DNA of 64,000 nucleotides, from contig JAUNHX010000009.1 in NCBI GenBank assembly GCA_030523765.1, positions 1 through 64,000 on the forward strand, written 5' to 3'. This stretch comes from Bacteroidales bacterium (GTDB taxonomy: Bacteria; Bacteroidota; Bacteroidia; Bacteroidales; P3). Positions 1-64,000 of the stretch are shown piece by piece. A program made the position numbers and the translations under genes. Position 1 is the first letter of the stretch, and the number at the start of each line of letters is the position of its first letter. Below the pieces are notes generated by a model that worked only from the letters and a program-made list of their open reading frames with translations, did not search any database and was not told the origin of the DNA.

Positions 1-159
1 ACAACCCTATCAGGAAAAGTGCAAAAAAATGTCAACCAAAATCAGGAAAAGACACATCAAAGTCCCAACAGACACGTCTTGCAGCTTTCAAAAAAACACA
101 CAAAAAAGTCCCCAAAAATGGCATTTGAACATCACATTTTTCAACATACCCAACGGTTG

Positions 160-167
160 CAAAAATA
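160..167 (-). promoter_or_regulatory. Candidate leftward promoter -7 element
   Basis: On the minus strand this reads TATTTTTG, matching the Bacteroidota -7 consensus TAnnTTTG. It would drive transcription leftward, out of the window. Positions 1-159 hold no convincing gene; the element ATCAGGAAAAG occurs there twice (9-19 and 42-52). No -33 element was confirmed. Confidence 0.3.
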
Positions 168-204
168 TAAAGTGTTGATTTAATTGTGTTTACACAAAAT
201 ACAA

Positions 205-382
205 TGGGCCGACCATTACAGCATTACAACATTACAGTTGATATTTTAATAGTCGGCCCAAAAAAGAGGTCTATATCTATATATCTATATATATATAGAT
301 ATATAGATATAGAATTCAATTTTCACCTTTCCAAGGGGGAAAGCCAGAATATGAACTGTAATGTTGTAATGGTGTAATGGTC
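205..382. repeat. Nested inverted-repeat element with central AT palindrome
   Basis: Two 35-bp arms, 211-245 and 348-382, are inverted copies matching at 33 of 35 positions. Each arm contains the heptamer CATTACA three times at 8-bp steps. Between them lies a perfect 44-bp palindrome of CTATAT/ATATAG units (270-313). A further inverted pair, TGGGCCGAC/GTCGGCCCA, sits at 205-213 and 252-260. No open reading frame of substance lies inside and no target-site duplication was seen. It could be a MITE-like element or a cruciform-forming regulatory site; this is inference. Confidence 0.6.
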
Positions 383-612
383 CTCCAAAATGCAAAGAGT
401 CTTTATAAATGCGTTACTAACTGATATTCAGCAACTTTTATACAAAAACACTTTTTTCAACTGATTCCTTAGCTCAAAATTTGCCCCTCAGTTATGCTAA
501 AAATGAGTAATTTTCCCCCTCTTTGCCGATACGACAAAAAAATATTTCGCTATAGAACAGTGCGTTACAAACTTTTTTTCATTTCGATTCGTAGACCGCA
601 AAACAGTTTTCG

Positions 613-620
613 TATCTTTG
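613..620 (+). promoter_or_regulatory. Promoter -7 element for the DUF6266-type gene
   Basis: The sequence TATCTTTG followed by CA is a perfect Bacteroidota -7 element. Transcription would begin about 6 bases downstream, leaving a leader of roughly 190 nt before the coding region at 819. Confidence 0.6.
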
Positions 621-818
621 CATCGTGATTTCAAGCGAGAGGAAACGTCACCCTCGACAAAGGTGTAAGTCAAAGGCAAACCCTATATAATTATTATAAT
701 AAAAGTTTGACACCACACACGCTCGAAGAAGTCTCCCAGCACTGGAAATCACAACGACCGGTCAAAACAAACTATTTTTTTAAATCAATTATTCAAAAAA
801 ACCAAAAAACCAAAAATT

Positions 819-1847
819 ATGGCACGTATTACTTCTATCATTCAGTTCACTGGCCGAGCAGGATCGCTCGTCGGATCGAAAGGCAAAAACGGAAAGATCA
901 CTCTCCGTCAGTATCAGCCCACTATCGCTAACCCTCGTACCGATGCTCAGATGCGTCAGCGCGCCAAGATAAAGCTGGCTGCCCAGGTGGCAGGCATGCT
1001 GGGACAGGTGGGTCAGACGGCCCTTATCGCTAACGGCTATCGTCGCACCGAGCGTGGCAAACTCATCAAGATGCTGCTCAACCACGTGGTGGTCAACCAA
1101 GATGGCAGCCAAGCTACTTTGGCCTACGGCATGCAGCTGGTGGACAGCCCCTCCTACGCTGAGGCTATCAGCATGCAGATTGCCAGCAGCAGCAACCGCT
1201 TCACCGCCACCTTCAGCGGCGCATCGGCTGGCCGCACCATCGCCAAGAGCATCATGGTGCACGACCTCACCACGGGTCTGTGGCGTCACACTTCGGCTCT
1301 CGACACCAATACGGCTCTCTCGATCGCTAAGAGTGCCAACGAGTCGGGTCACGCCCTCGAAGTCTTCGCCTACGGCATCGCCCTGCTGCCTAAGGTCCTC
1401 GTGGCTCCTGGCACCATCTCTGGCACCTCGGCCAACGAGGAGGGCTTCCTCGTCGACCTGAGTCGCGTCAGCACCACCACCTTCGATTTCTCGCCTACCA
1501 TCAGCGCCGCTATGAGTGTGGCCGGCAACGGCACCACCACCGGCGGTGACTCTCCCAACCTCCCCGCAACTCCTGGCGGCGGCAGCACCTCGGGCAGCGG
1601 CTCGCAATCCTCCACCAACGTCACCATCACCGCTACGGCCAACGACAGCGCGATGGGTAGCGTAACGGGCGGCGGCACCGTAGCCAAGGGCAGCACCGTA
1701 ACCCTCACGGCAACCCCCAACGAGGGCTACGTCTTCTCCCGCTGGAGCAACGGCGAGACCTCCCGCACCATCACCTTCACGGCTAACGCCGACGCCTCCT
1801 ATGTGGCCACCTTCGGCACCAGCGGAGGACAGATGGGGGATGACTAG
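819..1847 (+). CDS. DUF6266-type protein with C-terminal InlB B-like repeat
   Basis: A 342-residue protein without a signal peptide. Residues 1-225 resemble the DUF6266 family of Bacteroidota (start MARITSIIQFTGRAGSLVG, then a basic Arg/Lys/Gln-rich stretch); the family has no established function. A Gly/Ser/Thr-rich linker at about 235-266 leads to one domain of the divergent InlB B-repeat type (267-333) with the signature GSVTGGG...GYVFSRWSNG. The last residues are acidic (QMGDD). The same kind of tail ends the HU-like protein at 46 kb. Codon use is GC-rich against AT-rich flanks. The start follows an A-rich leader with no Shine-Dalgarno sequence. Family call by sequence resemblance; function unknown. 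Confidence 0.65.
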   Translation: MARITSIIQFTGRAGSLVGSKGKNGKITLRQYQPTIANPRTDAQMRQRAKIKLAAQVAGMLGQVGQTALIANGYRRTERGKLIKMLLNHVVVNQDGSQATLAYGMQLVDSPSYAEAISMQIASSSNRFTATFSGASAGRTIAKSIMVHDLTTGLWRHTSALDTNTALSIAKSANESGHALEVFAYGIALLPKVLVAPGTISGTSANEEGFLVDLSRVSTTTFDFSPTISAAMSVAGNGTTTGGDSPNLPATPGGGSTSGSGSQSSTNVTITATANDSAMGSVTGGGTVAKGSTVTLTATPNEGYVFSRWSNGETSRTITFTANADASYVATFGTSGGQMGDD

Positions 1848-1850
1848 CAA

Positions 1851-1885
1851 AGCGTCAGCGCCAGCTGACGCTGACGCTGACTAGT
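1851..1885 (+). terminator. Possible terminator after the DUF6266-type gene
   Basis: AGCGTCAGC (1851-1859) can pair with GCTGACGCT (1870-1878), starting a few bases after the stop codon. The following T tract is poor (AGTTTACC), so this may be a processing or weak termination hairpin. Confidence 0.4.
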
Positions 1886-2426
1886 TTACCGTTTACGGTT
1901 ACTTCCCTTCGGTCAGTGACATTTCTGCACTACGGTCTCGAAAGTGATCTTTCGGACGCTCCGTTTGGAAACGTTAATGGTTAGGCTGCCGCAGGCTGGT
2001 TCTATGGCCCCGGAAAATCCGAAAACTTTGGGACATCCGGGATATCCGTGAAAACCCGGCAAATGGCCCCGCAAATATTGGCCCCATTAGCCCCATAGGA
2101 GGCGCACAATCGTCATGCGGTGAAGCTGCTTAATTTCAATTCCTGTCGTTTTTTATATCCTCAATAGCCATGATGCGATAACTTTTATCTTTCTAGGGTT
2201 CAAGATGCATCATCACGCCAAGATAAAGAGGAAGGCCGATAGAAAATGTGATGCAAAAGGTGATAAAATTGTTCTTGCACATAATTTTTAACGAAAAATG
2301 GCGTTTATAGATATAGCAATTATGAACCGTGTAACAATTAAATCGGTGTGTATGAGTTTAGAACAATTACTATCGGTCGTCAAACAAAGAACAATAATCA
2401 CTTCATAATAAAACTATAAAAATAAT
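1886..2426. other. Intergenic region without a recognisable gene
   Basis: About 540 bases without a coding region that I can support on either strand. The first half is mixed in composition and contains short GGCCCC/GGCCCCAT echoes; the second half is AT-rich and should carry the promoter of the metallo-hydrolase gene, but no clear TAnnTTTG element was found. Confidence 0.5.
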
Positions 2427-3368
2427 ATGGAAATAAAAGCAATAAAATTTAGACGCGACGGCTTCTACACCCAGCCTTTTGCCTTTGGAGGTGAAGAAGG
2501 GACAGACAAATACGATATCAATATCCGTTATCGCGGTAGCATGCAGAACTACCTGATCGACACTGGCAAAGAGGTAATCCTAGTAGACACTGGATTTCCT
2601 GCTGGCACCCCCGAAGAGGTGCCCGACGAGAAGTCGGCAGGCTTCACGGGAAAAGATATATGCAGCTATATGGAGGCTTTCGCATCGCTGGGTTATAAAC
2701 CTGAACAGGTAACTAAGATATTACTTACGCATCGTCACTCTGACCATAGCGGCGAACTCCGTTCTTTCCCGAATGCCAAGATTTATGTGAACCAGGAGGA
2801 GCTGAACGCTCAAGAACTACAGGGCATCAGCAATATCGTTCCCGTCAGTTTCAGCGATGGTCCCTATCACAACTTCCCCGAAAGCCAAAAGATTCAAGAG
2901 GGCATCTATTATATCAAGGCTAAAGGTCATACCAATGGCAATAGCATCATCATTGTAGAAAATGAGGGGCTGTTCTATATGATTCACGGCGATATCACCT
3001 ATGTAGACGAGGCGCTGTACGAGAACAAACTCTCTGTGGTATATGACGACCTTGCAGAAACTCGCATTACACAGGATCGCGTACGCGAATTTATCCGCCA
3101 AAACCCCACTGTGTATCTATCCACTCACTCGCCTCAGGGCTATGAGAATCTAGAAAACAAACGGGTAATGGATTTGGACAATCCTGTTCCTACAATCTTT
3201 GCAGAGGTCGACTTCTCACAGCAGAAAGCATCAGGCAAGTATGTATGCTCCATTTGCGGATATGTATACGACCCTGCCGAACACGATGGGGTTGCCTTCG
3301 AGGATCTGCCCGACGATTGGAAGTGCCCTCGCTGCAGACAAGGGAAAGAGAAATTCAACAAAGCATAG
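2427..3368 (+). CDS. MBL-fold metallo-hydrolase fused to rubredoxin
   Basis: 313 residues, cytoplasmic. Residues 1-250 form a metallo-beta-lactamase-fold hydrolase with the metal-binding motif THRHSDH (His102, His104, Asp106, His107) plus His168, Asp189 and His234. Residues 271-313 form a complete rubredoxin domain with Cys274/Cys277 (CSIC) and Cys300/Cys303 (CPRC). The substrate is not evident. The rubredoxin suggests electron transfer, perhaps in oxygen or peroxide handling as in flavodiiron-type systems, but the flavodoxin domain of those enzymes is absent. The gene stands alone and converges on the protease gene. Domain calls are secure; physiological role is inferred. Confidence 0.85.
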
Positions 3369-3400
3369 CATAACCCTTCTAAGCTTTTCTCCTTGTGGGG

Positions 3401-3441
3401 AAAAAAGGAGCCTGAAAGTCTAACTAAACCTTTCAGGCTCC
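3401..3441 (-). terminator. Terminator of the protease gene (possibly bidirectional)
   Basis: A perfect 12-bp stem, GGAGCCTGAAAG (3407-3418) with CTTTCAGGCTCC (3430-3441), separates the convergent metallo-hydrolase and protease genes. On the minus strand it is followed by six T (3406-3401), a standard Rho-independent terminator for the protease gene. Confidence 0.85.
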
Positions 3442-3469
3442 GTTGCTATAGGGAAACCCTTTGAGATAC

Positions 3470-6265
3470 TTACCGTACTACCACTACCTTCCTAGCAGGG
3501 AGAATGCCTGTACGGAGTAGGTATACGCCTGAGGTGGGAAGGGTGAAGGATCCATTCGTGTGAGGAGAGGAGTAGACGCAGCGACCCATCACATCGTAGA
3601 CGGCCAACGGGCCTTCGGGGGCATTGGAGAGGGTGACCTTCAATCCCGAGGTGGCAATAGTATAGGCAGGCTGCTCAGCCTCACTGATGGCTTGGTTGGC
3701 TTCGATCGAGATGGAATTAAGGTAGAAGAAGCCATAGTCACCACAGGCGTGATAATGAAGGCCAAAACGCAACACCTGTCCTGCATATGGCGAGAGGTCG
3801 ACCCGTTGGTTGAACTCTCCATGGGAGTTGAAGCCTTTATCGGCAAGGAGTAGGGTATCGCCTTCGGCTGTGATGGCTACCAGCGCAATACTGTCGGCGA
3901 CAACGACAGTAGGGCTGAACGTGTTATTGATGGTATAGGCGAACGAGGTGTTGGGGGCAACGAGCACATGGGGTGTGATGAGCCAGTTGTTGACACCCGA
4001 ATAACCCAAGGCAGAGAAACTGTTATTAGCAAAGATCCAACGGCCGTTTTCCTCAGAGCGTTCCCAGCAAACGAAGGCGCTATCGCTTAAGGTTGCCGTC
4101 CAGGGGAACTGACTGATGGTGTCGCAATCGATTATAAAGTTTGCCATGAACATGGTGTCGGAGTTCAAGGTGATGTGGCGAGGATTGTCGGTGTTGCCAT
4201 CGCTCCACTGACGGAATATACAGCCTTCATACGGTATAGCCTGTATGACTTGTAGTCCCTGGGGATGACGACCACCACCTGTAACACTACCGTGACTATA
4301 ATCATTTGGGATAGCCTCAAGATAATACATAGGATTCATTGTGGAAGGAAGACCACCAAAAGCGTTGATCTTGCCCCAACCCCAACGGCTGCTGCCCAAA
4401 GGGGGGATGAGGCCCGTAAAATGGTCGCGATTAGCGGTGGTATGAAGGATGGTGCGGACCGAATCGACATTGAGCCACGGACGGTGTTGCAGCCACAGAG
4501 CCACAATGCCAGCAGCTACGGGCGACGACATCGAGGTGCCTCCCATCATAGCATAATAGTAGGTTTGACCATTGAAGAGAGTTGAATCGAAGATACGCAT
4601 AATGGGAAAAAAAGGCTGATACTGAGTGCTGAGCACGGAGACCACCATTTGACCAGGGGCAGCGATATCGGGTTTGGTACGACCATCGTATGTGGGTCCG
4701 TGCGATGAGAAAGTAGAGAGGTCGCCCACCTCGCCCTGAGAGATAGTAGAGCCATCGGGATAGTTAAGGCGAGTAGCATAACTACCCACAGTAATAACAG
4801 CATCGCTATTACCACCCATGCCCATTATCGTATATTCGGCATCGCCATCAGAGAAATCGGGCTGCGAGAAGCTGCTAAAATCAATGACGGAGCTCCACAA
4901 ATGAACGTTGGCCGAAGAGGTAGACTTGACGGTAAGGCCAAAAAACTCGGACGCTGGCTTCATATCGATGCTCGAGACATAGAGATACACTTCGGGGCGA
5001 CCATTAAAGGGTGAAGCGTGATTAACACTGATCTGGCAATTGTAGGTCAGTCCCGCAGGCGACCCGATAGTGAAGACATAGGTGGAGTCGATTTGGGAAC
5101 TAATTTCAGGGAGTTGCATATGTAGCGATAAGGAGCCATTAACGTTAACTTTGTAAAGCGAGAGGATTACGCTGAACTCATCGCCAGCATCGCCCCAACA
5201 ATCGACATCGCAATGATAGCTGTCGATGATAAAGCCGTCTAAGAATGTGTTTAGCTCTGTATCGGTGGGGGTAAACACTTTGCCAAGATGGTTCTTGTTG
5301 TCGCCACTATTGCCTGCCGAAACCACCACTACAAGACTGTCGACAGGTTGGGTATACAAATAATCCTCTATCATTCTGTCGAAGGATCCCGTGCCATCGT
5401 GAGGACCTGAATTCGAACCGAGGCTGATGTTGATTACACAAGGTTTGCCTACCGAACGAGCATATTGATGGATATAACGGATGCCATCAAAGATGGAGGT
5501 TTCGATGAGCGGAGTCGCCACCATTACGATATCGGCGCCCGGAGCCATACCCCGATAAGCACTACCAATGGTCGAAGGGGCTCCGCAGCCAGCAGCAATA
5601 CCGGCCGTATGGCTTCCATGCCCGTAGTTGGGATTGTCGGTGCCAAGGGCTAGGATTTGTTCCTGTGTGGTATATTCGCTACCATAGGAAAAGCCGCTGG
5701 GGGCAGTGCCTGTGTTGTCGGCCTGCTGCCACACTCTTTTAATACGCAGTTGAGTGCCCGTAGTATCGTAGAAGGAAGGGTGACCATAATCAAATCCAAT
5801 ATCGATCACACCTACCACAACGCCGGTGCCGTCGAAGGACTGTGGTAGATCTACGCCCATATGGATATAATTGACACCCAATTCGTCACGAACCTTATCG
5901 AGAAGAGGCGTTAACTGTTGTCCCAAATCGATATAAGAGCAGAGACCCGAAGCGGCGAAGTCAGCAAAGCGGGAGATGGGGATTTGAAGCGTGGTCATAT
6001 TGCTTACTAAGGAATTAACCTTAACGCCATAAGCATCGAAACGCCTTAGGTTGGCACCTTCGGCTAGGGTAGCAAAAGCCGGCACAAAGGTGGTGCCCTG
6101 ACTTTGCAGGAAGGTGTAGCGACTATTGATGCTTTCGATTGCTGATTTGTTGTTGAGATCGGCTAGGAGCATAGCTGCATTGGGGGACAGCGAAGTCCGC
6201 TGTGCTGAAACCGATAAGATAGATGTTACCAGTACTGTAAAAAGAAAAAATTTCCTCATATGCAT
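3470..6265 (-). CDS. Secreted S8 (subtilisin-like) peptidase with T9SS sorting domain
   Basis: 931 residues. An N-terminal signal peptide (about 1-21, ending SVSA) is followed by a pro-region and an S8 catalytic domain with Asp155 (VVGVIDIG), His216 (GHGSHTAG), oxyanion Asn319 (SAGNS) and Ser578 (GGTSMSSP). Residues about 649-711 form an InlB B-like repeat (GSVTGGG, FRQWSDG), 720-856 a jelly-roll domain of the cleaved-adhesin type, and 866-931 a T9SS type A sorting domain (VYDVMGRCVY...SGVYLLR) ending in R. It is predicted to cross the outer membrane by type IX secretion and be surface-anchored or released, degrading host or dietary protein. Start may be Met1 or Met3. Confidence 0.93.
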   Translation of the reverse strand: MHMRKFFLFTVLVTSILSVSAQRTSLSPNAAMLLADLNNKSAIESINSRYTFLQSQGTTFVPAFATLAEGANLRRFDAYGVKVNSLVSNMTTLQIPISRFADFAASGLCSYIDLGQQLTPLLDKVRDELGVNYIHMGVDLPQSFDGTGVVVGVIDIGFDYGHPSFYDTTGTQLRIKRVWQQADNTGTAPSGFSYGSEYTTQEQILALGTDNPNYGHGSHTAGIAAGCGAPSTIGSAYRGMAPGADIVMVATPLIETSIFDGIRYIHQYARSVGKPCVINISLGSNSGPHDGTGSFDRMIEDYLYTQPVDSLVVVVSAGNSGDNKNHLGKVFTPTDTELNTFLDGFIIDSYHCDVDCWGDAGDEFSVILSLYKVNVNGSLSLHMQLPEISSQIDSTYVFTIGSPAGLTYNCQISVNHASPFNGRPEVYLYVSSIDMKPASEFFGLTVKSTSSANVHLWSSVIDFSSFSQPDFSDGDAEYTIMGMGGNSDAVITVGSYATRLNYPDGSTISQGEVGDLSTFSSHGPTYDGRTKPDIAAPGQMVVSVLSTQYQPFFPIMRIFDSTLFNGQTYYYAMMGGTSMSSPVAAGIVALWLQHRPWLNVDSVRTILHTTANRDHFTGLIPPLGSSRWGWGKINAFGGLPSTMNPMYYLEAIPNDYSHGSVTGGGRHPQGLQVIQAIPYEGCIFRQWSDGNTDNPRHITLNSDTMFMANFIIDCDTISQFPWTATLSDSAFVCWERSEENGRWIFANNSFSALGYSGVNNWLITPHVLVAPNTSFAYTINNTFSPTVVVADSIALVAITAEGDTLLLADKGFNSHGEFNQRVDLSPYAGQVLRFGLHYHACGDYGFFYLNSISIEANQAISEAEQPAYTIATSGLKVTLSNAPEGPLAVYDVMGRCVYSSPHTNGSFTLPTSGVYLLRTGILPARKVVVVR

Positions 6266-6743
6266 AAAGTTTTAATCATTTTCAATATGTTGGATAGGCT
6301 ATATATTACCAGCATCGGAGGGTGTCTATAAGCCATCTGTTGTGAACATACTCGTGGGCGGCAATATTTTTTGAGATTATAAACGTGGTTTTTATATTTA
6401 TATTGTAGATACGGCACTATTTTTTTAACGAATCCTATCATTGTGATACCGGAAAGGGGAACAGAGGGGCAAACCTACTGTAGAAGAAGTGCCCCAAAAT
6501 GTAGTTTGACAATCAAGGAAACGTTGGCAGGGAGGGAAAAGAGAGATTTTTATGCTATCTATGAAGGCAAAAGGACAATTACTATTATTGAAACAGCGTT
6601 TTTTCAGACCTCCACGAAAAGTCCGTTTCAACACTACATACTTTATATAAATAAAGGATTTTACGAAGAATGGAACAAGAGAGAGGAAAGGGGTAAAGTC
6701 AACTTTTAACATTATAAATAGTTTCTGTTTTTTATTTTTTTTG
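6266..6743. other. Divergent intergenic region
   Basis: About 480 bases between the divergent protease and acyl-CoA ligase genes. No gene is supported. Its right end carries the ligase promoter; no clear TAnnTTTG element was found for the protease gene on the minus strand. Confidence 0.5.
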
Positions 6744-6751
6744 TACTTTTG
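6744..6751 (+). promoter_or_regulatory. Promoter -7 element that decides the acyl-CoA ligase start
   Basis: TACTTTTG matches the Bacteroidota -7 consensus. An in-frame TTG at 6749 lies inside this element, so it cannot be the translation start; the first usable codon is the ATG at 6779. Confidence 0.75.
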
Positions 6752-6778
6752 CAAAATATTTTAACAATTGGTTGTACG

Positions 6779-8563
6779 ATGAATGAACCGACTCGCATAT
6801 TTGATTTACTTGAATGGCGCAAAGCATTGCACCCCGAACGTCCTGTATTTAAGTACAAGGAAAACGGTCAATGGAAAGACCATTATATAGATGAATATAT
6901 CGAAAAAGCCAACCTTATAAGTTATGCCTTGATGCACCTTGGGGTGAAAAAGGGAGAAAACATTGGCCTTATCAGTGCCGGTCGACCCGAATGGAACTAT
7001 ATCGACATTGGTGTGCAGCAAACGGGCGCTGTGCTGTTGCCCATCTATCCTACCATCAGCGAGGAAGACTACCAATATATCCTCAACGATGCGCAGGTGC
7101 GACTACTGGTGGTGGAATCGCCCTTATTGTACAAGAAGATTAGCCACATTCGCGAACATTTGCCACACCTAGAGAATCTATGCACCATCGAACCTATTGA
7201 GGGGGTGAAATCGCTCAACGATATCTACTCCATTGGGCAGCGCTACCTTACTGAGCACCCCGATGCACCGCAGCAGCTGCAAGCCCTCAAGGATGCTATC
7301 ACCACCAACGATGTGTGTACACTTATCTATACCTCGGGAACAACAGGAACTCCGAAAGGAGTGATGCTAGCCCACCGAGGACTGATTCTCAACGTGCAAG
7401 AGATTAAGGGAAGCCCCGATCCCTCTTGGACACGCGCTTTGAGTTGGCTGCCCATGTGCCATATCTACGAACGTATGATGGGCTACCTCTATCAATGGCT
7501 CTGCTACGAAATAGCCTATGCCGAAAGCATTGCCAAAGTGGGCGACAACTGTAAGGAACTGCATCCCCATATGCTGGCTTGTGTGCCCCGATTTATAGAG
7601 AAGGTGTACGACAAGATTTACCGCAAGGGCGAAAAACTGACTGGTTTTAAGAAGAAGGTCTTCGACTGGGGACTCGATTTGGCTTTCCGCTATGATCTTG
7701 ACGAGAGCAAACTCAGCCTTTGGTACAAACTGCAAAAGGCTGTTGCCGATAAGCTGGTGTACAAAGAGATTCGCGAGGGAATGGGCGGCGAGTTGGGTAT
7801 GTTGGTAAGCGGTGGTGCTATTATTCAGCCACGTCTTACCCGTTTCTTCTCTTGCGTAGGTCTCGACCTCTATGAAGGCTACGGCATTACCGAATGCTCG
7901 CCCCTCATCGCTGTTACCAACAGCAATAAGAAAGGACGTAAAATCGGATCTGTGGGCTTTGCTATGCGCGAGATAGAGGTGCGTATTGATCCTGCGACCA
8001 ACGAGATACAGTGTAGAGGCGACAACGTGATGGTGGGCTACTACAATCAGCCCGAACTTACCGCTCAAGCTATCGATGCCGAGGGATGGTTCCATACAGG
8101 CGATACTGGCTATTTCGACCCTGATGGCTATCTGTTTATTACGGGACGTACCAAGAGTATGTTCAAGACTTCGATGGGCAAATTTATCAATCCCGAGGTG
8201 ATAGAAGAGAAGATGAAACAGTCGCCTTTCATCCTTGATATGATGGTGATAGGTGCTGAGCAAAAGTTTGCTGCCGCATTGATAGCACCCGATTTCGATA
8301 TGCTGAAGGATTGGTGTCGCCGTCATGATGTCGATGCGAAGACTCCCGAAGAGATGATTGCCGACAAGAAGGTTGTGGCTCGTTTCCAGAAGGTAATCGA
8401 TAAGTATAATGCCGAGCTAGGGGCTACCGAGCAGGTGCGTCGTTTCGCCTTAGTGGCCGATGCTTGGACTGAAGCCAACAAGATGCTTACCCCTACGCAG
8501 AAACTGATTCGTCGAAACGTTACAGCTGCCTATCAAGACAAGATCGATGCCTTATATAAGTAG
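6779..8563 (+). CDS. Long-chain-fatty-acid--CoA ligase (AMP-binding)
   Basis: 594 residues from the ATG at 6779. The ANL-superfamily core motif YTSGTTGTPKG is at about 184-194, followed by the motifs YGITECSP and GWFHTGDTG and the Lys-containing C-terminal subdomain. It activates fatty acids with ATP and CoA, at the inner face of the membrane, for phospholipid synthesis or degradation. Length and motifs match the FadD/FAA1-like long-chain group common in Bacteroidota. An upstream in-frame TTG at 6749 was rejected because it lies in the promoter. Single gene, ended by a strong hairpin. The exact chain-length preference cannot be read from sequence. Confidence 0.93.
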   Translation: MNEPTRIFDLLEWRKALHPERPVFKYKENGQWKDHYIDEYIEKANLISYALMHLGVKKGENIGLISAGRPEWNYIDIGVQQTGAVLLPIYPTISEEDYQYILNDAQVRLLVVESPLLYKKISHIREHLPHLENLCTIEPIEGVKSLNDIYSIGQRYLTEHPDAPQQLQALKDAITTNDVCTLIYTSGTTGTPKGVMLAHRGLILNVQEIKGSPDPSWTRALSWLPMCHIYERMMGYLYQWLCYEIAYAESIAKVGDNCKELHPHMLACVPRFIEKVYDKIYRKGEKLTGFKKKVFDWGLDLAFRYDLDESKLSLWYKLQKAVADKLVYKEIREGMGGELGMLVSGGAIIQPRLTRFFSCVGLDLYEGYGITECSPLIAVTNSNKKGRKIGSVGFAMREIEVRIDPATNEIQCRGDNVMVGYYNQPELTAQAIDAEGWFHTGDTGYFDPDGYLFITGRTKSMFKTSMGKFINPEVIEEKMKQSPFILDMMVIGAEQKFAAALIAPDFDMLKDWCRRHDVDAKTPEEMIADKKVVARFQKVIDKYNAELGATEQVRRFALVADAWTEANKMLTPTQKLIRRNVTAAYQDKIDALYK

Positions 8564-8591
8564 AGATCTCTTAATTGACAATCAAAAACAA

Positions 8592-8626
8592 AGAATAGCA
8601 AATACACTCGATGTATTTGCTATTCT
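8592..8626. terminator. Bidirectional terminator hairpin
   Basis: A perfect 15-bp inverted repeat (8592-8606 with 8612-8626, loop CTCGA) lies between the convergent acyl-CoA ligase and DUF1846 genes. The surrounding sequence is A/T-rich on both sides, so it can serve both transcripts. Confidence 0.8.
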
Positions 8627-8683
8627 CTTATTTAATCGCAGCAACATCTTTTTACTTGCCGCGATACCTAGTTATTCTTTTGA

Positions 8684-10147
8684 TTAGTCTTTCCGTACAG
8701 GCTCGCTAGTAAGGCCCACTCCCAGTTTTTTGAAGATTTTACGATCCACTTCGCTGGTCATCACCGTAGTATGTACCTGACAGCCTTTGAGTAGGGGCAA
8801 ACATTCTAGCGCCTTCTTGCAGTTGTCGTCGAGCAGACTCAGAATGGAGAGCGCCACCAGCACCTCATCGGTATGCAAACGGGGATTGTTGCCATGCAAT
8901 AACGACACTTTGGTGTGCTGGATAGGTTCGATCATTTTCTGCGAAATCAACTTCACGCTGTGGTCGATGCCTGCCAAATGCTTGGTGGCATTGAGCAGCA
9001 GCGCTGCACATACCCCCAAGAGGGTACTGCTCTTCGAGGTGATGATAGTGCCATCTTGCAGTTCGATGGCGGCAGCCGACACTCCCTCTTTATCGCGACG
9101 CTCTTTGGCAGCCACAGTGGTGCGACGATCGTCGGTAGATATTTTGGCCTGTTTCATCAGCAAAGCAATCTTATTTACCTCGTTGGCACTCGATTTGCCT
9201 ACAGCATAATCGCATTGGGCGGCATAGTAACGGCGAATAATCTCATCTTTGGAGGCTTTGCAGCACACCTCATCGTCCGAGATGCAGAAGCCGGCCATAT
9301 TCACTCCCATATCGGTAGGCGATTTATAGGGATTCTCGCCATAGATACCTTCGAAAAGAGCATTCAATACAGGGAAGATCTCGATATCGCGATTGTAGTT
9401 GACGGCCGTTTCGCCATAGGCTTCGAGATGGAAGGGGTCGATCATATTGACATCGTTCAAATCGGCTGTGGCAGCCTCGTAGGCAATATTCACGGGATGT
9501 TTCAAAGGAATACTCCAAATGGGGAAGGTTTCGAACTTGGCATAGCCTGCTTTCAATCCGCGACGATTCTCCTGATAGAGCTGGCTGAGACATACGGCCA
9601 TCTTGCCGCTGCCGGGACCAGGAGCGGTGATGACTACCAACGGGCGAGTGGTTTCGACGTAATCGTTCTTACCAAAGCCCTCTTCCGAATCGATCAGTTC
9701 CACATTGGTAGGATAGCCTTCAATCAGATAATGATAGTAGACGTTGATACCTTGCCGCTCGAGACGTTCGCGATAGGCAGTAGCACTGGCCTGACCACTA
9801 TAATGGGTAATGACAACCGAATTGACAAGGAAACCGCGACTAATAAAAGCCTCGCGCAGACGGAGCACATCCTCATCGTAGGTGATGCCCAAATCGCCCC
9901 GTTTCTTGTTTTTCTCGATATCAACAGCGCTGATTACAATAACGATCTCAGCATCGTCTTTTAACTGTGTGAGCATCTTCAGCTTGCTATCGGGTTCAAA
10001 ACCGGGTAGCACGCGGCTAGCGTGATAGTCGTCGAATAGTTTTCCGCCAAATTCTAGATAAAGTTTGTTGCCGAACTTACTGATTCTCTCTTTAATGTGT
10101 TCGGATTGTATCCTCAGATACTTCTCGTTGTCAAAACCATGTTCCAT
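8684..10147 (-). CDS. DUF1846 (UPF0371) protein
   Basis: 487 residues, about the usual family length, without signal peptide or membrane segments. It shows the family's N-terminal region (EHIKERISKFGNKLYLEFGGK) and a P-loop-like turn, APGPGSGKMA, near residue 175, followed by the conserved segment KFETFPIWSIPLKHPVN. The family is cytosolic and of unsettled function; the glycine-rich turn suggests nucleotide binding, which is inference. A TAnnTTTG promoter lies just upstream (10176-10183), leaving a leader of about 22 nt. It converges on the acyl-CoA ligase with a shared terminator and forms a single-gene unit. Confidence 0.85.
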   Translation of the reverse strand: MEHGFDNEKYLRIQSEHIKERISKFGNKLYLEFGGKLFDDYHASRVLPGFEPDSKLKMLTQLKDDAEIVIVISAVDIEKNKKRGDLGITYDEDVLRLREAFISRGFLVNSVVITHYSGQASATAYRERLERQGINVYYHYLIEGYPTNVELIDSEEGFGKNDYVETTRPLVVITAPGPGSGKMAVCLSQLYQENRRGLKAGYAKFETFPIWSIPLKHPVNIAYEAATADLNDVNMIDPFHLEAYGETAVNYNRDIEIFPVLNALFEGIYGENPYKSPTDMGVNMAGFCISDDEVCCKASKDEIIRRYYAAQCDYAVGKSSANEVNKIALLMKQAKISTDDRRTTVAAKERRDKEGVSAAAIELQDGTIITSKSSTLLGVCAALLLNATKHLAGIDHSVKLISQKMIEPIQHTKVSLLHGNNPRLHTDEVLVALSILSLLDDNCKKALECLPLLKGCQVHTTVMTSEVDRKIFKKLGVGLTSEPVRKD

Positions 10148-10175
10148 CGTTCGTAGATTAAAGCAATATAAATTT

Positions 10176-10183
10176 CAAAAGTA
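10176..10183 (-). promoter_or_regulatory. Promoter -7 element of the DUF1846 gene
   Basis: On the minus strand TACTTTTG, a perfect TAnnTTTG element, sits 28 bases before the start codon at 10147. Confidence 0.65.
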
Positions 10184-10592
10184 GGATTTTTTTCGCTTGT
10201 GGCTAAAAAAAAGTGGCCTATATCCTTTTAGACCACTGGTAACCAACAAGAAAAATCTATTCGAAAGCAGCTGCTCTTTGTATAAAAAACAACTGTATTG
10301 GAAATAGAAATCACAATTTCGTCATCGTCACATTTCGACACCTCTCATCTATGCTAGTAGAAAAATATGACACCGCTACCTTGCGCTGAAAGACGATAAC
10401 AACCTATGGACAGAACGATCTCAGAATAAAACTACGATGTATTTACTCTTATTAATCCCTCACCCCCAATATTTCTGTATTGTAAGGGTTAAAGAAGCAA
10501 AAAAAACGGAACTACATATGGATGATTTACAATATACTATATAATAAAGATATATTTTTTAATTAATTATTTGGTTAAACAAGAAAAAGCAG
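10184..10592. other. AT-rich intergenic region
   Basis: About 400 bases between two divergent promoters. I see no coding region, repeat or stable hairpin that I would defend. Confidence 0.5.
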
Positions 10593-10600
10593 TATCTTTG
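10593..10600 (+). promoter_or_regulatory. Promoter of the DUF2795 gene
   Basis: TATCTTTG at 10593-10600 with a TTGG at 10571-10574 fits the Bacteroidota -33/-7 pair (22 bases between element starts). The leader to the start codon at 10741 is about 135 nt. Confidence 0.7.
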
Positions 10601-10740
10601 CAAACTAAAGGAAAGCGGCTTTATAGTCGTTTGATGGTGGAAACCACAAAGTTATAATTGATATTCTGCTCTCAAAAAACTAACAAAAGCCCAACTCCTA
10701 CCCCAAGAAAAACACGACCTACAATATAAAAACTATAACA

Positions 10741-10962
10741 ATGTATTGGACTCTTGAATTAGCATCAAAACTGGAAGACGCTCCCTGGCCAGCTACCAAG
10801 GACGAGCTTATTGATTACGCCCAACGTACGGGTGCCCCCCTTGAGGTGATCGAGAACCTTCGTGAGATAGAAGATGAGGGCGATCCTTACGATAGCATCG
10901 AGGACATTTGGCCCGACTACCCTACCAAGGACGATTTCTTCTTCCAAGAGGACGAGTACTAA
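10741..10962 (+). CDS. DUF2795 domain protein
   Basis: A 73-residue acidic cytoplasmic protein, MYWTLELASKLEDAPWPATK and on. The segment PWPATKDELIDYAQRTGAP followed by EVIENL is the DUF2795 signature; small standalone copies with this exact N-terminus are common in Bacteroidota. The C-terminus is strongly acidic and aromatic (DDFFFQEDEY). Function is not known. It has its own promoter and is followed 42 bases later by a terminator, so it is probably expressed as a short abundant message. Confidence 0.85.
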   Translation: MYWTLELASKLEDAPWPATKDELIDYAQRTGAPLEVIENLREIEDEGDPYDSIEDIWPDYPTKDDFFFQEDEY

Positions 10963-11004
10963 TAGTGCTTCGTTCGACGCATCAACACACATCAAGAAGA
11001 ATTG

Positions 11005-11041
11005 CAGACGGTACAACCTATGGGGTGTGCTGTCTGTTTTT
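11005..11041 (+). terminator. Terminator after the DUF2795 gene
   Basis: A 14-position stem (11005-11018 with 11023-11036, one mismatch and two G-T pairs, loop TATG) is followed by TTTTT. It separates the DUF2795 gene from the DUF2520-tatD pair. Confidence 0.75.
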
Positions 11042-11068
11042 CATAAAAAAACAATAAAACACGACGCC

Positions 11069-11881
11069 ATGCAACACGCTGATACTCCTATTACCATCCT
11101 CGGATCGGGCAATGTGGCTACTCATTTAGCCCTGGCTTTCCATCAGGCTGGCTATCCCATAGCACAGATATGGTCGCGCGATTTCGATCATGCCGAGATT
11201 TTGGCCTATCGCGTAGATGCCGAACCCATCAACCAGTTGTCGCTCCTCAAACACTCGTCGGCCGTATACATCTTGGCCGTAAGCGATGACGCTCTCTATG
11301 AGTTGCCCCTCGACCTCGATATGCGGGAGGCTTTGGTGCTCCACACTAGCGGTTCCGTCCCCCTATCAGTGCTCCGTTCTACGGGGCGATATTATGGCGT
11401 ACTCTATGCTCCACAAACCTTTGTACGCAGTCAGCAGATGGATTACAGCAGGCTGCCTTTCTGTATAGAAGCATCCAATCCTGTAGCATTGCAGATGCTA
11501 CAACAATTGGCATCCTCTGTGTCGACCCAAGTGTACGAAGTAGATAGCGACCAGCGACGTTGGCTCCATTTGGCCTCCGTATTTGTAAATAATTTTGGCA
11601 ACGCCCTTCATGCCTTGAGCCAAGATCTGCTAGAGGCACACGGGCTGCGTTTTGAGATGCTACAACCTCTCATTGAGATGACCACCCAGAAAGCTGTCAG
11701 CCAAGAGGCCTCCAACCACTCGCTATGGAAACTGCAAACGGGACCTGCGATCCGTCACGATGAAAAAACCATTGACCGACACCTTACGATGCTAAAAGAG
11801 GACCCTACCCTTTTCGACCTATACCAACTATTTTCCCACACCATACAGGAGCACTGCACACCTAAGGAGGAGAAGGCATGA
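11069..11881 (+). CDS. Rossmann-fold/DUF2520 oxidoreductase-like protein
   Basis: 270 residues from the ATG at 11069; a longer in-frame ORF begins at 10874 but would overlap the DUF2795 gene and its terminator. The N-terminal Rossmann domain has the dinucleotide-binding pattern ILGSGNVATHLALAF (about residues 9-23); the C-terminal helical half is the DUF2520 domain, as in F420-/NADP-dependent oxidoreductase relatives of unknown substrate. The stop codon overlaps the start of tatD by 4 bases (ATGA), so the two are translationally coupled. Family well supported; reaction unknown. Confidence 0.8.
   Translation: MQHADTPITILGSGNVATHLALAFHQAGYPIAQIWSRDFDHAEILAYRVDAEPINQLSLLKHSSAVYILAVSDDALYELPLDLDMREALVLHTSGSVPLSVLRSTGRYYGVLYAPQTFVRSQQMDYSRLPFCIEASNPVALQMLQQLASSVSTQVYEVDSDQRRWLHLASVFVNNFGNALHALSQDLLEAHGLRFEMLQPLIEMTTQKAVSQEASNHSLWKLQTGPAIRHDEKTIDRHLTMLKEDPTLFDLYQLFSHTIQEHCTPKEEKA
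11864..11870 (+). promoter_or_regulatory. Strong Shine-Dalgarno sequence before tatD
   Basis: AAGGAGG ends 7 bases before the tatD ATG (11878). Full anti-SD complementarity is unusual in this phylum and is otherwise absent in this window; here it lies within the DUF2520 coding region. Confidence 0.6.
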
Positions 11882-12654
11882 TACAACTGATCGACACCCA
11901 TTCCCATCTCTACGACGAAGCTTTCGATAATGATCGCAACGATGCAGTAGAACGGGCTCTCCAGGCGGGCGTCGGCCTTATGCTACTACCTGCTATCGAT
12001 CCCGATTCTTACCAACAACAACACGAACTGGCCGAGTCCAATCCCTCTTGTTTCCGCGAAATGATGGGGCTTCATCCTACCTCGATAAAAGAGGACTACC
12101 AACAGCTTTTGGCTATCACGAAACAACTCCTTTTCGATCACCGCGAACGCTATGTAGCCGTTGGCGAGATAGGATTGGATTATTATTGGGATCGCACCTT
12201 CGAACAACAACAACAGGAGGTACTCATAACCCAAATGGGCTGGGCCCAAGAACTCGACTTGCCTGTAACACTCCATGTTCGCAATGCCTACAACGAGCTG
12301 TTTGAACTGCTGCGCAGTCTTAACCGCAGCAGATTCAAGGGGGTGATGCATTGTTTTGGAGGGACTGTAGAGCAGGCGTTGGAGGCTATCGAGATGGGCC
12401 TCCATATCGGTATAGGTGGGGTGGTTACCTTCAAGAAATCGCTGATGGCCGATGTGGTTAAGGCGATACCCTTAACAAGTATTGTACTGGAAACCGATGC
12501 TCCCTATTTGGCACCCGTCCCCCATCGTGGTCATCGCAACGAGAGTGCTTTTGTCCTTCATGTGGCCGAGAAGGTGGCCCAACTCAAAGAGTTGCCTCTC
12601 GAAACTGTAGCTGAGATTACCACAGCCAACGCTCGCAAACTATTCAAATTGTAA
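11878..12654 (+). CDS. tatD: TatD-family metal-dependent hydrolase
   Basis: 258 residues, the usual TatD length. Metal ligands are visible in order: His8 and His10 (IDTHSH), Glu97 (VGEIGLDYYWD), His133 (TLHVRN), His158 (VMHCFGG) and Asp207 (LETDAPYLAP). TatD proteins are cytoplasmic Mg/Mn-dependent nucleases (3'-5' exonuclease activity on damaged or single-stranded nucleic acid has been described for E. coli TatD). Translationally coupled to the DUF2520 gene through an ATGA overlap with a strong ribosome-binding site. Confidence 0.93.
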   Translation: MIQLIDTHSHLYDEAFDNDRNDAVERALQAGVGLMLLPAIDPDSYQQQHELAESNPSCFREMMGLHPTSIKEDYQQLLAITKQLLFDHRERYVAVGEIGLDYYWDRTFEQQQQEVLITQMGWAQELDLPVTLHVRNAYNELFELLRSLNRSRFKGVMHCFGGTVEQALEAIEMGLHIGIGGVVTFKKSLMADVVKAIPLTSIVLETDAPYLAPVPHRGHRNESAFVLHVAEKVAQLKELPLETVAEITTANARKLFKL

Positions 12655-12690
12655 GCGCACCCTTCATATATATAATTAGGTATTTCTTTT

Positions 12691-12744
12691 ATTATATATA
12701 ATAGATGATACAAAAATATTATATATCATAGATGATACAAAAAA
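12691..12744. repeat. 27-bp tandem repeat, two copies
   Basis: Copies 12691-12717 and 12718-12744 match at 25 of 27 positions, each containing ATAGATGATACAAAAA. The second copy supplies part of the A tract that forms the T tail of the tRNA terminator on the minus strand. Confidence 0.75.
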
Positions 12745-12768
12745 AATGGAAACCATTGGGGTTTCCAT
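12739..12768 (-). terminator. Terminator of tRNA-Val
   Basis: A 9-bp stem ATGGAAACC (12746-12754) / GGTTTCCAT (12760-12768) with a 5-nt loop is followed on the minus strand by a run of T (12745-12739), just downstream of the tRNA gene. Confidence 0.85.
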
Positions 12769-12775
12769 CTCTGTG

Positions 12776-12850
12776 TGATCTGTGGCAGATTTGAACTGCC
12801 GACCTCTTGCCTGTCAAGCAAGCGCTCTAAACCAACTGAGCTAACAGATC
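12776..12850 (-). tRNA. tRNA-Val (GAC)
   Basis: A complete cloverleaf on the minus strand: 7-bp acceptor stem GATCTGT/ACAGATC, D-arm GCTC...GAGC, anticodon stem CTTGC/GCAAG with loop TTGACAG (anticodon GAC), and T-arm GGCAG-TTCAAAT-CTGCC. The discriminator base is A, as in other valine tRNAs. CCA is not encoded. A Rho-independent terminator follows. Confidence 0.95.
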
Positions 12851-12962
12851 GTGCTTTTTGCTTTCTAACGGGACTTCTCGCCGTCTCGAAATCGGGTGCA
12901 AAATTACAAACTTTTTTGAAACTACGAGCAAAAAGTTTTCTTTTCAACAAAATTTCTTTCTC

Positions 12963-13763
12963 CTATCGCATCCACTCTGCACAGAACAAAGCAGTTGCAA
13001 TAGCAGCGTTGAGACTTTCACAGGTGCCTCCAATGTTGGGGATTGTTATTTTTTGAGTTACTCGCGATGCCACTTCAGAAGAAATACCCTTCGACTCGTT
13101 GCCTACAATAAGTAGGCCATTGCGCTCCATATGAGTATCGAAAAGACTCTTGCCTTCCAATAAGGCGCCATAGATGGGCAGCCCTTTAGAGGAGGCTTCG
13201 TCGAGCAACGGCAACAGATTGGTATAGCATATCTTGGTTCGAAATACTCCCCCCATCGAAGCTTGCACCACTTTGGCATTATAGCAACTAGCGGTATCGA
13301 GACTACATACTACCTGACGGATGCCAAACCAATCGGCCGTTCGAAGGATAGTACCCAAATTGCCCGGATCTTGAAGATGATCAAGCACTAGGATGGGACC
13401 CTCGCCCAGTTGTGGTAGACTTTGTTCGGGGGGACGTTCTACCAGCATCCATACCTTGTTGGGGGCTTTCATTCCACTTATACGCTCTAACTCGGCATCG
13501 GTAGCCTCGTAGATGTCGATTCCATGCCAACGCATAGTACCCCCCTCGTTGGCTGTACCTCGCAAGCGATTCCACTCGAAACCCCACTCTTGCTGTACCT
13601 CTTCCATCCATTCGGGCAGCGCTACCACAATGCGGATAGTCATTTTTTCGCGCCACGCTTCACTGCACATCTTAGGTCCTTCGACCACAAATACCTGCTC
13701 TGAATCACAGTTTTTCTGCAATTTATAAGAGGATATTTCTTTCTGTTTGCTTTTCGAAATCAT
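12963..13763 (-). CDS. TrmH/SpoU-family RNA 2'-O-methyltransferase
   Basis: 266 residues from the ATG at 13763. The N-terminal part (residues about 1-95) is a substrate-binding domain (SKQKEISSYKLQ, VVEGPKM) and the C-terminal part a SPOUT/TrmH domain with its three motifs: LDHLQDPGNLGTILRTADW, LLIVGNESKGIS and IPNIGGTCESLNAAIA. It methylates a ribose 2'-OH in rRNA or tRNA with S-adenosylmethionine; the exact site is not readable. A longer ORF reaching 13799 was rejected because a promoter -7 element (13768-13775) lies inside it, making this a leaderless or nearly leaderless message. Confidence 0.9.
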   Translation of the reverse strand: MISKSKQKEISSYKLQKNCDSEQVFVVEGPKMCSEAWREKMTIRIVVALPEWMEEVQQEWGFEWNRLRGTANEGGTMRWHGIDIYEATDAELERISGMKAPNKVWMLVERPPEQSLPQLGEGPILVLDHLQDPGNLGTILRTADWFGIRQVVCSLDTASCYNAKVVQASMGGVFRTKICYTNLLPLLDEASSKGLPIYGALLEGKSLFDTHMERNGLLIVGNESKGISSEVASRVTQKITIPNIGGTCESLNAAIATALFCAEWMR

Positions 13764-13767
13764 GCGG

Positions 13768-13775
13768 CAAAGATA
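13768..13775 (-). promoter_or_regulatory. Promoter -7 element abutting the TrmH start
   Basis: On the minus strand TATCTTTG ends 5 bases before the ATG at 13763. Transcription starting the usual few bases downstream would begin at or next to the start codon. Confidence 0.7.
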
Positions 13776-14647
13776 CACTTTTTTTTTCATTCCGCACATT
13801 CTTCCCTTTCTACTGGCAACTCCCTCCTATGATCCACTTACCTTCTTGATGCCACCCGTGTGTTGCCCTTTGGGCATCTAACACTAAAAGTATAGTCAAG
13901 ACCCATTGTTTATATCTATCGAATACCAATATTTGCAATTAGTAATACTAATGCATCATCGTAATCATAGCATATTTGAAACCTAATAGGTGACAAAAAT
14001 TAGTTTTTTCTATACCTTTATTTGTTGTTTTTAGTCAATAATAGAAGAGGGCCACTTATACCTTTTAAAGTTTTTTATGATTTTGTATTATTTTGATTTA
14101 CTGCTACTTTACACAATAACCTAGTATTGATAACAACAATAATGTGATTCTTTTTTTGGTCAATTGAAAAAACTTTGATATATTTGCCCAAATTTTTGAA
14201 ACAAAGATACGATCTTAAAAATACTTGATGAAACTACATAGACAATCGCACTAATAATTGGAAATAAAGAGGCGAAAAATAAAATTAATACTATAATTAC
14301 TAGTTATTTATACATACGCACACTACTCGTTCACTTCCTATAGCCACCCATCAACTCCGCCTCACTATTGAAACAACTAAAGAATATTGTATTATAGAAA
14401 TTATTGATTTGTTCTATTATCTTATTAATATATAGCTTTTTTAATCTATATCGCTGAATCTATTAACACAAAGAATAACTACATATCTGAACCTATGCAA
14501 TTATAGCATTAATAATTAGTAACTGCTTGGACAACCCTACCCACTCGCCCTGCTTCCTCCTACTACCATCTATCGACAAAGAACAACCCGAATAGAGAAC
14601 AATTAAACAAAATTTATTCTATTAACAAATTTTTAAAACCTAATCTT
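13776..14647. other. Long AT-rich region upstream of the first giant surface protein
   Basis: About 870 bases with no supportable coding region. TATATTTG at 14179-14186 is the best -7 element for the downstream gene and would give a leader of about 455 nt. The rest is AT-rich with no clear hairpin. Confidence 0.5.
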
Positions 14648-17600
14648 ATGAGAAGAGTATTACTCGGACTGTTGCTTATAGCGGCACTATGCGTGCCCTG
14701 GGCAACACAGGCACAGGTGAACTACACGTTTGCCACGGGTGTCGATTCGACGATGTGGATTACCCTATCCTCATCTGCTACTCAGGTAGGTTACGCCTAT
14801 GACGACGATGAGAACTCGTCTGTCATCAATATTGGCTTCCCCTTCCAGGTAGGATTATCGACCTACACCCAATTCTCGGTCAACTCCAATGATGTGATTG
14901 GCTTTGGACCTACTGCCATCAACACCTATTGGGGTAATCCTTTCACCTCAACGTATGCCAACAACGCTAGCAGCTATGGTGCGGTTTATCCTTTTGTTAC
15001 CGCCCATGGTATGGACAACGCTATCGGTGCAAATGGCTACATCAAGTATGAGCTAACGGGCACTTCGCCCAACCGTGTAATGGTGATTGAATACTACACC
15101 AACTCGGAATACGACGACAGCCAAAATGCTTCGATACGCTATCAGGTTCAGCTCCACGAGGACTCGAGCCGTATTCGTATTATTTATGGCACCTCTACTG
15201 CCTCTTATTATGACGGCTACCAAGCTGGTATTGCCACCGCTAGCAATGAAAACTGGACGGTGAACACTACCGCTCACACCATGACTGCTGGTACGTCGGC
15301 CGTTTCGACTACCTATAGCTCGTGGCCTGGTGCTAACCGCTACTACGATTTCGTTCCTCCCGTCATTACCTGCCCTCAGCCATTCGACCTGGTTGTTGAC
15401 GCCTCCCAAACCGAGGCCACCCTTTCGTGGACTGCTGGTGGTAGCGAGAGCTCGTGGGAAGTATTGTTCAACGACAGCATTAGCACTATCGTTACCGATA
15501 CCTTCCATACCGAATACAACCTTACAGCCAACACCAATTACACCTTCGCCGTTCGTGCTATCTGCGGTGATGGTGATTCTAGTTTCTGGGTTACCTATTC
15601 CTTCGCCACTCCTTGCGACTACATCGACTCGATACCTTATATATATGATTTCGAAGATGCCTCGACAGGTAGCAGTTCGAATACCAACTTTGTATCGTGC
15701 TGGAATCGTTTAACCGATGGCACCTCTACCTATTGCAACTACCCCTATGTTTCGAGCAGTTCTACCTACAACCATACTACTGGTGGTACCAAGGGCCTTT
15801 ACTGGTACAACAGTACTACAACATCGTATGGTAGCTATCACTGCATCGTGCTTCCTGGTGTAGATATCGACAATAATCCTATCAACACTCTGCAGCTGAA
15901 ATTTTGGTCGCGTGCCTCCTCTGCTTCTTACGCTCCCGAATTCAAAGTGGGTGTGATGACCGATCCCACCAACATCAGCACCTTCACCGAGGTGGCTACC
16001 ATCAATGTAGAGGGTACCACTTGGACCGAATATGAGGCATTCCTCTCTACCTATGAAGGCACTGGCCGTTATGTAGCCATCTGTGCTTATCTGGGTAACT
16101 CTTACTGGTATGCTTATGTTGATGACATCACGCTCGATCTGATGCCCTCTTGCCCCCACGTGAACAGCGTTGCTGTTGACTCGGTTGGCAGCGACTTTGT
16201 AGACATCAGCTGGGTTGCTGCTGGCGACGAAACCGAATGGTTGATCTATCTGAACGATAGCATCATCGGTACTAGCACCGACACCACCTATTCCATTACC
16301 GGACTCAACCTTAATACTGTTTATAACATTGGCGTTGCTGCCCTCTGCAGCAGCACCGATACCAGTAGCATCGTCTCCGTTTCGGCACGTACACTGGCTG
16401 GCGAACCTATCAGCACCTTCCCCTATGTATGCGGCTTCGACACCGAGGCTTCGCGTGCCGACTGGGTACTTGAAAATGGTACTCAAACCAACCAATGGTG
16501 GATCGACACCGCTTCGCTCTATATCAGCAACGACTCGGGTGCCAACAACAGCTACACCGCTTCCTCTACATCCTATGTATTTGCTTATATCACCCTTTCG
16601 CTCGATGCTGCTTCGTACAACTACAGCTACGATTGGAGAGCCTATGGTGAAAGCTGCTGCGACTTTATCCGCGCCGCTATCGTTCCTAACACTGTTGAAT
16701 TCACCGCTGGTTCGTACTGCGGCTTCAATAGCACCTCGGGTGTTCCTACTGGCGGTATCGCTATCGATGGTGAATATCGTTTGAACCTTTCCTCCTCTTG
16801 GACCACTCAGGCTGGCGAATTCTATATCCCCACTGCTGGCCAATACAAGATGGTCTTCATGTGGCGCAACGATGGTAGTGTAGGCACCATGCCTCCCGCT
16901 GCTATCGACAATGTGATGCTGAGTCTCGTTACCTGCCCCACTCCTCGTAACCTAACGGCCGAATATGTTTCGGGCGACTCGATTACCGTATCGTGGGAAG
17001 CTGGTGCTGACGAAACATCATGGGTTGTTAGCAACGGCGTTGACACTGTAGCCGTTTACGACACCACCTATACCTTCGAACAACTTACTCCTAACACTCC
17101 TTATGTGATCACCGTTCTTGCCGACTGTGGTAGCGATGACTCCAGCCGTGCTATCTCTATCACGGTTCGCACCGCTTGTGCGAAAGTATCTCAGTTCCCC
17201 ATGGTGGAAGACTTCGAGAACCAAACTACTGGTAGCAGCTCGAACTCTACCTTTATCCCTTGCTGGAATCGCTTAACTGATGCCACTTCGTCCTATGGCA
17301 ATTATCCCTATGTATCAGGTAGCTCTACCTACAACCACACCGATGGTGGTACGAAGGGTCTCTACTGGTATCGTAGCACCACCGCCTCCTATGGCAACTA
17401 CCATACTGTTGTTCTTCCTGAGGTCGACACCTCAGTAGCTCCTCTCAATACGCTGATGCTCACCTTCTGGTCAAGACCATCTAGCACCAGCTATAGCCCC
17501 GTATTATATGTAGGTACGATGACTGACGGCACCGCCGATTCTACCTTTACTCCTTATGACACGATCAATATCGACAACAGCAGCACCGATTGGCAGAAAT

Positions 17601-20600
17601 ATACTGTACGCTTCGACCAATGCACCGCTTCTGGTAGCTTCATTGCTATCCGCGACACCCTCTTAGGCAGCTACTGGTATGCTTATGTCGACGATATCAC
17701 TCTCGATCTGATCCCTGCTTGCAGCCCCATCGAGAACTTGGTTGTTAATCCTGGTACTACCTCGGCATTCTTAACTTGGGACGCTGTAGATTCCAACTAC
17801 AACGGTGCCCTCGTGGAATATAAGGATACCGCTGCTACCTCTTGGACTTCCGTCAGTGTTACCAACACCTATGCTCCCATCACGAGCTTGACGGCTGGTA
17901 CCCTCTACGATGTACGCGTTTCTTCTATTTGTGGCGAGGTTACTGCTTCGCCCATCAGCGCACAGTTCTCCACTCGTTCGTTCAACTGCTCTCAGTTCGA
18001 CACCACGAATATGATCAATCTCGTACTCGACAACGGTACATCAACTAGCAGCTATCTTCCCAGCTATTCGTTCTACAACTATGGTTATTCGCAACAGTTT
18101 GTTAAGGCTAGCGAACTTGGCGACAGCGCCGTGCTGACTAGAATCTCTATTTATCCCACCGCTGTGAACCAACAGCGTACCTACGAGATTTATTTCGGTT
18201 ATTCCTCCGATACCTCAGCCTTGAGCTTCATCAATCCTAGCCAGTTGACCTGCGTATACAATGGTGGTCCTATCGCAATGACAGCCAACCAGTGGCTCGA
18301 CTTCGATCTTACCAACCCCTTCAACTACCATGCTTCGTTGGGTAACCTCGTAGTGATCTTCCGCGATATGACGGGTACCTACGTAAGCGGTAATGCTTTC
18401 CGCACCCACACCGCTTGGGACGGTGCAGCCCGTTACATCTACCAAGATGCTTCGCCCTATACCCCTGGCAATGTATCGAATGGTACTTCGGTTAGCGTTC
18501 GCAACGATATGAAGATCTTTGGCGGTACCTGTCTGCAAACCAGCACTTGTGCTGCTCCTCCTGCAAGCGTTGTAGCCGTTAGTCCTACCACAATCGATGT
18601 AGCTTGGGCTCCTGGCAACACCGAAACTGCATGGAATCTCTACTATGCCCTTTCAGGTACTGACACCTATACCGCAGCTGCTATGGGAGTAACCACCACC
18701 AGCTATCAGTTCACTGGTCTTACTGGCGGTATGAACTACGACCTGCTAATCGTTCCCGTTTGCTCCGACTCGATGGCTACCGAACTTCACGCCACCACCG
18801 AGTGCGCTAAGATCTCTAGCCTCCCCTTCACCGAGACCTTCAACACATGGGGTGTCGGAACGACTGCACGTCCTAACTGCTGGAACCGCAATGGTAGCTA
18901 TAGCAGCTATCCCTATATCTCTGGTTCCTTCAACCACGCAGCTACTACTGGTGGTGCCCTCTACATGTATCAGGCAAGCTCTGCTGCCAATAGTTCTCGC
19001 ATCATCATGCCCGAACTCGACACCACCGTATATGCCGTTAACCAAACTCAACTTGTATTCTACTCCTATCGTAGCAGCGCTTCTTACAATCCCTACTACG
19101 AGATTGGTGTAACCTACAATCCCGAGGATGCCTATTCCTTCATCCCCGTCGACACAGTACAACATACTGCTGATGCAGGTACTTGGCAAATCCACGAAGT
19201 GCCTCTGAACAACTTCGCTGATAGCGGTGCCTATATCACCATCAAGACCTGCTATATAAGCAGCTATAGCTACTCCTATATCGACGATGTAACCCTCGAG
19301 GTTATTCCTACCTGCCCCCGTCCCGACAGCTTGACAGCTAGCAACGCCACCTCCAACAGTGTTGACTTTGGTTGGCACGAGCGTGGTAGCGCTACCAACT
19401 GGATTATCGAGTACGGTCCTATGGGCTTCACCCTTGGTACTGGTACCACCGTTGCTGCCAACAGCAACCCCTTCACCCTAAGCAACATGCCTGCTGCTTA
19501 TCAAGGCGAATACTATGTTCGTTCTGTTTGCAGCAGCACCGATACTGGTGAATACAGCCGTACCGCTTGCGCCTTCTCTACCAGCCAGATTCCCGCAACA
19601 CTTCCTTACGACTACAACTTCGAGGATGCTACCGAATGGGCTAACTGGCAAACCAGCACCAACACCACTACCAACTGGTATCGTGGCAATGCAGTTGCCG
19701 ACAGTGGTAGCTACAGTATGTACATCTCGGCCGACACTGGCAATACCTATAGTCCTTATCAGCACATCTCCGTGGTAAATGCTGCCGCCTTCCGCGATAT
19801 CGACTTTGGTACTATCGATAGCAGCTATACCCTCAGCTTCAGCGCCCGTGTGGGTGGTACGCTGAGCGCTAGCTACGACGGCCTGATGGTCTTCCTCGTA
19901 GATCCTGCCCTGCCTACCGTTGCCTCCAACAGCAACATCACCACACCTTGGGGCAATGTCAACGATCTATATCGTATTGCTGCCGTTCGTCTCGACACCG
20001 TATGGGATACCTATACCGCTAGTTTCGATACCATCAGTGGTGTACATCGTGTAGCCTTCTTCTGGTTCAACCAAAACACCCAGAGTGGCTATCCCAACCT
20101 TGGCGAGCCTGCAGCTGTCGACAATATCCATATCGACTACAGTAGCTGTCCTCGTCCTATCAACTTGACGGCAACTCCCGGTTCTACTACTGCCCTCCTT
20201 TCGTGGCAAGGTGCTTCCAACGCTAACTACGAGGTTACCTATCGTGCTACCGATGGTGGTACCAACCAAGTGGTATACACCAACACCAATTCGGTAACCG
20301 TTACTGGTCTCGACATCATTACCCAGTATGCTTTCTGGGTACGCAAGATTTGTAGCGTTGGCGATACCAGCCTGTATAGCGATGGCGAACTGTTCATGAC
20401 CAATCTTTGCGACGGTGCAACCAATGCCTACAACTATGATTCAACCATGAACAGCACCACCTCTAGCTATTCGCCTATCGGATATGCTACCTACAACTAC
20501 AGCTATGTACAGACCATCATCGACTCGGCTTATATGGCCGAACTTGGTGGCGACATCACCGCATTCAGCTTCAAGCCCAACAGCACCACATCGAGTACTT

Positions 20601-22045
20601 ATTTCACCAACATGACTGTTTATATGGCCAATGTTAGTGAAACCGATCTCACTGCAGGCTTCATCCTCCCCGATAGCACTCACTCCTTCGTTAAGGTAAT
20701 CGATAGTGCAAACTTCAACTTCTCGACTACCGATGAGCAGTTCCATCTCTTCGATACCGCCTTTACTTGGGACGGTCATAGCAACGTTCTGTTTGCTGTA
20801 AATCGCGAACATGGTCAATGGTCAAGCAGTCCTTCGTTTGCTGCCCATACCGCTTCCACTGCTAAGATGCGCTATGTATATAACGATAATTCAGCCTACG
20901 ATATCACCACCGTTAGTGGCGGTTACTCCTCCACCTCGGTAGGCGATATCCACCTGATTAGTTGCGGTGCTGGTTGCCCCGTTCCTACTGCTACCGTTGC
21001 ATCGTACGACTACGCACAGGCTACCATTTCGTGGAACGGCAGTGCCGAAACTTACGAATATGCATACAAAGCAGCTGCCGATGCTACCTGGCCTGAGGAA
21101 ACTACCACTACTCAGTATACCCAGACCATTACCGGCTTGCTACCCGCTACTGCATACCAGTTCCGTGTACGTGCTGTCTGCGATACCGAAAGTGTTTCTG
21201 AATGGGCTATCGTCTCCTTCGTTACCGACAGTCTGCCTTGCTTCGCTCCTAGCAATGTTGAGGCCGACGCTCAGGGTCAACAAGCTGTTATCAGTTGGAC
21301 TGCTGGTGGCAACGAAACCGAATGGACTATTCATGTGTTCAACACCACCTTCGATCAGGAATACACCACTACTACCAATCCTTACACCGTTACAGGTCTG
21401 ACCGCTAATGTTACCTACAACGTAGCTGTTAGTGCCAACTGCGGTGGAGGACTGCTACAGAGCGACTGGAGCGATACTATCAGCTTCACTACCGTTCCTT
21501 GCGATCCCGTTACCAACGTTACCGCTAGCAATGTTACTGGCACCACTGCCAATATCACCTGGACCGCTGGCGACAACAACACTGGCAACTGGGAAATCAG
21601 CTGGAACTACCAAGGTGCTGGTATGACCAACCTGCTGGGTACCGCTACCGTTACCTCTGCTACCTACGACATCACTGGCCTTACCGCCAATACTCCTTAT
21701 GAAGTATTTGTTCGCGCTATCTGCGCTGAAGGTTACACCAGTGATTACGCTACCACCACCTTCACCACTCAGAACGTAGGTATCGCCCGCGTTGAAGAGG
21801 GTATGAGTCTCTCCATCTTCCCCAACCCCGCTACTGGCAACACCACCGTCACCCTCAGCGGTGTTAACGGCAACGTTACCATCTCCGTAATCGATATGAG
21901 CGGCCGCACCGTTCAGACCTCGACTATGGAATGCGATGGCGATTGCGAGAAGAGTATCTCGGTCGACAACTTAGCTGCTGGCGCTTACTTCGTACGCGTC
22001 TACGGCGACAATGTTAACACCGTGAAGAAACTCATCGTGAAGTAA
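14648..22045 (+). CDS. Giant T9SS-secreted surface protein with FN3 and cleaved-adhesin-like modules
   Basis: 2465 residues. Signal peptide about 1-23 (ends ATQAQ). An N-terminal beta-sandwich domain (about 24-235) precedes alternating fibronectin type III domains (about 90 residues, ATLSWTAGG/NTNYTFAVRAIC type) and jelly-roll 'choice-of-anchor J'/cleaved-adhesin domains of about 180 residues, several ending in the motif YWYAYVDDITLD followed by PxC. Two further beta domains of another type lie near 1135-1300 and 1920-2085. Three FN3 domains precede a T9SS type A sorting domain (about 2385-2465; SIFPNPATGNTTV, IDMSGRTV, LIVK). Likely an adhesin or outer-surface structure. Domain borders are estimates; no catalytic domain was recognised. 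Confidence 0.9.
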   Translation: MRRVLLGLLLIAALCVPWATQAQVNYTFATGVDSTMWITLSSSATQVGYAYDDDENSSVINIGFPFQVGLSTYTQFSVNSNDVIGFGPTAINTYWGNPFTSTYANNASSYGAVYPFVTAHGMDNAIGANGYIKYELTGTSPNRVMVIEYYTNSEYDDSQNASIRYQVQLHEDSSRIRIIYGTSTASYYDGYQAGIATASNENWTVNTTAHTMTAGTSAVSTTYSSWPGANRYYDFVPPVITCPQPFDLVVDASQTEATLSWTAGGSESSWEVLFNDSISTIVTDTFHTEYNLTANTNYTFAVRAICGDGDSSFWVTYSFATPCDYIDSIPYIYDFEDASTGSSSNTNFVSCWNRLTDGTSTYCNYPYVSSSSTYNHTTGGTKGLYWYNSTTTSYGSYHCIVLPGVDIDNNPINTLQLKFWSRASSASYAPEFKVGVMTDPTNISTFTEVATINVEGTTWTEYEAFLSTYEGTGRYVAICAYLGNSYWYAYVDDITLDLMPSCPHVNSVAVDSVGSDFVDISWVAAGDETEWLIYLNDSIIGTSTDTTYSITGLNLNTVYNIGVAALCSSTDTSSIVSVSARTLAGEPISTFPYVCGFDTEASRADWVLENGTQTNQWWIDTASLYISNDSGANNSYTASSTSYVFAYITLSLDAASYNYSYDWRAYGESCCDFIRAAIVPNTVEFTAGSYCGFNSTSGVPTGGIAIDGEYRLNLSSSWTTQAGEFYIPTAGQYKMVFMWRNDGSVGTMPPAAIDNVMLSLVTCPTPRNLTAEYVSGDSITVSWEAGADETSWVVSNGVDTVAVYDTTYTFEQLTPNTPYVITVLADCGSDDSSRAISITVRTACAKVSQFPMVEDFENQTTGSSSNSTFIPCWNRLTDATSSYGNYPYVSGSSTYNHTDGGTKGLYWYRSTTASYGNYHTVVLPEVDTSVAPLNTLMLTFWSRPSSTSYSPVLYVGTMTDGTADSTFTPYDTINIDNSSTDWQKYTVRFDQCTASGSFIAIRDTLLGSYWYAYVDDITLDLIPACSPIENLVVNPGTTSAFLTWDAVDSNYNGALVEYKDTAATSWTSVSVTNTYAPITSLTAGTLYDVRVSSICGEVTASPISAQFSTRSFNCSQFDTTNMINLVLDNGTSTSSYLPSYSFYNYGYSQQFVKASELGDSAVLTRISIYPTAVNQQRTYEIYFGYSSDTSALSFINPSQLTCVYNGGPIAMTANQWLDFDLTNPFNYHASLGNLVVIFRDMTGTYVSGNAFRTHTAWDGAARYIYQDASPYTPGNVSNGTSVSVRNDMKIFGGTCLQTSTCAAPPASVVAVSPTTIDVAWAPGNTETAWNLYYALSGTDTYTAAAMGVTTTSYQFTGLTGGMNYDLLIVPVCSDSMATELHATTECAKISSLPFTETFNTWGVGTTARPNCWNRNGSYSSYPYISGSFNHAATTGGALYMYQASSAANSSRIIMPELDTTVYAVNQTQLVFYSYRSSASYNPYYEIGVTYNPEDAYSFIPVDTVQHTADAGTWQIHEVPLNNFADSGAYITIKTCYISSYSYSYIDDVTLEVIPTCPRPDSLTASNATSNSVDFGWHERGSATNWIIEYGPMGFTLGTGTTVAANSNPFTLSNMPAAYQGEYYVRSVCSSTDTGEYSRTACAFSTSQIPATLPYDYNFEDATEWANWQTSTNTTTNWYRGNAVADSGSYSMYISADTGNTYSPYQHISVVNAAAFRDIDFGTIDSSYTLSFSARVGGTLSASYDGLMVFLVDPALPTVASNSNITTPWGNVNDLYRIAAVRLDTVWDTYTASFDTISGVHRVAFFWFNQNTQSGYPNLGEPAAVDNIHIDYSSCPRPINLTATPGSTTALLSWQGASNANYEVTYRATDGGTNQVVYTNTNSVTVTGLDIITQYAFWVRKICSVGDTSLYSDGELFMTNLCDGATNAYNYDSTMNSTTSSYSPIGYATYNYSYVQTIIDSAYMAELGGDITAFSFKPNSTTSSTYFTNMTVYMANVSETDLTAGFILPDSTHSFVKVIDSANFNFSTTDEQFHLFDTAFTWDGHSNVLFAVNREHGQWSSSPSFAAHTASTAKMRYVYNDNSAYDITTVSGGYSSTSVGDIHLISCGAGCPVPTATVASYDYAQATISWNGSAETYEYAYKAAADATWPEETTTTQYTQTITGLLPATAYQFRVRAVCDTESVSEWAIVSFVTDSLPCFAPSNVEADAQGQQAVISWTAGGNETEWTIHVFNTTFDQEYTTTTNPYTVTGLTANVTYNVAVSANCGGGLLQSDWSDTISFTTVPCDPVTNVTASNVTGTTANITWTAGDNNTGNWEISWNYQGAGMTNLLGTATVTSATYDITGLTANTPYEVFVRAICAEGYTSDYATTTFTTQNVGIARVEEGMSLSIFPNPATGNTTVTLSGVNGNVTISVIDMSGRTVQTSTMECDGDCEKSISVDNLAAGAYFVRVYGDNVNTVKKLIVK

Positions 22046-22069
22046 TCATTTAGATAATAAGGTTAGGAA

Positions 22070-22109
22070 CTAAGAGGTTTGCCAAACCTCTGGAAAGCAA
22101 ACCTCTTAG
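22070..22109 (+). promoter_or_regulatory. 3'-UTR element with two alternative hairpins
   Basis: CTAAGAGGTTTGC (22070-22082) pairs perfectly with GCAAACCTCTTAG (22097-22109). The same left arm can instead pair with an AAACCTCT that follows it directly at 22083. The arrangement recurs after the paralogous gene (29295-29331). The T tract expected of a terminator is missing. Confidence 0.5.
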
Positions 22110-22157
22110 CCACCTACCATTATCAAGGTAAAAAGATGAATCAAAGAAATACACAAG

Positions 22158-22251
22158 AATATCGAATCTGTATGTTACTCAATCTGTAATTGTGTACGAT
22201 TACCGTCGTGAGACAGCAAATCTTAATTTCATTATGTTAGGCTCTCTTCCC
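22158..22251 (+). repeat. 94-nt duplicated non-coding block, copy 1
   Basis: Identical at all 94 positions to 29387-29480. It begins AATATCGAATCTG and ends with the 5' arm of the terminator. It lies about 110 bases after the stop codon of the first giant gene and contains no reading frame of note. Perfect identity here exceeds that of the coding regions of the two paralogues. Confidence 0.9.
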
Positions 22252-22273
22252 TCAGTGGGAGGAGAGTTTTTTT
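22242..22273 (+). terminator. Terminator of the first giant surface-protein gene
   Basis: Stem CTCTCTTCCC / GGGAGGAGAG (10 bp with one G-T pair), loop TCAGT, followed by seven T. Confidence 0.9.
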
Positions 22274-22484
22274 ATCGTTGCAATGAAATCAAACCGCAGC
22301 GAACCATCTTTATTTGAATATAATACAATCACTAACTTTACGTATTATTTGATCTATCAATTATAGACCAATTTTTATCTTAATTAAAGGTATAATTCTA
22401 GAAAATAAAGAGCAAAATTCATAAATAAAAACACTAGTTTTCAATAAAATAAAAATTTAATTTGGTACTTTCAATAATTATCTA

Positions 22485-22492
22485 TATATTTG
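22485..22492 (+). promoter_or_regulatory. Promoter of the second giant surface-protein gene
   Basis: TATATTTG with TTGG 23 bases upstream (from 22462) fits the Bacteroidota promoter. The leader of about 125 nt contains TATTAACAAAGACT twice (near 22552 and 22577). Confidence 0.65.
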
Positions 22493-22625
22493 CATCACTT
22501 TTAAGTACAAATATACCCTATAACGGGTATCGACTATACTATAAACTATTCTATTAACAAAGACTGCCAAACAAAGGTATTAACAAAGACTATCATTCAT
22601 AAATAGTCACTTTAAATAAAATCGT

Positions 22626-25600
22626 ATGGTTACAACATCTTACTCTATTGTCCCTCTGAAGGACAGCATGCCTAGTAGGAGAAACACCCTCTGGCATGGA
22701 GGCACCTCAACACTGAGGCGCTCGACAAGAGTACTATGTATGCTTGCAGTAGCACTACTGCTACCTTGGGCCCTAAAGGCGCAAACAGTATACGACACAG
22801 TACCCTTAATGTATAATTTTGAAGACACCACCCACAATGGGCAATGGACCTTCGTAAGTGGATCGTGCAGCAACATCTTCGTTGCCGACACGGGAGCCAA
22901 CATCACGGTCAACGGTAGCCGTTCTATGCACGTCACCGAAGCCGAATCGTCCCCCTACACCCCCTATTCCTACAAAACGGGATCGGGTACTGCCGGCGAT
23001 CAAACCGAAGTGCAATCGCGCGTATATGCCTATCGCGACATCTATTTCCCCGATAGCGGTTATTATGATATCGGCTATTGGTGGAACTGCTACGGCGAAA
23101 CCATCTACGACTATGGCCGCCTAGCACTAGCCCCCATCAGCTGGAGCTTCAGTGCCAGTACCACTGCATGGGACTCCACCACCTCTGTAACAGGCCAGTA
23201 TTGGGGATCGACCTCAGTACCCTCCTCCTTTATCTGCCTCGACAACGGCCATCCGTTGTCGGGTGTCACAGCACCGCAATATCTATCTAAAACCTTCCAT
23301 ATCGACTCAGCTGGACTCTACCGTTTGGTCTTTCTTTGGAACAACGACGGTAATACTGGTAGTCAACCCCCAGTGATGATCGACGATCTGCAGATTCACC
23401 CCCACTCCTGTGGTATCCCCGAGAATCTGAGAGCCTACAACCTCACCACCTCATCGTTCTCCCTTACTTGGGACGACGATAATATTCCCAATTCTTGGAC
23501 CGTGCTGTACGACACCTGTGGTACTGTCAACTTTGGCAACACCCAGACCGTCACCACCAACGACATCAGCATCAGCAATGTCACCTCAGGTGGTGTCTAC
23601 GACGTGATGGTACAAGCCAACTGTGCCGCTGGCGAAGTAGGTGTTCCCGCTTTCTACCGTGTAACGATACCCGTCTGCAATCCTATCGACACTTTGCCCT
23701 ATAGCTACGACTTCGATAACGCCAGCACCTACGGTTCATCGAGTATTCCTCCTGTTATTCCTTGCTGGATACATCAGAATATGGCCGCTTCATCGACAGC
23801 GAAGGGCTATCCTTACCTCTCTTCTAATAGCAACTACTCCCACAACATGAACCACGCCCTCTACTTCTATTATACCACCACCAACAACTACGACAAAGCA
23901 GCCGGTGTTGCACTACCTGCTATCAATCGCGACACTATAGATATCACCCATGTGGTACTCAACTTCTGGGCAGTGAAATCCTCCTCCACCTATACGCCGC
24001 GTCTAGTTGTGGGTGTAATGAGCGATCCCTACAACCGCTCCACCTTCGAGCCCATCGATACCATAGCCAACTTCAACACCACCCTTACCGAATACCATGT
24101 TCCCTTCACAAGCTATACTGGTATAGGTAACTATATTTCGATCCGAGAAACCTCACCCTCGTCGGGCACCTATTCCTATTTATATGTTAGCGATATTTCG
24201 CTCACCGACGAATCGTGTCCTCGTCCCATGCCTACCGTCGATTCGCTTACCGCCACCGAAGCCTACATCTCTTGGGTCAGCACTAGCGCATCGGCCTACG
24301 AGGTAGCCCTCTCCGAATCGGATCAGAGCAATGCCACCCAACAAACCGACACCACCTATGTGATGACCAACCTCACCTCGAACACCGAATACACCATTTG
24401 GGTTCGTTCGGTATGCGACGGTACCTACGGCAACTGGCAGTCGGTTACCTTCCGCACCAGCTGTGCCGCCATCAATACTTATCCTTGGACCGAAGACTTC
24501 GAGTCCTCCGCCACTGGAACTGGCAACGCACCCTTCTGCTGGACCTTCCTCAGCGATGGTACAGGCACCTATCAGAATATGTATCCCTATGTCAGTTCAG
24601 GCACCTATGCCCATAGCCCATCGAAATATGCCTATGTGTATCTGCAGCCAATGACCTCAACCAATACAACGATGCCCTATTTCGAGTCGCTCATCCTTCC
24701 CGAAATTGATACCATAGCCCATGCCATCAACGAGTTGCGCCTCTCCTTCTACTGCCGTAACTCCAGCGCCACCTACAACGACTGGGGTAAGATAGGCGTG
24801 ATGAAGAACAACTACGACGATAGCACCTTCCTCTGTCTCGACTCCTTCTATGTTACCAACACCTCTACCCTTTATGAGTTCGACCTGGCCAACTGTCCCG
24901 AATACGAGGGCTACAACCACATAGCCATCCGCTTTGCCCGTCGTGCCAGCGGCTACTTTTATGCCTATGTCGACGATGTATCGCTGATTCTGACACCCGA
25001 CTGTCCTCGTCCTCTCGACCTCGGTGTACAGAACCTCACACAGGTGTCTACCGATCTCTTCTGGAGCGACACCACCGATGCTAGCGAATGGAGCGTATAC
25101 TACGGTCTCGAAGGTTTCAACTATACCGATAGCGCGTATATTACCGCCTACGACACCATCGTAACGTTGACCGGACTGACGGCCAACACCACCTACGATG
25201 TTTATGTAGTGCCCGCCTGCGACGGTGTTCCCGAACCGGCATTCTATAGCTTCACCACCCCTTGTGATTTCATCGACTCCTTACCCTATACCCAAGACTT
25301 TGATTCTTGCAACACCAGTTCTACCTCGATACCGCCCGTTGTGCCTTGTTGGGTATACCTCAACGATGGTAACTACTTCTACCCCTACCTCTCCGCTACC
25401 GCCTCCTATTGTCATAGCGGCAACCGTGGATGGTATTGGTATCACAGCACCAGCGCCCTCTATGGCACCTTCCAGGCACTGGTACTTCCTGGCATCAACA
25501 CCGAGAACTACAATATGCAGAATCTCACTGTGAAGTTTTGGGCTCGCGCCACCTCTACTAGCTACCAGCCCGCATGGGAAGTAGGTGTGATGACCAATCC

Positions 25601-28600
25601 CAACGATCCCTCCACCTTTGTATCTTGCCAAACAATCGGCCTTACCGACAACACCACCACTTGGACCGAACTGTCGGCAAGTCTGAGCAACTACACTGGC
25701 ACTGGCAACTTCATCGCCATCCGTGGCGTCAGTAATCCCGACGGCAACTATACTTATTGGTATGGTAATCTCGATGATGTAACGGTTGAATGGACCGCTT
25801 GTCCTACCCCAGTACCCACCGTCACAGCCACCACCGATAGCGCCTACCTTAGCTGGGAAGGCAGTGCCTCTGGTTTCGAATACGAGGTTGTAGCCTCCGA
25901 CAGCACCGCCACTGGTGTGGGTACCTATGTAACCACCAACAGTGCCGAAGTGGGCGGATTGACATCAGGTACCGCCTATACCATATATCTGCGTGCTATC
26001 TGTGGCAGCGACACCACCGAGTGGTCCTCCACTAGCTTCCGTACAGCCTGCGGCGTCATCGACCAGATACCTTATTCTTATAGCTTCGAAGATGCTCCTG
26101 CAGGCAGTAGCACTAGCACAGACTTCGCTTACTGCTGGTCACGCCTCACCGGTACCGCCACCTACTATTATCCTTACGTAGGAGGCAGCACCACCTATGC
26201 TCATACTGGCAACCGTGGACTCTACTGGTACCAGTCGAGTACCGTAGGCACCTATCCCGCCTACCAAATTGTAATATTCCCTGAACTGAATACCACCAAC
26301 CATCCGCTCGACAGTTTGGTAATGAGCTTCTGGACTCGTCCCTCATCGGCCACCTATGCCCCCTGGTTTATCGGCGGCGTGATGACCGATCCTACCAACG
26401 ACAGCACCTTCGTGCCCATCGACACCTTCTATGTAGCACAAAATATCAACTGGCAGAAATTCGAGATGGTATTTGCAGGATATAGCGACACTGGCCGCTA
26501 TGTAGCCCTGAAATCGGTACAAACTAGCACCTACTGGTATGCCTATGTCGACGACTTCTCGCTCGACGCACTGCCCTCCTGCTTACATCCCTTCAGCCTA
26601 CATGCCAACAATGTTACCAGCAACAGTGCCGATCTGAGTTGGATCAGCCTCTGTGGAGCAGGTAACTTCATTGTAGAGTATAGCGATGGTACCACGACCA
26701 ATACGATTACCACCACCTCTACCTCTACCACCCTTAGCAACCTGCAATCCAACACCACCTATACGGTTAGTGTTCGCAGCCTCTGCTCCACCACCGACAC
26801 CAGCGATGCCAGCATCGTATGCTCGTTCCACACCGGATGCAGCTACATCACCCACAACGACCTGCCGTGGGAAGAAAGCTTCGAAAGCACTCCTACCACA
26901 AGTTCTAACTCAACCTCCTTCGCCTACTGCTGGCAGCGTTACACCAACGCCACCAATTACTACTATCCCTACGTCAGCTCAAGCACCACCTATGCCCACA
27001 CTGGAGCACGTGGACTCTATTGGTATGGTGGTTCCACCTCTACCTCTCTTTATGGAACCTACCAAGGTATTGTCCTTCCCGATGTCGATCCCACTATTCC
27101 TATCGACACCCTCCAGCTGAGCTTCTGGATTAGAACCTCGTCGGCCACCTATACCAGCCGTATAGTCATCGGAGCTATGAGCGATTTGAACAACGACAGC
27201 ACCTTTGTTCCTATCGATACCATCTTCCACAGTGGCATCACTTGGACCCAATACGAAGTGCCTCTGGCAAGCTATAGCGACACTGGCCGCTACATCGTGA
27301 TGAAGAGCTACTATGGCGACGGCTACTGGTATGCTTACGTCGACGATATCGGACTCGACTATATCCCCTCTTGCGTGAAGGTTACCGACCTAACCGTCGA
27401 CAGCACCTTCAGCAATGGCGCCGTCCTATCGTGGAACCATGATGCTACCAACTATATCCTCTCCTATAAGACCGCACTCGATGAAGAGTACACCCAAGTA
27501 GAGGTAAGCGATACCACCTTTACTCTTACTGGTCTCTCAAGCAGTACCACCTACACATGGTATGTACAGGCCGTATGCACCCCTGGTGATACTAGCCGTG
27601 CCTCGACCGAATCGATGTTCACTACAACCCTCTGCGCACAGAATACCATCTATCAGTGGGATACCGCTGGTACTGCCAACTCCTCCTACAACGCTCCCGT
27701 CAACAACTTCTACCGCAACACCCTCTGTGAAATTATCATAGACAGTGCTGAACTAGGCGGAGCCCTCACCTTCAACACCCTGGGCTTCAAGTATGAGTAT
27801 GCAACGGCAATGGTCGACAAGACCGATGTAACCATCTACATCCAACCTACCGACAAGAGCACCTTCACTGGCACCACCGATATGGTACAGCTCGACACCG
27901 CTACCGCAGTGCTCGTCTTCACTGGCAGCCTCAACTGCAGCCAGGGCTGGAACTACTTCGCACTAGCCGAGCCCTACAACTACAACGGACAAGGCAACCT
28001 GATGCTTATCATCGACGACAACTCGAATGAATACGACGGATCGCTCTACAAATTCAGCACCCGTTCCTGCACGGGCTACAAAACCATTACTTGGTACTCC
28101 GACACCTACGATCCCGATCCTCTCAACACCAGTAACTTCTCCGGTTCGAAAACCTACTACACTTGGCGTCCTGAGATGCAGTTCGTAGCATGCGAACCCG
28201 ACTGTATGGCTCCTGTATCGTACGTGGTATCCCACAGCTACGACAGTGCTACCGTAAGCATCGACGCCCCCATCTACGAATGGAGTCTCCGTCAGGCTTC
28301 CGAAGCTGAATATGGTGATAATACCGTTGACTCGGCCGAATACCTCACCTTCAGCAACCTACTGCCTGCCACTGCTTATCAGTATCGTGTCCGTCAAATC
28401 TGCGACGAAGAGCAATACTCCGATTACCTCTATGTCGACTTCATCACCGACAGTCTGCCTTGCTTCGTACCCTCCAACTTCCAAGCCATCGACGTTCGTG
28501 GCCTTGATGCCACCCTATCATGGACAGTAGGACCCACCGCTACAAGCAGCGAACTAATGGTATTCAACAGCACCTATGCCGACACCCTCACGGTAGCCGA

Positions 28601-29270
28601 CACCCAAGTTACCATTAGTGGCCTCACGGCAGGCGTAACCTACTACGCCCTTGTTCGGGCCAACTGTGGCAATGGTACCACCTATAGCGACTGGAGCGAC
28701 ACCATCAGCTTCACCACCGTTATATGCGATCCTGTTACCGCTGTCAATGCTACCAACGTTACCGGCACCAGCGCTGATATCAACTGGACCGCTGGCAACA
28801 ACAACACTGGTTCATGGGAAATCAGCTGGAACTACCAAGGTGCTGGTATGAGCAACCTGCTAGGCAGCGCCACGGTGAGCGACAACACCTATACTATCAG
28901 CGACCTAACTCCCAACACCCCCTACGAGGTATTTGTCAAAGCCATTTGCGGCGAAGGCTACACTAGCGATCTCGCTACCACCACCTTCACCACCCAGCAG
29001 GTTGGCATTGCCCGCGTAGAGGAGGGATTGAACCTCACCCTCTTCCCCAATCCTGCCACTGGCAACACCACCGTCACCCTCAGCGGTGTGAACGGCAACG
29101 TTACCCTCTCCATTATCGATATGAGCGGACGCACCGTTCGTAGCTACACCATGGAGTGCAATGGCGATTGCGAGAAGCATATCTCGGTCGACAACTTAGT
29201 AGCCGGCGCCTACTTCGTTCGCGTCTATGGCGACAATGTTAATACAGTAAAGAAACTTATCGTAAAATAA
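22626..29270 (+). CDS. Giant T9SS-secreted surface protein, paralogue of the preceding gene
   Basis: 2214 residues from the first ATG; a second in-frame ATG at 22668 would shorten it by 14 and places the signal peptide (hydrophobic stretch LCMLAVALLLPWALKAQ) nearer the N-terminus. The body repeats the scheme of the upstream paralogue: jelly-roll/cleaved-adhesin-like domains, several ending in YAYVDD-type motifs, alternating with FN3 domains, then a T9SS type A domain. The last 190 or so residues are nearly the same in both proteins (WEISWNYQGAGM, VGIARVEEG, FPNPATGNTTVTLSGVNGNV), whereas the internal modules differ. Probable tandem duplication followed by module shuffling. Likely a surface adhesin; ligand unknown. 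Confidence 0.9.
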   Translation: MVTTSYSIVPLKDSMPSRRNTLWHGGTSTLRRSTRVLCMLAVALLLPWALKAQTVYDTVPLMYNFEDTTHNGQWTFVSGSCSNIFVADTGANITVNGSRSMHVTEAESSPYTPYSYKTGSGTAGDQTEVQSRVYAYRDIYFPDSGYYDIGYWWNCYGETIYDYGRLALAPISWSFSASTTAWDSTTSVTGQYWGSTSVPSSFICLDNGHPLSGVTAPQYLSKTFHIDSAGLYRLVFLWNNDGNTGSQPPVMIDDLQIHPHSCGIPENLRAYNLTTSSFSLTWDDDNIPNSWTVLYDTCGTVNFGNTQTVTTNDISISNVTSGGVYDVMVQANCAAGEVGVPAFYRVTIPVCNPIDTLPYSYDFDNASTYGSSSIPPVIPCWIHQNMAASSTAKGYPYLSSNSNYSHNMNHALYFYYTTTNNYDKAAGVALPAINRDTIDITHVVLNFWAVKSSSTYTPRLVVGVMSDPYNRSTFEPIDTIANFNTTLTEYHVPFTSYTGIGNYISIRETSPSSGTYSYLYVSDISLTDESCPRPMPTVDSLTATEAYISWVSTSASAYEVALSESDQSNATQQTDTTYVMTNLTSNTEYTIWVRSVCDGTYGNWQSVTFRTSCAAINTYPWTEDFESSATGTGNAPFCWTFLSDGTGTYQNMYPYVSSGTYAHSPSKYAYVYLQPMTSTNTTMPYFESLILPEIDTIAHAINELRLSFYCRNSSATYNDWGKIGVMKNNYDDSTFLCLDSFYVTNTSTLYEFDLANCPEYEGYNHIAIRFARRASGYFYAYVDDVSLILTPDCPRPLDLGVQNLTQVSTDLFWSDTTDASEWSVYYGLEGFNYTDSAYITAYDTIVTLTGLTANTTYDVYVVPACDGVPEPAFYSFTTPCDFIDSLPYTQDFDSCNTSSTSIPPVVPCWVYLNDGNYFYPYLSATASYCHSGNRGWYWYHSTSALYGTFQALVLPGINTENYNMQNLTVKFWARATSTSYQPAWEVGVMTNPNDPSTFVSCQTIGLTDNTTTWTELSASLSNYTGTGNFIAIRGVSNPDGNYTYWYGNLDDVTVEWTACPTPVPTVTATTDSAYLSWEGSASGFEYEVVASDSTATGVGTYVTTNSAEVGGLTSGTAYTIYLRAICGSDTTEWSSTSFRTACGVIDQIPYSYSFEDAPAGSSTSTDFAYCWSRLTGTATYYYPYVGGSTTYAHTGNRGLYWYQSSTVGTYPAYQIVIFPELNTTNHPLDSLVMSFWTRPSSATYAPWFIGGVMTDPTNDSTFVPIDTFYVAQNINWQKFEMVFAGYSDTGRYVALKSVQTSTYWYAYVDDFSLDALPSCLHPFSLHANNVTSNSADLSWISLCGAGNFIVEYSDGTTTNTITTTSTSTTLSNLQSNTTYTVSVRSLCSTTDTSDASIVCSFHTGCSYITHNDLPWEESFESTPTTSSNSTSFAYCWQRYTNATNYYYPYVSSSTTYAHTGARGLYWYGGSTSTSLYGTYQGIVLPDVDPTIPIDTLQLSFWIRTSSATYTSRIVIGAMSDLNNDSTFVPIDTIFHSGITWTQYEVPLASYSDTGRYIVMKSYYGDGYWYAYVDDIGLDYIPSCVKVTDLTVDSTFSNGAVLSWNHDATNYILSYKTALDEEYTQVEVSDTTFTLTGLSSSTTYTWYVQAVCTPGDTSRASTESMFTTTLCAQNTIYQWDTAGTANSSYNAPVNNFYRNTLCEIIIDSAELGGALTFNTLGFKYEYATAMVDKTDVTIYIQPTDKSTFTGTTDMVQLDTATAVLVFTGSLNCSQGWNYFALAEPYNYNGQGNLMLIIDDNSNEYDGSLYKFSTRSCTGYKTITWYSDTYDPDPLNTSNFSGSKTYYTWRPEMQFVACEPDCMAPVSYVVSHSYDSATVSIDAPIYEWSLRQASEAEYGDNTVDSAEYLTFSNLLPATAYQYRVRQICDEEQYSDYLYVDFITDSLPCFVPSNFQAIDVRGLDATLSWTVGPTATSSELMVFNSTYADTLTVADTQVTISGLTAGVTYYALVRANCGNGTTYSDWSDTISFTTVICDPVTAVNATNVTGTSADINWTAGNNNTGSWEISWNYQGAGMSNLLGSATVSDNTYTISDLTPNTPYEVFVKAICGEGYTSDLATTTFTTQQVGIARVEEGLNLTLFPNPATGNTTVTLSGVNGNVTLSIIDMSGRTVRSYTMECNGDCEKHISVDNLVAGAYFVRVYGDNVNTVKKLIVK

Positions 29271-29294
29271 AAAAACGATAATTGCGTTAGTAAG

Positions 29295-29331
29295 TAAGAG
29301 GTTTGTCAACCTTAGGCCAGCAAACCTCTTA
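29295..29331 (+). promoter_or_regulatory. 3'-UTR hairpin matching the one after the first giant gene
   Basis: TAAGAGGTTTG (29295-29305) pairs with CAAACCTCTTA (29321-29331); the outer pair GTTAG/CTAAC (29286-29290, 29335-29339) can extend it. A shorter alternative, AGGTT/AACCT, is also possible. The stem is conserved with the first copy while the loop differs. Confidence 0.5.
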
Positions 29332-29386
29332 CCCCTAACCACTAACCAACTGTAATGCACAAAATTAAAGAATCAAAACACACATA

Positions 29387-29480
29387 AATATCGAATCTGT
29401 ATGTTACTCAATCTGTAATTGTGTACGATTACCGTCGTGAGACAGCAAATCTTAATTTCATTATGTTAGGCTCTCTTCCC
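29387..29480 (+). repeat. 94-nt duplicated non-coding block, copy 2
   Basis: Identical to 22158-22251. It ends in the 5' arm of the terminator; the sequence diverges in the terminator loop and 3' arm while keeping the stem. Confidence 0.9.
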
Positions 29481-29502
29481 AGCATGGGGAGAGAGTTTTT
29501 TT
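29471..29502 (+). terminator. Terminator of the second giant surface-protein gene
   Basis: Stem CTCTCTTCCC / GGGGAGAGAG (10 bp with one G-T pair), loop AGCAT, then seven T. Confidence 0.9.
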
Positions 29503-29545
29503 ATGCTTTTACCAGCATTGCCCTAACTGTACCATAAAACAACGA

Positions 29546-29585
29546 TAATAAAAGAGTCGGCCACGCTCGTTAGAGCATGGCCGAC
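29546..29585 (-). terminator. Terminator of ftsZ and the dcw cluster
   Basis: GTCGGCCA (29556-29563) pairs with TGGCCGAC (29578-29585), with an inner GCTC/GAGC stem and GTTA loop. On the minus strand it is followed by TCTTTTATT. It lies about 60 bases beyond the ftsZ stop codon. Confidence 0.85.
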
Positions 29586-29646
29586 GTGCATATAGCTTTA
29601 TGATTTGCTTTACTTATTTCAGCGTTAAGGCTGAGGTATTTCGATA

Positions 29647-31443
29647 TTAATCAACCGAAGGGAAGAGGAAACTATTCAGATTGCGCATATCGCCATCCTT
29701 GCTGATCATCTTGCCCACAATGGCAGTCTTGTCCGAATGGGGAGTCACATCAATATCGATGTCGCCATCAAGTTGCGACACGGGAATAGCAGCCACCATA
29801 TCGGGACCATCCTTATGGGAATGGAGCAGCTCGTTGATTGCTTTGATACGATCGTTTTTCGACATGCAACCCGAACCATCACCAAAGGCAGCATTACCCT
29901 GCGGCATCTCAGGAATGGGCGAGAAAGTAGGGGTAGGAGTCGGTGTTGCAGCAGCCTGAGGAGCGGGCGTAGGCATAGCATCGACCACCTGGGTCTCAAC
30001 CTCGGCCTCGCTATAGATAGGCTGGGAAGCAGCCGTGGACTGCTGTAGTGTCGACTGGCGGGACGATTCTACGCGGATCTCTACAGGGGTATCCTCCATG
30101 GTAGCCACCTGTTGGTGAGCCACCTGACGCACCTGCTGGGACACAGCCTCTGGAGTACGGGTTACCACACGGATATCATCATCAACAGGAGCTTCTTGTA
30201 CCAGCTGTGGAGCAGCCGCGGCCTCTACCGACTTTTCCACCGGATTGTCTTCAAGCGAAAACACCCGTCTAGCATCTACCTCACTCTTAGGAGCCTCCTG
30301 ACTTTCAGGAGCAGAAGCGGGAGCAGTATCCTTCATAGCGTCTATGGGTGCAACGGGAGCAGGAGTACTGTCAATCTTATTGACACTGGTTTCTTGTGGA
30401 ACACCGTCCTTATCAACAGTAATTATTTTACCCTCCTTCGTCGTATCGTTTTTCTGGAAACCGGTAGCGATAAGGGTAATCTTCAGTTCATCCTCAGTGA
30501 TGCTTTCATCCGAGCCTTCGCCCCAAATAACATCGGCCTCGCCACCCGTAATGTCGAGCAGGAAGTCGGTAACCTCGCAAATCTCCTCCATGGTAATGCT
30601 CTCGGAAGGAGCGAAGGAGAAGTATAGAAGTACATTCTTGGAACCCTTGATGTTCTGATCATTGAGCAAGGTACTCTCGGTAGCCGAACGGATAGCGTCG
30701 AGGGCACGCGATTCGCCGTGACCCACACCAGTACCCATCAAAGCGGTACCCGAATTTTCCATCACAGTGTTCACATCGCGGAAGTCGATGTTCACATAAG
30801 CGTTAACGGTAATGATTTCGGCAATACCCTTCACAGCGGTAAAGAGCACATCATTGGCTTTGCGGAAAGCCTCTTCGATCTTCATGTTGCGGAAGGTAGC
30901 CAGCTTATCGTTGTTGATGATAATCAACGAATCAACATGTTCGCGCAGTTGTGCCACACCAGCCTCAGCCTGTTTCATACGACGGCGGCCTTCCCAGCTG
31001 AAAGGCATCGTAACCACACCCACCACAAGGATGTGTTTCACATCCTCGTCGTCGAGTTCGATGCTCTTAGCAATCTCGGCAATCACAGGGGCAGCACCCG
31101 TACCGGTACCACCACCCATACCAGCGGTGATGAAGAGCATCTGCGTATTGTGTGAGATAGCTTCGCGGATTTCGTCTTTGTGTTCGAGGGCAGCACGGCG
31201 AGCACGTTCAGGGACGTTGCCAGCACCCAAGTTGCCCAATACAATACGATGGCTCACAGGACTGGTAGAGAGAGCCTTCATATCGGTATTGCAGATAATG
31301 AAGTCGACACCATTGATGCCTTCCTCATACATGTGGTTGACAGCATTACCACCACCGCCACCGACGCCGATGACTTTGATGTAGGAAGATTGCTCAATCG
31401 GAGCATCAAAGGTTAACATAGGGGTATCAATTAATTCGTCCAT
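29647..31443 (-). CDS. ftsZ: Cell division protein FtsZ
   Basis: 598 residues. The tubulin-like GTPase core (about 1-330) has the nucleotide loop GVGGGGGNAVNHM and the tubulin signature GGGTGTG at 110-116. FtsZ polymerises with GTP into the Z ring at midcell and recruits the divisome through FtsA. The region from about 335 to 530 is a long, low-complexity Pro/Ala/Gln/Glu linker, followed by a conserved-looking tail (DRIKAINELLHSHKDGPDM and on). The usual terminal FtsA-binding peptide is not obvious. Last gene of the cluster, 228 bases after ftsA and followed by a terminator. Confidence 0.97.
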   Translation of the reverse strand: MDELIDTPMLTFDAPIEQSSYIKVIGVGGGGGNAVNHMYEEGINGVDFIICNTDMKALSTSPVSHRIVLGNLGAGNVPERARRAALEHKDEIREAISHNTQMLFITAGMGGGTGTGAAPVIAEIAKSIELDDEDVKHILVVGVVTMPFSWEGRRRMKQAEAGVAQLREHVDSLIIINNDKLATFRNMKIEEAFRKANDVLFTAVKGIAEIITVNAYVNIDFRDVNTVMENSGTALMGTGVGHGESRALDAIRSATESTLLNDQNIKGSKNVLLYFSFAPSESITMEEICEVTDFLLDITGGEADVIWGEGSDESITEDELKITLIATGFQKNDTTKEGKIITVDKDGVPQETSVNKIDSTPAPVAPIDAMKDTAPASAPESQEAPKSEVDARRVFSLEDNPVEKSVEAAAAPQLVQEAPVDDDIRVVTRTPEAVSQQVRQVAHQQVATMEDTPVEIRVESSRQSTLQQSTAASQPIYSEAEVETQVVDAMPTPAPQAAATPTPTPTFSPIPEMPQGNAAFGDGSGCMSKNDRIKAINELLHSHKDGPDMVAAIPVSQLDGDIDIDVTPHSDKTAIVGKMISKDGDMRNLNSFLFPSVD

Positions 31444-31671
31444 CTTCTTATCTATTATTATCTCGTTTTGGAGTAAATTTTCTTTTTTTAACTAGGATAA
31501 TCGCCCTCAAAAAGAATATATATCATTTACATACAGAGCTTTAAACTTATTTCAAGCGAAAATTATCAAAGTGTAAAATTACAATGATGTTCTTAATTAT
31601 GCAACGGTTGAGCAAACAAGTTATCAACAAGTTACTAACAATAAGGTTATCATATGTTGTAAACCAGTTAT

Positions 31672-33075
31672 TTATTCATCTTTCTCGTTGCCATTTTCGA
31701 GGAACATTTTCGTCAAATAATCGTTTACCGACGAAATGAAACCACTGCCCTTGGGAGCTTTCTCCTTCTTCTCCTCTTTGTTCTTACGACCACCGAAGAG
31801 ACCACCGCGACGCTGCTTCACCTCCTCTTCCGGTTCAGGACGAACAGGGGTCGGCTCGATAGGATCAGGCATAGGCTCTGGATCAGGTTCTGGCTTTCGG
31901 GCACGCTCATACTCAGCCTTCTCGATGCCATAGAGCACCAATCCGATACCAGTAGAATACATACCGTTAGCCAGTTCTTCACGGTTTTCCAGTTCCAGAT
32001 GAATTGTAGGATCGCCAATGCGACTCTCGATGCCGAGGGTATAAGAGGCAAGATCCTTGATATTGGTAAGTTGCGAGCCACCACCAGTAAGTACCACGCC
32101 ACCAATCAGTTGCTTGCCATACTCCGAAATCTTGATCTCATAGTCCACCTGTTCAAGAATCATCTTAGCACGCGAACTGATAATGCTAGCCAACGTCTTC
32201 ATGTTGATTTCCTTTGGCGTATGACTCTTGAAGACGGGAATTGAGATGAAATCGTTCTCGCTCACCATCTGCGGCAAACAGTTGCCAAAGCGAGTCTTCA
32301 GCGCCTCTGCTTGGTTCTTCATCACCTGGCACGACTCCTTGATATCGTTGGTAATCACACCGCCAGCCAAAGGCAACACCGAGGTATGGCGGATAATATT
32401 GTCGGTAAAGATAGCGATATCGGTAGTACCACCACCAATATCAACCAAAGCAATACCCACATTGCGGTCGCTATCGTCGAGCACCGCATAGGAGGAGGCT
32501 ACCGGTTCAAGGATCACACCCTCCACCTTCAGGTTGGCATAGCGAATAGCCTCGCGGATAGCTTCCAGATTGGTGGTATTGCCCGTTACCACGTGGAAAT
32601 TGGCACGCAGTTCGTGGCCTGGAACTCCTACAGGGGAAATATCGGTAGAGAGTTCCTGACCATCAATGATGTAATTCTGAGGCAACACATGGATAATCTC
32701 CTCACCTGGTTTGAGGAGCGTTTGGTACTGCGTATCAATCAGCTTCAAGAGGTCATCCTCCTGAATCAGTTTGTGGTCGGGCGGTATCATCACCGTGCCC
32801 TGGTTGCGCGAGCTACGGATATGCTGACCAGCCACACCCACATAGACGCTCTCCACCTCGACATCGGCACGATCAGAGGCCTCTTTCACCGCCTGTTTGA
32901 TAGAATTGGATGTATCAAGCACATTGATAACAATACCTTTATCGACACCTGCCGACTCCGTCTTGCCATAGCCCAAAATTTTCACCTTGCCCGACTCACT
33001 ACGTTGTCCAATAAAGCAAGCAATCTTGGTAGTACCAATGTCCAATCCTACAATAATTTCGTTCGTGTTATTCAT
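31672..33075 (-). CDS. ftsA: Cell division protein FtsA
   Basis: 467 residues of the actin-fold FtsA family: phosphate-1 motif VGLDIGTTKIACFIG near the N-terminus, the SHS2-like 1C region (VESVYVGVAGQHIRS), phosphate-2 region DIGGGTTDIAIF and adenosine motif VVLTGGGSQL. FtsA tethers FtsZ filaments to the inner membrane. A basic and Pro/Glu-rich region (about 385-445) precedes a C-terminal stretch that probably acts as the amphipathic membrane anchor (SGFISSVNDYLTKMFLENG). Follows ftsQ by 60 bases. Confidence 0.96.
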   Translation of the reverse strand: MNNTNEIIVGLDIGTTKIACFIGQRSESGKVKILGYGKTESAGVDKGIVINVLDTSNSIKQAVKEASDRADVEVESVYVGVAGQHIRSSRNQGTVMIPPDHKLIQEDDLLKLIDTQYQTLLKPGEEIIHVLPQNYIIDGQELSTDISPVGVPGHELRANFHVVTGNTTNLEAIREAIRYANLKVEGVILEPVASSYAVLDDSDRNVGIALVDIGGGTTDIAIFTDNIIRHTSVLPLAGGVITNDIKESCQVMKNQAEALKTRFGNCLPQMVSENDFISIPVFKSHTPKEINMKTLASIISSRAKMILEQVDYEIKISEYGKQLIGGVVLTGGGSQLTNIKDLASYTLGIESRIGDPTIHLELENREELANGMYSTGIGLVLYGIEKAEYERARKPEPDPEPMPDPIEPTPVRPEPEEEVKQRRGGLFGGRKNKEEKKEKAPKGSGFISSVNDYLTKMFLENGNEKDE

Positions 33076-33135
33076 AATGCTATATGTTTAATAAGTAATT
33101 ACTTTCTTTTTTGTTTAACACTTGCTGGTTTGTTA

Positions 33136-33927
33136 TTATCTGTTACGACAAATCACCTGGCCCTCATATTTGAGGTTGATCTGACTATAAGTCTCCCAAC
33201 CCACACGACTTAAGCCTTGCCGATAGAAGGTAACCAAATCGGAGAGCTTCTGCTCCAAGTGGTCGGGACTGCCCACCACCACAATATGGTTGCCCACCTT
33301 AGGCACTAGCACCACATCGCGATCGCTGTTTACATACACCTGATCGAAGAGAACACCCACCTCGGGATGATCGTAGAGATAGCATGCCACCAGCCACATA
33401 GCCACCACCCCCGACTGTCTACGAGAGGTATCTTGAGCCAAAGTAGCCAAATCGAGTTGCTGCGGATTCACCAACCGTTCGGCAATAGCCTCGTTGGCCA
33501 CCAACACATCGGCATCGCCCTCATCGCCAATTGGCATATAGCGACCCCTACGGTCGATATAGCACTCGTTACCATCTAGGAAGAGACGCATCACAGGGCT
33601 GCTTTGCACCGCCTCGACCACTAGATGGCAGTCGATACTGATCGACACATTGCAGTGTTCAATATAAGGGATAGCCATGATTGAATCACGGATAGCCCTC
33701 TGATTAACCTCCTGCACCTGCTGACCAGTCAAGGTAGGAAACAACAAGAGCACCTGCTCTTCGATCTTAGCAGCAGAGATGAGAGTATCGTTCACCCCAT
33801 AGTCTATTTGGGCTTTGACACCACGCACATGGCTATGGTTGCGCACCACGTTGGAGACAACGATGATCGCCAGCAACAATACTACAAAGAGTACGTAGAG
33901 CCATATCTTAGTGCTTTTCTTCATCAT
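33136..33927 (-). CDS. ftsQ: Cell division protein FtsQ
   Basis: 263 residues with one N-terminal membrane segment (about 9-27, IWLYVLFVVLLLAIIVVSN) and a periplasmic part that contains a divergent POTRA region and the FtsQ/DivIB beta domain (IPYIEHCNVSISIDCHLVVEAVQ, then YIDRRGRYMPIG). FtsQ links the cytoplasmic ring to FtsL/FtsB and the septal synthase. The sequence is divergent, as usual in Bacteroidota, but the topology and its place between murC and ftsA support the name. Starts 11 bases after murC; Met1 or Met2 could be used. Confidence 0.88.
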   Translation of the reverse strand: MMKKSTKIWLYVLFVVLLLAIIVVSNVVRNHSHVRGVKAQIDYGVNDTLISAAKIEEQVLLLFPTLTGQQVQEVNQRAIRDSIMAIPYIEHCNVSISIDCHLVVEAVQSSPVMRLFLDGNECYIDRRGRYMPIGDEGDADVLVANEAIAERLVNPQQLDLATLAQDTSRRQSGVVAMWLVACYLYDHPEVGVLFDQVYVNSDRDVVLVPKVGNHIVVVGSPDHLEQKLSDLVTFYRQGLSRVGWETYSQINLKYEGQVICRNR

Positions 33928-33938
33928 CTTACCTTTTA

Positions 33939-35399
33939 TTATTCGTTGTTAACATAGGCCTCACGCAACTTCTGCTCCACTTCCGGCACCAGTCGATCAA
34001 TATCGCCAGCACCCATAGTTACCACCACCTGCGGACAGAGCGCCACTACCACATTGGCCAGCTGCTCACGCTCCACCAAGTATTTGTTCATCGACTTTAC
34101 CCTTTGCAGGATCATCTTCGAGCTAACGCCAAAGATAGGCTTCTCGCGAGCCGGATAGATATCAAGCATCACCAACTCATCGAGCGATGAGAGGACTTCA
34201 GCAAACTGCGGTGCCAAGTCGCGCGTGCGGGTATATAGATGGGGTTGAAACACCCCCACAATCCGATGGTCAGGATAGAGATAGCGCACACTGTCGAGTG
34301 TAGCCTTGATTTCCTGCGGATGGTGGGCATAATCGTCGATATAGACAATATTCTTTTCGTTGATATGATAATCGAAACGACGACGAATACCAGCAAAAGT
34401 CTTCAACCCATGCCGCAACTGATACTCATCGAGTCCACACGAAAGGGCCACAGCCGAGGCAGCCACCGCATTCTCCACATTGTAGAGACTCGAATTGGTG
34501 AGCTGCAAATCGTAGAGCACCCTACTAGGGGTACGCAAATCGAAATAGATATTGCCACGATAGTGACGCACATTGATAGCATAATAATCGGCCTCAATAC
34601 CATGGGCCGTATAGCTGTGGTGCTTCACCCCTTCGGGTAAATGGATAGGACGAGGGGTATCAACCGAATGGGAGGCAGCAGCAGGTGTCTCCTCGTGGTG
34701 ATGCTGATGCTCCTCGTGGTGATGGTGCATATCCTCAAAGAGCCCCTCCTTCACAAAAAGCGCCCCCTCTGGATGGGTTTGTGAGGCATACTGCTCGAAA
34801 GCCTGCAGCAGTTTTTCGTGCGAGCCATAGATATCGAGATGATCAGGATCGGTGGCAGTGATCACACTATAGTAAGGATGCAACTGAAGGAACGAGCGAT
34901 CATACTCGTCGGCCTCCACCACCACCCATTCACTCTTGTTGTCGACCACCATATTGCTGTCGAAATTCTTGGCAATACCACCCAAAAAGGCACTACATCC
35001 TAACGGCGAAGCATGTAGCAGATAGGCAATCATGCTACTGGTAGTAGTTTTGCCATGCGAACCAGCCACAGCTATACATTTCTTGCCCCGTGTCAGTTCA
35101 CCCAGCATCTGCGAGCGCTTCATCATAGGGATGCCGCTAGCCGCCAAATACTGGTATTCGGCCGTATCGGTAGGCACTGCAGGGGTATAAACAATCTGAT
35201 CGATATGAGAAGGAATCTGTTGGGGATCGTCCTCGAAATGAATACTGATACCCTCGGCTTGCAGCTGATCGGTTAGCGGACTAGGGGTACGGTCGTAGCC
35301 CGCCACCAGGTCGCCCCGTTGGTGGAAGAAACGGGCCAAGGCACTCATGCCTATACCGCCAATACCCAAGAAATAATATGATCTACGCTGCTCCATCAT
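33939..35399 (-). CDS. murC: UDP-N-acetylmuramate--L-alanine ligase MurC with His-rich insertion
   Basis: 486 residues. The N-terminal UDP-binding Rossmann motif GIGGIGMSALA, the ATP P-loop GSHGKTTT (113-120) and the C-terminal Mur ligase domain (DDYAHHPQEIKATL) are intact, so it should add L-Ala to UDP-MurNAc. At about 225-245 the central domain carries an insertion rich in His and Glu (MHHHHEEHQHHHEE) followed by a Pro/Ala/Ser stretch, which is not part of the normal fold and resembles a metal-binding or flexible surface loop. Its start overlaps the murG stop by 4 bases. Confidence 0.95.
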   Translation of the reverse strand: MMEQRRSYYFLGIGGIGMSALARFFHQRGDLVAGYDRTPSPLTDQLQAEGISIHFEDDPQQIPSHIDQIVYTPAVPTDTAEYQYLAASGIPMMKRSQMLGELTRGKKCIAVAGSHGKTTTSSMIAYLLHASPLGCSAFLGGIAKNFDSNMVVDNKSEWVVVEADEYDRSFLQLHPYYSVITATDPDHLDIYGSHEKLLQAFEQYASQTHPEGALFVKEGLFEDMHHHHEEHQHHHEETPAAASHSVDTPRPIHLPEGVKHHSYTAHGIEADYYAINVRHYRGNIYFDLRTPSRVLYDLQLTNSSLYNVENAVAASAVALSCGLDEYQLRHGLKTFAGIRRRFDYHINEKNIVYIDDYAHHPQEIKATLDSVRYLYPDHRIVGVFQPHLYTRTRDLAPQFAEVLSSLDELVMLDIYPAREKPIFGVSSKMILQRVKSMNKYLVEREQLANVVVALCPQVVVTMGAGDIDRLVPEVEQKLREAYVNNE

Positions 35400-36499
35400 C
35401 CCTGTTTATTAGTCAGTTTTTCAATCTCGTCAACAATACGTTCAGCCGCATGGCGTACCCCCATCTGGCTACAAGCTTTGGCCATAGCCTCTCGCTGTTC
35501 GGGATTGTCGAGCAAACGGTTCAGCACACTGATGCCCACCGTATTGCATTCGGCATCGCGCACCATCAAAGCGGCACCCTTCTCCACCAACGCCATTGCA
35601 TTCTTGGTTTGATGATCCTCTGCCACATTTGGGGAAGGAATCAAGATGATAGGCTTACCCACCAAACAGAGCTCACTGATAGCGATAGCACCAGCACGGC
35701 TCACCACCACATCGGCAGCAGCATAGGCCATATCCATTCTACCTATAAACTGATGCACCTTCACCCATTCACCAACGCCAGCGGCAGCCACCTTCTGTTT
35801 GGTCTCCTCGAACATCCATTTGCCCGTTTGCCAAACCAACTGCACCTTGTTGTCTTTATAATAGTTAAGATGATTGATCATCATCTCGTTGATACTGCGA
35901 GCACCCAAGCTGCCCCCCACCGATAGCACCACCGGCCGTTCGGGATTCAACTCAAAGAAGCGGCAGCCCTCGTCGCGCGAAGCCTGCATCTCCTCGATAT
36001 CCTTGCGTACCGGGTTACCTGTGAGGACAATCTTTTCGGCAGGAAAATATTTGTCAAGCCCCTCATAGGCCACACAGATTGTAGCAGCCGTTTTGGAGAG
36101 CATCTTGTTGGTAAGACCAGGATAGGAGTTTTGCTCCTGCAGCAGCGTAGTGAAACCCAACTTAGCAGCCGTTTTAAGGGTAGGGGCACTAGCATAGCCA
36201 CCCACACCCACCACGATGTCGGGATTGAAATCCCTCACAATCGATTTCACCATCCGTTGGCTTTTCATCATCTTGAAAGGAACAGCGAGGTTTTTGAGGG
36301 TGAGGCGACGTTGCAAACCAGCAATAGGCAAAGCCTTGATATCGTAGCCAGCAGCCGGCACCTTCTCCATTTCCATGCGTCCTTCGGCACCAACAAAGAG
36401 AATCTGAGCATCGTTCCAACGAGCCTTGATGGCGTTGGCGATGGCGATGGCGGGAAAGATATGTCCGCCGCTTCCTCCTCCACTAATGATAGCTCTCAT
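35396..36499 (-). CDS. murG: MurG, lipid II-forming GlcNAc transferase
   Basis: 367 residues, standard for the family. The N-terminal G-loop motif SGGGSGGHIFPAIAIA and the second glycine loop GVGGYASAP are present, as is the C-terminal GT-B domain with SGGSLGARSINE and the UDP-GlcNAc site (SRAGAIAISEL). It transfers GlcNAc from UDP-GlcNAc to lipid I on the inner face of the membrane. It lies between ftsW (82 bases upstream) and murC, with which it is translationally coupled. Confidence 0.96.
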   Translation of the reverse strand: MRAIISGGGSGGHIFPAIAIANAIKARWNDAQILFVGAEGRMEMEKVPAAGYDIKALPIAGLQRRLTLKNLAVPFKMMKSQRMVKSIVRDFNPDIVVGVGGYASAPTLKTAAKLGFTTLLQEQNSYPGLTNKMLSKTAATICVAYEGLDKYFPAEKIVLTGNPVRKDIEEMQASRDEGCRFFELNPERPVVLSVGGSLGARSINEMMINHLNYYKDNKVQLVWQTGKWMFEETKQKVAAAGVGEWVKVHQFIGRMDMAYAAADVVVSRAGAIAISELCLVGKPIILIPSPNVAEDHQTKNAMALVEKGAALMVRDAECNTVGISVLNRLLDNPEQREAMAKACSQMGVRHAAERIVDEIEKLTNKQG

Positions 36500-36581
36500 T
36501 TCTATTCTCCTTTCTTTTTTGATTAAACGATGAGCATTAACGCTCTATAATGTACACAGATGTATTTGATTTGTTTTCAAG

Positions 36582-37847
36582 TTATACGGTAGCCGAAGCC
36601 CCGTTGTTACTTTCGTTGGCCACAGCCACCGTCTCTTTAAACTCTTTGCTTCGTTGCTTCCTCTCGTCGTCGGCCTGCTCCACCTTGTTGGTATCGTAGG
36701 CCACCGCCTGGATAACGCCGATAGCAAAGCCCATCATGATATAGGCCGTACCTCCACGACTAATGAGTGGCAACGTCTGTCCCGTTACAGGCAGCGCCCC
36801 TACCGCCACCGCCATATTCACCAACGCCTGTATGAAGATAAGGGAACCCAGACCCGCCGATACCAACGATCCGAAGAAACCCTTGCAGCGCCGCGAAATA
36901 CGGAGACAACGCATATAGAGGAAGCCATAGAGGAACAACACAATGATGCCCCCCATCATACCCGATTCCTCGATGATGATGGCATAGATAAAATCGTTGT
37001 CGGCCTCACTCATCAAGCGAGCATGGACCGTATTACCCACACCCACACCGAAGAAACCGCCCGTAGCCACAGCCATGCGGGCCATATTCTCCTGCGTAAG
37101 TTCGTCGGGATTGGGATGGAGCCACGAGTCGACACGGTGGCCCCACGTAGTGGCACGCTTCAGCATACCTTGCGAGTTGTTACTATTGTAGATACCCATA
37201 GCCTGCTCACGCTGCTGCTGATGGTATGCATGACTCGAATAGGCCAAGAAGGCCACACCCAGCGCCCCTACAATAGCCATGGTGGTAAGCACATAACGCG
37301 TATTGACACCGCCAATAAGCATCACCACTAGCGAAATAACAATCACCAATGCCGAGGTAGAGAAGTTTTCGCGCAGAATCAAACCTGCCGTAAGTCCCAC
37401 CAAGATGAGCAGTTGGTAGAAGAAAGGCTTCTCGTCGAGCATATCCTGATTCACAGCAATCTGGCGCGACAGATAAACCACCAACACCACCTTACCAATC
37501 TCCGACGGTTGGAACCGACCAATGATAGGGATAGCCATCCAACGGCCACCCAGCACCATCATAGCCACCAACAGTCCTAAACTGATAAGGTATAGCAGCC
37601 TCGACACCTTCGAGAAAGCCCTATAATTCATATTGGCCAACGCCACCACCTCCACAAAGGCCACCACCACAAAGGCAGCATGACGCACGAAAGCTCGCCA
37701 CGGAGTGGTATAGGCCTTGGTAACAGCCTGCAGCTCGATGGTGCTATATACAGCCACCAGCGATATCAGCATCAGCAGTATCACCACCAGCCACAACCAC
37801 AGGTCGCCCTTCAGCACATGCGATAGTTTAAACTTTCTTGCTTTCAT
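36582..37847 (-). CDS. ftsW: SEDS peptidoglycan polymerase FtsW
   Basis: 421 residues with about ten hydrophobic membrane segments. SEDS features include the motif GGRWMAIPIIGRFQPSEIGK and the C-terminal signature GQTLPLISRGGTAYIMMGFAIGV (interrupted here only for naming). FtsW polymerises glycan chains from lipid II at the septum with its partner transpeptidase FtsI. The C-terminal 45 or so residues are a charged cytoplasmic tail. Gene position between the murD remnant and murG fits ftsW rather than rodA. Confidence 0.94.
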   Translation of the reverse strand: MKARKFKLSHVLKGDLWLWLVVILLMLISLVAVYSTIELQAVTKAYTTPWRAFVRHAAFVVVAFVEVVALANMNYRAFSKVSRLLYLISLGLLVAMMVLGGRWMAIPIIGRFQPSEIGKVVLVVYLSRQIAVNQDMLDEKPFFYQLLILVGLTAGLILRENFSTSALVIVISLVVMLIGGVNTRYVLTTMAIVGALGVAFLAYSSHAYHQQQREQAMGIYNSNNSQGMLKRATTWGHRVDSWLHPNPDELTQENMARMAVATGGFFGVGVGNTVHARLMSEADNDFIYAIIIEESGMMGGIIVLFLYGFLYMRCLRISRRCKGFFGSLVSAGLGSLIFIQALVNMAVAVGALPVTGQTLPLISRGGTAYIMMGFAIGVIQAVAYDTNKVEQADDERKQRSKEFKETVAVANESNNGASATV

Positions 37848-37899
37848 GGTGTTTCTTTTTCTCTCTTTTGGGTTTGTTGTCCTAATTAGATAATCAACA

Positions 37900-38439
37900 T
37901 TATACTTCGTTCACTTCGACCGTAAACTGGGCCCCTTCGGTATAGGCATCGCTACCATTGTCGCCAGCAGGTGAAAAAAGCACCTTAGGGGTTTCAATAT
38001 TGCGGTAGAAAGCCAAATGGACCGCTTCGGCAATATTATGGGCATCGACCACCGAAGGCACCTCGCCATCAAAAGCCTGATGTAGACGGCTGGTATCGTT
38101 GCCTACCGCCACCAGCATCGTAACCTTCTCCTTGGCCAGCGGCACCAACTTGGAGTAGTCGGCCTGATTATCATCGCCATTGGCAATCCATACCAACTTA
38201 CCCTCATTACTATCGAGGGCATACCAAGTAGCGTTCACCGAACGAGAGGCAGCATCGTTCACAAATTCTGTTCCACGGATGCGAGCCACAAACTCCATAC
38301 GGTACGGCATCTCATCGAAGCGGTTGAAGCACTGGCGCATTTGTTCGTTGCGTAGTCGACGTAGTTTCAGCGAGTCGATACCTGCCAGTCCGGTATGAAT
38401 GCTCTCGCGTCCTTGTTTTGCTAAAGTTTCTATGCTCAT
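37900..38439 (-). CDS. Truncated MurD-like protein (C-terminal Mur ligase domain only)
   Basis: 179 residues at the murD position between mraY (32 bases away) and ftsW (52 bases). It aligns by eye with the last third of MurD: PYRMEFVARIRGTEFVND matches the PHRLEFVA...INDSKATN region, then TWYAL, DYSKLVPLAKEKV, LHQAF and VLFSP. The N-terminal UDP-binding and central ATP-binding domains are absent, and mraY directly abuts, so they were deleted, not frameshifted. Catalytic elements are changed: SKATN reads AASRSVN, the DKGxD element reads DNQAD, and the SFDxF/YEDRG tail is lost. The frame is open and coding-like, so it is probably a maintained pseudoenzyme, not decay. It cannot be a MurD ligase alone. 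Confidence 0.8.
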   Translation of the reverse strand: MSIETLAKQGRESIHTGLAGIDSLKLRRLRNEQMRQCFNRFDEMPYRMEFVARIRGTEFVNDAASRSVNATWYALDSNEGKLVWIANGDDNQADYSKLVPLAKEKVTMLVAVGNDTSRLHQAFDGEVPSVVDAHNIAEAVHLAFYRNIETPKVLFSPAGDNGSDAYTEGAQFTVEVNEV

Positions 38440-38471
38440 ATATATTGTTTCGATGTATTTTACAAATCAGA

Positions 38472-39761
38472 TTATCGCAGTTTGAGAGTGATGATACTCA
38501 TCAGCGCCAACATCAACGCCACAATCAGGAAGCGCATCACAATCTTTTCCTCGGCCAAGCCCTTCTTTTGGTAGTGATGGTGGATAGGAGTCATCAAGAA
38601 GGGTCGTTTCTCAACTGGCACCAACTGGTTGGGCGGTAGCTTATGCTTTCGTCGATAAAGCTTGCAGCCTGCCGTTTGGATGATTACGCTGAGATCCTCA
38701 ATCACATAGATACCACACAGCAGCGGCAGCAACAGCTCTTTGCGGATAAGCAGCGCATAAACGGCAATGATACCGCCTATGGCCAGCGATCCAGTATCGC
38801 CCATGAAGATTTCGGCCGGATGGGTGTTGAACCATAGGAAACCGATGGTAGCACCCATGAAGGCAGCAATGAAGACTACCAATTCACCGATATTAGGTAG
38901 ATACATAATATTCAAATAGTTGGCCGTGATGATATTACCCGACACCCAAGCCAAGATAGCTAAAGCACCACCATTCACCGAGGCCACACCTGTAGCCAAC
39001 CCATCGATGCCATCGGTGAGGTTGGCCGCATTGCTTACGGCTGTCACCACCAACACCACAATGATAACATAAAGCAGCCACACCCAACGCTCGGCCCACG
39101 GACCCATCCAGGTGATGAGTTTGGCATAATCAAGCTCGTTGTTCTTCACAAAGGGGATGGTGGTGCGAGTCGATTTCATATTATGGCCCGTCACAACAGC
39201 TACCGACTGACTGAGATGTTCTGTTTCGTTCTGTGCCGATTCGCTGATAATGGTAGCGTTGCCACCCTGCACCCCACTCATTTCACGCACCGTAATATCG
39301 GGATGGAACATCATAAGCAAACCAACCACAATACCCAAACTTACCTGTCCGAACACCTTATATTTGCCCGGCAATCCCTTTTTGTTTTTCTTGAACACCT
39401 TGATATAATCATCAACGAATCCTACCAAGCCTAGCCACAAAGTGGTGCCCAGCATGATAAGAATATAGATGTTGTCTAATCGGGCAAAAAGCAACACCGG
39501 TATAACAATGGCTGCCAGAATAAGCAAACCGCCCATGGTAGGGGTACCCTCCTTGGCTTTCTGACCATCGAGATTCAAATCGCGTACCGTTTCACCAATT
39601 TGCTTGCGACGCAAGAAATTGATAAACGGCTTACCGAAAATCACCAAAATCAGAATCGATGTAACAACCGACATGGCGGCACGAAACGAGAGGTAGTGGA
39701 ATACACCAGCACCCGGAACGTCGTAGACGCGATCAAGCCAGTCAAACAGGTAATACAACAT
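38472..39761 (-). CDS. mraY: MraY, phospho-MurNAc-pentapeptide transferase
   Basis: 429 residues with about ten membrane segments. It contains the family motifs FVDDYIKVFKKNKKGL (Mg-binding Asp pair), NLTDGIDGLA and the C-terminal HHHYQKKG. It joins UDP-MurNAc-pentapeptide to undecaprenyl phosphate to form lipid I. It is about 60-70 residues longer than E. coli MraY because of a polar loop (around 165-215, GGNATIISESAQNETEHLS), a known feature of Bacteroidota MraY. Lies 21 bases after murE. Confidence 0.96.
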   Translation of the reverse strand: MLYYLFDWLDRVYDVPGAGVFHYLSFRAAMSVVTSILILVIFGKPFINFLRRKQIGETVRDLNLDGQKAKEGTPTMGGLLILAAIVIPVLLFARLDNIYILIMLGTTLWLGLVGFVDDYIKVFKKNKKGLPGKYKVFGQVSLGIVVGLLMMFHPDITVREMSGVQGGNATIISESAQNETEHLSQSVAVVTGHNMKSTRTTIPFVKNNELDYAKLITWMGPWAERWVWLLYVIIVVLVVTAVSNAANLTDGIDGLATGVASVNGGALAILAWVSGNIITANYLNIMYLPNIGELVVFIAAFMGATIGFLWFNTHPAEIFMGDTGSLAIGGIIAVYALLIRKELLLPLLCGIYVIEDLSVIIQTAGCKLYRRKHKLPPNQLVPVEKRPFLMTPIHHHYQKKGLAEEKIVMRFLIVALMLALMSIITLKLR

Positions 39762-39782
39762 ATTTATGTTCCTTTTTTATCT

Positions 39783-41249
39783 TTATTTTTGTTTCTTTTC
39801 TTTCTTGTTGGCCAAAGCGGTAGCCACCTCCTCTTTGTCATCGAAATGGTGGCGCACACCGTTCACCTCCTGATAGGTTTCGTGCCCTTTGCCAGCCACC
39901 AAGATGATATCGCCCAGACGGGCCATCATGACGGCCGACTTAATGGCGCTGCGCCGATCGGTTATGCGGATGGTACGCGACAATGCCTCGCTGTCTAATC
40001 CAGCCTCCATCTGGTCGAGGATGACGTTGGGATCTTCGGTGCGAGGGTTATCGGAGGTGAGGATAACGCGGTTGCTCATCTTGGCAGCAATTTGTGCCAT
40101 GATAGGACGTTTCAGCGGGTCGCGATCACCACCGCAGCCCACCACCGTAATCACCTCGTGGTGTGGTTTCTTGATGTCATGGATGGTGGAAAGCACATTC
40201 TCCAGCGCATCGGGGGTATGGGCATAATCAACAATAGCTACCACCTCGTCGCCATGCACATACTCGAAACGACCAGCCACTGGCTTCAGTTCGCTTAGCA
40301 ATCGCAAGGCCTCGTCATTGGCCATCCCACATAGGGTGGCGGTGGCATAGATAGCGGTGAGGTTGTAGGCGTTGAAACGGCCCACCAACTGGGCCCACAT
40401 CTCAGTGCCATTGATGGCGAGGTTGAGACCATGGAAAGTGTTCTCGATGATTTTGCAATGGTAATCGGCCATGCGCTGCACACTGTAGGTCTTCACCATA
40501 GCACGGGTGTTCTGCACCATGGTCATGCCGTTGCGATCATCGATATTGACTAGCGCGAAAGCCTCGGCAGGCAAATCGTCGAAGAATTTCTTCTTGGCAG
40601 CGATATAGTTGGCCATGGTTTTGTGGAAATCGAGATGATCGTGGGTGATATTGCTGAAAATAGCACCAGCAAAGGTTAGTCCGGCAATGCGTTGCTGCAC
40701 CACCGCATGGGAACTCACTTCCATGAAGCAGTATTGGCAGCCCGCCTCTACCATCTGAGCTAGCAGATGGTTGAGTTCGAGAGCATCGGGGGTGGTATGG
40801 GTGGCAGGAACCTCCTGCTCATCAATACGGTTCACGATGGTGGAGAGGAGACCCGACTTATGGCCTGCCATTTGGAATAGGCGGTGAAGCAGTGTCACCG
40901 TAGTGGTTTTACCATTGGTACCCGTAATACCTATCAGCTTCAGCTTCGCAGAGGGATTGCCGTAGTAGTTGGATGCTATCTGCCCTAGAGCTACATCGGA
41001 GTTGTCTACTTGTAGGTATACCACCTTGTCGTCAAGTTTGGCAGGCAGCTGTTGGCACACCACCACACGGGCACCCCGCTTGATGGCATCGCCTATATAT
41101 TTATGTCCGTCAGTGTGCACCCCCACTTGAGCCACAAAGAGGTAATCCTCCTGTGCCTTGTTGGAGGCAAAGGTAATACCGGCCACCTCCATGTCGCGCA
41201 TTTGCGTGGCCTTGTATTGCACACCTTTTATGATATCTTTCAGTTTCAT
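39783..41249 (-). CDS. murE: MurE, UDP-MurNAc-tripeptide ligase (meso-DAP type)
   Basis: 488 residues. ATP P-loop GITGTNGKTTTVTLL, the carbamylated-Lys region and the C-terminal domain are intact. The motif SDNPRTEDP is the DNPR signature of meso-diaminopimelate-adding enzymes, so the organism should have DAP-type peptidoglycan. It adds the third residue to UDP-MurNAc-L-Ala-D-Glu. The need for that substrate implies that a functional MurD exists elsewhere. The end is Lys-rich (NKKEKKQK). Located between ftsI (29 bases) and mraY. Confidence 0.96.
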   Translation of the reverse strand: MKLKDIIKGVQYKATQMRDMEVAGITFASNKAQEDYLFVAQVGVHTDGHKYIGDAIKRGARVVVCQQLPAKLDDKVVYLQVDNSDVALGQIASNYYGNPSAKLKLIGITGTNGKTTTVTLLHRLFQMAGHKSGLLSTIVNRIDEQEVPATHTTPDALELNHLLAQMVEAGCQYCFMEVSSHAVVQQRIAGLTFAGAIFSNITHDHLDFHKTMANYIAAKKKFFDDLPAEAFALVNIDDRNGMTMVQNTRAMVKTYSVQRMADYHCKIIENTFHGLNLAINGTEMWAQLVGRFNAYNLTAIYATATLCGMANDEALRLLSELKPVAGRFEYVHGDEVVAIVDYAHTPDALENVLSTIHDIKKPHHEVITVVGCGGDRDPLKRPIMAQIAAKMSNRVILTSDNPRTEDPNVILDQMEAGLDSEALSRTIRITDRRSAIKSAVMMARLGDIILVAGKGHETYQEVNGVRHHFDDKEEVATALANKKEKKQK

Positions 41250-41278
41250 AGATTCGTTGATACTTGGGGTTGTGATGA

Positions 41279-43540
41279 TTAGTTGTCGAGTTCCAGCCGT
41301 ACGGTGTTGCCTTTGCTAAGCTGTGTACGGGGGGTAGGATATTGACGCACCACCTTGCCTACGCCAGTAAAGTGCACCTTATAACCCAACTGATGGAGCA
41401 GGGCAATGGCATCGCGTACCGTCATCCCCTTACAATTGGGCACCTGACCCTTGGGGAGAGTGTAGGGATAATAAGCGTTGCGTCCATGGGTACTATCGAT
41501 AGCCTCTTGGTAGATGGTCCACAGCGAGCTGGAGTCGGCGGTGTAATAAGGAATACGTAACGTTTCGTAAGCCTTCATGAGGGGTAGCTGTGGAGCCTTG
41601 ACCACATGGGGCTCCATATCCTCATAATTAGACTTCAAACTGGCATTCTTCTTGTCCATGCTGATGTTGCCCAATCGCTTATCGATGGCCACCACACAGT
41701 CGGCAATATCCTTGAACACCACAGCGGTGTTGCGGCCATAGGCCGGAATATCGTTGACCACCACTAGGCAAGAGTACTTAGGATTCTCAGCAGGGAAGAA
41801 ACCAGCAAAGGAGGCGTTGTAGCGGGTAATATTCTGATAGTTGTGGTAGGCTGTTCCGGTTTTACCAGCAATGCCATAGGTATTGTTCTTGATGTTGTCG
41901 CCCGTACCATGTTCTACCACACCCACCAGTAGATCTTTCATGATGGCCAGCGTATGGTCGGAGGCAATCTTTTCTTTGAGCACCACCGGCTTGATGGTTT
42001 GGTGTTTGGTACCCGTAACAATTTCGCGACAGAAGAGGGGCTTCACCATACGACCGTTGCCACCCATGGCATTGTAGAAGGTGAGTACCTGCAAGGGCGA
42101 CACCATGGTGGCATAGCCAAAGCAGAAGTTGAGGAAGTCGCGATAGGAACGCTCCACATCGACGATGGTGGCTTTGCTTTCGTTGGCCCTCACATCGACA
42201 TTGAGCACATCGTAGGGGAAGATGTTGCGTACCAAGGCCGGTAAGGCGGCACGGCGGTTGCGATAATATTTCCATCCCAGTTCGCACATACCTACGTTGC
42301 TCGACATAGAAATCACTTTGGCCACATTGGCACTGTCGATGCGGTTGTGGGTGCGATCGTCGGTGATGTAGCCCATACTACAGGGGAATGTTTTCTGTCC
42401 TACCTGCACCCGCATAGCGGTATCGATATGGATGGTGGTATCGTTCATCATGGCGGTGAGGATCACCGTTTTGAAGGTAGAACCAGGTTCGTAAACCGAG
42501 CTAACGGCCACATTGGCATTGGGCAGCTCGAGGTAGGTTTTGGTGGTGGTGTCGAAGGTGAGACTGCTGCAGGCCAACACATAGCCCGTTTCAATCTCCA
42601 TCAAGATGGCACAACCCGACTGACCGCCGTGGCGAGTAAGGACACGTCGCAGCGATGTTTCGGCAATATCTTGGAAACGGGTGTCGATGGTGGAGACGAT
42701 ATGGCTGCCATCGACAACGGGACGCACCTGGGTGGAGTCGAGGGTAAGAGTGTTGGTATCATTCTGATCGAGGGTAAGGGTGCGCACACCCCCTTCTTCA
42801 ACAGGAAGCCACACACCCATGGTAAGTCGCCGGCACATATACTGTCCGTCCTGACCGCGCAGCTGCTCGTCGTAGTAGCCTTCGAGTCCGGTGTAGGTGT
42901 CGCTTTCTCGTCCATTGCGGAAACCAATGGTGTTTTCGGCTAGATTGCCGTAGGTATGGGCACGTACCTTGCGGATAACACTCTTGCCACTCACGCTCTT
43001 CACAATGGCGGCACGCCAACCTTTGAAATGGCATATCTGCATCCAGGTGGAATAAGGCAGTCCACGTTGTACGAGGAAACATCGGCTAGGCTTGTCTTTG
43101 GCTTTCTCGGTATTGATTTTTTCGCGGAAGGTGTAGGCTGGTTTGCCAGTAGCCTCTTCGAGGAGGAAACAGATGCTATCGAGGTATTTCACATAGTTGG
43201 AATCGACAATGAGTGAGCCCAATACAGGGTTGCGGTTGGCATCGACAATGAGGTTGCCATGCTTGTCGTACTGCTTATTGACACGCCCAAGGTCGAGGTA
43301 GAAATCGCACACGGGGATGGTAGAGGCGAGGATTTTGCCATCGCTACTATAGATGTTGCCACGTTGGGCAGGGATGGTTTGGAGGTCGCGTTCGCGCTTG
43401 GCAGCCCTTTCACGCCACTCCTTGCCTTCAATCCACTGTGTTTTAATCATAGCAAAGAGAATAGAACCTCCTGCCAATGCGATGAGTAGCACGAAGAGGA
43501 TGCCCGTCAGTTTCAAGCCATTGTTTTTACCTTCGCTCAT
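41279..43540 (-). CDS. ftsI: Septal penicillin-binding protein FtsI (PBP3) with PASTA domain
   Basis: 753 residues. A single membrane anchor (about 10-31) precedes a pedestal domain (RGNIYSSDGKILAS) and a transpeptidase domain with the active-site motifs S354-T-F-K357, SSN at 413-415 and KTGTA at 560-564. The last 60 or so residues form one PASTA domain (PNCKGMTVRDAIALLHQLGY). It cross-links septal peptidoglycan together with FtsW in the periplasm. The length and PASTA tail are typical of Bacteroidota. Lies between ftsL and murE. Confidence 0.95.
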   Translation of the reverse strand: MSEGKNNGLKLTGILFVLLIALAGGSILFAMIKTQWIEGKEWRERAAKRERDLQTIPAQRGNIYSSDGKILASTIPVCDFYLDLGRVNKQYDKHGNLIVDANRNPVLGSLIVDSNYVKYLDSICFLLEEATGKPAYTFREKINTEKAKDKPSRCFLVQRGLPYSTWMQICHFKGWRAAIVKSVSGKSVIRKVRAHTYGNLAENTIGFRNGRESDTYTGLEGYYDEQLRGQDGQYMCRRLTMGVWLPVEEGGVRTLTLDQNDTNTLTLDSTQVRPVVDGSHIVSTIDTRFQDIAETSLRRVLTRHGGQSGCAILMEIETGYVLACSSLTFDTTTKTYLELPNANVAVSSVYEPGSTFKTVILTAMMNDTTIHIDTAMRVQVGQKTFPCSMGYITDDRTHNRIDSANVAKVISMSSNVGMCELGWKYYRNRRAALPALVRNIFPYDVLNVDVRANESKATIVDVERSYRDFLNFCFGYATMVSPLQVLTFYNAMGGNGRMVKPLFCREIVTGTKHQTIKPVVLKEKIASDHTLAIMKDLLVGVVEHGTGDNIKNNTYGIAGKTGTAYHNYQNITRYNASFAGFFPAENPKYSCLVVVNDIPAYGRNTAVVFKDIADCVVAIDKRLGNISMDKKNASLKSNYEDMEPHVVKAPQLPLMKAYETLRIPYYTADSSSLWTIYQEAIDSTHGRNAYYPYTLPKGQVPNCKGMTVRDAIALLHQLGYKVHFTGVGKVVRQYPTPRTQLSKGNTVRLELDN

Positions 43541-43579
43541 TGTTGTATTTCTATCTATTGCTATATATTAATGTATATC

Positions 43580-44053
43580 TTATTTATTCTTGTTGCGTTT
43601 GGTATCGATCACCTCTTCGGTGCGTACTATCTCGTAGGGGGGACCCGAAATGAGACCTACGCCTATGGTGTCGAGTTTCTCTGCTATGCGCGATATTTTG
43701 ATGCTTTCTTGATATTCGCGCTGCATCTGAATACGCTGTTCGCGCAGATAATCGATGTCGCGCTCCAGCTGGATCTTCTCTTTCGAGAGCTGTTCCACCT
43801 TGTAGCGATTCGACACCAAGATGATACAGAATAGCACAATTAAGCCTACCAAGGGCAGTTGCTTCATGGCCCACTTGCCACTCACCTTGGGCATGCGGAA
43901 CAGCGGCCGGCGGGCCGACTTGGCCTTGAGGGCCTCTTGGGTGGTAGCCGAGGAAGAGACATCGTCGGCAGGAGCTTCCTGCTGTTCGGCGCCTATGGTT
44001 TGGGGTTCTTCTAACCCCTCTTCGACCACTTTATCTCTAAACGAGTTTGCCAT
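43580..44053 (-). CDS. ftsL: FtsL-like divisome protein
   Basis: 157 residues: a cytoplasmic N-terminus of about 75 residues rich in Glu, Ala and Arg, one membrane segment (about 80-98, LPLVGLIVLFCIILVSN) and a periplasmic coiled coil (about 100-137, VEQLSKEKIQLERDIDYL). This is the FtsL topology, and position between rsmH and ftsI supports it. FtsL forms the FtsQLB complex that activates septal synthesis. Primary sequence conservation is low, so the name rests on topology and context. Confidence 0.82.
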   Translation of the reverse strand: MANSFRDKVVEEGLEEPQTIGAEQQEAPADDVSSSATTQEALKAKSARRPLFRMPKVSGKWAMKQLPLVGLIVLFCIILVSNRYKVEQLSKEKIQLERDIDYLREQRIQMQREYQESIKISRIAEKLDTIGVGLISGPPYEIVRTEEVIDTKRNKNK

Positions 44054-44068
44054 GTGCTGTATCGGTTT

Positions 44069-44986
44069 TTATTTGTCTTGTTTGGATTCAATTTTTTCGC
44101 CTATGCGCAACTTGGCGCTGCGGCTACGGTTGTTGCGTTCCAGCTCGCTAGCCGAAGGGGTGATGGCTTTGCGCGAAACGGGACGGATATTGGCCATGAT
44201 GTTGCCATAGAAGTCTTTTTCGAGTTTGCCTTCCACATTGCCAGTCTTCATAAGGTTTTTCACGATGCGATCTTCGAGCGAATGGTACGACATCACTACC
44301 AGTCGGCCACCAGGGTTAAGCACCTCGACGGCTTGGGTAAGCATCATCTGTAGGGCTTCTAGTTCGCCATTCACTTCGATACGCAGCGCTTGGAAAAGCA
44401 TGGCCAGATATTTGTTTTCCATACCGCGAGGCAGATGGTGTTGCACGGCCTGACGCAGATTCTGAGTAGTTACGATGGGCTGCTCTTTGCGGGCTGCGAC
44501 GATGGCACAGGCCATTTGCTTGGCATTGGGCAGTTCGCCATACAAGCGGAGAATGCGACACAACTCCTCTTCGTCGAGTTCGTTGACCAGATTGCTGGCG
44601 CTGGTGGGTTGCCGTTGATCCATGCGCAGATCGAGAGCCCCATCGAAGCGGGTAGAGAAACCACGGCTGGCCTCGTCGAACTGATGTGACGACACACCGA
44701 GGTCGGCCAAAATGCCATCTACGCGGCGGACGCCATTTAAACGGAGGTAGCTTTTGAGGAACTTGAAGTTTTCATGGATCAGGGTGAAACGGGGATCGTC
44801 GATGGCATTTTGAAGGGCATCGGCATCCTGATCGAAGGCCAGCAGTCGTCCTTCCTCGCCCAGATGTTCCATGATGCCACGCGAATGGCCGCCGCCACCA
44901 AAAGTGACGTCGACATAGATGCCGTCGGGACGCAGATTGAGTCCTTCGAGACATTCGTTGAGCATTACGGGCAGATGGTATTCCAT
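44069..44986 (-). CDS. rsmH: 16S rRNA m4C1402 methyltransferase RsmH (MraW)
   Basis: 305 residues, the expected size. It starts YHLPVMLNECLEGL and shows the SAM-binding motif YVDVTFGGGGHSRGI, then LADLGVSSHQFDEASRGFS and the C-terminal motif VVMSYHSLEDRIVK, all diagnostic for RsmH. It N4-methylates cytidine 1402 in the 16S rRNA decoding site. Second gene of the dcw cluster, 81 bases after mraZ and 15 before ftsL. Confidence 0.97.
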   Translation of the reverse strand: MEYHLPVMLNECLEGLNLRPDGIYVDVTFGGGGHSRGIMEHLGEEGRLLAFDQDADALQNAIDDPRFTLIHENFKFLKSYLRLNGVRRVDGILADLGVSSHQFDEASRGFSTRFDGALDLRMDQRQPTSASNLVNELDEEELCRILRLYGELPNAKQMACAIVAARKEQPIVTTQNLRQAVQHHLPRGMENKYLAMLFQALRIEVNGELEALQMMLTQAVEVLNPGGRLVVMSYHSLEDRIVKNLMKTGNVEGKLEKDFYGNIMANIRPVSRKAITPSASELERNNRSRSAKLRIGEKIESKQDK

Positions 44987-45067
44987 GATTTCTTTGTCCT
45001 TATTTTCGTATCATTTATTTGTCCGAAAAAAAGCAAAGAAAAATGAGGTTAGGAAAGGATTGTGGGA

Positions 45068-45541
45068 CTATTCGTCGGAGCGGTTTTTAAGGTCGGCAGG
45101 GAGCGATCCGAGGCGCTGGTTGGCCTTCTCGGCATAGTCGATAGCTTCAGAGTCGAGAGCCTGATACTTGCTGCTGCTCCACACCTCGATACAGCTGCCC
45201 ATGGCTTGAAGCACAATGTCTTTGGTGTCGCCTAGCAGGCGTTTCTGCTCCATGGGGATAACCAAGCGGTCGCTGTTGTCGAGTTCGATGATGTTGCCAG
45301 CGGTCATTTTGCGCAGCAGCTTGCGATCTTCGATGGAGTAGGGATTGAGTTGTCCCTGCAGCTTCTCGATTTCTTGCTCAAAACTGGAATAAGTCCACAA
45401 TTCTAAACACTCGGCATAGATACTAGGGCGTATAACAAAACGGCAATCTCCCTGTTGCAACTGATTTTTCAGTGCAATTGGGAGCTTGAAACGGCCGTTG
45501 CTGTCAAGCCTACAGTTCTCAGTACCAAGTATTAACGTCAT
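45068..45541 (-). CDS. mraZ: Transcriptional regulator MraZ
   Basis: 157 residues with two AbrB-like SpoVT repeats; the first holds GTENCRLDSNGRFKLPIALK and the second IELDNSDRLVIPMEQKRLLG. MraZ forms ring-shaped oligomers, binds repeated GTGGG-type boxes in its own promoter region and controls the dcw cluster, of which it is the first gene. No clear set of such boxes was found upstream here; two copies of TGTTGATAA occur at 45786 and 45797. Confidence 0.94.
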   Translation of the reverse strand: MTLILGTENCRLDSNGRFKLPIALKNQLQQGDCRFVIRPSIYAECLELWTYSSFEQEIEKLQGQLNPYSIEDRKLLRKMTAGNIIELDNSDRLVIPMEQKRLLGDTKDIVLQAMGSCIEVWSSSKYQALDSEAIDYAEKANQRLGSLPADLKNRSDE

Positions 45542-45899
45542 TCTTCGCTACTATTTTTCAATTTGCTAAATTACAAACTTTTTTCCAGTTACTGCCAAAA
45601 TTTTCCTTTTTTTTCCAAAAAAATCCATTGACTGACTTTCAATTACTATTACGCAACATTCGTTTTTTTGTTCCATTAGGGGGTAAAAAAAAACTTTTAT
45701 GAACATGATATTTATTTGTTTTATAATGATTTATAACGTTTTCAGAAGAACCCTTAGGAGGGCTGTTTTTCCCCACCAAAAGGGGTGTTGATAACCTGTT
45801 GATAAATATTTTTTGGGGTATAAAAAAATATATAATTCTTACTATACGGGAAAATGGATGATGAGAGAGGAACGAAACAAAAGGAGGGGTAAAGGAAGA
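45542..45899. other. Intergenic region upstream of mraZ
   Basis: About 360 AT-rich bases between the accessory island and mraZ. No gene is supported. It contains two 11-bp-spaced TGTTGATAA repeats (45786-45794 and 45797-45805; reverse complement TTATCAACA, close to the DnaA box) and should carry the dcw promoter, for which only a near match (TAATTTAG, minus strand) was seen. Confidence 0.5.
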
Positions 45900-45923
45900 G
45901 GCCAGCCCCTGGCGGGGCCGACC
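45900..45923 (-). terminator. Terminator of the HU-like gene
   Basis: On the minus strand GGTCGGCCCC pairs with GGGGCTGGCC (10 bp, two G-T pairs, loop GCCA), about 40 bases beyond the stop codon. The downstream T tract is short and interrupted. Confidence 0.55.
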
Positions 45924-45960
45924 TCACTTGAAGAATACCCTACTGGACTACAGACTGTTA

Positions 45961-46713
45961 TTAGTCGTCGCCAAGTGCACCTCCGTTTCCGCCATCACCA
46001 CTACCAGACGACTGTTCGGCAGCAAAGGTGGCAGTGTAGGTAGCATTAGCCGTAGCAGTGACGGTGATGGTGGGAGTGGTTTTGCCATTGCTCCAGCTGA
46101 CGAAGGTGTAGCCTGCATTGGGGGTAGCCTTGAGGGTGACGGTGGCACCACTCACATAGCTGCCACCTCCGGTTACAGTACCCATAGCGGGAGTGTTAGC
46201 AACGGCGGTGATGGTCACGTTGCCCTCCTGTACAGGGGCTGCAGGCACATCAACGGCGTCGAGCACCGAAAGGTCGACGGTGGTTTCGCCTGCCTTGACG
46301 GCCTTCTTAAGCAGCTCTTGAGCGGCACGGGTAGGCACGAAATTGAATTCGGCATCGTCCTTCAGATTGATGAACTGGGAGCCTTTCGACCAATTGACGG
46401 TGAGCGACTTAATGTTGTTGGCCGTGAAGTCGGCAAGGCTTTCGGCTCCGCGCGAGTGGATGGCGGGCGAGAAGGCGCCCAGTTTGCCCAACTGCACCTT
46501 GTGGCCGTCGAGCAGGAACTCGCGCATGCAGTGCACCATCTCAACCATGACGGCATAGACGTCGCCTTCGTTGTACTTGCTGTTGTGGGCCGTGATGTGC
46601 TCGGCCAACTCTTCTAGTCCTACCACGCTGCGCATCTGAGCGCGGGCATAGGCCTTGGGTTCTGCATTGCTGTTCAAGTTGTTCTTGAACATGGAAATCG
46701 AGTAATCGATCAT
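45961..46713 (-). CDS. HU-family-like DNA-binding protein with InlB B-like tail
   Basis: 250 residues from the ATG at 46713 (MIDYSISMFKNNLNSNAEPK), the usual N-terminus of HU-like Bacteroidota proteins; a longer frame to 46917 was rejected because a promoter lies inside it. Residues about 15-125 form the HU/IHF-like domain (LEELAEHI, DGHKVQLGKLGAFSP), normally binding DNA in the cytoplasm. Residues about 165-231 are one InlB B-like repeat (GTVTGGG, GYTFVSWSNG), followed by a Gly/Ser tail ending LGDD. No signal peptide is present. This partner domain is usually extracellular, making the fusion odd. Last gene of the VapE unit. Confidence 0.75.
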   Translation of the reverse strand: MIDYSISMFKNNLNSNAEPKAYARAQMRSVVGLEELAEHITAHNSKYNEGDVYAVMVEMVHCMREFLLDGHKVQLGKLGAFSPAIHSRGAESLADFTANNIKSLTVNWSKGSQFINLKDDAEFNFVPTRAAQELLKKAVKAGETTVDLSVLDAVDVPAAPVQEGNVTITAVANTPAMGTVTGGGSYVSGATVTLKATPNAGYTFVSWSNGKTTPTITVTATANATYTATFAAEQSSGSGDGGNGGALGDD

Positions 46714-46855
46714 TGCTTTAATTGTTTTTTTGCCGTCATGGCTTGACATTGACCGGTCTGTTTTTTTGTTGTCGCGACCGCGGCGGCAGGGTGAATAAAA
46801 AAGTGATTTAAACGTGTTGCCACATTGGGAGTTTTTTCCCTCTGTTTTAACGTTA

Positions 46856-46863
46856 CAAAAGTA
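46856..46863 (-). promoter_or_regulatory. Promoter -7 element of the HU-like gene
   Basis: On the minus strand TACTTTTG matches TAnnTTTG and lies within the longest frame of the HU-like ORF, supporting the later start at 46713 and a leader of about 135 nt. Confidence 0.65.
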
Positions 46864-46935
46864 CGCATAATTTTTCATTTCTCGGTACTTATTTTGCAGA
46901 TTATCACTTATTTGCACTTAGTTATACTTTAGGTT

Positions 46936-47202
46936 TCACTTACTGCCCGATACCGTACATTTAGGTAGTCCTAGCCGATTGAAGATGACCAAAATTTGGC
47001 CTGGATAGAGCAGCCGTTGACCCATTTTGAATCCTACATTGGAGAGTTCGTCGAGTAGTTGTGGCGACTGTCGGAGGGTTTCGACAAGCCGACGACGGGC
47101 GCTGCGAGGCGACACCTCGGGGTTGTAGGCGGAGGCCAGTTCGGTGAGGGTGCTGAAGGAACGGGCCAGTTCCATCCATTCGGGATGACTGATGGTTTGC
47201 AT
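46936..47202 (-). CDS. DUF4248-like small protein
   Basis: 88 residues, no signal peptide. The pattern ELASAYNPEVSPRSARRRL, then QSPQLLDELSNVGF and LLYPGQILVIFNRLGLP fits the DUF4248 family, which in Bacteroides-type genomes sits between a VapE-domain gene and an HU-like gene, as here. The helical, Arg-rich middle suggests nucleic-acid or partner binding, but function is unknown. It starts 15 bases after the VapE stop and is presumably cotranscribed with it. Confidence 0.65.
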   Translation of the reverse strand: MQTISHPEWMELARSFSTLTELASAYNPEVSPRSARRRLVETLRQSPQLLDELSNVGFKMGQRLLYPGQILVIFNRLGLPKCTVSGSK

Positions 47203-47217
47203 TGCTACCTCCTTGGT

Positions 47218-49572
47218 TTATTGTTGGTTAAACATATTTTCGTTGTCGGTTTGGGGAGGCATCTGTACAATGGGTTGCACGGACTGTGAGGTGCGCTGGG
47301 CTTCAGCTTGGCGCTGGGCTTCGGCTTGGCGGAGACTTTCATAGGCTTCGTGCTGCAGCATGGTGGAGTCGGCCTGCTTCAGTTCTTCGAGTTGATTGGT
47401 GAGCACCACCACTTCGTAGCAGCTCTTTTTATGCCGCTTGCGGAAGGGGAATCCCAACTGTGTAAGCACTTGTCCCACCTTGAAGGGCTGGATGGTAAGA
47501 TGGCCTTCGGTGGAGATGGTGGCTGCCATTTCGGAGGCAAACATCATCTTGACAATGCCAGCCAGGCGATCCTCTTGGGTGGGGATGCGGAAATGTTTCA
47601 GTATCAGCTCCTCTTCGACGTTCACCACCTCGAATTGTCGGCGATACTCTTCGTATTCCTCCTTGAAGGGCTCCATTTCGTCGCCTTGGTGGGCACCCTG
47701 ATCGCAAAGTTCGATTACTTGGCGATAGAGTTGATCGTGGTTGATGTTGTTGTTGATATAATCGATGGCGTCGATGCGGAAGGGGTACATGCGGCTGCTG
47801 CCAGTAAGGTCGGTGAGGAACTGCATCTCGTTGGTGGTGGCTACGAAAGAGGCGTAACGATGACGGCACTCTTCGATGACACCGTAGGGGCGCCGCTGGT
47901 TTACCTGCAGGCGGCGTACCGCCTCTTTCATCAGGCTGCCCAGCTTGGTGTTGCTGCCTGAATATTCTTCGATGCTGATCAAGGCATAGCGCGACATCTT
48001 GGACCAGAAGTCTTTATCGCCATTGACGGTGGCGCTGACGGTGTCGAAATAGCTTCGCAATTCGGGGGGTAGGAGCTGCGACACGAGGGTGGTTTTACCG
48101 ATGCTTTGGGGACCGGAAAGGATGAGCATCGACTGGTTCACTTCGATGGTTTGCATGCCGCGTACCATCTTCACTAGGAAGCGCTCCAGATAGTAGCGCC
48201 ACAGGTCGGAACTGGCGGTGGTGTGGACCATCGCTGCTAGGGCTCCGATGTAGTCGGTGGAATCGCTGGGCAAGTCGCGGAGCCGATCAAAGTAGTTGGT
48301 GAAGGGATTGTATTGGAGGGTGCGATCGCTGTAGAGTACCCGATATACTAGTTTTTCGTTGACGGTGATGCCACGTTGGCAACTCACGTCGACGGCGATG
48401 CTGTTTAGCAGATGCTCGTCGATTTCGATGTACTGCTCGTCGGGGGTGTCGAGCTGTTGGAGGCTGCACACCTCAATTTTGTCGGTAACCACGTTGTGGC
48501 GGCAGGCGTAGCGTTCGCTCAAATATTCAACCACTGCTTCGGTGGCGTTGACACGTCCTTTGTCGGATTTATTTTCGTCGGAATGATTCATTTGTTTTTT
48601 ATTTTGATGATTTTCTGATGATTGAAATGACTGTTTTCGGGGACGTCCTCGGCGGCGAGGCGGCTGCAGGAGGTGGGCAAGGGAGCCATGTTCGGATGGG
48701 TTGTTGTGATAGCAGTTGCGGACCACAGAGGCGGTGCCATTTTCGTTGCCATCAATCCAGCCGGCTACGACCAATCCTTGGATGGCCTCTTGCTCAGAGA
48801 TGCCGTAGCGATTCAGCTGGTAGGCCATTCGCGACACAAAGGCATTGTGTTGATGCTCCTCGTAGTAGGTGCCGCTTTGTTCAACGAACTGTTGGGCCAT
48901 GGCAAGAGGATCTTTGTCGTAGGCTTCCCACTGAGTGGTGACGACGGAGGGACGTCGCTGGGGGGCAGGAAGTGCTGGAGGTACCACGATGGGCATCACT
49001 TCGTCGAGAAGGTGTACCTGAGGATCGTGGGCTATCTGAGAGAGATGGTTGGCGTTGCGGCACTGCCGATCGTAGGGCATGCCGGTAAGCTGCTCGTAGT
49101 ACACGTTGCCAGCTAGCCAGAGGCGGTTGTACTCCTCGTTGTCGGCTGGCACTTGTCGTCCATCGGGATACTGCCCTATGAAGAGGATGCGGAGACCTAA
49201 CCCTTTGTGGGTGGTCCAGGCCATAGCGGTATGGGGATCGGATTTCACCTGGGCCCAGACGCGATTATGGGTGGCGGCATCTTTGATGCCATCGATGTCG
49301 ACCATAGAGAGGTTGTTGTAGGCTACCACATGCTCGAGGGTACGTCCGCCTCTTACAAGGCCGCCCACCATGATGGCTTTGCCGTTGCGCTTGGTGTCGA
49401 TGGAGGCCTGCTTGTCGCCTTGCGCCAGCTGTTGTCGAGTGGTAAGGGTGTTGTGTTCCACCACCTTATCGTTCTGTATCATCCTTTTGAGTTCGGCGAG
49501 GGTGATTTCGGCCAGCGGTTCGGTGTGCATATTGTTGTCGAATAATTGCACTTTAATCTCTTGAATCTTCAT
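47218..49572 (-). CDS. VirE_N/VapE-domain ATPase (primase-helicase-like)
   Basis: 784 residues. Residues about 40-190 match the VirE N-terminal (BT4734/BF3469) domain, with an acidic motif SMVDIDGI near 89-96 reminiscent of primase-type folds. A charged, Gln/Asn-rich linker (305-340) leads to a VapE P-loop ATPase: Walker A GPQSIGKTT at 487-495 and an acidic Walker B-like ISIEEYSG near 527. VapE proteins occur in phage satellites, prophages and integrated islands and are thought to act in replication. It heads a unit with the DUF4248 and HU-like genes. The C-terminus is low-complexity (repeated RQAEAQ). Confidence 0.85.
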   Translation of the reverse strand: MKIQEIKVQLFDNNMHTEPLAEITLAELKRMIQNDKVVEHNTLTTRQQLAQGDKQASIDTKRNGKAIMVGGLVRGGRTLEHVVAYNNLSMVDIDGIKDAATHNRVWAQVKSDPHTAMAWTTHKGLGLRILFIGQYPDGRQVPADNEEYNRLWLAGNVYYEQLTGMPYDRQCRNANHLSQIAHDPQVHLLDEVMPIVVPPALPAPQRRPSVVTTQWEAYDKDPLAMAQQFVEQSGTYYEEHQHNAFVSRMAYQLNRYGISEQEAIQGLVVAGWIDGNENGTASVVRNCYHNNPSEHGSLAHLLQPPRRRGRPRKQSFQSSENHQNKKQMNHSDENKSDKGRVNATEAVVEYLSERYACRHNVVTDKIEVCSLQQLDTPDEQYIEIDEHLLNSIAVDVSCQRGITVNEKLVYRVLYSDRTLQYNPFTNYFDRLRDLPSDSTDYIGALAAMVHTTASSDLWRYYLERFLVKMVRGMQTIEVNQSMLILSGPQSIGKTTLVSQLLPPELRSYFDTVSATVNGDKDFWSKMSRYALISIEEYSGSNTKLGSLMKEAVRRLQVNQRRPYGVIEECRHRYASFVATTNEMQFLTDLTGSSRMYPFRIDAIDYINNNINHDQLYRQVIELCDQGAHQGDEMEPFKEEYEEYRRQFEVVNVEEELILKHFRIPTQEDRLAGIVKMMFASEMAATISTEGHLTIQPFKVGQVLTQLGFPFRKRHKKSCYEVVVLTNQLEELKQADSTMLQHEAYESLRQAEAQRQAEAQRTSQSVQPIVQMPPQTDNENMFNQQ

Positions 49573-49701
49573 CTTTTTAATTTTTTTTTATTACTAGTAA
49601 TTTCTTTTTATTTCTTACTAGGGAGGGGGGGAGTGGGTCTTTATAACTTATATGAGAAAAAAATAAAATTCATTTTTATTTATTTTATCGCGTATACGTT
49701 T

Positions 49702-49941
49702 TTATTTGGGCCCCTCCCCCCCCACCCCTTTGGGTGTACCATCGCAAGTATGATCACCATCTGACTCTCGTAGGGAACAACCCTCCTCACTCATAAGAGT
49801 GGGGCGGGTAGCTCGTAGGGAACTTCCTTTCTCGCACGTAGGTGTGTGGCGCGATATTCCTATGATTGCCTCCATGCAGAGGTCCACTAGCTGAGCTATG
49901 TGGTAGGTGCCTGTGGTAAAGTGGTGAATACTTTGCTTCAT
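49702..49941 (-). CDS. Possible small ORF upstream of the VapE gene
   Basis: A 79-residue frame starting MKQSIHHFTTGTYHIAQLVD, 55-60 bases after a plausible transcription start. It contains an internal repeat (GSSLRA and GCSLRE, from two copies of CTCGTAGGGAAC at 49767 and 49812) and is Cys/Gly-rich at the end. No homologue is recognised. It could be a leader peptide of the VapE unit or a chance frame. Confidence 0.3.
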   Translation of the reverse strand: MKQSIHHFTTGTYHIAQLVDLCMEAIIGISRHTPTCEKGSSLRATRPTLMSEEGCSLRESDGDHTCDGTPKGVGGEGPK

Positions 49942-50009
49942 CGTTGTTTTTTCCCCTTAAGGATAGGTTTGAACTATTCAAGCCTTTCATCCCATTGAGA
50001 TTTATGTTG

Positions 50010-50040
50010 CAAAAGAACATAGAAGTTATCAACTGTGCAA
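50010..50040 (-). promoter_or_regulatory. Candidate promoter of the VapE unit
   Basis: On the minus strand TTGCACAG (from 50040) lies 23 bases before TTCTTTTG (50017-50010), one mismatch from TAnnTTTG. The spacing equals that of the promoter at 22485. The iteron array begins about 20 bases behind it. Confidence 0.45.
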
Positions 50041-50060
50041 TAACCAAAAATCACTTTTTT

Positions 50061-50263
50061 ATCCAGAAAAAAGAATGGACAAATCTATCCAGATCATCAT
50101 AACCGTTTTCTGGATAGTTTTGTCGTTTTTCTGGATAAAAAGGGCCGTTTTCTGGATAGTTTTGCCCTTGAGACAATACATAAAAAAAATATCCAGGAAT
50201 TTCCTGGATAATTTTTTTTTACTATTGACTACGATTTGTGTTGACGATGTCGTTTTCTGGATA
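50061..50263. repeat. Array of eight CTGGATA iterons
   Basis: The heptamer CTGGATA, in either orientation, starts at 50061(-), 50087(-), 50111(+), 50132(+), 50153(+), 50190(-), 50204(+) and 50257(+). The extended form of the forward copies is CGTTTTCTGGATAGTTTT. The three central copies are exactly 21 bp apart, two helical turns, so a protein would bind the same DNA face. Copies at 50190 and 50204 face each other and form a hairpin. Confidence 0.8.
50182..50220. terminator. Bidirectional terminator hairpin within the iteron array
   Basis: A 9-bp stem TATCCAGGA/TCCTGGATA with loop ATT is flanked by eight A on the left and, after AA, nine T on the right. It can end transcription of the 349-aa gene (minus strand), 140 bases after its stop. 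Confidence 0.65.
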
Positions 50264-50352
50264 ATTTTTCTATTCGATGGATGCTAAATTACTAAAAATT
50301 TGATGCGTTTCTCTTCTAAAAGATCATTTCTTTTTGCTCACTTTGTACCTTT

Positions 50353-51402
50353 TCATGATTCCTCGTTCTTCTTAAAAGCAGCCTTTATATTGATAAAATG
50401 GTTTTTGATAGCATCAAAACAGCCTTTGGTTAGTCGTGTATCAGTCGTATTTGCTGTACGCCAATCTCGATAGGTGTGGTCAATACCATATTGTGCTAGT
50501 GCATTACAATATCGACTTATAGGATCTCTTGGTATTGCCATGGAGTTCCCTTCTGAATCTTTAAACTTGTGGAAATTGAACAGAAAATCGAAAAACTTTT
50601 TAGACGTACATTTATCATGAATATAGCCATTTTCTCTACAGTAATGATAAACGGCAGCCCACTCCCCTATACTCTTTATCGTACCATACTCCTTTTCGAC
50701 CATTTCACAAAACCATTCAAGGTTGAGTACTTTCCCTTTATCTGTTTCACCGAATGGACCTCTATCCGCTTTACGAATCCGCTTTGGCTGTTCTTGCTGC
50801 TCATACAAGTTCTTATACTTGTCGCGGTCGTCCGTCATCTCTTGCAGCTGTTGTTTGAGTTCGTCAATCTGAGATTGCAGCTGTTGTATAAGCTCATCAT
50901 TCCCAGATTGCTGATGGGTAGGTGTTGCCTCTTGGGTTTGTGGGAAAAACTTCTCCTTCAGAATTGCAATCGCTTTCTGTGCGCCCTCTGCTTTACATTT
51001 TTTTGCCTCCCATAGCAGCGCTTTCACATCGTTCTCCCTATGAGGTGCTACTTTTACAATATAACAATATGCAAAATAAAGCATTACGGCCGTTTCTTTG
51101 CTATCCATCGGGAAGATATACTCAATTATATTACCTATCACTTCCGCCTTAACCATTGAGACATCTATACTCCGTATATTTTCCATGAATTGAATCACTT
51201 CCATCCCAGGAATGGGATTCATCCTCACTTGATCCCTTAAATATTCTGCGATTTGAATGTAATATTTGGGTTCTAATTCCTTTGTTGATAGTAGTGGAGA
51301 ACCAATGGAATCAGAGTAAAGATCCATAAGCCCATTCCCCATCTCACATAAGACTTGTTTTTTTCGAAGATCTACATACCTATTATAAAATGATAGTGCC
51401 AT
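50353..51402 (-). CDS. Unknown 349-residue protein with central coiled coil
   Basis: No family is recognised. There is no signal peptide or membrane segment. Residues 1-150 look alpha-helical and hydrophobic (VMLYFAYCYIVKVAP); about 170-212 form a Gln-rich coiled coil (ELIQQLQSQIDELKQQLQEM); the C-terminal 135 residues are mixed and basic, with several Trp and Cys (EWFCEMVEKEYGTIKSIGEW). Composition (many Lys, Tyr, Asn) and AT-rich codons differ from the neighbouring dcw genes, suggesting acquisition. A TAnnTTTG element at 51422-51429 leaves almost no leader. It lies just beyond the iteron array and could encode the protein that binds it; that is a guess. Confidence 0.7.
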   Translation of the reverse strand: MALSFYNRYVDLRKKQVLCEMGNGLMDLYSDSIGSPLLSTKELEPKYYIQIAEYLRDQVRMNPIPGMEVIQFMENIRSIDVSMVKAEVIGNIIEYIFPMDSKETAVMLYFAYCYIVKVAPHRENDVKALLWEAKKCKAEGAQKAIAILKEKFFPQTQEATPTHQQSGNDELIQQLQSQIDELKQQLQEMTDDRDKYKNLYEQQEQPKRIRKADRGPFGETDKGKVLNLEWFCEMVEKEYGTIKSIGEWAAVYHYCRENGYIHDKCTSKKFFDFLFNFHKFKDSEGNSMAIPRDPISRYCNALAQYGIDHTYRDWRTANTTDTRLTKGCFDAIKNHFINIKAAFKKNEES

Positions 51403-51421
51403 AATAAAATATTTATATTCG

Positions 51422-51429
51422 CAAAATTA
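51422..51429 (-). promoter_or_regulatory. Promoter -7 element of the 349-aa gene
   Basis: On the minus strand TAATTTTG matches TAnnTTTG, 20 bases before the start codon. Confidence 0.55.
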
Positions 51430-51581
51430 CAACATTTAATCTAACTAATAATCGGTATCTGAAATAAGATATTAACAAGTAATTAACATCGACTTATAAT
51501 CAGTTAGTTATATAGACCTATTACATGCTATTTCACCTATAATTTTATATAAAAATACCTAAATTTCGTATACCTGGTCTT

Positions 51582-51692
51582 TTAGGTGGTAATCGCCTCT
51601 CTCTGAGTAGCCTCCGTACTGCGGAAAATGATGTAATTATCGATCAAAAATACCTCCTCGTAGACTAGCTTATCTCCCACCTTTTTTGTCAT
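51582..51692 (-). CDS. Possible 36-residue ORF or gene remnant
   Basis: Minus-strand frame MTKKVGDKLVYEEVFLIDNY, continuing IIFRSTEATQREAITT. The amino-acid composition and alternating hydrophobic pattern look coded, and a stop codon precedes the ATG in frame. No homologue is recognised and no promoter was found. It may be the remains of a longer gene at the edge of the accessory island. Confidence 0.3.
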   Translation of the reverse strand: MTKKVGDKLVYEEVFLIDNYIIFRSTEATQREAITT

Positions 51693-51741
51693 TATAAAAA
51701 GGCATTTTGATTATCGTATCTGCCGTTTCAGCCATTCTTCG

Positions 51742-51749
51742 TATCTTTG
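51742..51749 (+). promoter_or_regulatory. Promoter -7 element of the ADP-ribosylglycohydrolase gene
   Basis: TATCTTTG followed by CA, 34 bases before the ATG at 51783; a perfect Bacteroidota -7 element. Confidence 0.7.
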
Positions 51750-51782
51750 CAACAGTTTTTACCGTTAAAATGAAAGAGGATT

Positions 51783-52592
51783 ATGTTAGGATCAATCATA
51801 GGCGATATGGTGGGCTCGCGTTTCGAATTCAATAACCACCGGAGTACTCAGTTTGAACTGCTAACGGATCAGTGTTCGTATACCGACGATACGGTGATGA
51901 CGGTGGCGGTGGCTGATGCTCTGCTCAACCATAAGCCGATGGGGACTACCATGCAGGAGTATGGCCGACGCTACCCCAACCCGATGGGTGGTTATGGAGG
52001 CCGTTTCGCTATATGGCTGCATAGGAGCGATGCGGAGCCTTACAACTCGTTTGGTAATGGGTCGGGTATGAGGGTGTCGCCTTGTGCGTTGCTGGCCCAT
52101 GGGAGCCGCGAGAAGGCGCTGTCGCAGGCGGCCATTTCGGCGATGCCTACCCACAACCATCCTGAGGGTGTGAAGGGAGCTATGGCGATAGCGGATGCCA
52201 TTATGATGGCGTTTGATCATGTAGGGAAGGAGGAGATGCGCTATTCGCTGTCGAGGTTGTACGGCTACTCTTTGGATTTTACCTGCGAGAGCATACGCAA
52301 CACGAATTGTTTCAATGAGACTTGCATGGTGACGGTGCCGCAGGCTATTGTGGCTTTTCTCGATGCCCATTCGTTCGAGGAGACGTTGCGATTGGCTGTC
52401 TCCATAGGTGGCGACAGCGACACCCTTGCGGCTATGGCTGGCGGAATTGCAGAGGCTTACTACGGCATTCCCGACGATATCATACAAAAGTCATTGCCAT
52501 TGCTACCACCCGCTTTCATTGAAATACTGAAACGAGCCTACGAACAATCGGAGGCCGAGTCGTCGAAGGCGGTGCTCCGATGGCTAGTCTAA
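51783..52592 (+). CDS. ADP-ribosylglycohydrolase family protein
   Basis: 269 residues, cytoplasmic. The N-terminal GDMVGSRFEF, the metal motif TDDT at 34-37 and the C-terminal GGDSDT (209-214) followed by LAAMAGGIAEAYYG are the two-Mg-site signature of the ADP-ribosylglycohydrolase/DraG family. It should remove ADP-ribose from proteins or small molecules; the target is unknown. It has its own promoter and converges on the ATC-hydrolase-like gene 22 bases beyond its stop. Confidence 0.92.
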   Translation: MLGSIIGDMVGSRFEFNNHRSTQFELLTDQCSYTDDTVMTVAVADALLNHKPMGTTMQEYGRRYPNPMGGYGGRFAIWLHRSDAEPYNSFGNGSGMRVSPCALLAHGSREKALSQAAISAMPTHNHPEGVKGAMAIADAIMMAFDHVGKEEMRYSLSRLYGYSLDFTCESIRNTNCFNETCMVTVPQAIVAFLDAHSFEETLRLAVSIGGDSDTLAAMAGGIAEAYYGIPDDIIQKSLPLLPPAFIEILKRAYEQSEAESSKAVLRWLV

Positions 52593-52614
52593 TAAAGGGT
52601 CTTTAAACGATAGG

Positions 52615-53247
52615 TTAGATGCTTGGGGTTCGATTCCACTCTTCGCCAGGCTGATGACGGACGAAACAGAAGTCGCACAGTTGCCCTCCTTGGCAGAGGG
52701 TTTGGGTGCGGATGAAATCGGTATGGGGCAGGGCTCCATAGTTGATGATGTCGGAATGACAGAACATGGGTCCGAAGCGATGGGTAACGCCGTAATGGTC
52801 GAAGATATGCTTGTAGAGGCATTCGGTACACTCGAAATGGAACTGGTTGGAGGGGTCGGTATCTTTATGCCAGACGTAGTTCCATCCACGGCCACTTTTG
52901 AGGTTGAATCCTAGGGGTACCACCACTTTCATAAGGGGCATAAAGAAACTGCGCTGTGCTAGACGCTGCATGCCTTCGGGCTTGAGGGCTGCCCACATAT
53001 GGTGGGAGAGGATGGAGAGCGATTGGTCGGGACTATGGCCGGAGGCTTGCAATACGGCATCGATGGCCAAGGTGGGGAGGATATTGCAGAGGTGACCGTA
53101 GTTGCCACGATCACACCATTGACGATTCTCGCTGATAAGCTGTTCCATACGGCCTAAGACTTGCTGCTGCTGGGTTTTATTGAGGGTGGCATAGCATTGG
53201 CGATAGCGACCTTTGTTGATCATTTTGAGCGGTTTATATTTTTTCAT
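52615..53247 (-). CDS. L-2-amino-thiazoline-4-carboxylic acid hydrolase family protein
   Basis: 210 residues. The C-terminal part has the family's Cys/Asp/Arg pattern: FGPMFCHSDIINYGALPHTD, then RTQTLCQGG and CDFCFVR. The N-terminal half is a helical region with Trp and Asn (NRQWCDRGNYGHLCNILP). The named enzyme opens the thiazoline ring in Pseudomonas L-cysteine synthesis, but most members, including those in gut Bacteroidota, have unknown substrates. A TAnnTTTG element at 53277-53284 lies 30 bases upstream. Standalone gene, convergent with the ADP-ribosylglycohydrolase gene. Confidence 0.75.
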   Translation of the reverse strand: MKKYKPLKMINKGRYRQCYATLNKTQQQQVLGRMEQLISENRQWCDRGNYGHLCNILPTLAIDAVLQASGHSPDQSLSILSHHMWAALKPEGMQRLAQRSFFMPLMKVVVPLGFNLKSGRGWNYVWHKDTDPSNQFHFECTECLYKHIFDHYGVTHRFGPMFCHSDIINYGALPHTDFIRTQTLCQGGQLCDFCFVRHQPGEEWNRTPSI

Positions 53248-53276
53248 AGCTAGTTTGTTTTACTAGAAAGGTTGTG

Positions 53277-53284
53277 CAAAGGTA
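53277..53284 (-). promoter_or_regulatory. Promoter -7 element of the ATC-hydrolase-like gene
   Basis: On the minus strand TACCTTTG followed by CA, a match to TAnnTTTG, 30 bases before the start codon. Confidence 0.65.
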
Positions 53285-53307
53285 CGTTTTTTTTCTAATA
53301 AGTTTAT

Positions 53308-53346
53308 ATAAAAATAACGGGTGCCACCCTATTGGCAGCACCCGTT
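53308..53346 (-). terminator. Terminator of eno
   Basis: AACGGGTGC (53316-53324) pairs with GCACCCGTT (53338-53346); on the minus strand ATTTTTATAT follows, 34 bases after the enolase stop. Confidence 0.8.
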
Positions 53347-53379
53347 GAGGTTATTGTATCTGCCTGTAGGCAGAAAGGA

Positions 53380-54764
<1,385 letters not shown>

Positions 54765-54852
54765 GATTATTCTCTTTGTTGTTTGGCCAAGGGGGCTGAC
54801 CTTTAGGATGATGACCCCTAAGCTGCTTGTGAGTTTTGCCGTGAAGGCAAGT

Positions 54853-54894
54853 AAAAAAGGATGCGCGAGGCATTGAAGCTGCCCCCGCATCCTT
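54853..54894 (-). terminator. Terminator of the ribosomal protein operon
   Basis: AAGGATGCG (54857-54865) pairs with CGCATCCTT (54886-54894), with further pairing inside (GGGGCA/TGCCTC on the minus strand), followed on the minus strand by a T tract (54858-54853). It lies just beyond rplQ. Confidence 0.85.
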
Positions 54895-54920
54895 CGTTTC
54901 GAAAAACTTTATATTCCGTT

Positions 54921-55415
54921 TTATTCGGCCTTGGGTTCCTCGGTAGCGGGAGCTTCGGCAACAGGAGCTGCAGCTTCGGCTTCAACTTTCTTGGCACCAC
55001 CACGACTACGACGGGTAGTCTTGGCTTTCTTGGTTTTGGCCTCTTTGAGCATGTTCTCGTTGTAGTCAACGAGTTCGATGATGCACATTTCGGAGTTGTC
55101 ACCACGACGGATTCCGGTTTTCAGAATGCGGGTGTAGCCACCAGGACGGCTGGCCACCTTCTGGGATACTTCGCGGAAGAGTTCGTTGACGGCTTCTTTG
55201 CTATGCAGATAGCTGAAAACGACGCGGCGATTATGGGTGGAGTCCTCTTTGGAACGATTGATCAGAGGCTCGACGTAAACTCGAAGCTCTTTGGCTTTAG
55301 CCACGGTGGTTGTGATGCGTTTCTCCATAATGAGGGAGGTAGCCATATTGGACAGCATGGCAACGCGGTGAGCGTGAGTTCTTGACAGATGATTTACTTT
55401 GCAACCGTGTCTCAT
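54921..55415 (-). CDS. rplQ: Ribosomal protein L17
   Basis: 164 residues. The first 115 or so are the L17 core ([41 protein letters not shown]). The last 45 form a Lys/Ala/Glu/Pro-rich tail absent from the about 127-residue E. coli protein but common in Bacteroidota. L17 binds 23S rRNA near the tunnel exit. Last gene of the operon, 18 bases after rpoA and followed by a terminator. Confidence 0.96.
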
Positions 55416-55433
55416 AATATCTATATTCTTTCT

Positions 55434-56426
55434 TTATTCTTTATCTAATTTGTATTTAGCGGTATTCATACCAAACTCGAGACCCTTGGATTCGACCAGG
55501 TTTTCAAGCTCGGTAAGAGATTTTTTACCAAAGTTGCGGAACTTCAGCAGGTCGGCTTTGTTGAAAGCCACCAGTTCACCGAGGGTCTCTACTTCGGCTG
55601 CCTTCAAGCAGTTGAGGGCACGTACCGAGAGGTCCATATCGATGAGCTTGGTCTTCAGCAGCTGACGCTTGTGGAGCGTGTCTTCATCGAACTGCTCGAC
55701 AACGGGAGCGGGCTCGAGTTCGAGCGAGATGCGCTCGTCGGAGAAGAGCATGAAATGCTGAATGAGAATGGTGGCTGCCTCCTTCAACGCCTCCTTGGGA
55801 TGGATGGAACCATCGGTGGTGATATCGAACGTAAGCTTCTCGTAGTCGGTTTTCTGCTCGACACGATAGTCGGATACTTCGTACTGCACGTTCTTGATGG
55901 GGGTATGAATGGAGTCGATTGCGATGACACCAATAGGATCATTGAATTTCTTGTTCTCCTCGGAGGGGACGTAACCACGGCCCTTCTCGATATTGAGTTC
56001 GACACGAAGATTGGTAGAGGACTCCATGTGGCAGATTTCCACCTCGGGATTGAGGACCTGGAAGCTGTTCAGGTATTTGTTCAGCTCCTCGGCCTTGAAG
56101 ACGTTGGTACCGGTTACGTTGAAGGTGATCTTCTCCGAATCGACGTCCTCAATCTGGCGACGGAAACGAATCTGCTTCAGGCTAAGGATAATGTCGGTCA
56201 TATCCTCTACTACGCCAGGAAGACTAGCAAACTCGTGGTCGATACCATCAATCTTAACCGATGTGATGGCGAAACCCTCGAGCGAGGAGAGAAGGACACG
56301 ACGAAGGGCATTGCCTATGGTGATACCATAGCCTGGTTCCAAAGGACGGAACTCAAAGGTGCCACGATAGTCATCAGCTTCCAGCATGACGACCTTGTCA
56401 GGTTTTTGAAGAGTCAATATTGCCAT
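55434..56426 (-). CDS. rpoA: RNA polymerase alpha subunit
   Basis: 330 residues. The N-terminal assembly domain ([39 protein letters not shown]) and the C-terminal DNA- and activator-binding domain (about 255-320, [30 protein letters not shown]) are intact and joined by an acidic linker. Forms the alpha dimer on which core polymerase assembles. Lies 129 bases after rpsD; that gap holds alternative hairpins. Confidence 0.97.
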
Positions 56427-56555
56427 ATAATTCCTTTCTCGTTGTATTGATTGGTTGAGTTGATTAATATTCGTCGATTTGTTGATTTACTGGTGTTGTA
56501 TCTTGACTTAAGAATATCAACAAACCAACAAATCCAACTGGGCCACACCCTACTA

Positions 56556-57161
56556 TTACTTGGAGTAGAGTTCAACGATAAGCTGCTCGTTGATGTTCTC
56601 GGGGATGTCGGCACGCTGGGGGTAGTTCACAAACTTACCACTCATATTGGCGCCGTCCCATTCGAGCCAAGGATAATTGTTGGCACGGGAAGCTAACGAA
56701 TCGGTAATAATCTCTAAAGATTTGGAACGCTCGCGAACCGAAACGACGTCGCCCTCTTTCAAAGAATAGGAGGGAATATTTACTACGTCGCCGTTCACTA
56801 CGATATGACGGTGCGACACAAGCTGACGAGCCTGAGCACGCGAACGGGCGATACCCAGACGGTAAACTACATTGTCGAGACGAGCTTCGATAAGCTGCAA
56901 CAACACCTCACCGGTGATGCCACCGCGACGGGAAGCTTCGGCATACAATTTGCGGAATTGACGTTCGAGAATGCCATAGGTATATTTGGCTTTCTGCTTC
57001 TCCTGGAGCTGAGTACCATACTCAGAGGTTTTGCCGCGACGACGGCTCTGACCGTGCATACCAGGAGCATAAGGTTTACGCTCGTAGGTCTTATCGGGAC
57101 CATAAATGGGTTCGTGGAACTTTCTTGCAATCTTGGTTTTAGGACCAGTATATCTTGCCAT
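56556..57161 (-). CDS. rpsD: Ribosomal protein S4
   Basis: 201 residues starting [20 protein letters not shown], with the S4 RNA-binding domain ([38 protein letters not shown]). A primary 16S rRNA binder that nucleates 30S body assembly; in E. coli it also represses its own operon. It lacks the Cys zinc cluster found at the N-terminus of some S4 proteins. 50 bases after rpsK. Confidence 0.97.
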
Positions 57162-57211
57162 AATAAAAATTCTTTTCTGTGATTAATTTCTCTTGATTTT
57201 ACGCAACTAAA

Positions 57212-57601
57212 TTAAACGCGACGGCGTTTAGGAGGACGGCAACCATTGTGGGGAATCGGGGTGATGTCGACGATCTCGGTTACTTCGATGCCACAGGTGT
57301 TGATTGCGCGGATTGCAGATTCACGTCCCTGACCAGGTCCTTTTACGAAGACCTTTACTTTTCTTAGGCCCAAATCATAAGCAACTTTGCCGCAATCTTC
57401 CGCAGCCATCTGAGCGGCGTACGGAGTGTTTTTCTTCGATCCGCGGAAGCCCATTTTTCCAGCAGACGACCAAGAAATCACTTGTCCGGCATTATTTGTC
57501 AACGAAATAATAACGTTGTTGAAGGATGCAAAGATGCATGCTCTTCCCTGAGGTTCAACTTTTACGACTCTCTTTTTGGTCGGTTTTGAAGTTTTTGCCA
57601 T
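57212..57601 (-). CDS. rpsK: Ribosomal protein S11
   Basis: 129 residues, normal length. Family motifs [40 protein letters not shown] and the basic C-terminus [13 protein letters not shown]. It contacts mRNA and 16S rRNA in the 30S platform. Lies between rpsM (105 bases upstream) and rpsD. Confidence 0.97.
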
Positions 57602-57706
57602 ACTTTTTTTAATCTTGCTTGATTTTACATTTGTTTCACCAGTTGCTCCGTTATTCTTTATTGAAGGGAGGTAGTCCGCAACTGGTCGCTACACTGTACT
57701 ATTTAA

Positions 57707-58084
57707 TTACTTGGTAGCTTTCTTCTTGTTAGCGATTGTTTTCTTCTTACCCTTACGCGTGCGAGCATTGTTCTTGGTGCTCTGGCCACGGAGAGGAAGA
57801 CCCAAACGGTGACGGATACCACGGTAGCAACCGATGTCCATGAGTCGTTTGATGTTCATCTGAACCTCGCTACGGAGCTGACCCTCTACTTTGTACTCAT
57901 CGTTGATGATGGTACGAAGAGCGTTCTGCTCGTCATCAGTCCAGTCCTGCACCTTCTTGTCATAGCTGATACCAGCTTTGTCGAGGATTTCTCTTGCGGT
58001 GCTTCTTCCAATGCCGTAGATATAGGTCAAACCTATCTCGCCATGCTTGTTTTTGGGTAAGTCAATACCTGCAATTCTTGCCAT
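57707..58084 (-). CDS. rpsM: Ribosomal protein S13
   Basis: 125 residues. [30 protein letters not shown] and [20 protein letters not shown] are diagnostic; the C-terminus is Lys-rich and reaches toward the P site. It sits at the top of the 30S head and bridges to L5. 30 bases after rpmJ. Confidence 0.97.
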
Positions 58085-58114
58085 AAACTGATTTTATTCT
58101 TTTTAATTAGATAA

Positions 58115-58231
58115 TTAACCCTGACGTTGTTTAAACTTAGGATTTTTCTTGTTGATTACATACACAACCCCTTTGCGGCGAACCACCTTGCATTCGGGGG
58201 ATCTTTTCTTTACAGAAACTCTGACTTTCAT
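58115..58231 (-). CDS. rpmJ: Ribosomal protein L36
   Basis: 38 residues, [20 protein letters not shown] followed by [18 protein letters not shown]. It is the short basic L36. Of the four usual zinc ligands only Cys14 remains; the others are replaced (for example Ser11, Val27 and Lys33), so this is the zinc-free (C-) form. Located between infA and rpsM, its normal place. Confidence 0.95.
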
Positions 58232-58336
58232 TTCTTTTTTTATTTTATTGTTTTCGTTCTCTTATGAAGGACTTTTCCCGCAGAGCCTATCGGTATGAAA
58301 GTTAGTAGAGAGGATGCGGAGTGGTGCAGCGTATGT

Positions 58337-58555
58337 CTACTTGTGACGGTAGGTGATACGGCCTTTGGAAAGGTCGTAGGGTGACATCTCTATTTGAACT
58401 TTGTCGCCTGGGAGGATCTTGATATAGTGCATACGCATCTTGCCCGAGATGTGGGCAATGATTTGATGACCATTCTCAAGTTCTACACGGAACATTGCGT
58501 TGCCGAGCGATTCGATGACGGTACCGTCGAGTTGTATGGATACTTGCTTTGCCAT
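58337..58555 (-). CDS. infA: Translation initiation factor IF-1
   Basis: 72 residues forming one OB-fold S1-like domain ([51 protein letters not shown]). It binds the ribosomal A site during initiation. 44 bases after map and 105 before rpmJ, as in other Bacteroidota operons. Confidence 0.97.
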
Positions 58556-58599
58556 TCTTAATTGGTTAACTGTTCTTCTTTTTTAATTACTGTTGCGAT

Positions 58600-59394
58600 T
58601 TAGTGCAGCGATTCGGCTACCTTTTCGATAGCATCGAACGAGGTGAGGATGTCGGGACCGTTAGCCGTAATGGCTACCGTATGCTCGTAGTGGGCGGCAG
58701 GCTTGCCATCTTTGGTACGGACTGTCCATCCGTCGTCGCTCGAGAATTTTACATTCTTCGAACCCATACACACCATCGGTTCTACTGCAATCACCATACC
58801 CTCTTTGAGCAACGGGCCCGTGCCAGGCACTCCGAAGTTGGGGACATTGGGCGATTCGTGCATCTTCAACCCTACGCCGTGGCCGCAAAGCTCGCGTACC
58901 ACATTGTAGCCGTTTTTCTCGCAATGGAGCTGCACTGCATGACCGATGTCGCCTACACGGTTGCCAGCTTTACACTTATCGAGGCCGATGTAGAGAGATT
59001 CCTTGGTCACACGACAAAGGCGCTGCATCTCGGACGAAACCTGACCCACCATGAAGGTGTAGCAGGAATCGCTCACATAGCCGTTGAGATCAACGACGAT
59101 GTCAACCGACACGATGTCGCCTTCCTCTACGAAACGCTCGCTGGGAATACCGTGAACCACTTCGTCGTTGACCGATATGCAACAGGCCGCGGGGAAGGGT
59201 TTGATTTCGCCAGCTACTCCTTTACAAAGAGGAATACCACCATTGTCGCGGATATACTGCTCGCCTATCTGATCAAGGAAAGCAGTGGTAACACCCGGAC
59301 GTATATGGCGACCCACCTCGGCAATGGTGTTGCCGAGGAGGGCTGCGCTCTTACGAATCAGTTCTATTTCTTCCTTTGTCTTAAGTAGAATCAT
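58600..59394 (-). CDS. map: Type I methionine aminopeptidase
   Basis: 264 residues. All five metal ligands are present: Asp98, Asp109, His172, Glu205 and Glu237, together with the substrate His81 (NDEVVHGIP). It removes the initiator methionine from nascent proteins. No N-terminal extension, so it is a type Ia enzyme. 24 bases after secY and in frame with operon order secY-map-infA. Confidence 0.97.
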   Translation of the reverse strand: MILLKTKEEIELIRKSAALLGNTIAEVGRHIRPGVTTAFLDQIGEQYIRDNGGIPLCKGVAGEIKPFPAACCISVNDEVVHGIPSERFVEEGDIVSVDIVVDLNGYVSDSCYTFMVGQVSSEMQRLCRVTKESLYIGLDKCKAGNRVGDIGHAVQLHCEKNGYNVVRELCGHGVGLKMHESPNVPNFGVPGTGPLLKEGMVIAVEPMVCMGSKNVKFSSDDGWTVRTKDGKPAAHYEHTVAITANGPDILTSFDAIEKVAESLH

Positions 59395-59418
59395 TTTTTT
59401 CTTTTACAAACTTACGTG

Positions 59419-60774
59419 TTATGCTTGAATCGACATCGAGGAGCGTCCCTTGATACGACCGGTCTTAGTAAGACCATCGTAGTGACGCATCAACAGATGG
59501 CTTTCAATCTGCTGCAACGTGTCGAGGATAACACCTACCATAATCAACAGCGACGTGCCACCGAAGAACTGGGCAAACTGGGTGTTGACACCAAACAGAC
59601 GGATAACAGCAGGAAGGATAGCCACGATACCCAGGAAGATCGATCCGGGAAGGGTGATCTTCGAGAGGATACCCTCGAGATACTCTTCAGTCTTCTTACC
59701 AGGTTTCACTCCAGGAACGAAGCCACCATTTTTCTTCAGATCGTCAGCCATCTGCTTAGGATTGATGGCGATGGCGGTGTAGAAGAAGGTGAACACTACA
59801 ACGAGGATGAAGAATACCAAGTTGTACCAGAAGCTATTGAAATCGGAGAAGGCCATAGCGAACTTAGAGTCGGTATTGCCCGAGTAACTCATGATGGTAA
59901 TGGGGAGGAACATAATGGCCTGTGCGAAGATAATAGGCATCACACCGGCAGCATTGACCTTGATGGGGATATACTGGCGTACTCCACCATACTGCTTGTT
60001 GCCCACAATGCGCTTAGCATATTGGACGGGGATACGACGAGTACCCTGAACAAGCAAGATGACCAACAGCACGACAGCAAGCCATACAACGAGTTCGAAG
60101 AGGAACATTACGAGACCACCACCTTCATTCAGACGAGATGCAAACTCGGCAGAGATTGCGAAGGGCAGACGGGCGATGATACCCACCATGATGAGCAGCG
60201 AGATACCGTTGCCGATACCATTGTCGGTGATACGCTCACCAAGCCACATCACGAATAGGGTGCCTGCTACAAGAATAACAATGCTGGAAATCCAGAAGAA
60301 GACACCAGGATTCGACCCATCGAAGGGGTAGAGGGCATACTGGTTGGCACCTAACTGAACCATCATATTCTTAATGTAGGCAGGAGCCTGGGCTGCCGTG
60401 ATAATCACGGTAAGCCAACGGGTAATCTGATTCATCTTACGACGGCCGGATTCACCTTCACGCTGCATCTTCTGGAACCGCGGAATCACCATGGCGAACA
60501 ACTGTATCACGATGGATGCAGTGATGTAGGGCATGATACCCAATGCAAAGACAGATGCATTCGAGAATGCACCGCCCGAGAACATATTCAGCAGTCCCAT
60601 CAGACCTTCAGAACCTTGTTTCTGCAGAGCGCCCAACTGGGAAGGGTCAACACCTGGAAGTACTACGTAGGAACCGATGCGGTATACGAGAATCAAACCT
60701 AGAGTGTAAAGGATTCTCTTGCGCAGGTCTTCGATTGACCAGATGTTTTTGAGAGTCGTGATAAATCTCTTCAT
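59419..60774 (-). CDS. secY: Protein translocase subunit SecY
   Basis: 451 residues with ten membrane segments. Signature motifs GIMPYITASIVIQL (segment 2) and the C-terminal YDGLTKTGRIKGRSSM are visible, together with GERITDNGIGNGISLLIM (segment 5 region). It forms the inner-membrane channel with SecE and SecG, through which signal-peptide proteins, including the T9SS cargo in this window, first cross. Lies between rplO and map. Confidence 0.97.
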   Translation of the reverse strand: MKRFITTLKNIWSIEDLRKRILYTLGLILVYRIGSYVVLPGVDPSQLGALQKQGSEGLMGLLNMFSGGAFSNASVFALGIMPYITASIVIQLFAMVIPRFQKMQREGESGRRKMNQITRWLTVIITAAQAPAYIKNMMVQLGANQYALYPFDGSNPGVFFWISSIVILVAGTLFVMWLGERITDNGIGNGISLLIMVGIIARLPFAISAEFASRLNEGGGLVMFLFELVVWLAVVLLVILLVQGTRRIPVQYAKRIVGNKQYGGVRQYIPIKVNAAGVMPIIFAQAIMFLPITIMSYSGNTDSKFAMAFSDFNSFWYNLVFFILVVVFTFFYTAIAINPKQMADDLKKNGGFVPGVKPGKKTEEYLEGILSKITLPGSIFLGIVAILPAVIRLFGVNTQFAQFFGGTSLLIMVGVILDTLQQIESHLLMRHYDGLTKTGRIKGRSSMSIQA

Positions 60775-60835
60775 TCTTTTAATTGAGTTTTAAAGTGCTC
60801 TGCTCACCTTGTAGTAGGCAGAGCACTAAAGGATT

Positions 60836-61303
60836 TTATTCTTCAGTCTTTTTTGCTTCGATAATGTTAGCAGCACCTCCCTTGGCCTCGATGGCAGCCT
60901 TGGCTGTCTTCGAGAATGCATGAGCGGATACTGTAACTGCCTTGCTGATTTCGCCACGGCCCAGGATCTTGATGCGATCCTTGCCAGAAATCAGACCGTT
61001 CTGCTTGAAGACCTCAACATCGAAAGTGGTGATGTTTTTGTCCTCGGCCAGCTTGTTGAGCATATCAAGGTTGATACCTACGTACTCAATACGGTTGATA
61101 TTCTTGAAACCGAACTTGGGCAAGCGACGATAGATGGGCATCTGACCACCCTCGAAGCCTATCTTCTGATGATAACCCGAACGTGCCTTTGCACCCTTGT
61201 GACCGCGTGTAGAAGTGCCGCCTTTACCGGAGCCCTGACCACGACCGATGCGTTTGGAATGCTTTATGGAACCTTCTGCGGGTTTAAGATTACTTAGATT
61301 CAT
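60836..61303 (-). CDS. rplO: Ribosomal protein L15
   Basis: 155 residues. MNLSNLKPAEGSIKHSKRIG, GRGQGSGKGGTSTRGHKGAK and GFEGGQMPIYRRLPKFGF are typical. The Gly/Arg-rich N-terminus threads into 23S rRNA. Between rpmD (57 bases) and secY (61 bases). Confidence 0.97.
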   Translation of the reverse strand: MNLSNLKPAEGSIKHSKRIGRGQGSGKGGTSTRGHKGAKARSGYHQKIGFEGGQMPIYRRLPKFGFKNINRIEYVGINLDMLNKLAEDKNITTFDVEVFKQNGLISGKDRIKILGRGEISKAVTVSAHAFSKTAKAAIEAKGGAANIIEAKKTEE

Positions 61304-61360
61304 TGTCTTAGTTCTTTTTATGTGAGAGAGATCATGGCGATCTCTTACACGGTTCGTCGA

Positions 61361-61546
61361 TTAAATTTCTTCTACACTAATTAAGTGTTTCACCTTATTG
61401 ATCATACCAAGCACCTGGGGCGTTGCCACCACTTCGCGGGTATGGTTTATTCTACGGAGACCGAGAGCCTCCATGGTGCGTTTCTGGTCAGCAGGACGGC
61501 CAATAATACTTCTCACCTGCTTGATACGTAATGTCTTTTCTGCCAT
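61361..61546 (-). CDS. rpmD: Ribosomal protein L30
   Basis: 61 residues, the short bacterial form: LRIKQVRSIIGRPADQKRTM and EALGLRRINHTREV. A small 50S protein that binds 23S rRNA domain II. 20 bases after rpsE. Confidence 0.96.
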   Translation of the reverse strand: MAEKTLRIKQVRSIIGRPADQKRTMEALGLRRINHTREVVATPQVLGMINKVKHLISVEEI

Positions 61547-61566
61547 ATTTCTTAGCCTCCTATTGA

Positions 61567-62085
61567 TTAACCATTAAACACTTTATCGAGCGAGATACCT
61601 CTCAACTGGGCAACCATATAAGGATCCTTCATCTGAAGAAGGGCATTGATGGTAGCCTTCACAACACTGTGAGGATTGGACGAACCTTTGCTCTTTGCCA
61701 GCACGTCCTTCACACCGACACTCTCCAATACGGCACGCATTGCACCACCGGCGATAACACCGGTACCAGGAGCTGCAGGTTTGAGGAATACTTTGGCACC
61801 GCTATATTTACCCGACTGCTCGTGGGGAATCGTACCCTTCAGCACGGGAACGCGGATAAGGTTCTTCTTGGCATCGTCGACACCTTTCTGAACAGCAGCC
61901 TGGACTTCCTTGGCTTTGCCGAGACCGTAACCAACTACACCATTCTCGTTTCCAATAACGACGATAGCAGCAAAACTAAAAGTTCTACCACCCTTGGTGA
62001 CTTTAGTTACACGATTGACATGAACGAGACGCTCTTTGAACTCGATGTCGCTTGACTTAACTCTTTTTACGTTTACTTCTGCCAT
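61567..62085 (-). CDS. rpsE: Ribosomal protein S5
   Basis: 172 residues. The double-stranded-RNA-binding-like N-terminal domain ([20 protein letters not shown]) and C-terminal domain ([20 protein letters not shown]) are complete. It lines the mRNA entry channel and affects decoding accuracy. 6 bases after rplR. Confidence 0.97.
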
Positions 62086-62091
62086 GACTTA

Positions 62092-62445
62092 TTAGAATTT
62101 TAATCCACCTTCGCGAGCTGCATCAGCTAGCGATTTAACACGTCCGTGGTACAGGTAACCATTACGGTCGAATACAACGGTATTAATACCAGCAGCGAGG
62201 GCACGTTCTGCAACTACTTTGCCCACTTTTGCTGCCACTTCACTTTTCGTGCCACTCTTATCGAAACCCTTCTCTAATGAGGAAGCAGCCGTGAGTGTAA
62301 CACCTTTTACATCGTCAATCACCTGAGCGTAAATCTCTTTGTTGCTTCTAAACACGGACAGGCGAGGCATCTCGGGGGTGCCACTGATCTTATGACGAAT
62401 ACGGAACTTAATTTTAGTTCTTCTGATATCTTTTTTTGTTGCCAT
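62092..62445 (-). CDS. rplR: Ribosomal protein L18
   Basis: 117 residues from the ATG at 62445 ([20 protein letters not shown]), matching the family length; an upstream in-frame ATG would add 15 unrelated residues. Motifs [18 protein letters not shown] and [20 protein letters not shown] are typical. It binds 5S rRNA together with L5. Between rplF and rpsE. Confidence 0.96.
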
Positions 62446-62534
62446 TTTCTTTGGTCTTTTATACAAGCCTGGATTCCGGTAAGCGGACAACCCGTCGCGC
62501 CCATCTTCGTGCCAGGCAAATAACCATACTAATT

Positions 62535-63089
62535 TTATTTAGCAGCGGCCTTACCAGCTTTCTTACGGATTTCTTCGCCCTTGAAGCGGATACCTTTACC
62601 TTTGTAAGGCTCGGGTTTGCGGAGCGAACGTATCTTGGCAGCGGCCATACCCAGGGTCTCTTTGTCGCACGAGGTCATGGTAATGATGGGGTTCTTACCT
62701 TTCTCGGTAACGGTCTCGACCTTGATTTCGGGAGCAAGCTCGAAATAGATCTTGTGAGAGTAACCGAGGTCCATCTCCAGCACCTGACCATTGGCCTGCA
62801 CTTTGTATCCAACGCCGATCACCTCTTGGACTGTAGTGAAGCCCTCGCTGACACCAACAACCATGTTGTGGGCCAGGGCGCGATACAGACCGTGGAGAGC
62901 TTTGTGCTCTTTGGTGTCATCGGGACGTTCGAAATGCAGCACACCGTCCTCAACCTTCATAGAGATGATGGGGTCGATTTGGCGAGTGAGTTCACCTTTG
63001 GGGCCTTTTACGGAGAGGACATTGTCGTCAGAGATTTTGACCTCTACGCCTTTAGGCAGATTGATGGGAAGTTTTCCTATTCTTGACAT
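62535..63089 (-). CDS. rplF: Ribosomal protein L6
   Basis: 184 residues. [20 protein letters not shown] and the C-terminal [20 protein letters not shown] are diagnostic. Two repeated RNA-binding-like domains contact 23S rRNA near the factor-binding site. 22 bases after rpsH and 89 before rplR. Confidence 0.97.
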
Positions 63090-63111
63090 TGTATAAATCT
63101 CCTCTCTTTAA

Positions 63112-63513
63112 TTAGCTGATGTAACACAAAACTTCGCCGCCGACGTTGAGGTTCTTAGCCTCTTTGTCGGTCATAAGGCCTTTGGAAGTAGAAATGATAG
63201 CGATACCGAGTCCGTTCATTACGCGGGGCATCTCGTCGACCGAGACGTAGCGGCGCAAACCGGGGCTGGAGACGCGCTTCAAATCAGAGATGGCCGAGAT
63301 TTTGGTTACAGGATGGTACTTCAAAGCGATTTTGATAGACTGGTTAGTCTGTCCCTCGTTCTCAAACTTATAGTTGAGGATATAGCCTTTTTCAAACAGA
63401 ATCTTCGTGATCTCTTTTTTCAAATTGGATGCAGGGATTTCGACAACGCGATGTTTAGCAGCAATAGCGTTTCTCATGCGAGTCAAATAATCTGCAATAG
63501 GATCTGTTACCAT
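63112..63513 (-). CDS. rpsH: Ribosomal protein S8
   Basis: 133 residues. Motifs [18 protein letters not shown] and the C-terminal [20 protein letters not shown] are typical. A primary 16S rRNA binder; in E. coli it represses the spc operon at the rplE leader. Between rpsN (47 bases) and rplF. Confidence 0.97.
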
Positions 63514-63560
63514 TTTCGTTAAGTTTAATTGATTTAACGTCGTTTATTTCTTTTCTTGTC

Positions 63561-63860
63561 TTACCAGCTCGATTTCTTAACGCCAGGGATGAGACCAGCC
63601 AAAGCCATTTCGCGGAAGTTGATACGCGAAATGCCGAACTGGCGCATATAACCTTTAGGACGGCCCGTAAGCTGGCAACGGTTGTGCAAACGAACGGGGG
63701 AAGCATTCTTGGGAAGCTTCTGGAGAGCGATAACTGCTTTCTCCACCTCTTCGGGTTCACCGGTACGAACGATTTCTTTCAGAGCGGCGCGCTTAGCAGC
63801 GTACTGAGCAACCATTTTTTGGCGCTTGCGCTCTCTAGCTTTCATTGATTCTTTAGCCAT
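63561..63860 (-). CDS. rpsN: Ribosomal protein S14
   Basis: 99 residues, the long form without the zinc-binding CxxC pairs. It shows [20 protein letters not shown] and ends PGVKKSSW. A 30S head protein. It begins 8 bases after the rplE stop. Confidence 0.97.
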
Positions 63861-63868
63861 TTATCTTC

Positions 63869-64000
63869 TTATTTTTGTTGATTCTTAAATGGTAATCCGA
63901 ACTGTTTCAGCAGCGACATAGCTTCCTTGTCGGTCTTGGCACTGGTAACGAAGGTGATATCCATACCCTGAAGACGGTCGATCTTGTCGATGTCGATTTC
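63869..64000 (-). CDS. rplE: Ribosomal protein L5, C-terminal part (runs off the window)
   Basis: 43 codons up to the window edge: [20 protein letters not shown], then [18 protein letters not shown] and a short KNQQK tail. This is the C-terminus of L5, which binds 5S rRNA and bridges to S13. Gene order rplE-rpsN-rpsH confirms it. The N-terminal part lies beyond position 64000. Confidence 0.95.

Follow-up and report, generated by a model that had tools for sequence, protein, structure and literature searches.

In the Bacteroidales, the dcw-encoded MurD, a textbook essential enzyme and antibiotic target, appears to have been cut down many times to its C-terminal domain, and the remnant has been kept as a gene between mraY and ftsW. 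We describe this short form, murDC, from a 64,000-nucleotide stretch of a Bacteroidales bacterium (the window; positions 1 to 64,000 of contig JAUNHX010000009.1). It is not a single oddity: it recurs in Bacteroidales and has an older tandem paralogue in other orders of the class. The catalysis of MurD seems to have been separated repeatedly from some other property of the last domain, so that structural roles of Mur ligases in the wall-synthesis complex become testable. Our analysis also places a probable MurD2/MurL route in members of 22 Bacteroidales families, herbivore-gut lineages included, together with MurL-MurD2 fusion proteins. Labels such as ‘murD’ for the dcw gene, or D-Glu MurD for the other gene, would mislead pathway models and drug-target lists.

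The short form and its locus

The dcw genes of the window run on the minus strand in the order mraW, a small ORF, a penicillin-binding protein gene, murE, mraY, the 179-aa ORF, ftsW, murG, murC, ftsQ, ftsA and ftsZ. Profile scans in this row cover murC, murE and the 179-aa ORF, while the other names come from inspection by eye and from corresponding gene rows in relatives. The ORF itself, murDC (37900..38439, minus strand), has an ATG start and is separated by 32 nt from mraY upstream (38472..39761, minus strand) and by 52 nt from ftsW downstream (36582..37847, minus strand). The nearby murG (35396..36499, minus strand), named by eye, is a neighbour in relatives as well. Both murE (39783..41249, minus strand) and murC (33939..35399, minus strand) encode all three Mur ligase Pfam domains, in agreement with an earlier note on this DNA, which had called them intact.

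The same note had read the ORF as a MurD reduced to its C-terminal domain at the murD position, and this reading stands: between mraY and ftsW, only the MurD C-terminal domain is matched. Against TIGR01087, the protein scores 83-84.6 bits, below the cut-off of 211.95, and aligns with profile positions 275-419 of 441 only. With Pfam, Mur_ligase_C reaches 23.3 bits and so stays below the gathering score (28.4), and up to an E-value of 1 nothing else is matched, neither Mur_ligase nor Mur_ligase_M. All 11 sequences of solved structures that match at E <= 0.01 are MurD. The claim that the UDP- and ATP-binding domains are completely absent holds insofar as neither has a Pfam match, but the frame extends beyond domain 3: its start, a residue homologous to an internal methionine of full MurD, falls in the stretch aligned with the central-domain end. 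Compared with MurD, murDC is thus domain 3 without domain 1 and without most of domain 2. Residues 1-37 form the N-terminal segment (38329..38439, minus strand) that aligns with the central-domain end, and residues 48-179 (37903..38298, minus strand) correspond to the domain-3 fold by alignment and structure model. In the model, this fold is intact and complete, while residues 1-37 are mostly helical and of low confidence.

Within the C-terminal domain of MurD, we take the R302 and D317 positions to be nucleotide contacts, and K319, T321, K348 and F422 presumably serve the glutamate and ATP sites. The window copy keeps R302 and D317 as well as the C-terminal F..EVNE; at the positions of K319, T321 and K348 it has A, R and N, the F422 position is also lost, and the GxHN motif is absent. 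The altered motifs that had been pointed out before are present as NDAASRS, NGDDNQADY and SPAGDNGSDAY. Similar patterns are seen in the 55 short forms of our tree set (5 from the genus of the window genome, 17 from its family and 33 from the order, alongside 44 full forms, 99 rows in all). Their R302 position is R or K in 55/55 and their D317 position D in 55/55; the K348 position keeps K in 13/55, and K319, T321, K348 and F422 are mixed overall. The histidine and asparagine of GxHN are invariant in 44/44 full dcw-encoded MurDs (MurD1), and in the short forms histidine is not among the five commonest residues at its position. E. coli residue numbers were placed by motif positions, except those named in PMC8788868. 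In short, the remnants no longer have the adenine-site motif or most residues of the Glu site, but retain the fold and a conserved core.

Measured against a catalytic MurD, the 179-aa protein has the C-domain fold and lacks the curated score, the ATP and UDP domains and the Glu/ATP residues. Judged from its sequence, murDC should not act as a ligase alone. It might instead serve another Mur ligase in trans as its C-terminal domain, the two forming a split active enzyme. A complete domain 3 in the structure model would suit such a role, but MurC, MurE and the MurD2 of this genome (21.9 bits, below the gathering score; see below) own their C-domains, and GxHN and K348 are gone from the window's short form; we regard a split ligase as extremely improbable.

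Spread in genus, family and order

A search with the 179-aa protein gave a match in 114 of the 119 genus genomes and the short gene in 113, the sole match in G115 being a 911-aa frame. The short gene is present in each of the 62 genus genomes that are >=90% complete and <=5% contaminated. In the alignment of the best 30 genus rows, which are mostly 50-60% identical to the window's, mean column identity is 69% and 27 columns are invariant, among them L6, L18, A19, R30, R47, N61, D62, W72, W84, S156, P157, F172 and V176-N177-E178. An assembly or sequencing deletion is ruled out by the 113/119 genus genomes and by a short form that lies inside a 5.3-Mb contig (G335 C1).

Among 20 loci fetched from the family, 17 show the order mraY - short murD - ftsW. 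A further one, in which mraY is followed by the short form at a contig end (L053), was counted too, giving 18 loci that cover all 11 other genera seen; a contig-end fragment (L059) and a locus with no dcw cluster (L067) were left out. The earlier note had asked whether short forms define clades, and this genus- and family-wide presence at the same locus speaks for it. Among the best 80 of 183 loci, the named close relatives are mostly uncultured Bacteroidales MAGs, many of them from the rumen and other herbivore guts, and include two ‘Candidatus Colimorpha’ records. One record titled Christensenella sp. UBA1214 (L210), with a short MurD 56% identical, is probably a mislabelled or mixed MAG. 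In a same-family genome, a gap of ~3.2 kb lies between murG and ftsW (L051:2170-5379).

In a scan of the order, 290 of 295 genomes (>=90% complete) match the short-form profile, and at least 40 of these 290, spanning 20 families, carry short forms. Short and full were told apart by the frame length of the matched ORF, a full form having ~450 aa, with the state of G155 taken from its fetched locus; G330, G042, G288, G470 and G474, cut or seemingly cut by contig ends, and G165, whose frame was not seen, were excluded from the short counts. All 33 further short loci fetched across the order read mraY - short - ftsW. Both states coexist in several families and even genera; G444, for example, has the short form and G297 and G380, of the same genus, the full one. 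Three genomes have MurD2 and no C-domain match. In G262 (assembly of ~330 contigs; mraY not beside murE or ftsW), the remnant may therefore be dispensable, while the assemblies of G056 and G308 contain no convincing mraY, and their dcw genes are therefore missing.

Recurrent truncation at an internal methionine

On a tree of MraY, FtsW and MurG (97 rows, two full rows having been removed because of gaps), 17 changes of the short/full label are required, and branches with SH-aLRT >=95 force 13 of them. When truncation is taken as irreversible, there are 18 events, a count that falls to 15 once weak branches are collapsed. For the eight mixed-state families, a carefully built tree with 25 rows gives 8 changes (bootstrap range 8-8). 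A single clade of Bacteroidales short forms is rejected by these multiple label changes and by a p-AU of 4e-81 on a quick tree. The C-domain's own tree needs 15 changes, only 3 of them forced by starred branches; it pairs short forms with full forms of their own family (e.g. G236 with G466 and G328 with G464), which favours truncation in place over gene exchange. Regain of a full murD by transfer could reduce the truncation counts in some cases. In G444, G317, G244, G258 and G335, the profile match continues upstream of the short frame across stop codons, and we read these stretches as decayed remnants of the lost part.

The column of the start methionine has M in 39/44 full MurD1 rows and 50/55 short rows, with the N-terminal alignment being unsure for the very divergent f2, G051, G240, G256 and G476. 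For 46 of the 55 short forms, no further in-frame ATG is found upstream within the open frame (GTG and TTG left out). The same methionine is seen by alignment in the MurD of Streptococcus agalactiae (3lk7), so it may be structural and have offered a ready start codon. There is a strong case that truncation was recurrent in Bacteroidales and mostly started at this one pre-existing internal Met codon.

One could also imagine that the C-terminal domain is separately translated via this methionine even from a full murD, and that truncation removed a redundant long form. Short forms of many lineages begin at that Met, and the 20 nt upstream of it have an A content of 0.43 in 39 full genes, compared with 0.33 at 281 other in-frame ATGs and 0.53 at 50 short starts. 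Composition, however, is weak evidence, the Streptococcus sequence allows for a structural reason, and the tandem copies described below do not retain the start; we therefore consider a long-standing internal start improbable.

Selection on the short form

For 30 genus sequences, murDC has an omega of 0.068, and low-dS pairs have dN/dS values of 0.016/0.232 and 0.002/0.139. In a family pair with tandem copies, the short form (0.004/0.33) lies below the ratios of mraY, ftsW and full MurD. Among 19 pairs, several short forms change faster than mraY and ftsW, such as G322/G220 with a dN of 0.29 vs 0.10 and 0.15. The pair G256/G476, with no Met in the start column, has a short-form dN/dS of ~0.23 vs 0.04 for mraY. 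Judging from these ratios, the short form is under purifying selection, with constraint that is uneven among lineages.

The dN/dS proposed as a check in the earlier note is hence far below 1, and the structure prediction it had called for returned an intact fold. What it had listed as speaking against its reading was not encountered: the gene recurs in relatives and across numerous separate assemblies, and dN/dS does not approach 1. With a fold conserved in the model, catalytic residues lost and purifying selection indicated by the substitution ratios, murDC would qualify as a pseudoenzyme.

These results also bear on the idea that murDC is a decaying relic without a function of its own, its DNA being kept for ftsW spacing, translation coupling or promoter signals. 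A relic would be at home in so tight a gene row (gaps of 32 and 52 nt) and would agree with the upstream matches through stops in the five genomes named above and with the relaxed pair G256/G476. It is disfavoured by dN/dS, with the genus omega as given, and by the 27 invariant columns in 30 rows and the intact modelled fold, and we deem it very unlikely.

A second MurD and a MurL-like epimerase

The earlier note had reasoned that a full MurD must be encoded elsewhere. A full-length MurD-family ligase is indeed found on another contig (G000:C33:30700-31836, in a 446-aa frame), as the one TIGR01087 match of the genome over the cut-off (271.5 bits), and a genome altogether missing MurD is thereby rejected; yet this ligase looks less like an ordinary MurD than like an L-Glu-type MurD2, accompanied by a MurL-like epimerase. 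Pfam finds the middle domain of this MurD2, while its C-domain scores 21.9 bits, below the gathering score, and its N-terminal domain is unmatched. The epimerase gene (G000:C37:19606-20793) scores 253.7 bits to NF041275 over profile positions 11-396. Glutamate racemase MurI has no match at E 1e-5 in this genome, which is 95.8% complete. MurD2, the MurL-like gene and murDC lie on three separate contigs.

The residues that relate to glutamate chirality, at the E. coli D182 and K348 positions, are known from the MurD2 of Xanthomonas oryzae (excerpts of PMC8788868). The second MurD has E at D182 in 53/54 and R at K348 in 54/54 sequences, the window genome's included, as opposed to D and K in 44/44 full MurD1. 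These L-Glu-type residues led us to reject an ordinary D-Glu MurD as the identity of the second enzyme. The two forms also differ in score: among the MurD-family matches of 80 genomes (E <= 1e-48, contig-cut genes aside), dcw MurD1 reaches 385-426 bits and the second MurD elsewhere 273-347 bits.

MurL is found in 49/50 short-form genomes (48 direct; G145 and G157 by genus-mates), with G051 as the exception, in 20/20 genomes with full MurD1 and MurD2, and in 0/10 with MurD1 only; the latter two samples comprise 20 of 21 dual-form genomes (G421 left out) and 10 of 15 MurD1-only genomes. MurI over the cut-off shows the opposite pattern, with 0/50, 0/20 and 8/10 genomes, and a further 5, 6 and 1 genomes, respectively, have matches that all stay below the cut-off, the highest being 76 bits in G444. 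Two of the MurD1-only genomes lack MurI over the cut-off: G405 (93% complete) and G454 (92%), which come from a genus and a family that have MurL-bearing members. Fisher tests that ignore kinship give p = 1.5e-4 for short forms vs MurL and p = 5.7e-9 for MurL vs MurI. The curated NF041275 cut-off of 700 bits is reached by none of the 80 genomes, and the model name points to Xanthomonadales, for which reason we call the match a MurL-like homologue; the alignment is near full-length, e.g. profile 7-440 of 447 in G433, where the gene adjoins MurD2.

Fusions of the two enzymes are found at three loci (L183, L185 and L187, from G163, G207 and G144) as frames of 885-958 aa with a MurL-like N-terminal half (225-258 bits), and frames of like length occur in many family genomes. 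At L186 (G014), MurD2 carries a fused M20 amidohydrolase at its C-terminal end. The notion that the long frames (890-1050 aa) are MurD2 plus M20 hydrolase only was dropped: among four scanned, MurL forms the N-terminus of three and M20 the C-terminus of one. In the window genome, MurD2 and the ORF downstream of it, which looks by eye like an M20 hydrolase, share 14 nt (L001:354-2823 for the pair).

From these sequence features, the window genome and its relatives very probably use the MurD2/MurL route, in which L-Glu is added and then epimerised. As far as the excerpts of PMC8788868 go, the window genome shares with Xanthomonas oryzae a MurD2 with E and R, a MurL homologue and the lack of a MurI match. 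In contrast to X. oryzae as described there, Bacteroidales keep the old dcw MurD, either full or as a C-domain remnant, and three scanned relatives fuse MurL to MurD2. Excerpts of PMC8788868 and PMC5808125 name gammaproteobacteria, alphaproteobacteria and actinobacteria as carriers of MurL and mention orthologues of low similarity from a fungus, cyanobacteria and an amoeba. Among the matches listed in our literature search, nothing concerned a C-domain-only MurD, MurL in Bacteroidales or, more widely, the MurD2/MurL route in Bacteroidota.

A few genomes depart from this pattern. G051 (2.1 Mb, ~10 contigs; L101, L330) has a short MurD, yet neither a MurD2 (at E 1e-48) nor a match to MurL or MurI; G240, a similar exception, has a MurL match with one stop inside and no MurD2 found. 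A true absence of MurD2 from G244 and G317 was discarded, as contig ends explain it and the cut MurD2 adjoins MurL; in G461, MurL lies at a contig end.

MurD2 and a MurL-like gene being present and MurI not being matched, the dcw MurD is no longer the only possible Glu ligase. It was presumably not useless at once, since a full MurD1 persists in 21 MurD2-bearing genomes, where it looks intact, keeps every checked catalytic residue and is accompanied by no racemase that we could find. In 20 Bacteroidales genomes, MurL is found alongside a full MurD1 of the D-Glu type.

The link with MurL raises the question whether murDC is a partner or regulator of MurD2/MurL, which would bind UDP-MurNAc-L-Ala-Glu or a nucleotide, pass the product of MurL to MurE, or tune MurD2/MurL. 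The short forms of Bacteroidales are nearly always accompanied by MurL (49/50) and retain the R302 and D317 positions, as such a partner might. On the other hand, K348 of the Glu site is mostly lost (13/55 keep K), the three genes lie on three contigs in the window genome, and the tandem copies of other orders adjoin a D-Glu-type full MurD, so that the role would need to be general. We rate a MurL partnership as rather unlikely.

Tandem C-domain copies in other orders

In a search of the class with 144 genomes, 139 of them outside Bacteroidales, 41 have two or more matches. Among the matches listed, 31 of the 32 two-match loci fetched have a C-domain-only ORF beside a full murD, whereas no second copy is visible at L303. 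The tandem short ORF adjoins ftsW in 30 of the 31, the remaining locus (L285) stopping at a contig end, and eight single-match control loci read mraY - murD - ftsW with no short ORF. The tandem short forms require 2 changes on the C-domain tree, with modest support, and therefore look like one old paralogue. They keep neither the N-terminal segment nor the start Met. Their full neighbours and the eight controls are D-Glu-type (D182 in 40/40, K319 in 40/40, K348 in 39/40).

At five loci of one family in another order (L291, L292, L293, L309 and L310), the short copy scores ~145-149 bits against the Bacteroidales short profile vs 110-116 for the adjacent full MurD, a pattern that would fit the insertion of a foreign full murD next to a truncated old one. 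At L311 (G557), mraY and murD lie in one 867-aa open frame, possibly a fusion or a lost stop.

A possible docking role

In a large part of Bacteroidales, MurD2 and a MurL-like epimerase are present and MurI is unmatched, and we propose that this pair relieved MurD1 of its catalytic duty. In many separate lineages MurD1 then lost its UDP- and ATP-binding domains, the C-domain being kept as a gene upstream of ftsW. The C-domain has been kept without catalysis, with or without an intact MurD alongside, from which we infer that it would have a second, catalysis-free job older than the truncations. The likeliest such job may be docking, whereby murDC would hold a place in a membrane-facing complex with MurG, MurE/MurC, MraY, FtsW and MreB; we prefer docking because Mur ligases, MurD included, are reported to bind MurG and MreB. 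In this way, precursor synthesis would stay tied to that of lipid II even with MurD2 encoded at another place. As precedent for non-catalytic docking, MurD of T. maritima is reported to bind MurG and MreB (excerpts of PMC6420597), but the binder there is the whole enzyme, and no single-domain MurD is described in those excerpts.

While the evolutionary part of this account is strong, the role of murDC is a matter of interpretation. C-domain docking in a dcw-encoded complex is the best explanation we can offer, a guess from location and literature with an even chance of being correct. A broader version is conceivable, if somewhat harder to credit: the MurD C-domain in Bacteroidia could be a catalysis-independent docking or signalling module of MraY-MurG-FtsW, freed repeatedly by truncation and, independently, by tandem duplication, and MurD would then be bifunctional, possibly with an internally initiated C-domain product.

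Other features of the window

Near the mraW end of the dcw row, the ORF at 45961-46917 (minus strand) looks by eye like an HU-like DNA-binding protein that carries a repeat-type domain (GYTFVSWSNG...) at its C-terminus. Past ftsZ, two giant tandem ORFs lie on the plus strand, at 14648-22045 (2465 aa) and 22626-29270 (2214 aa).
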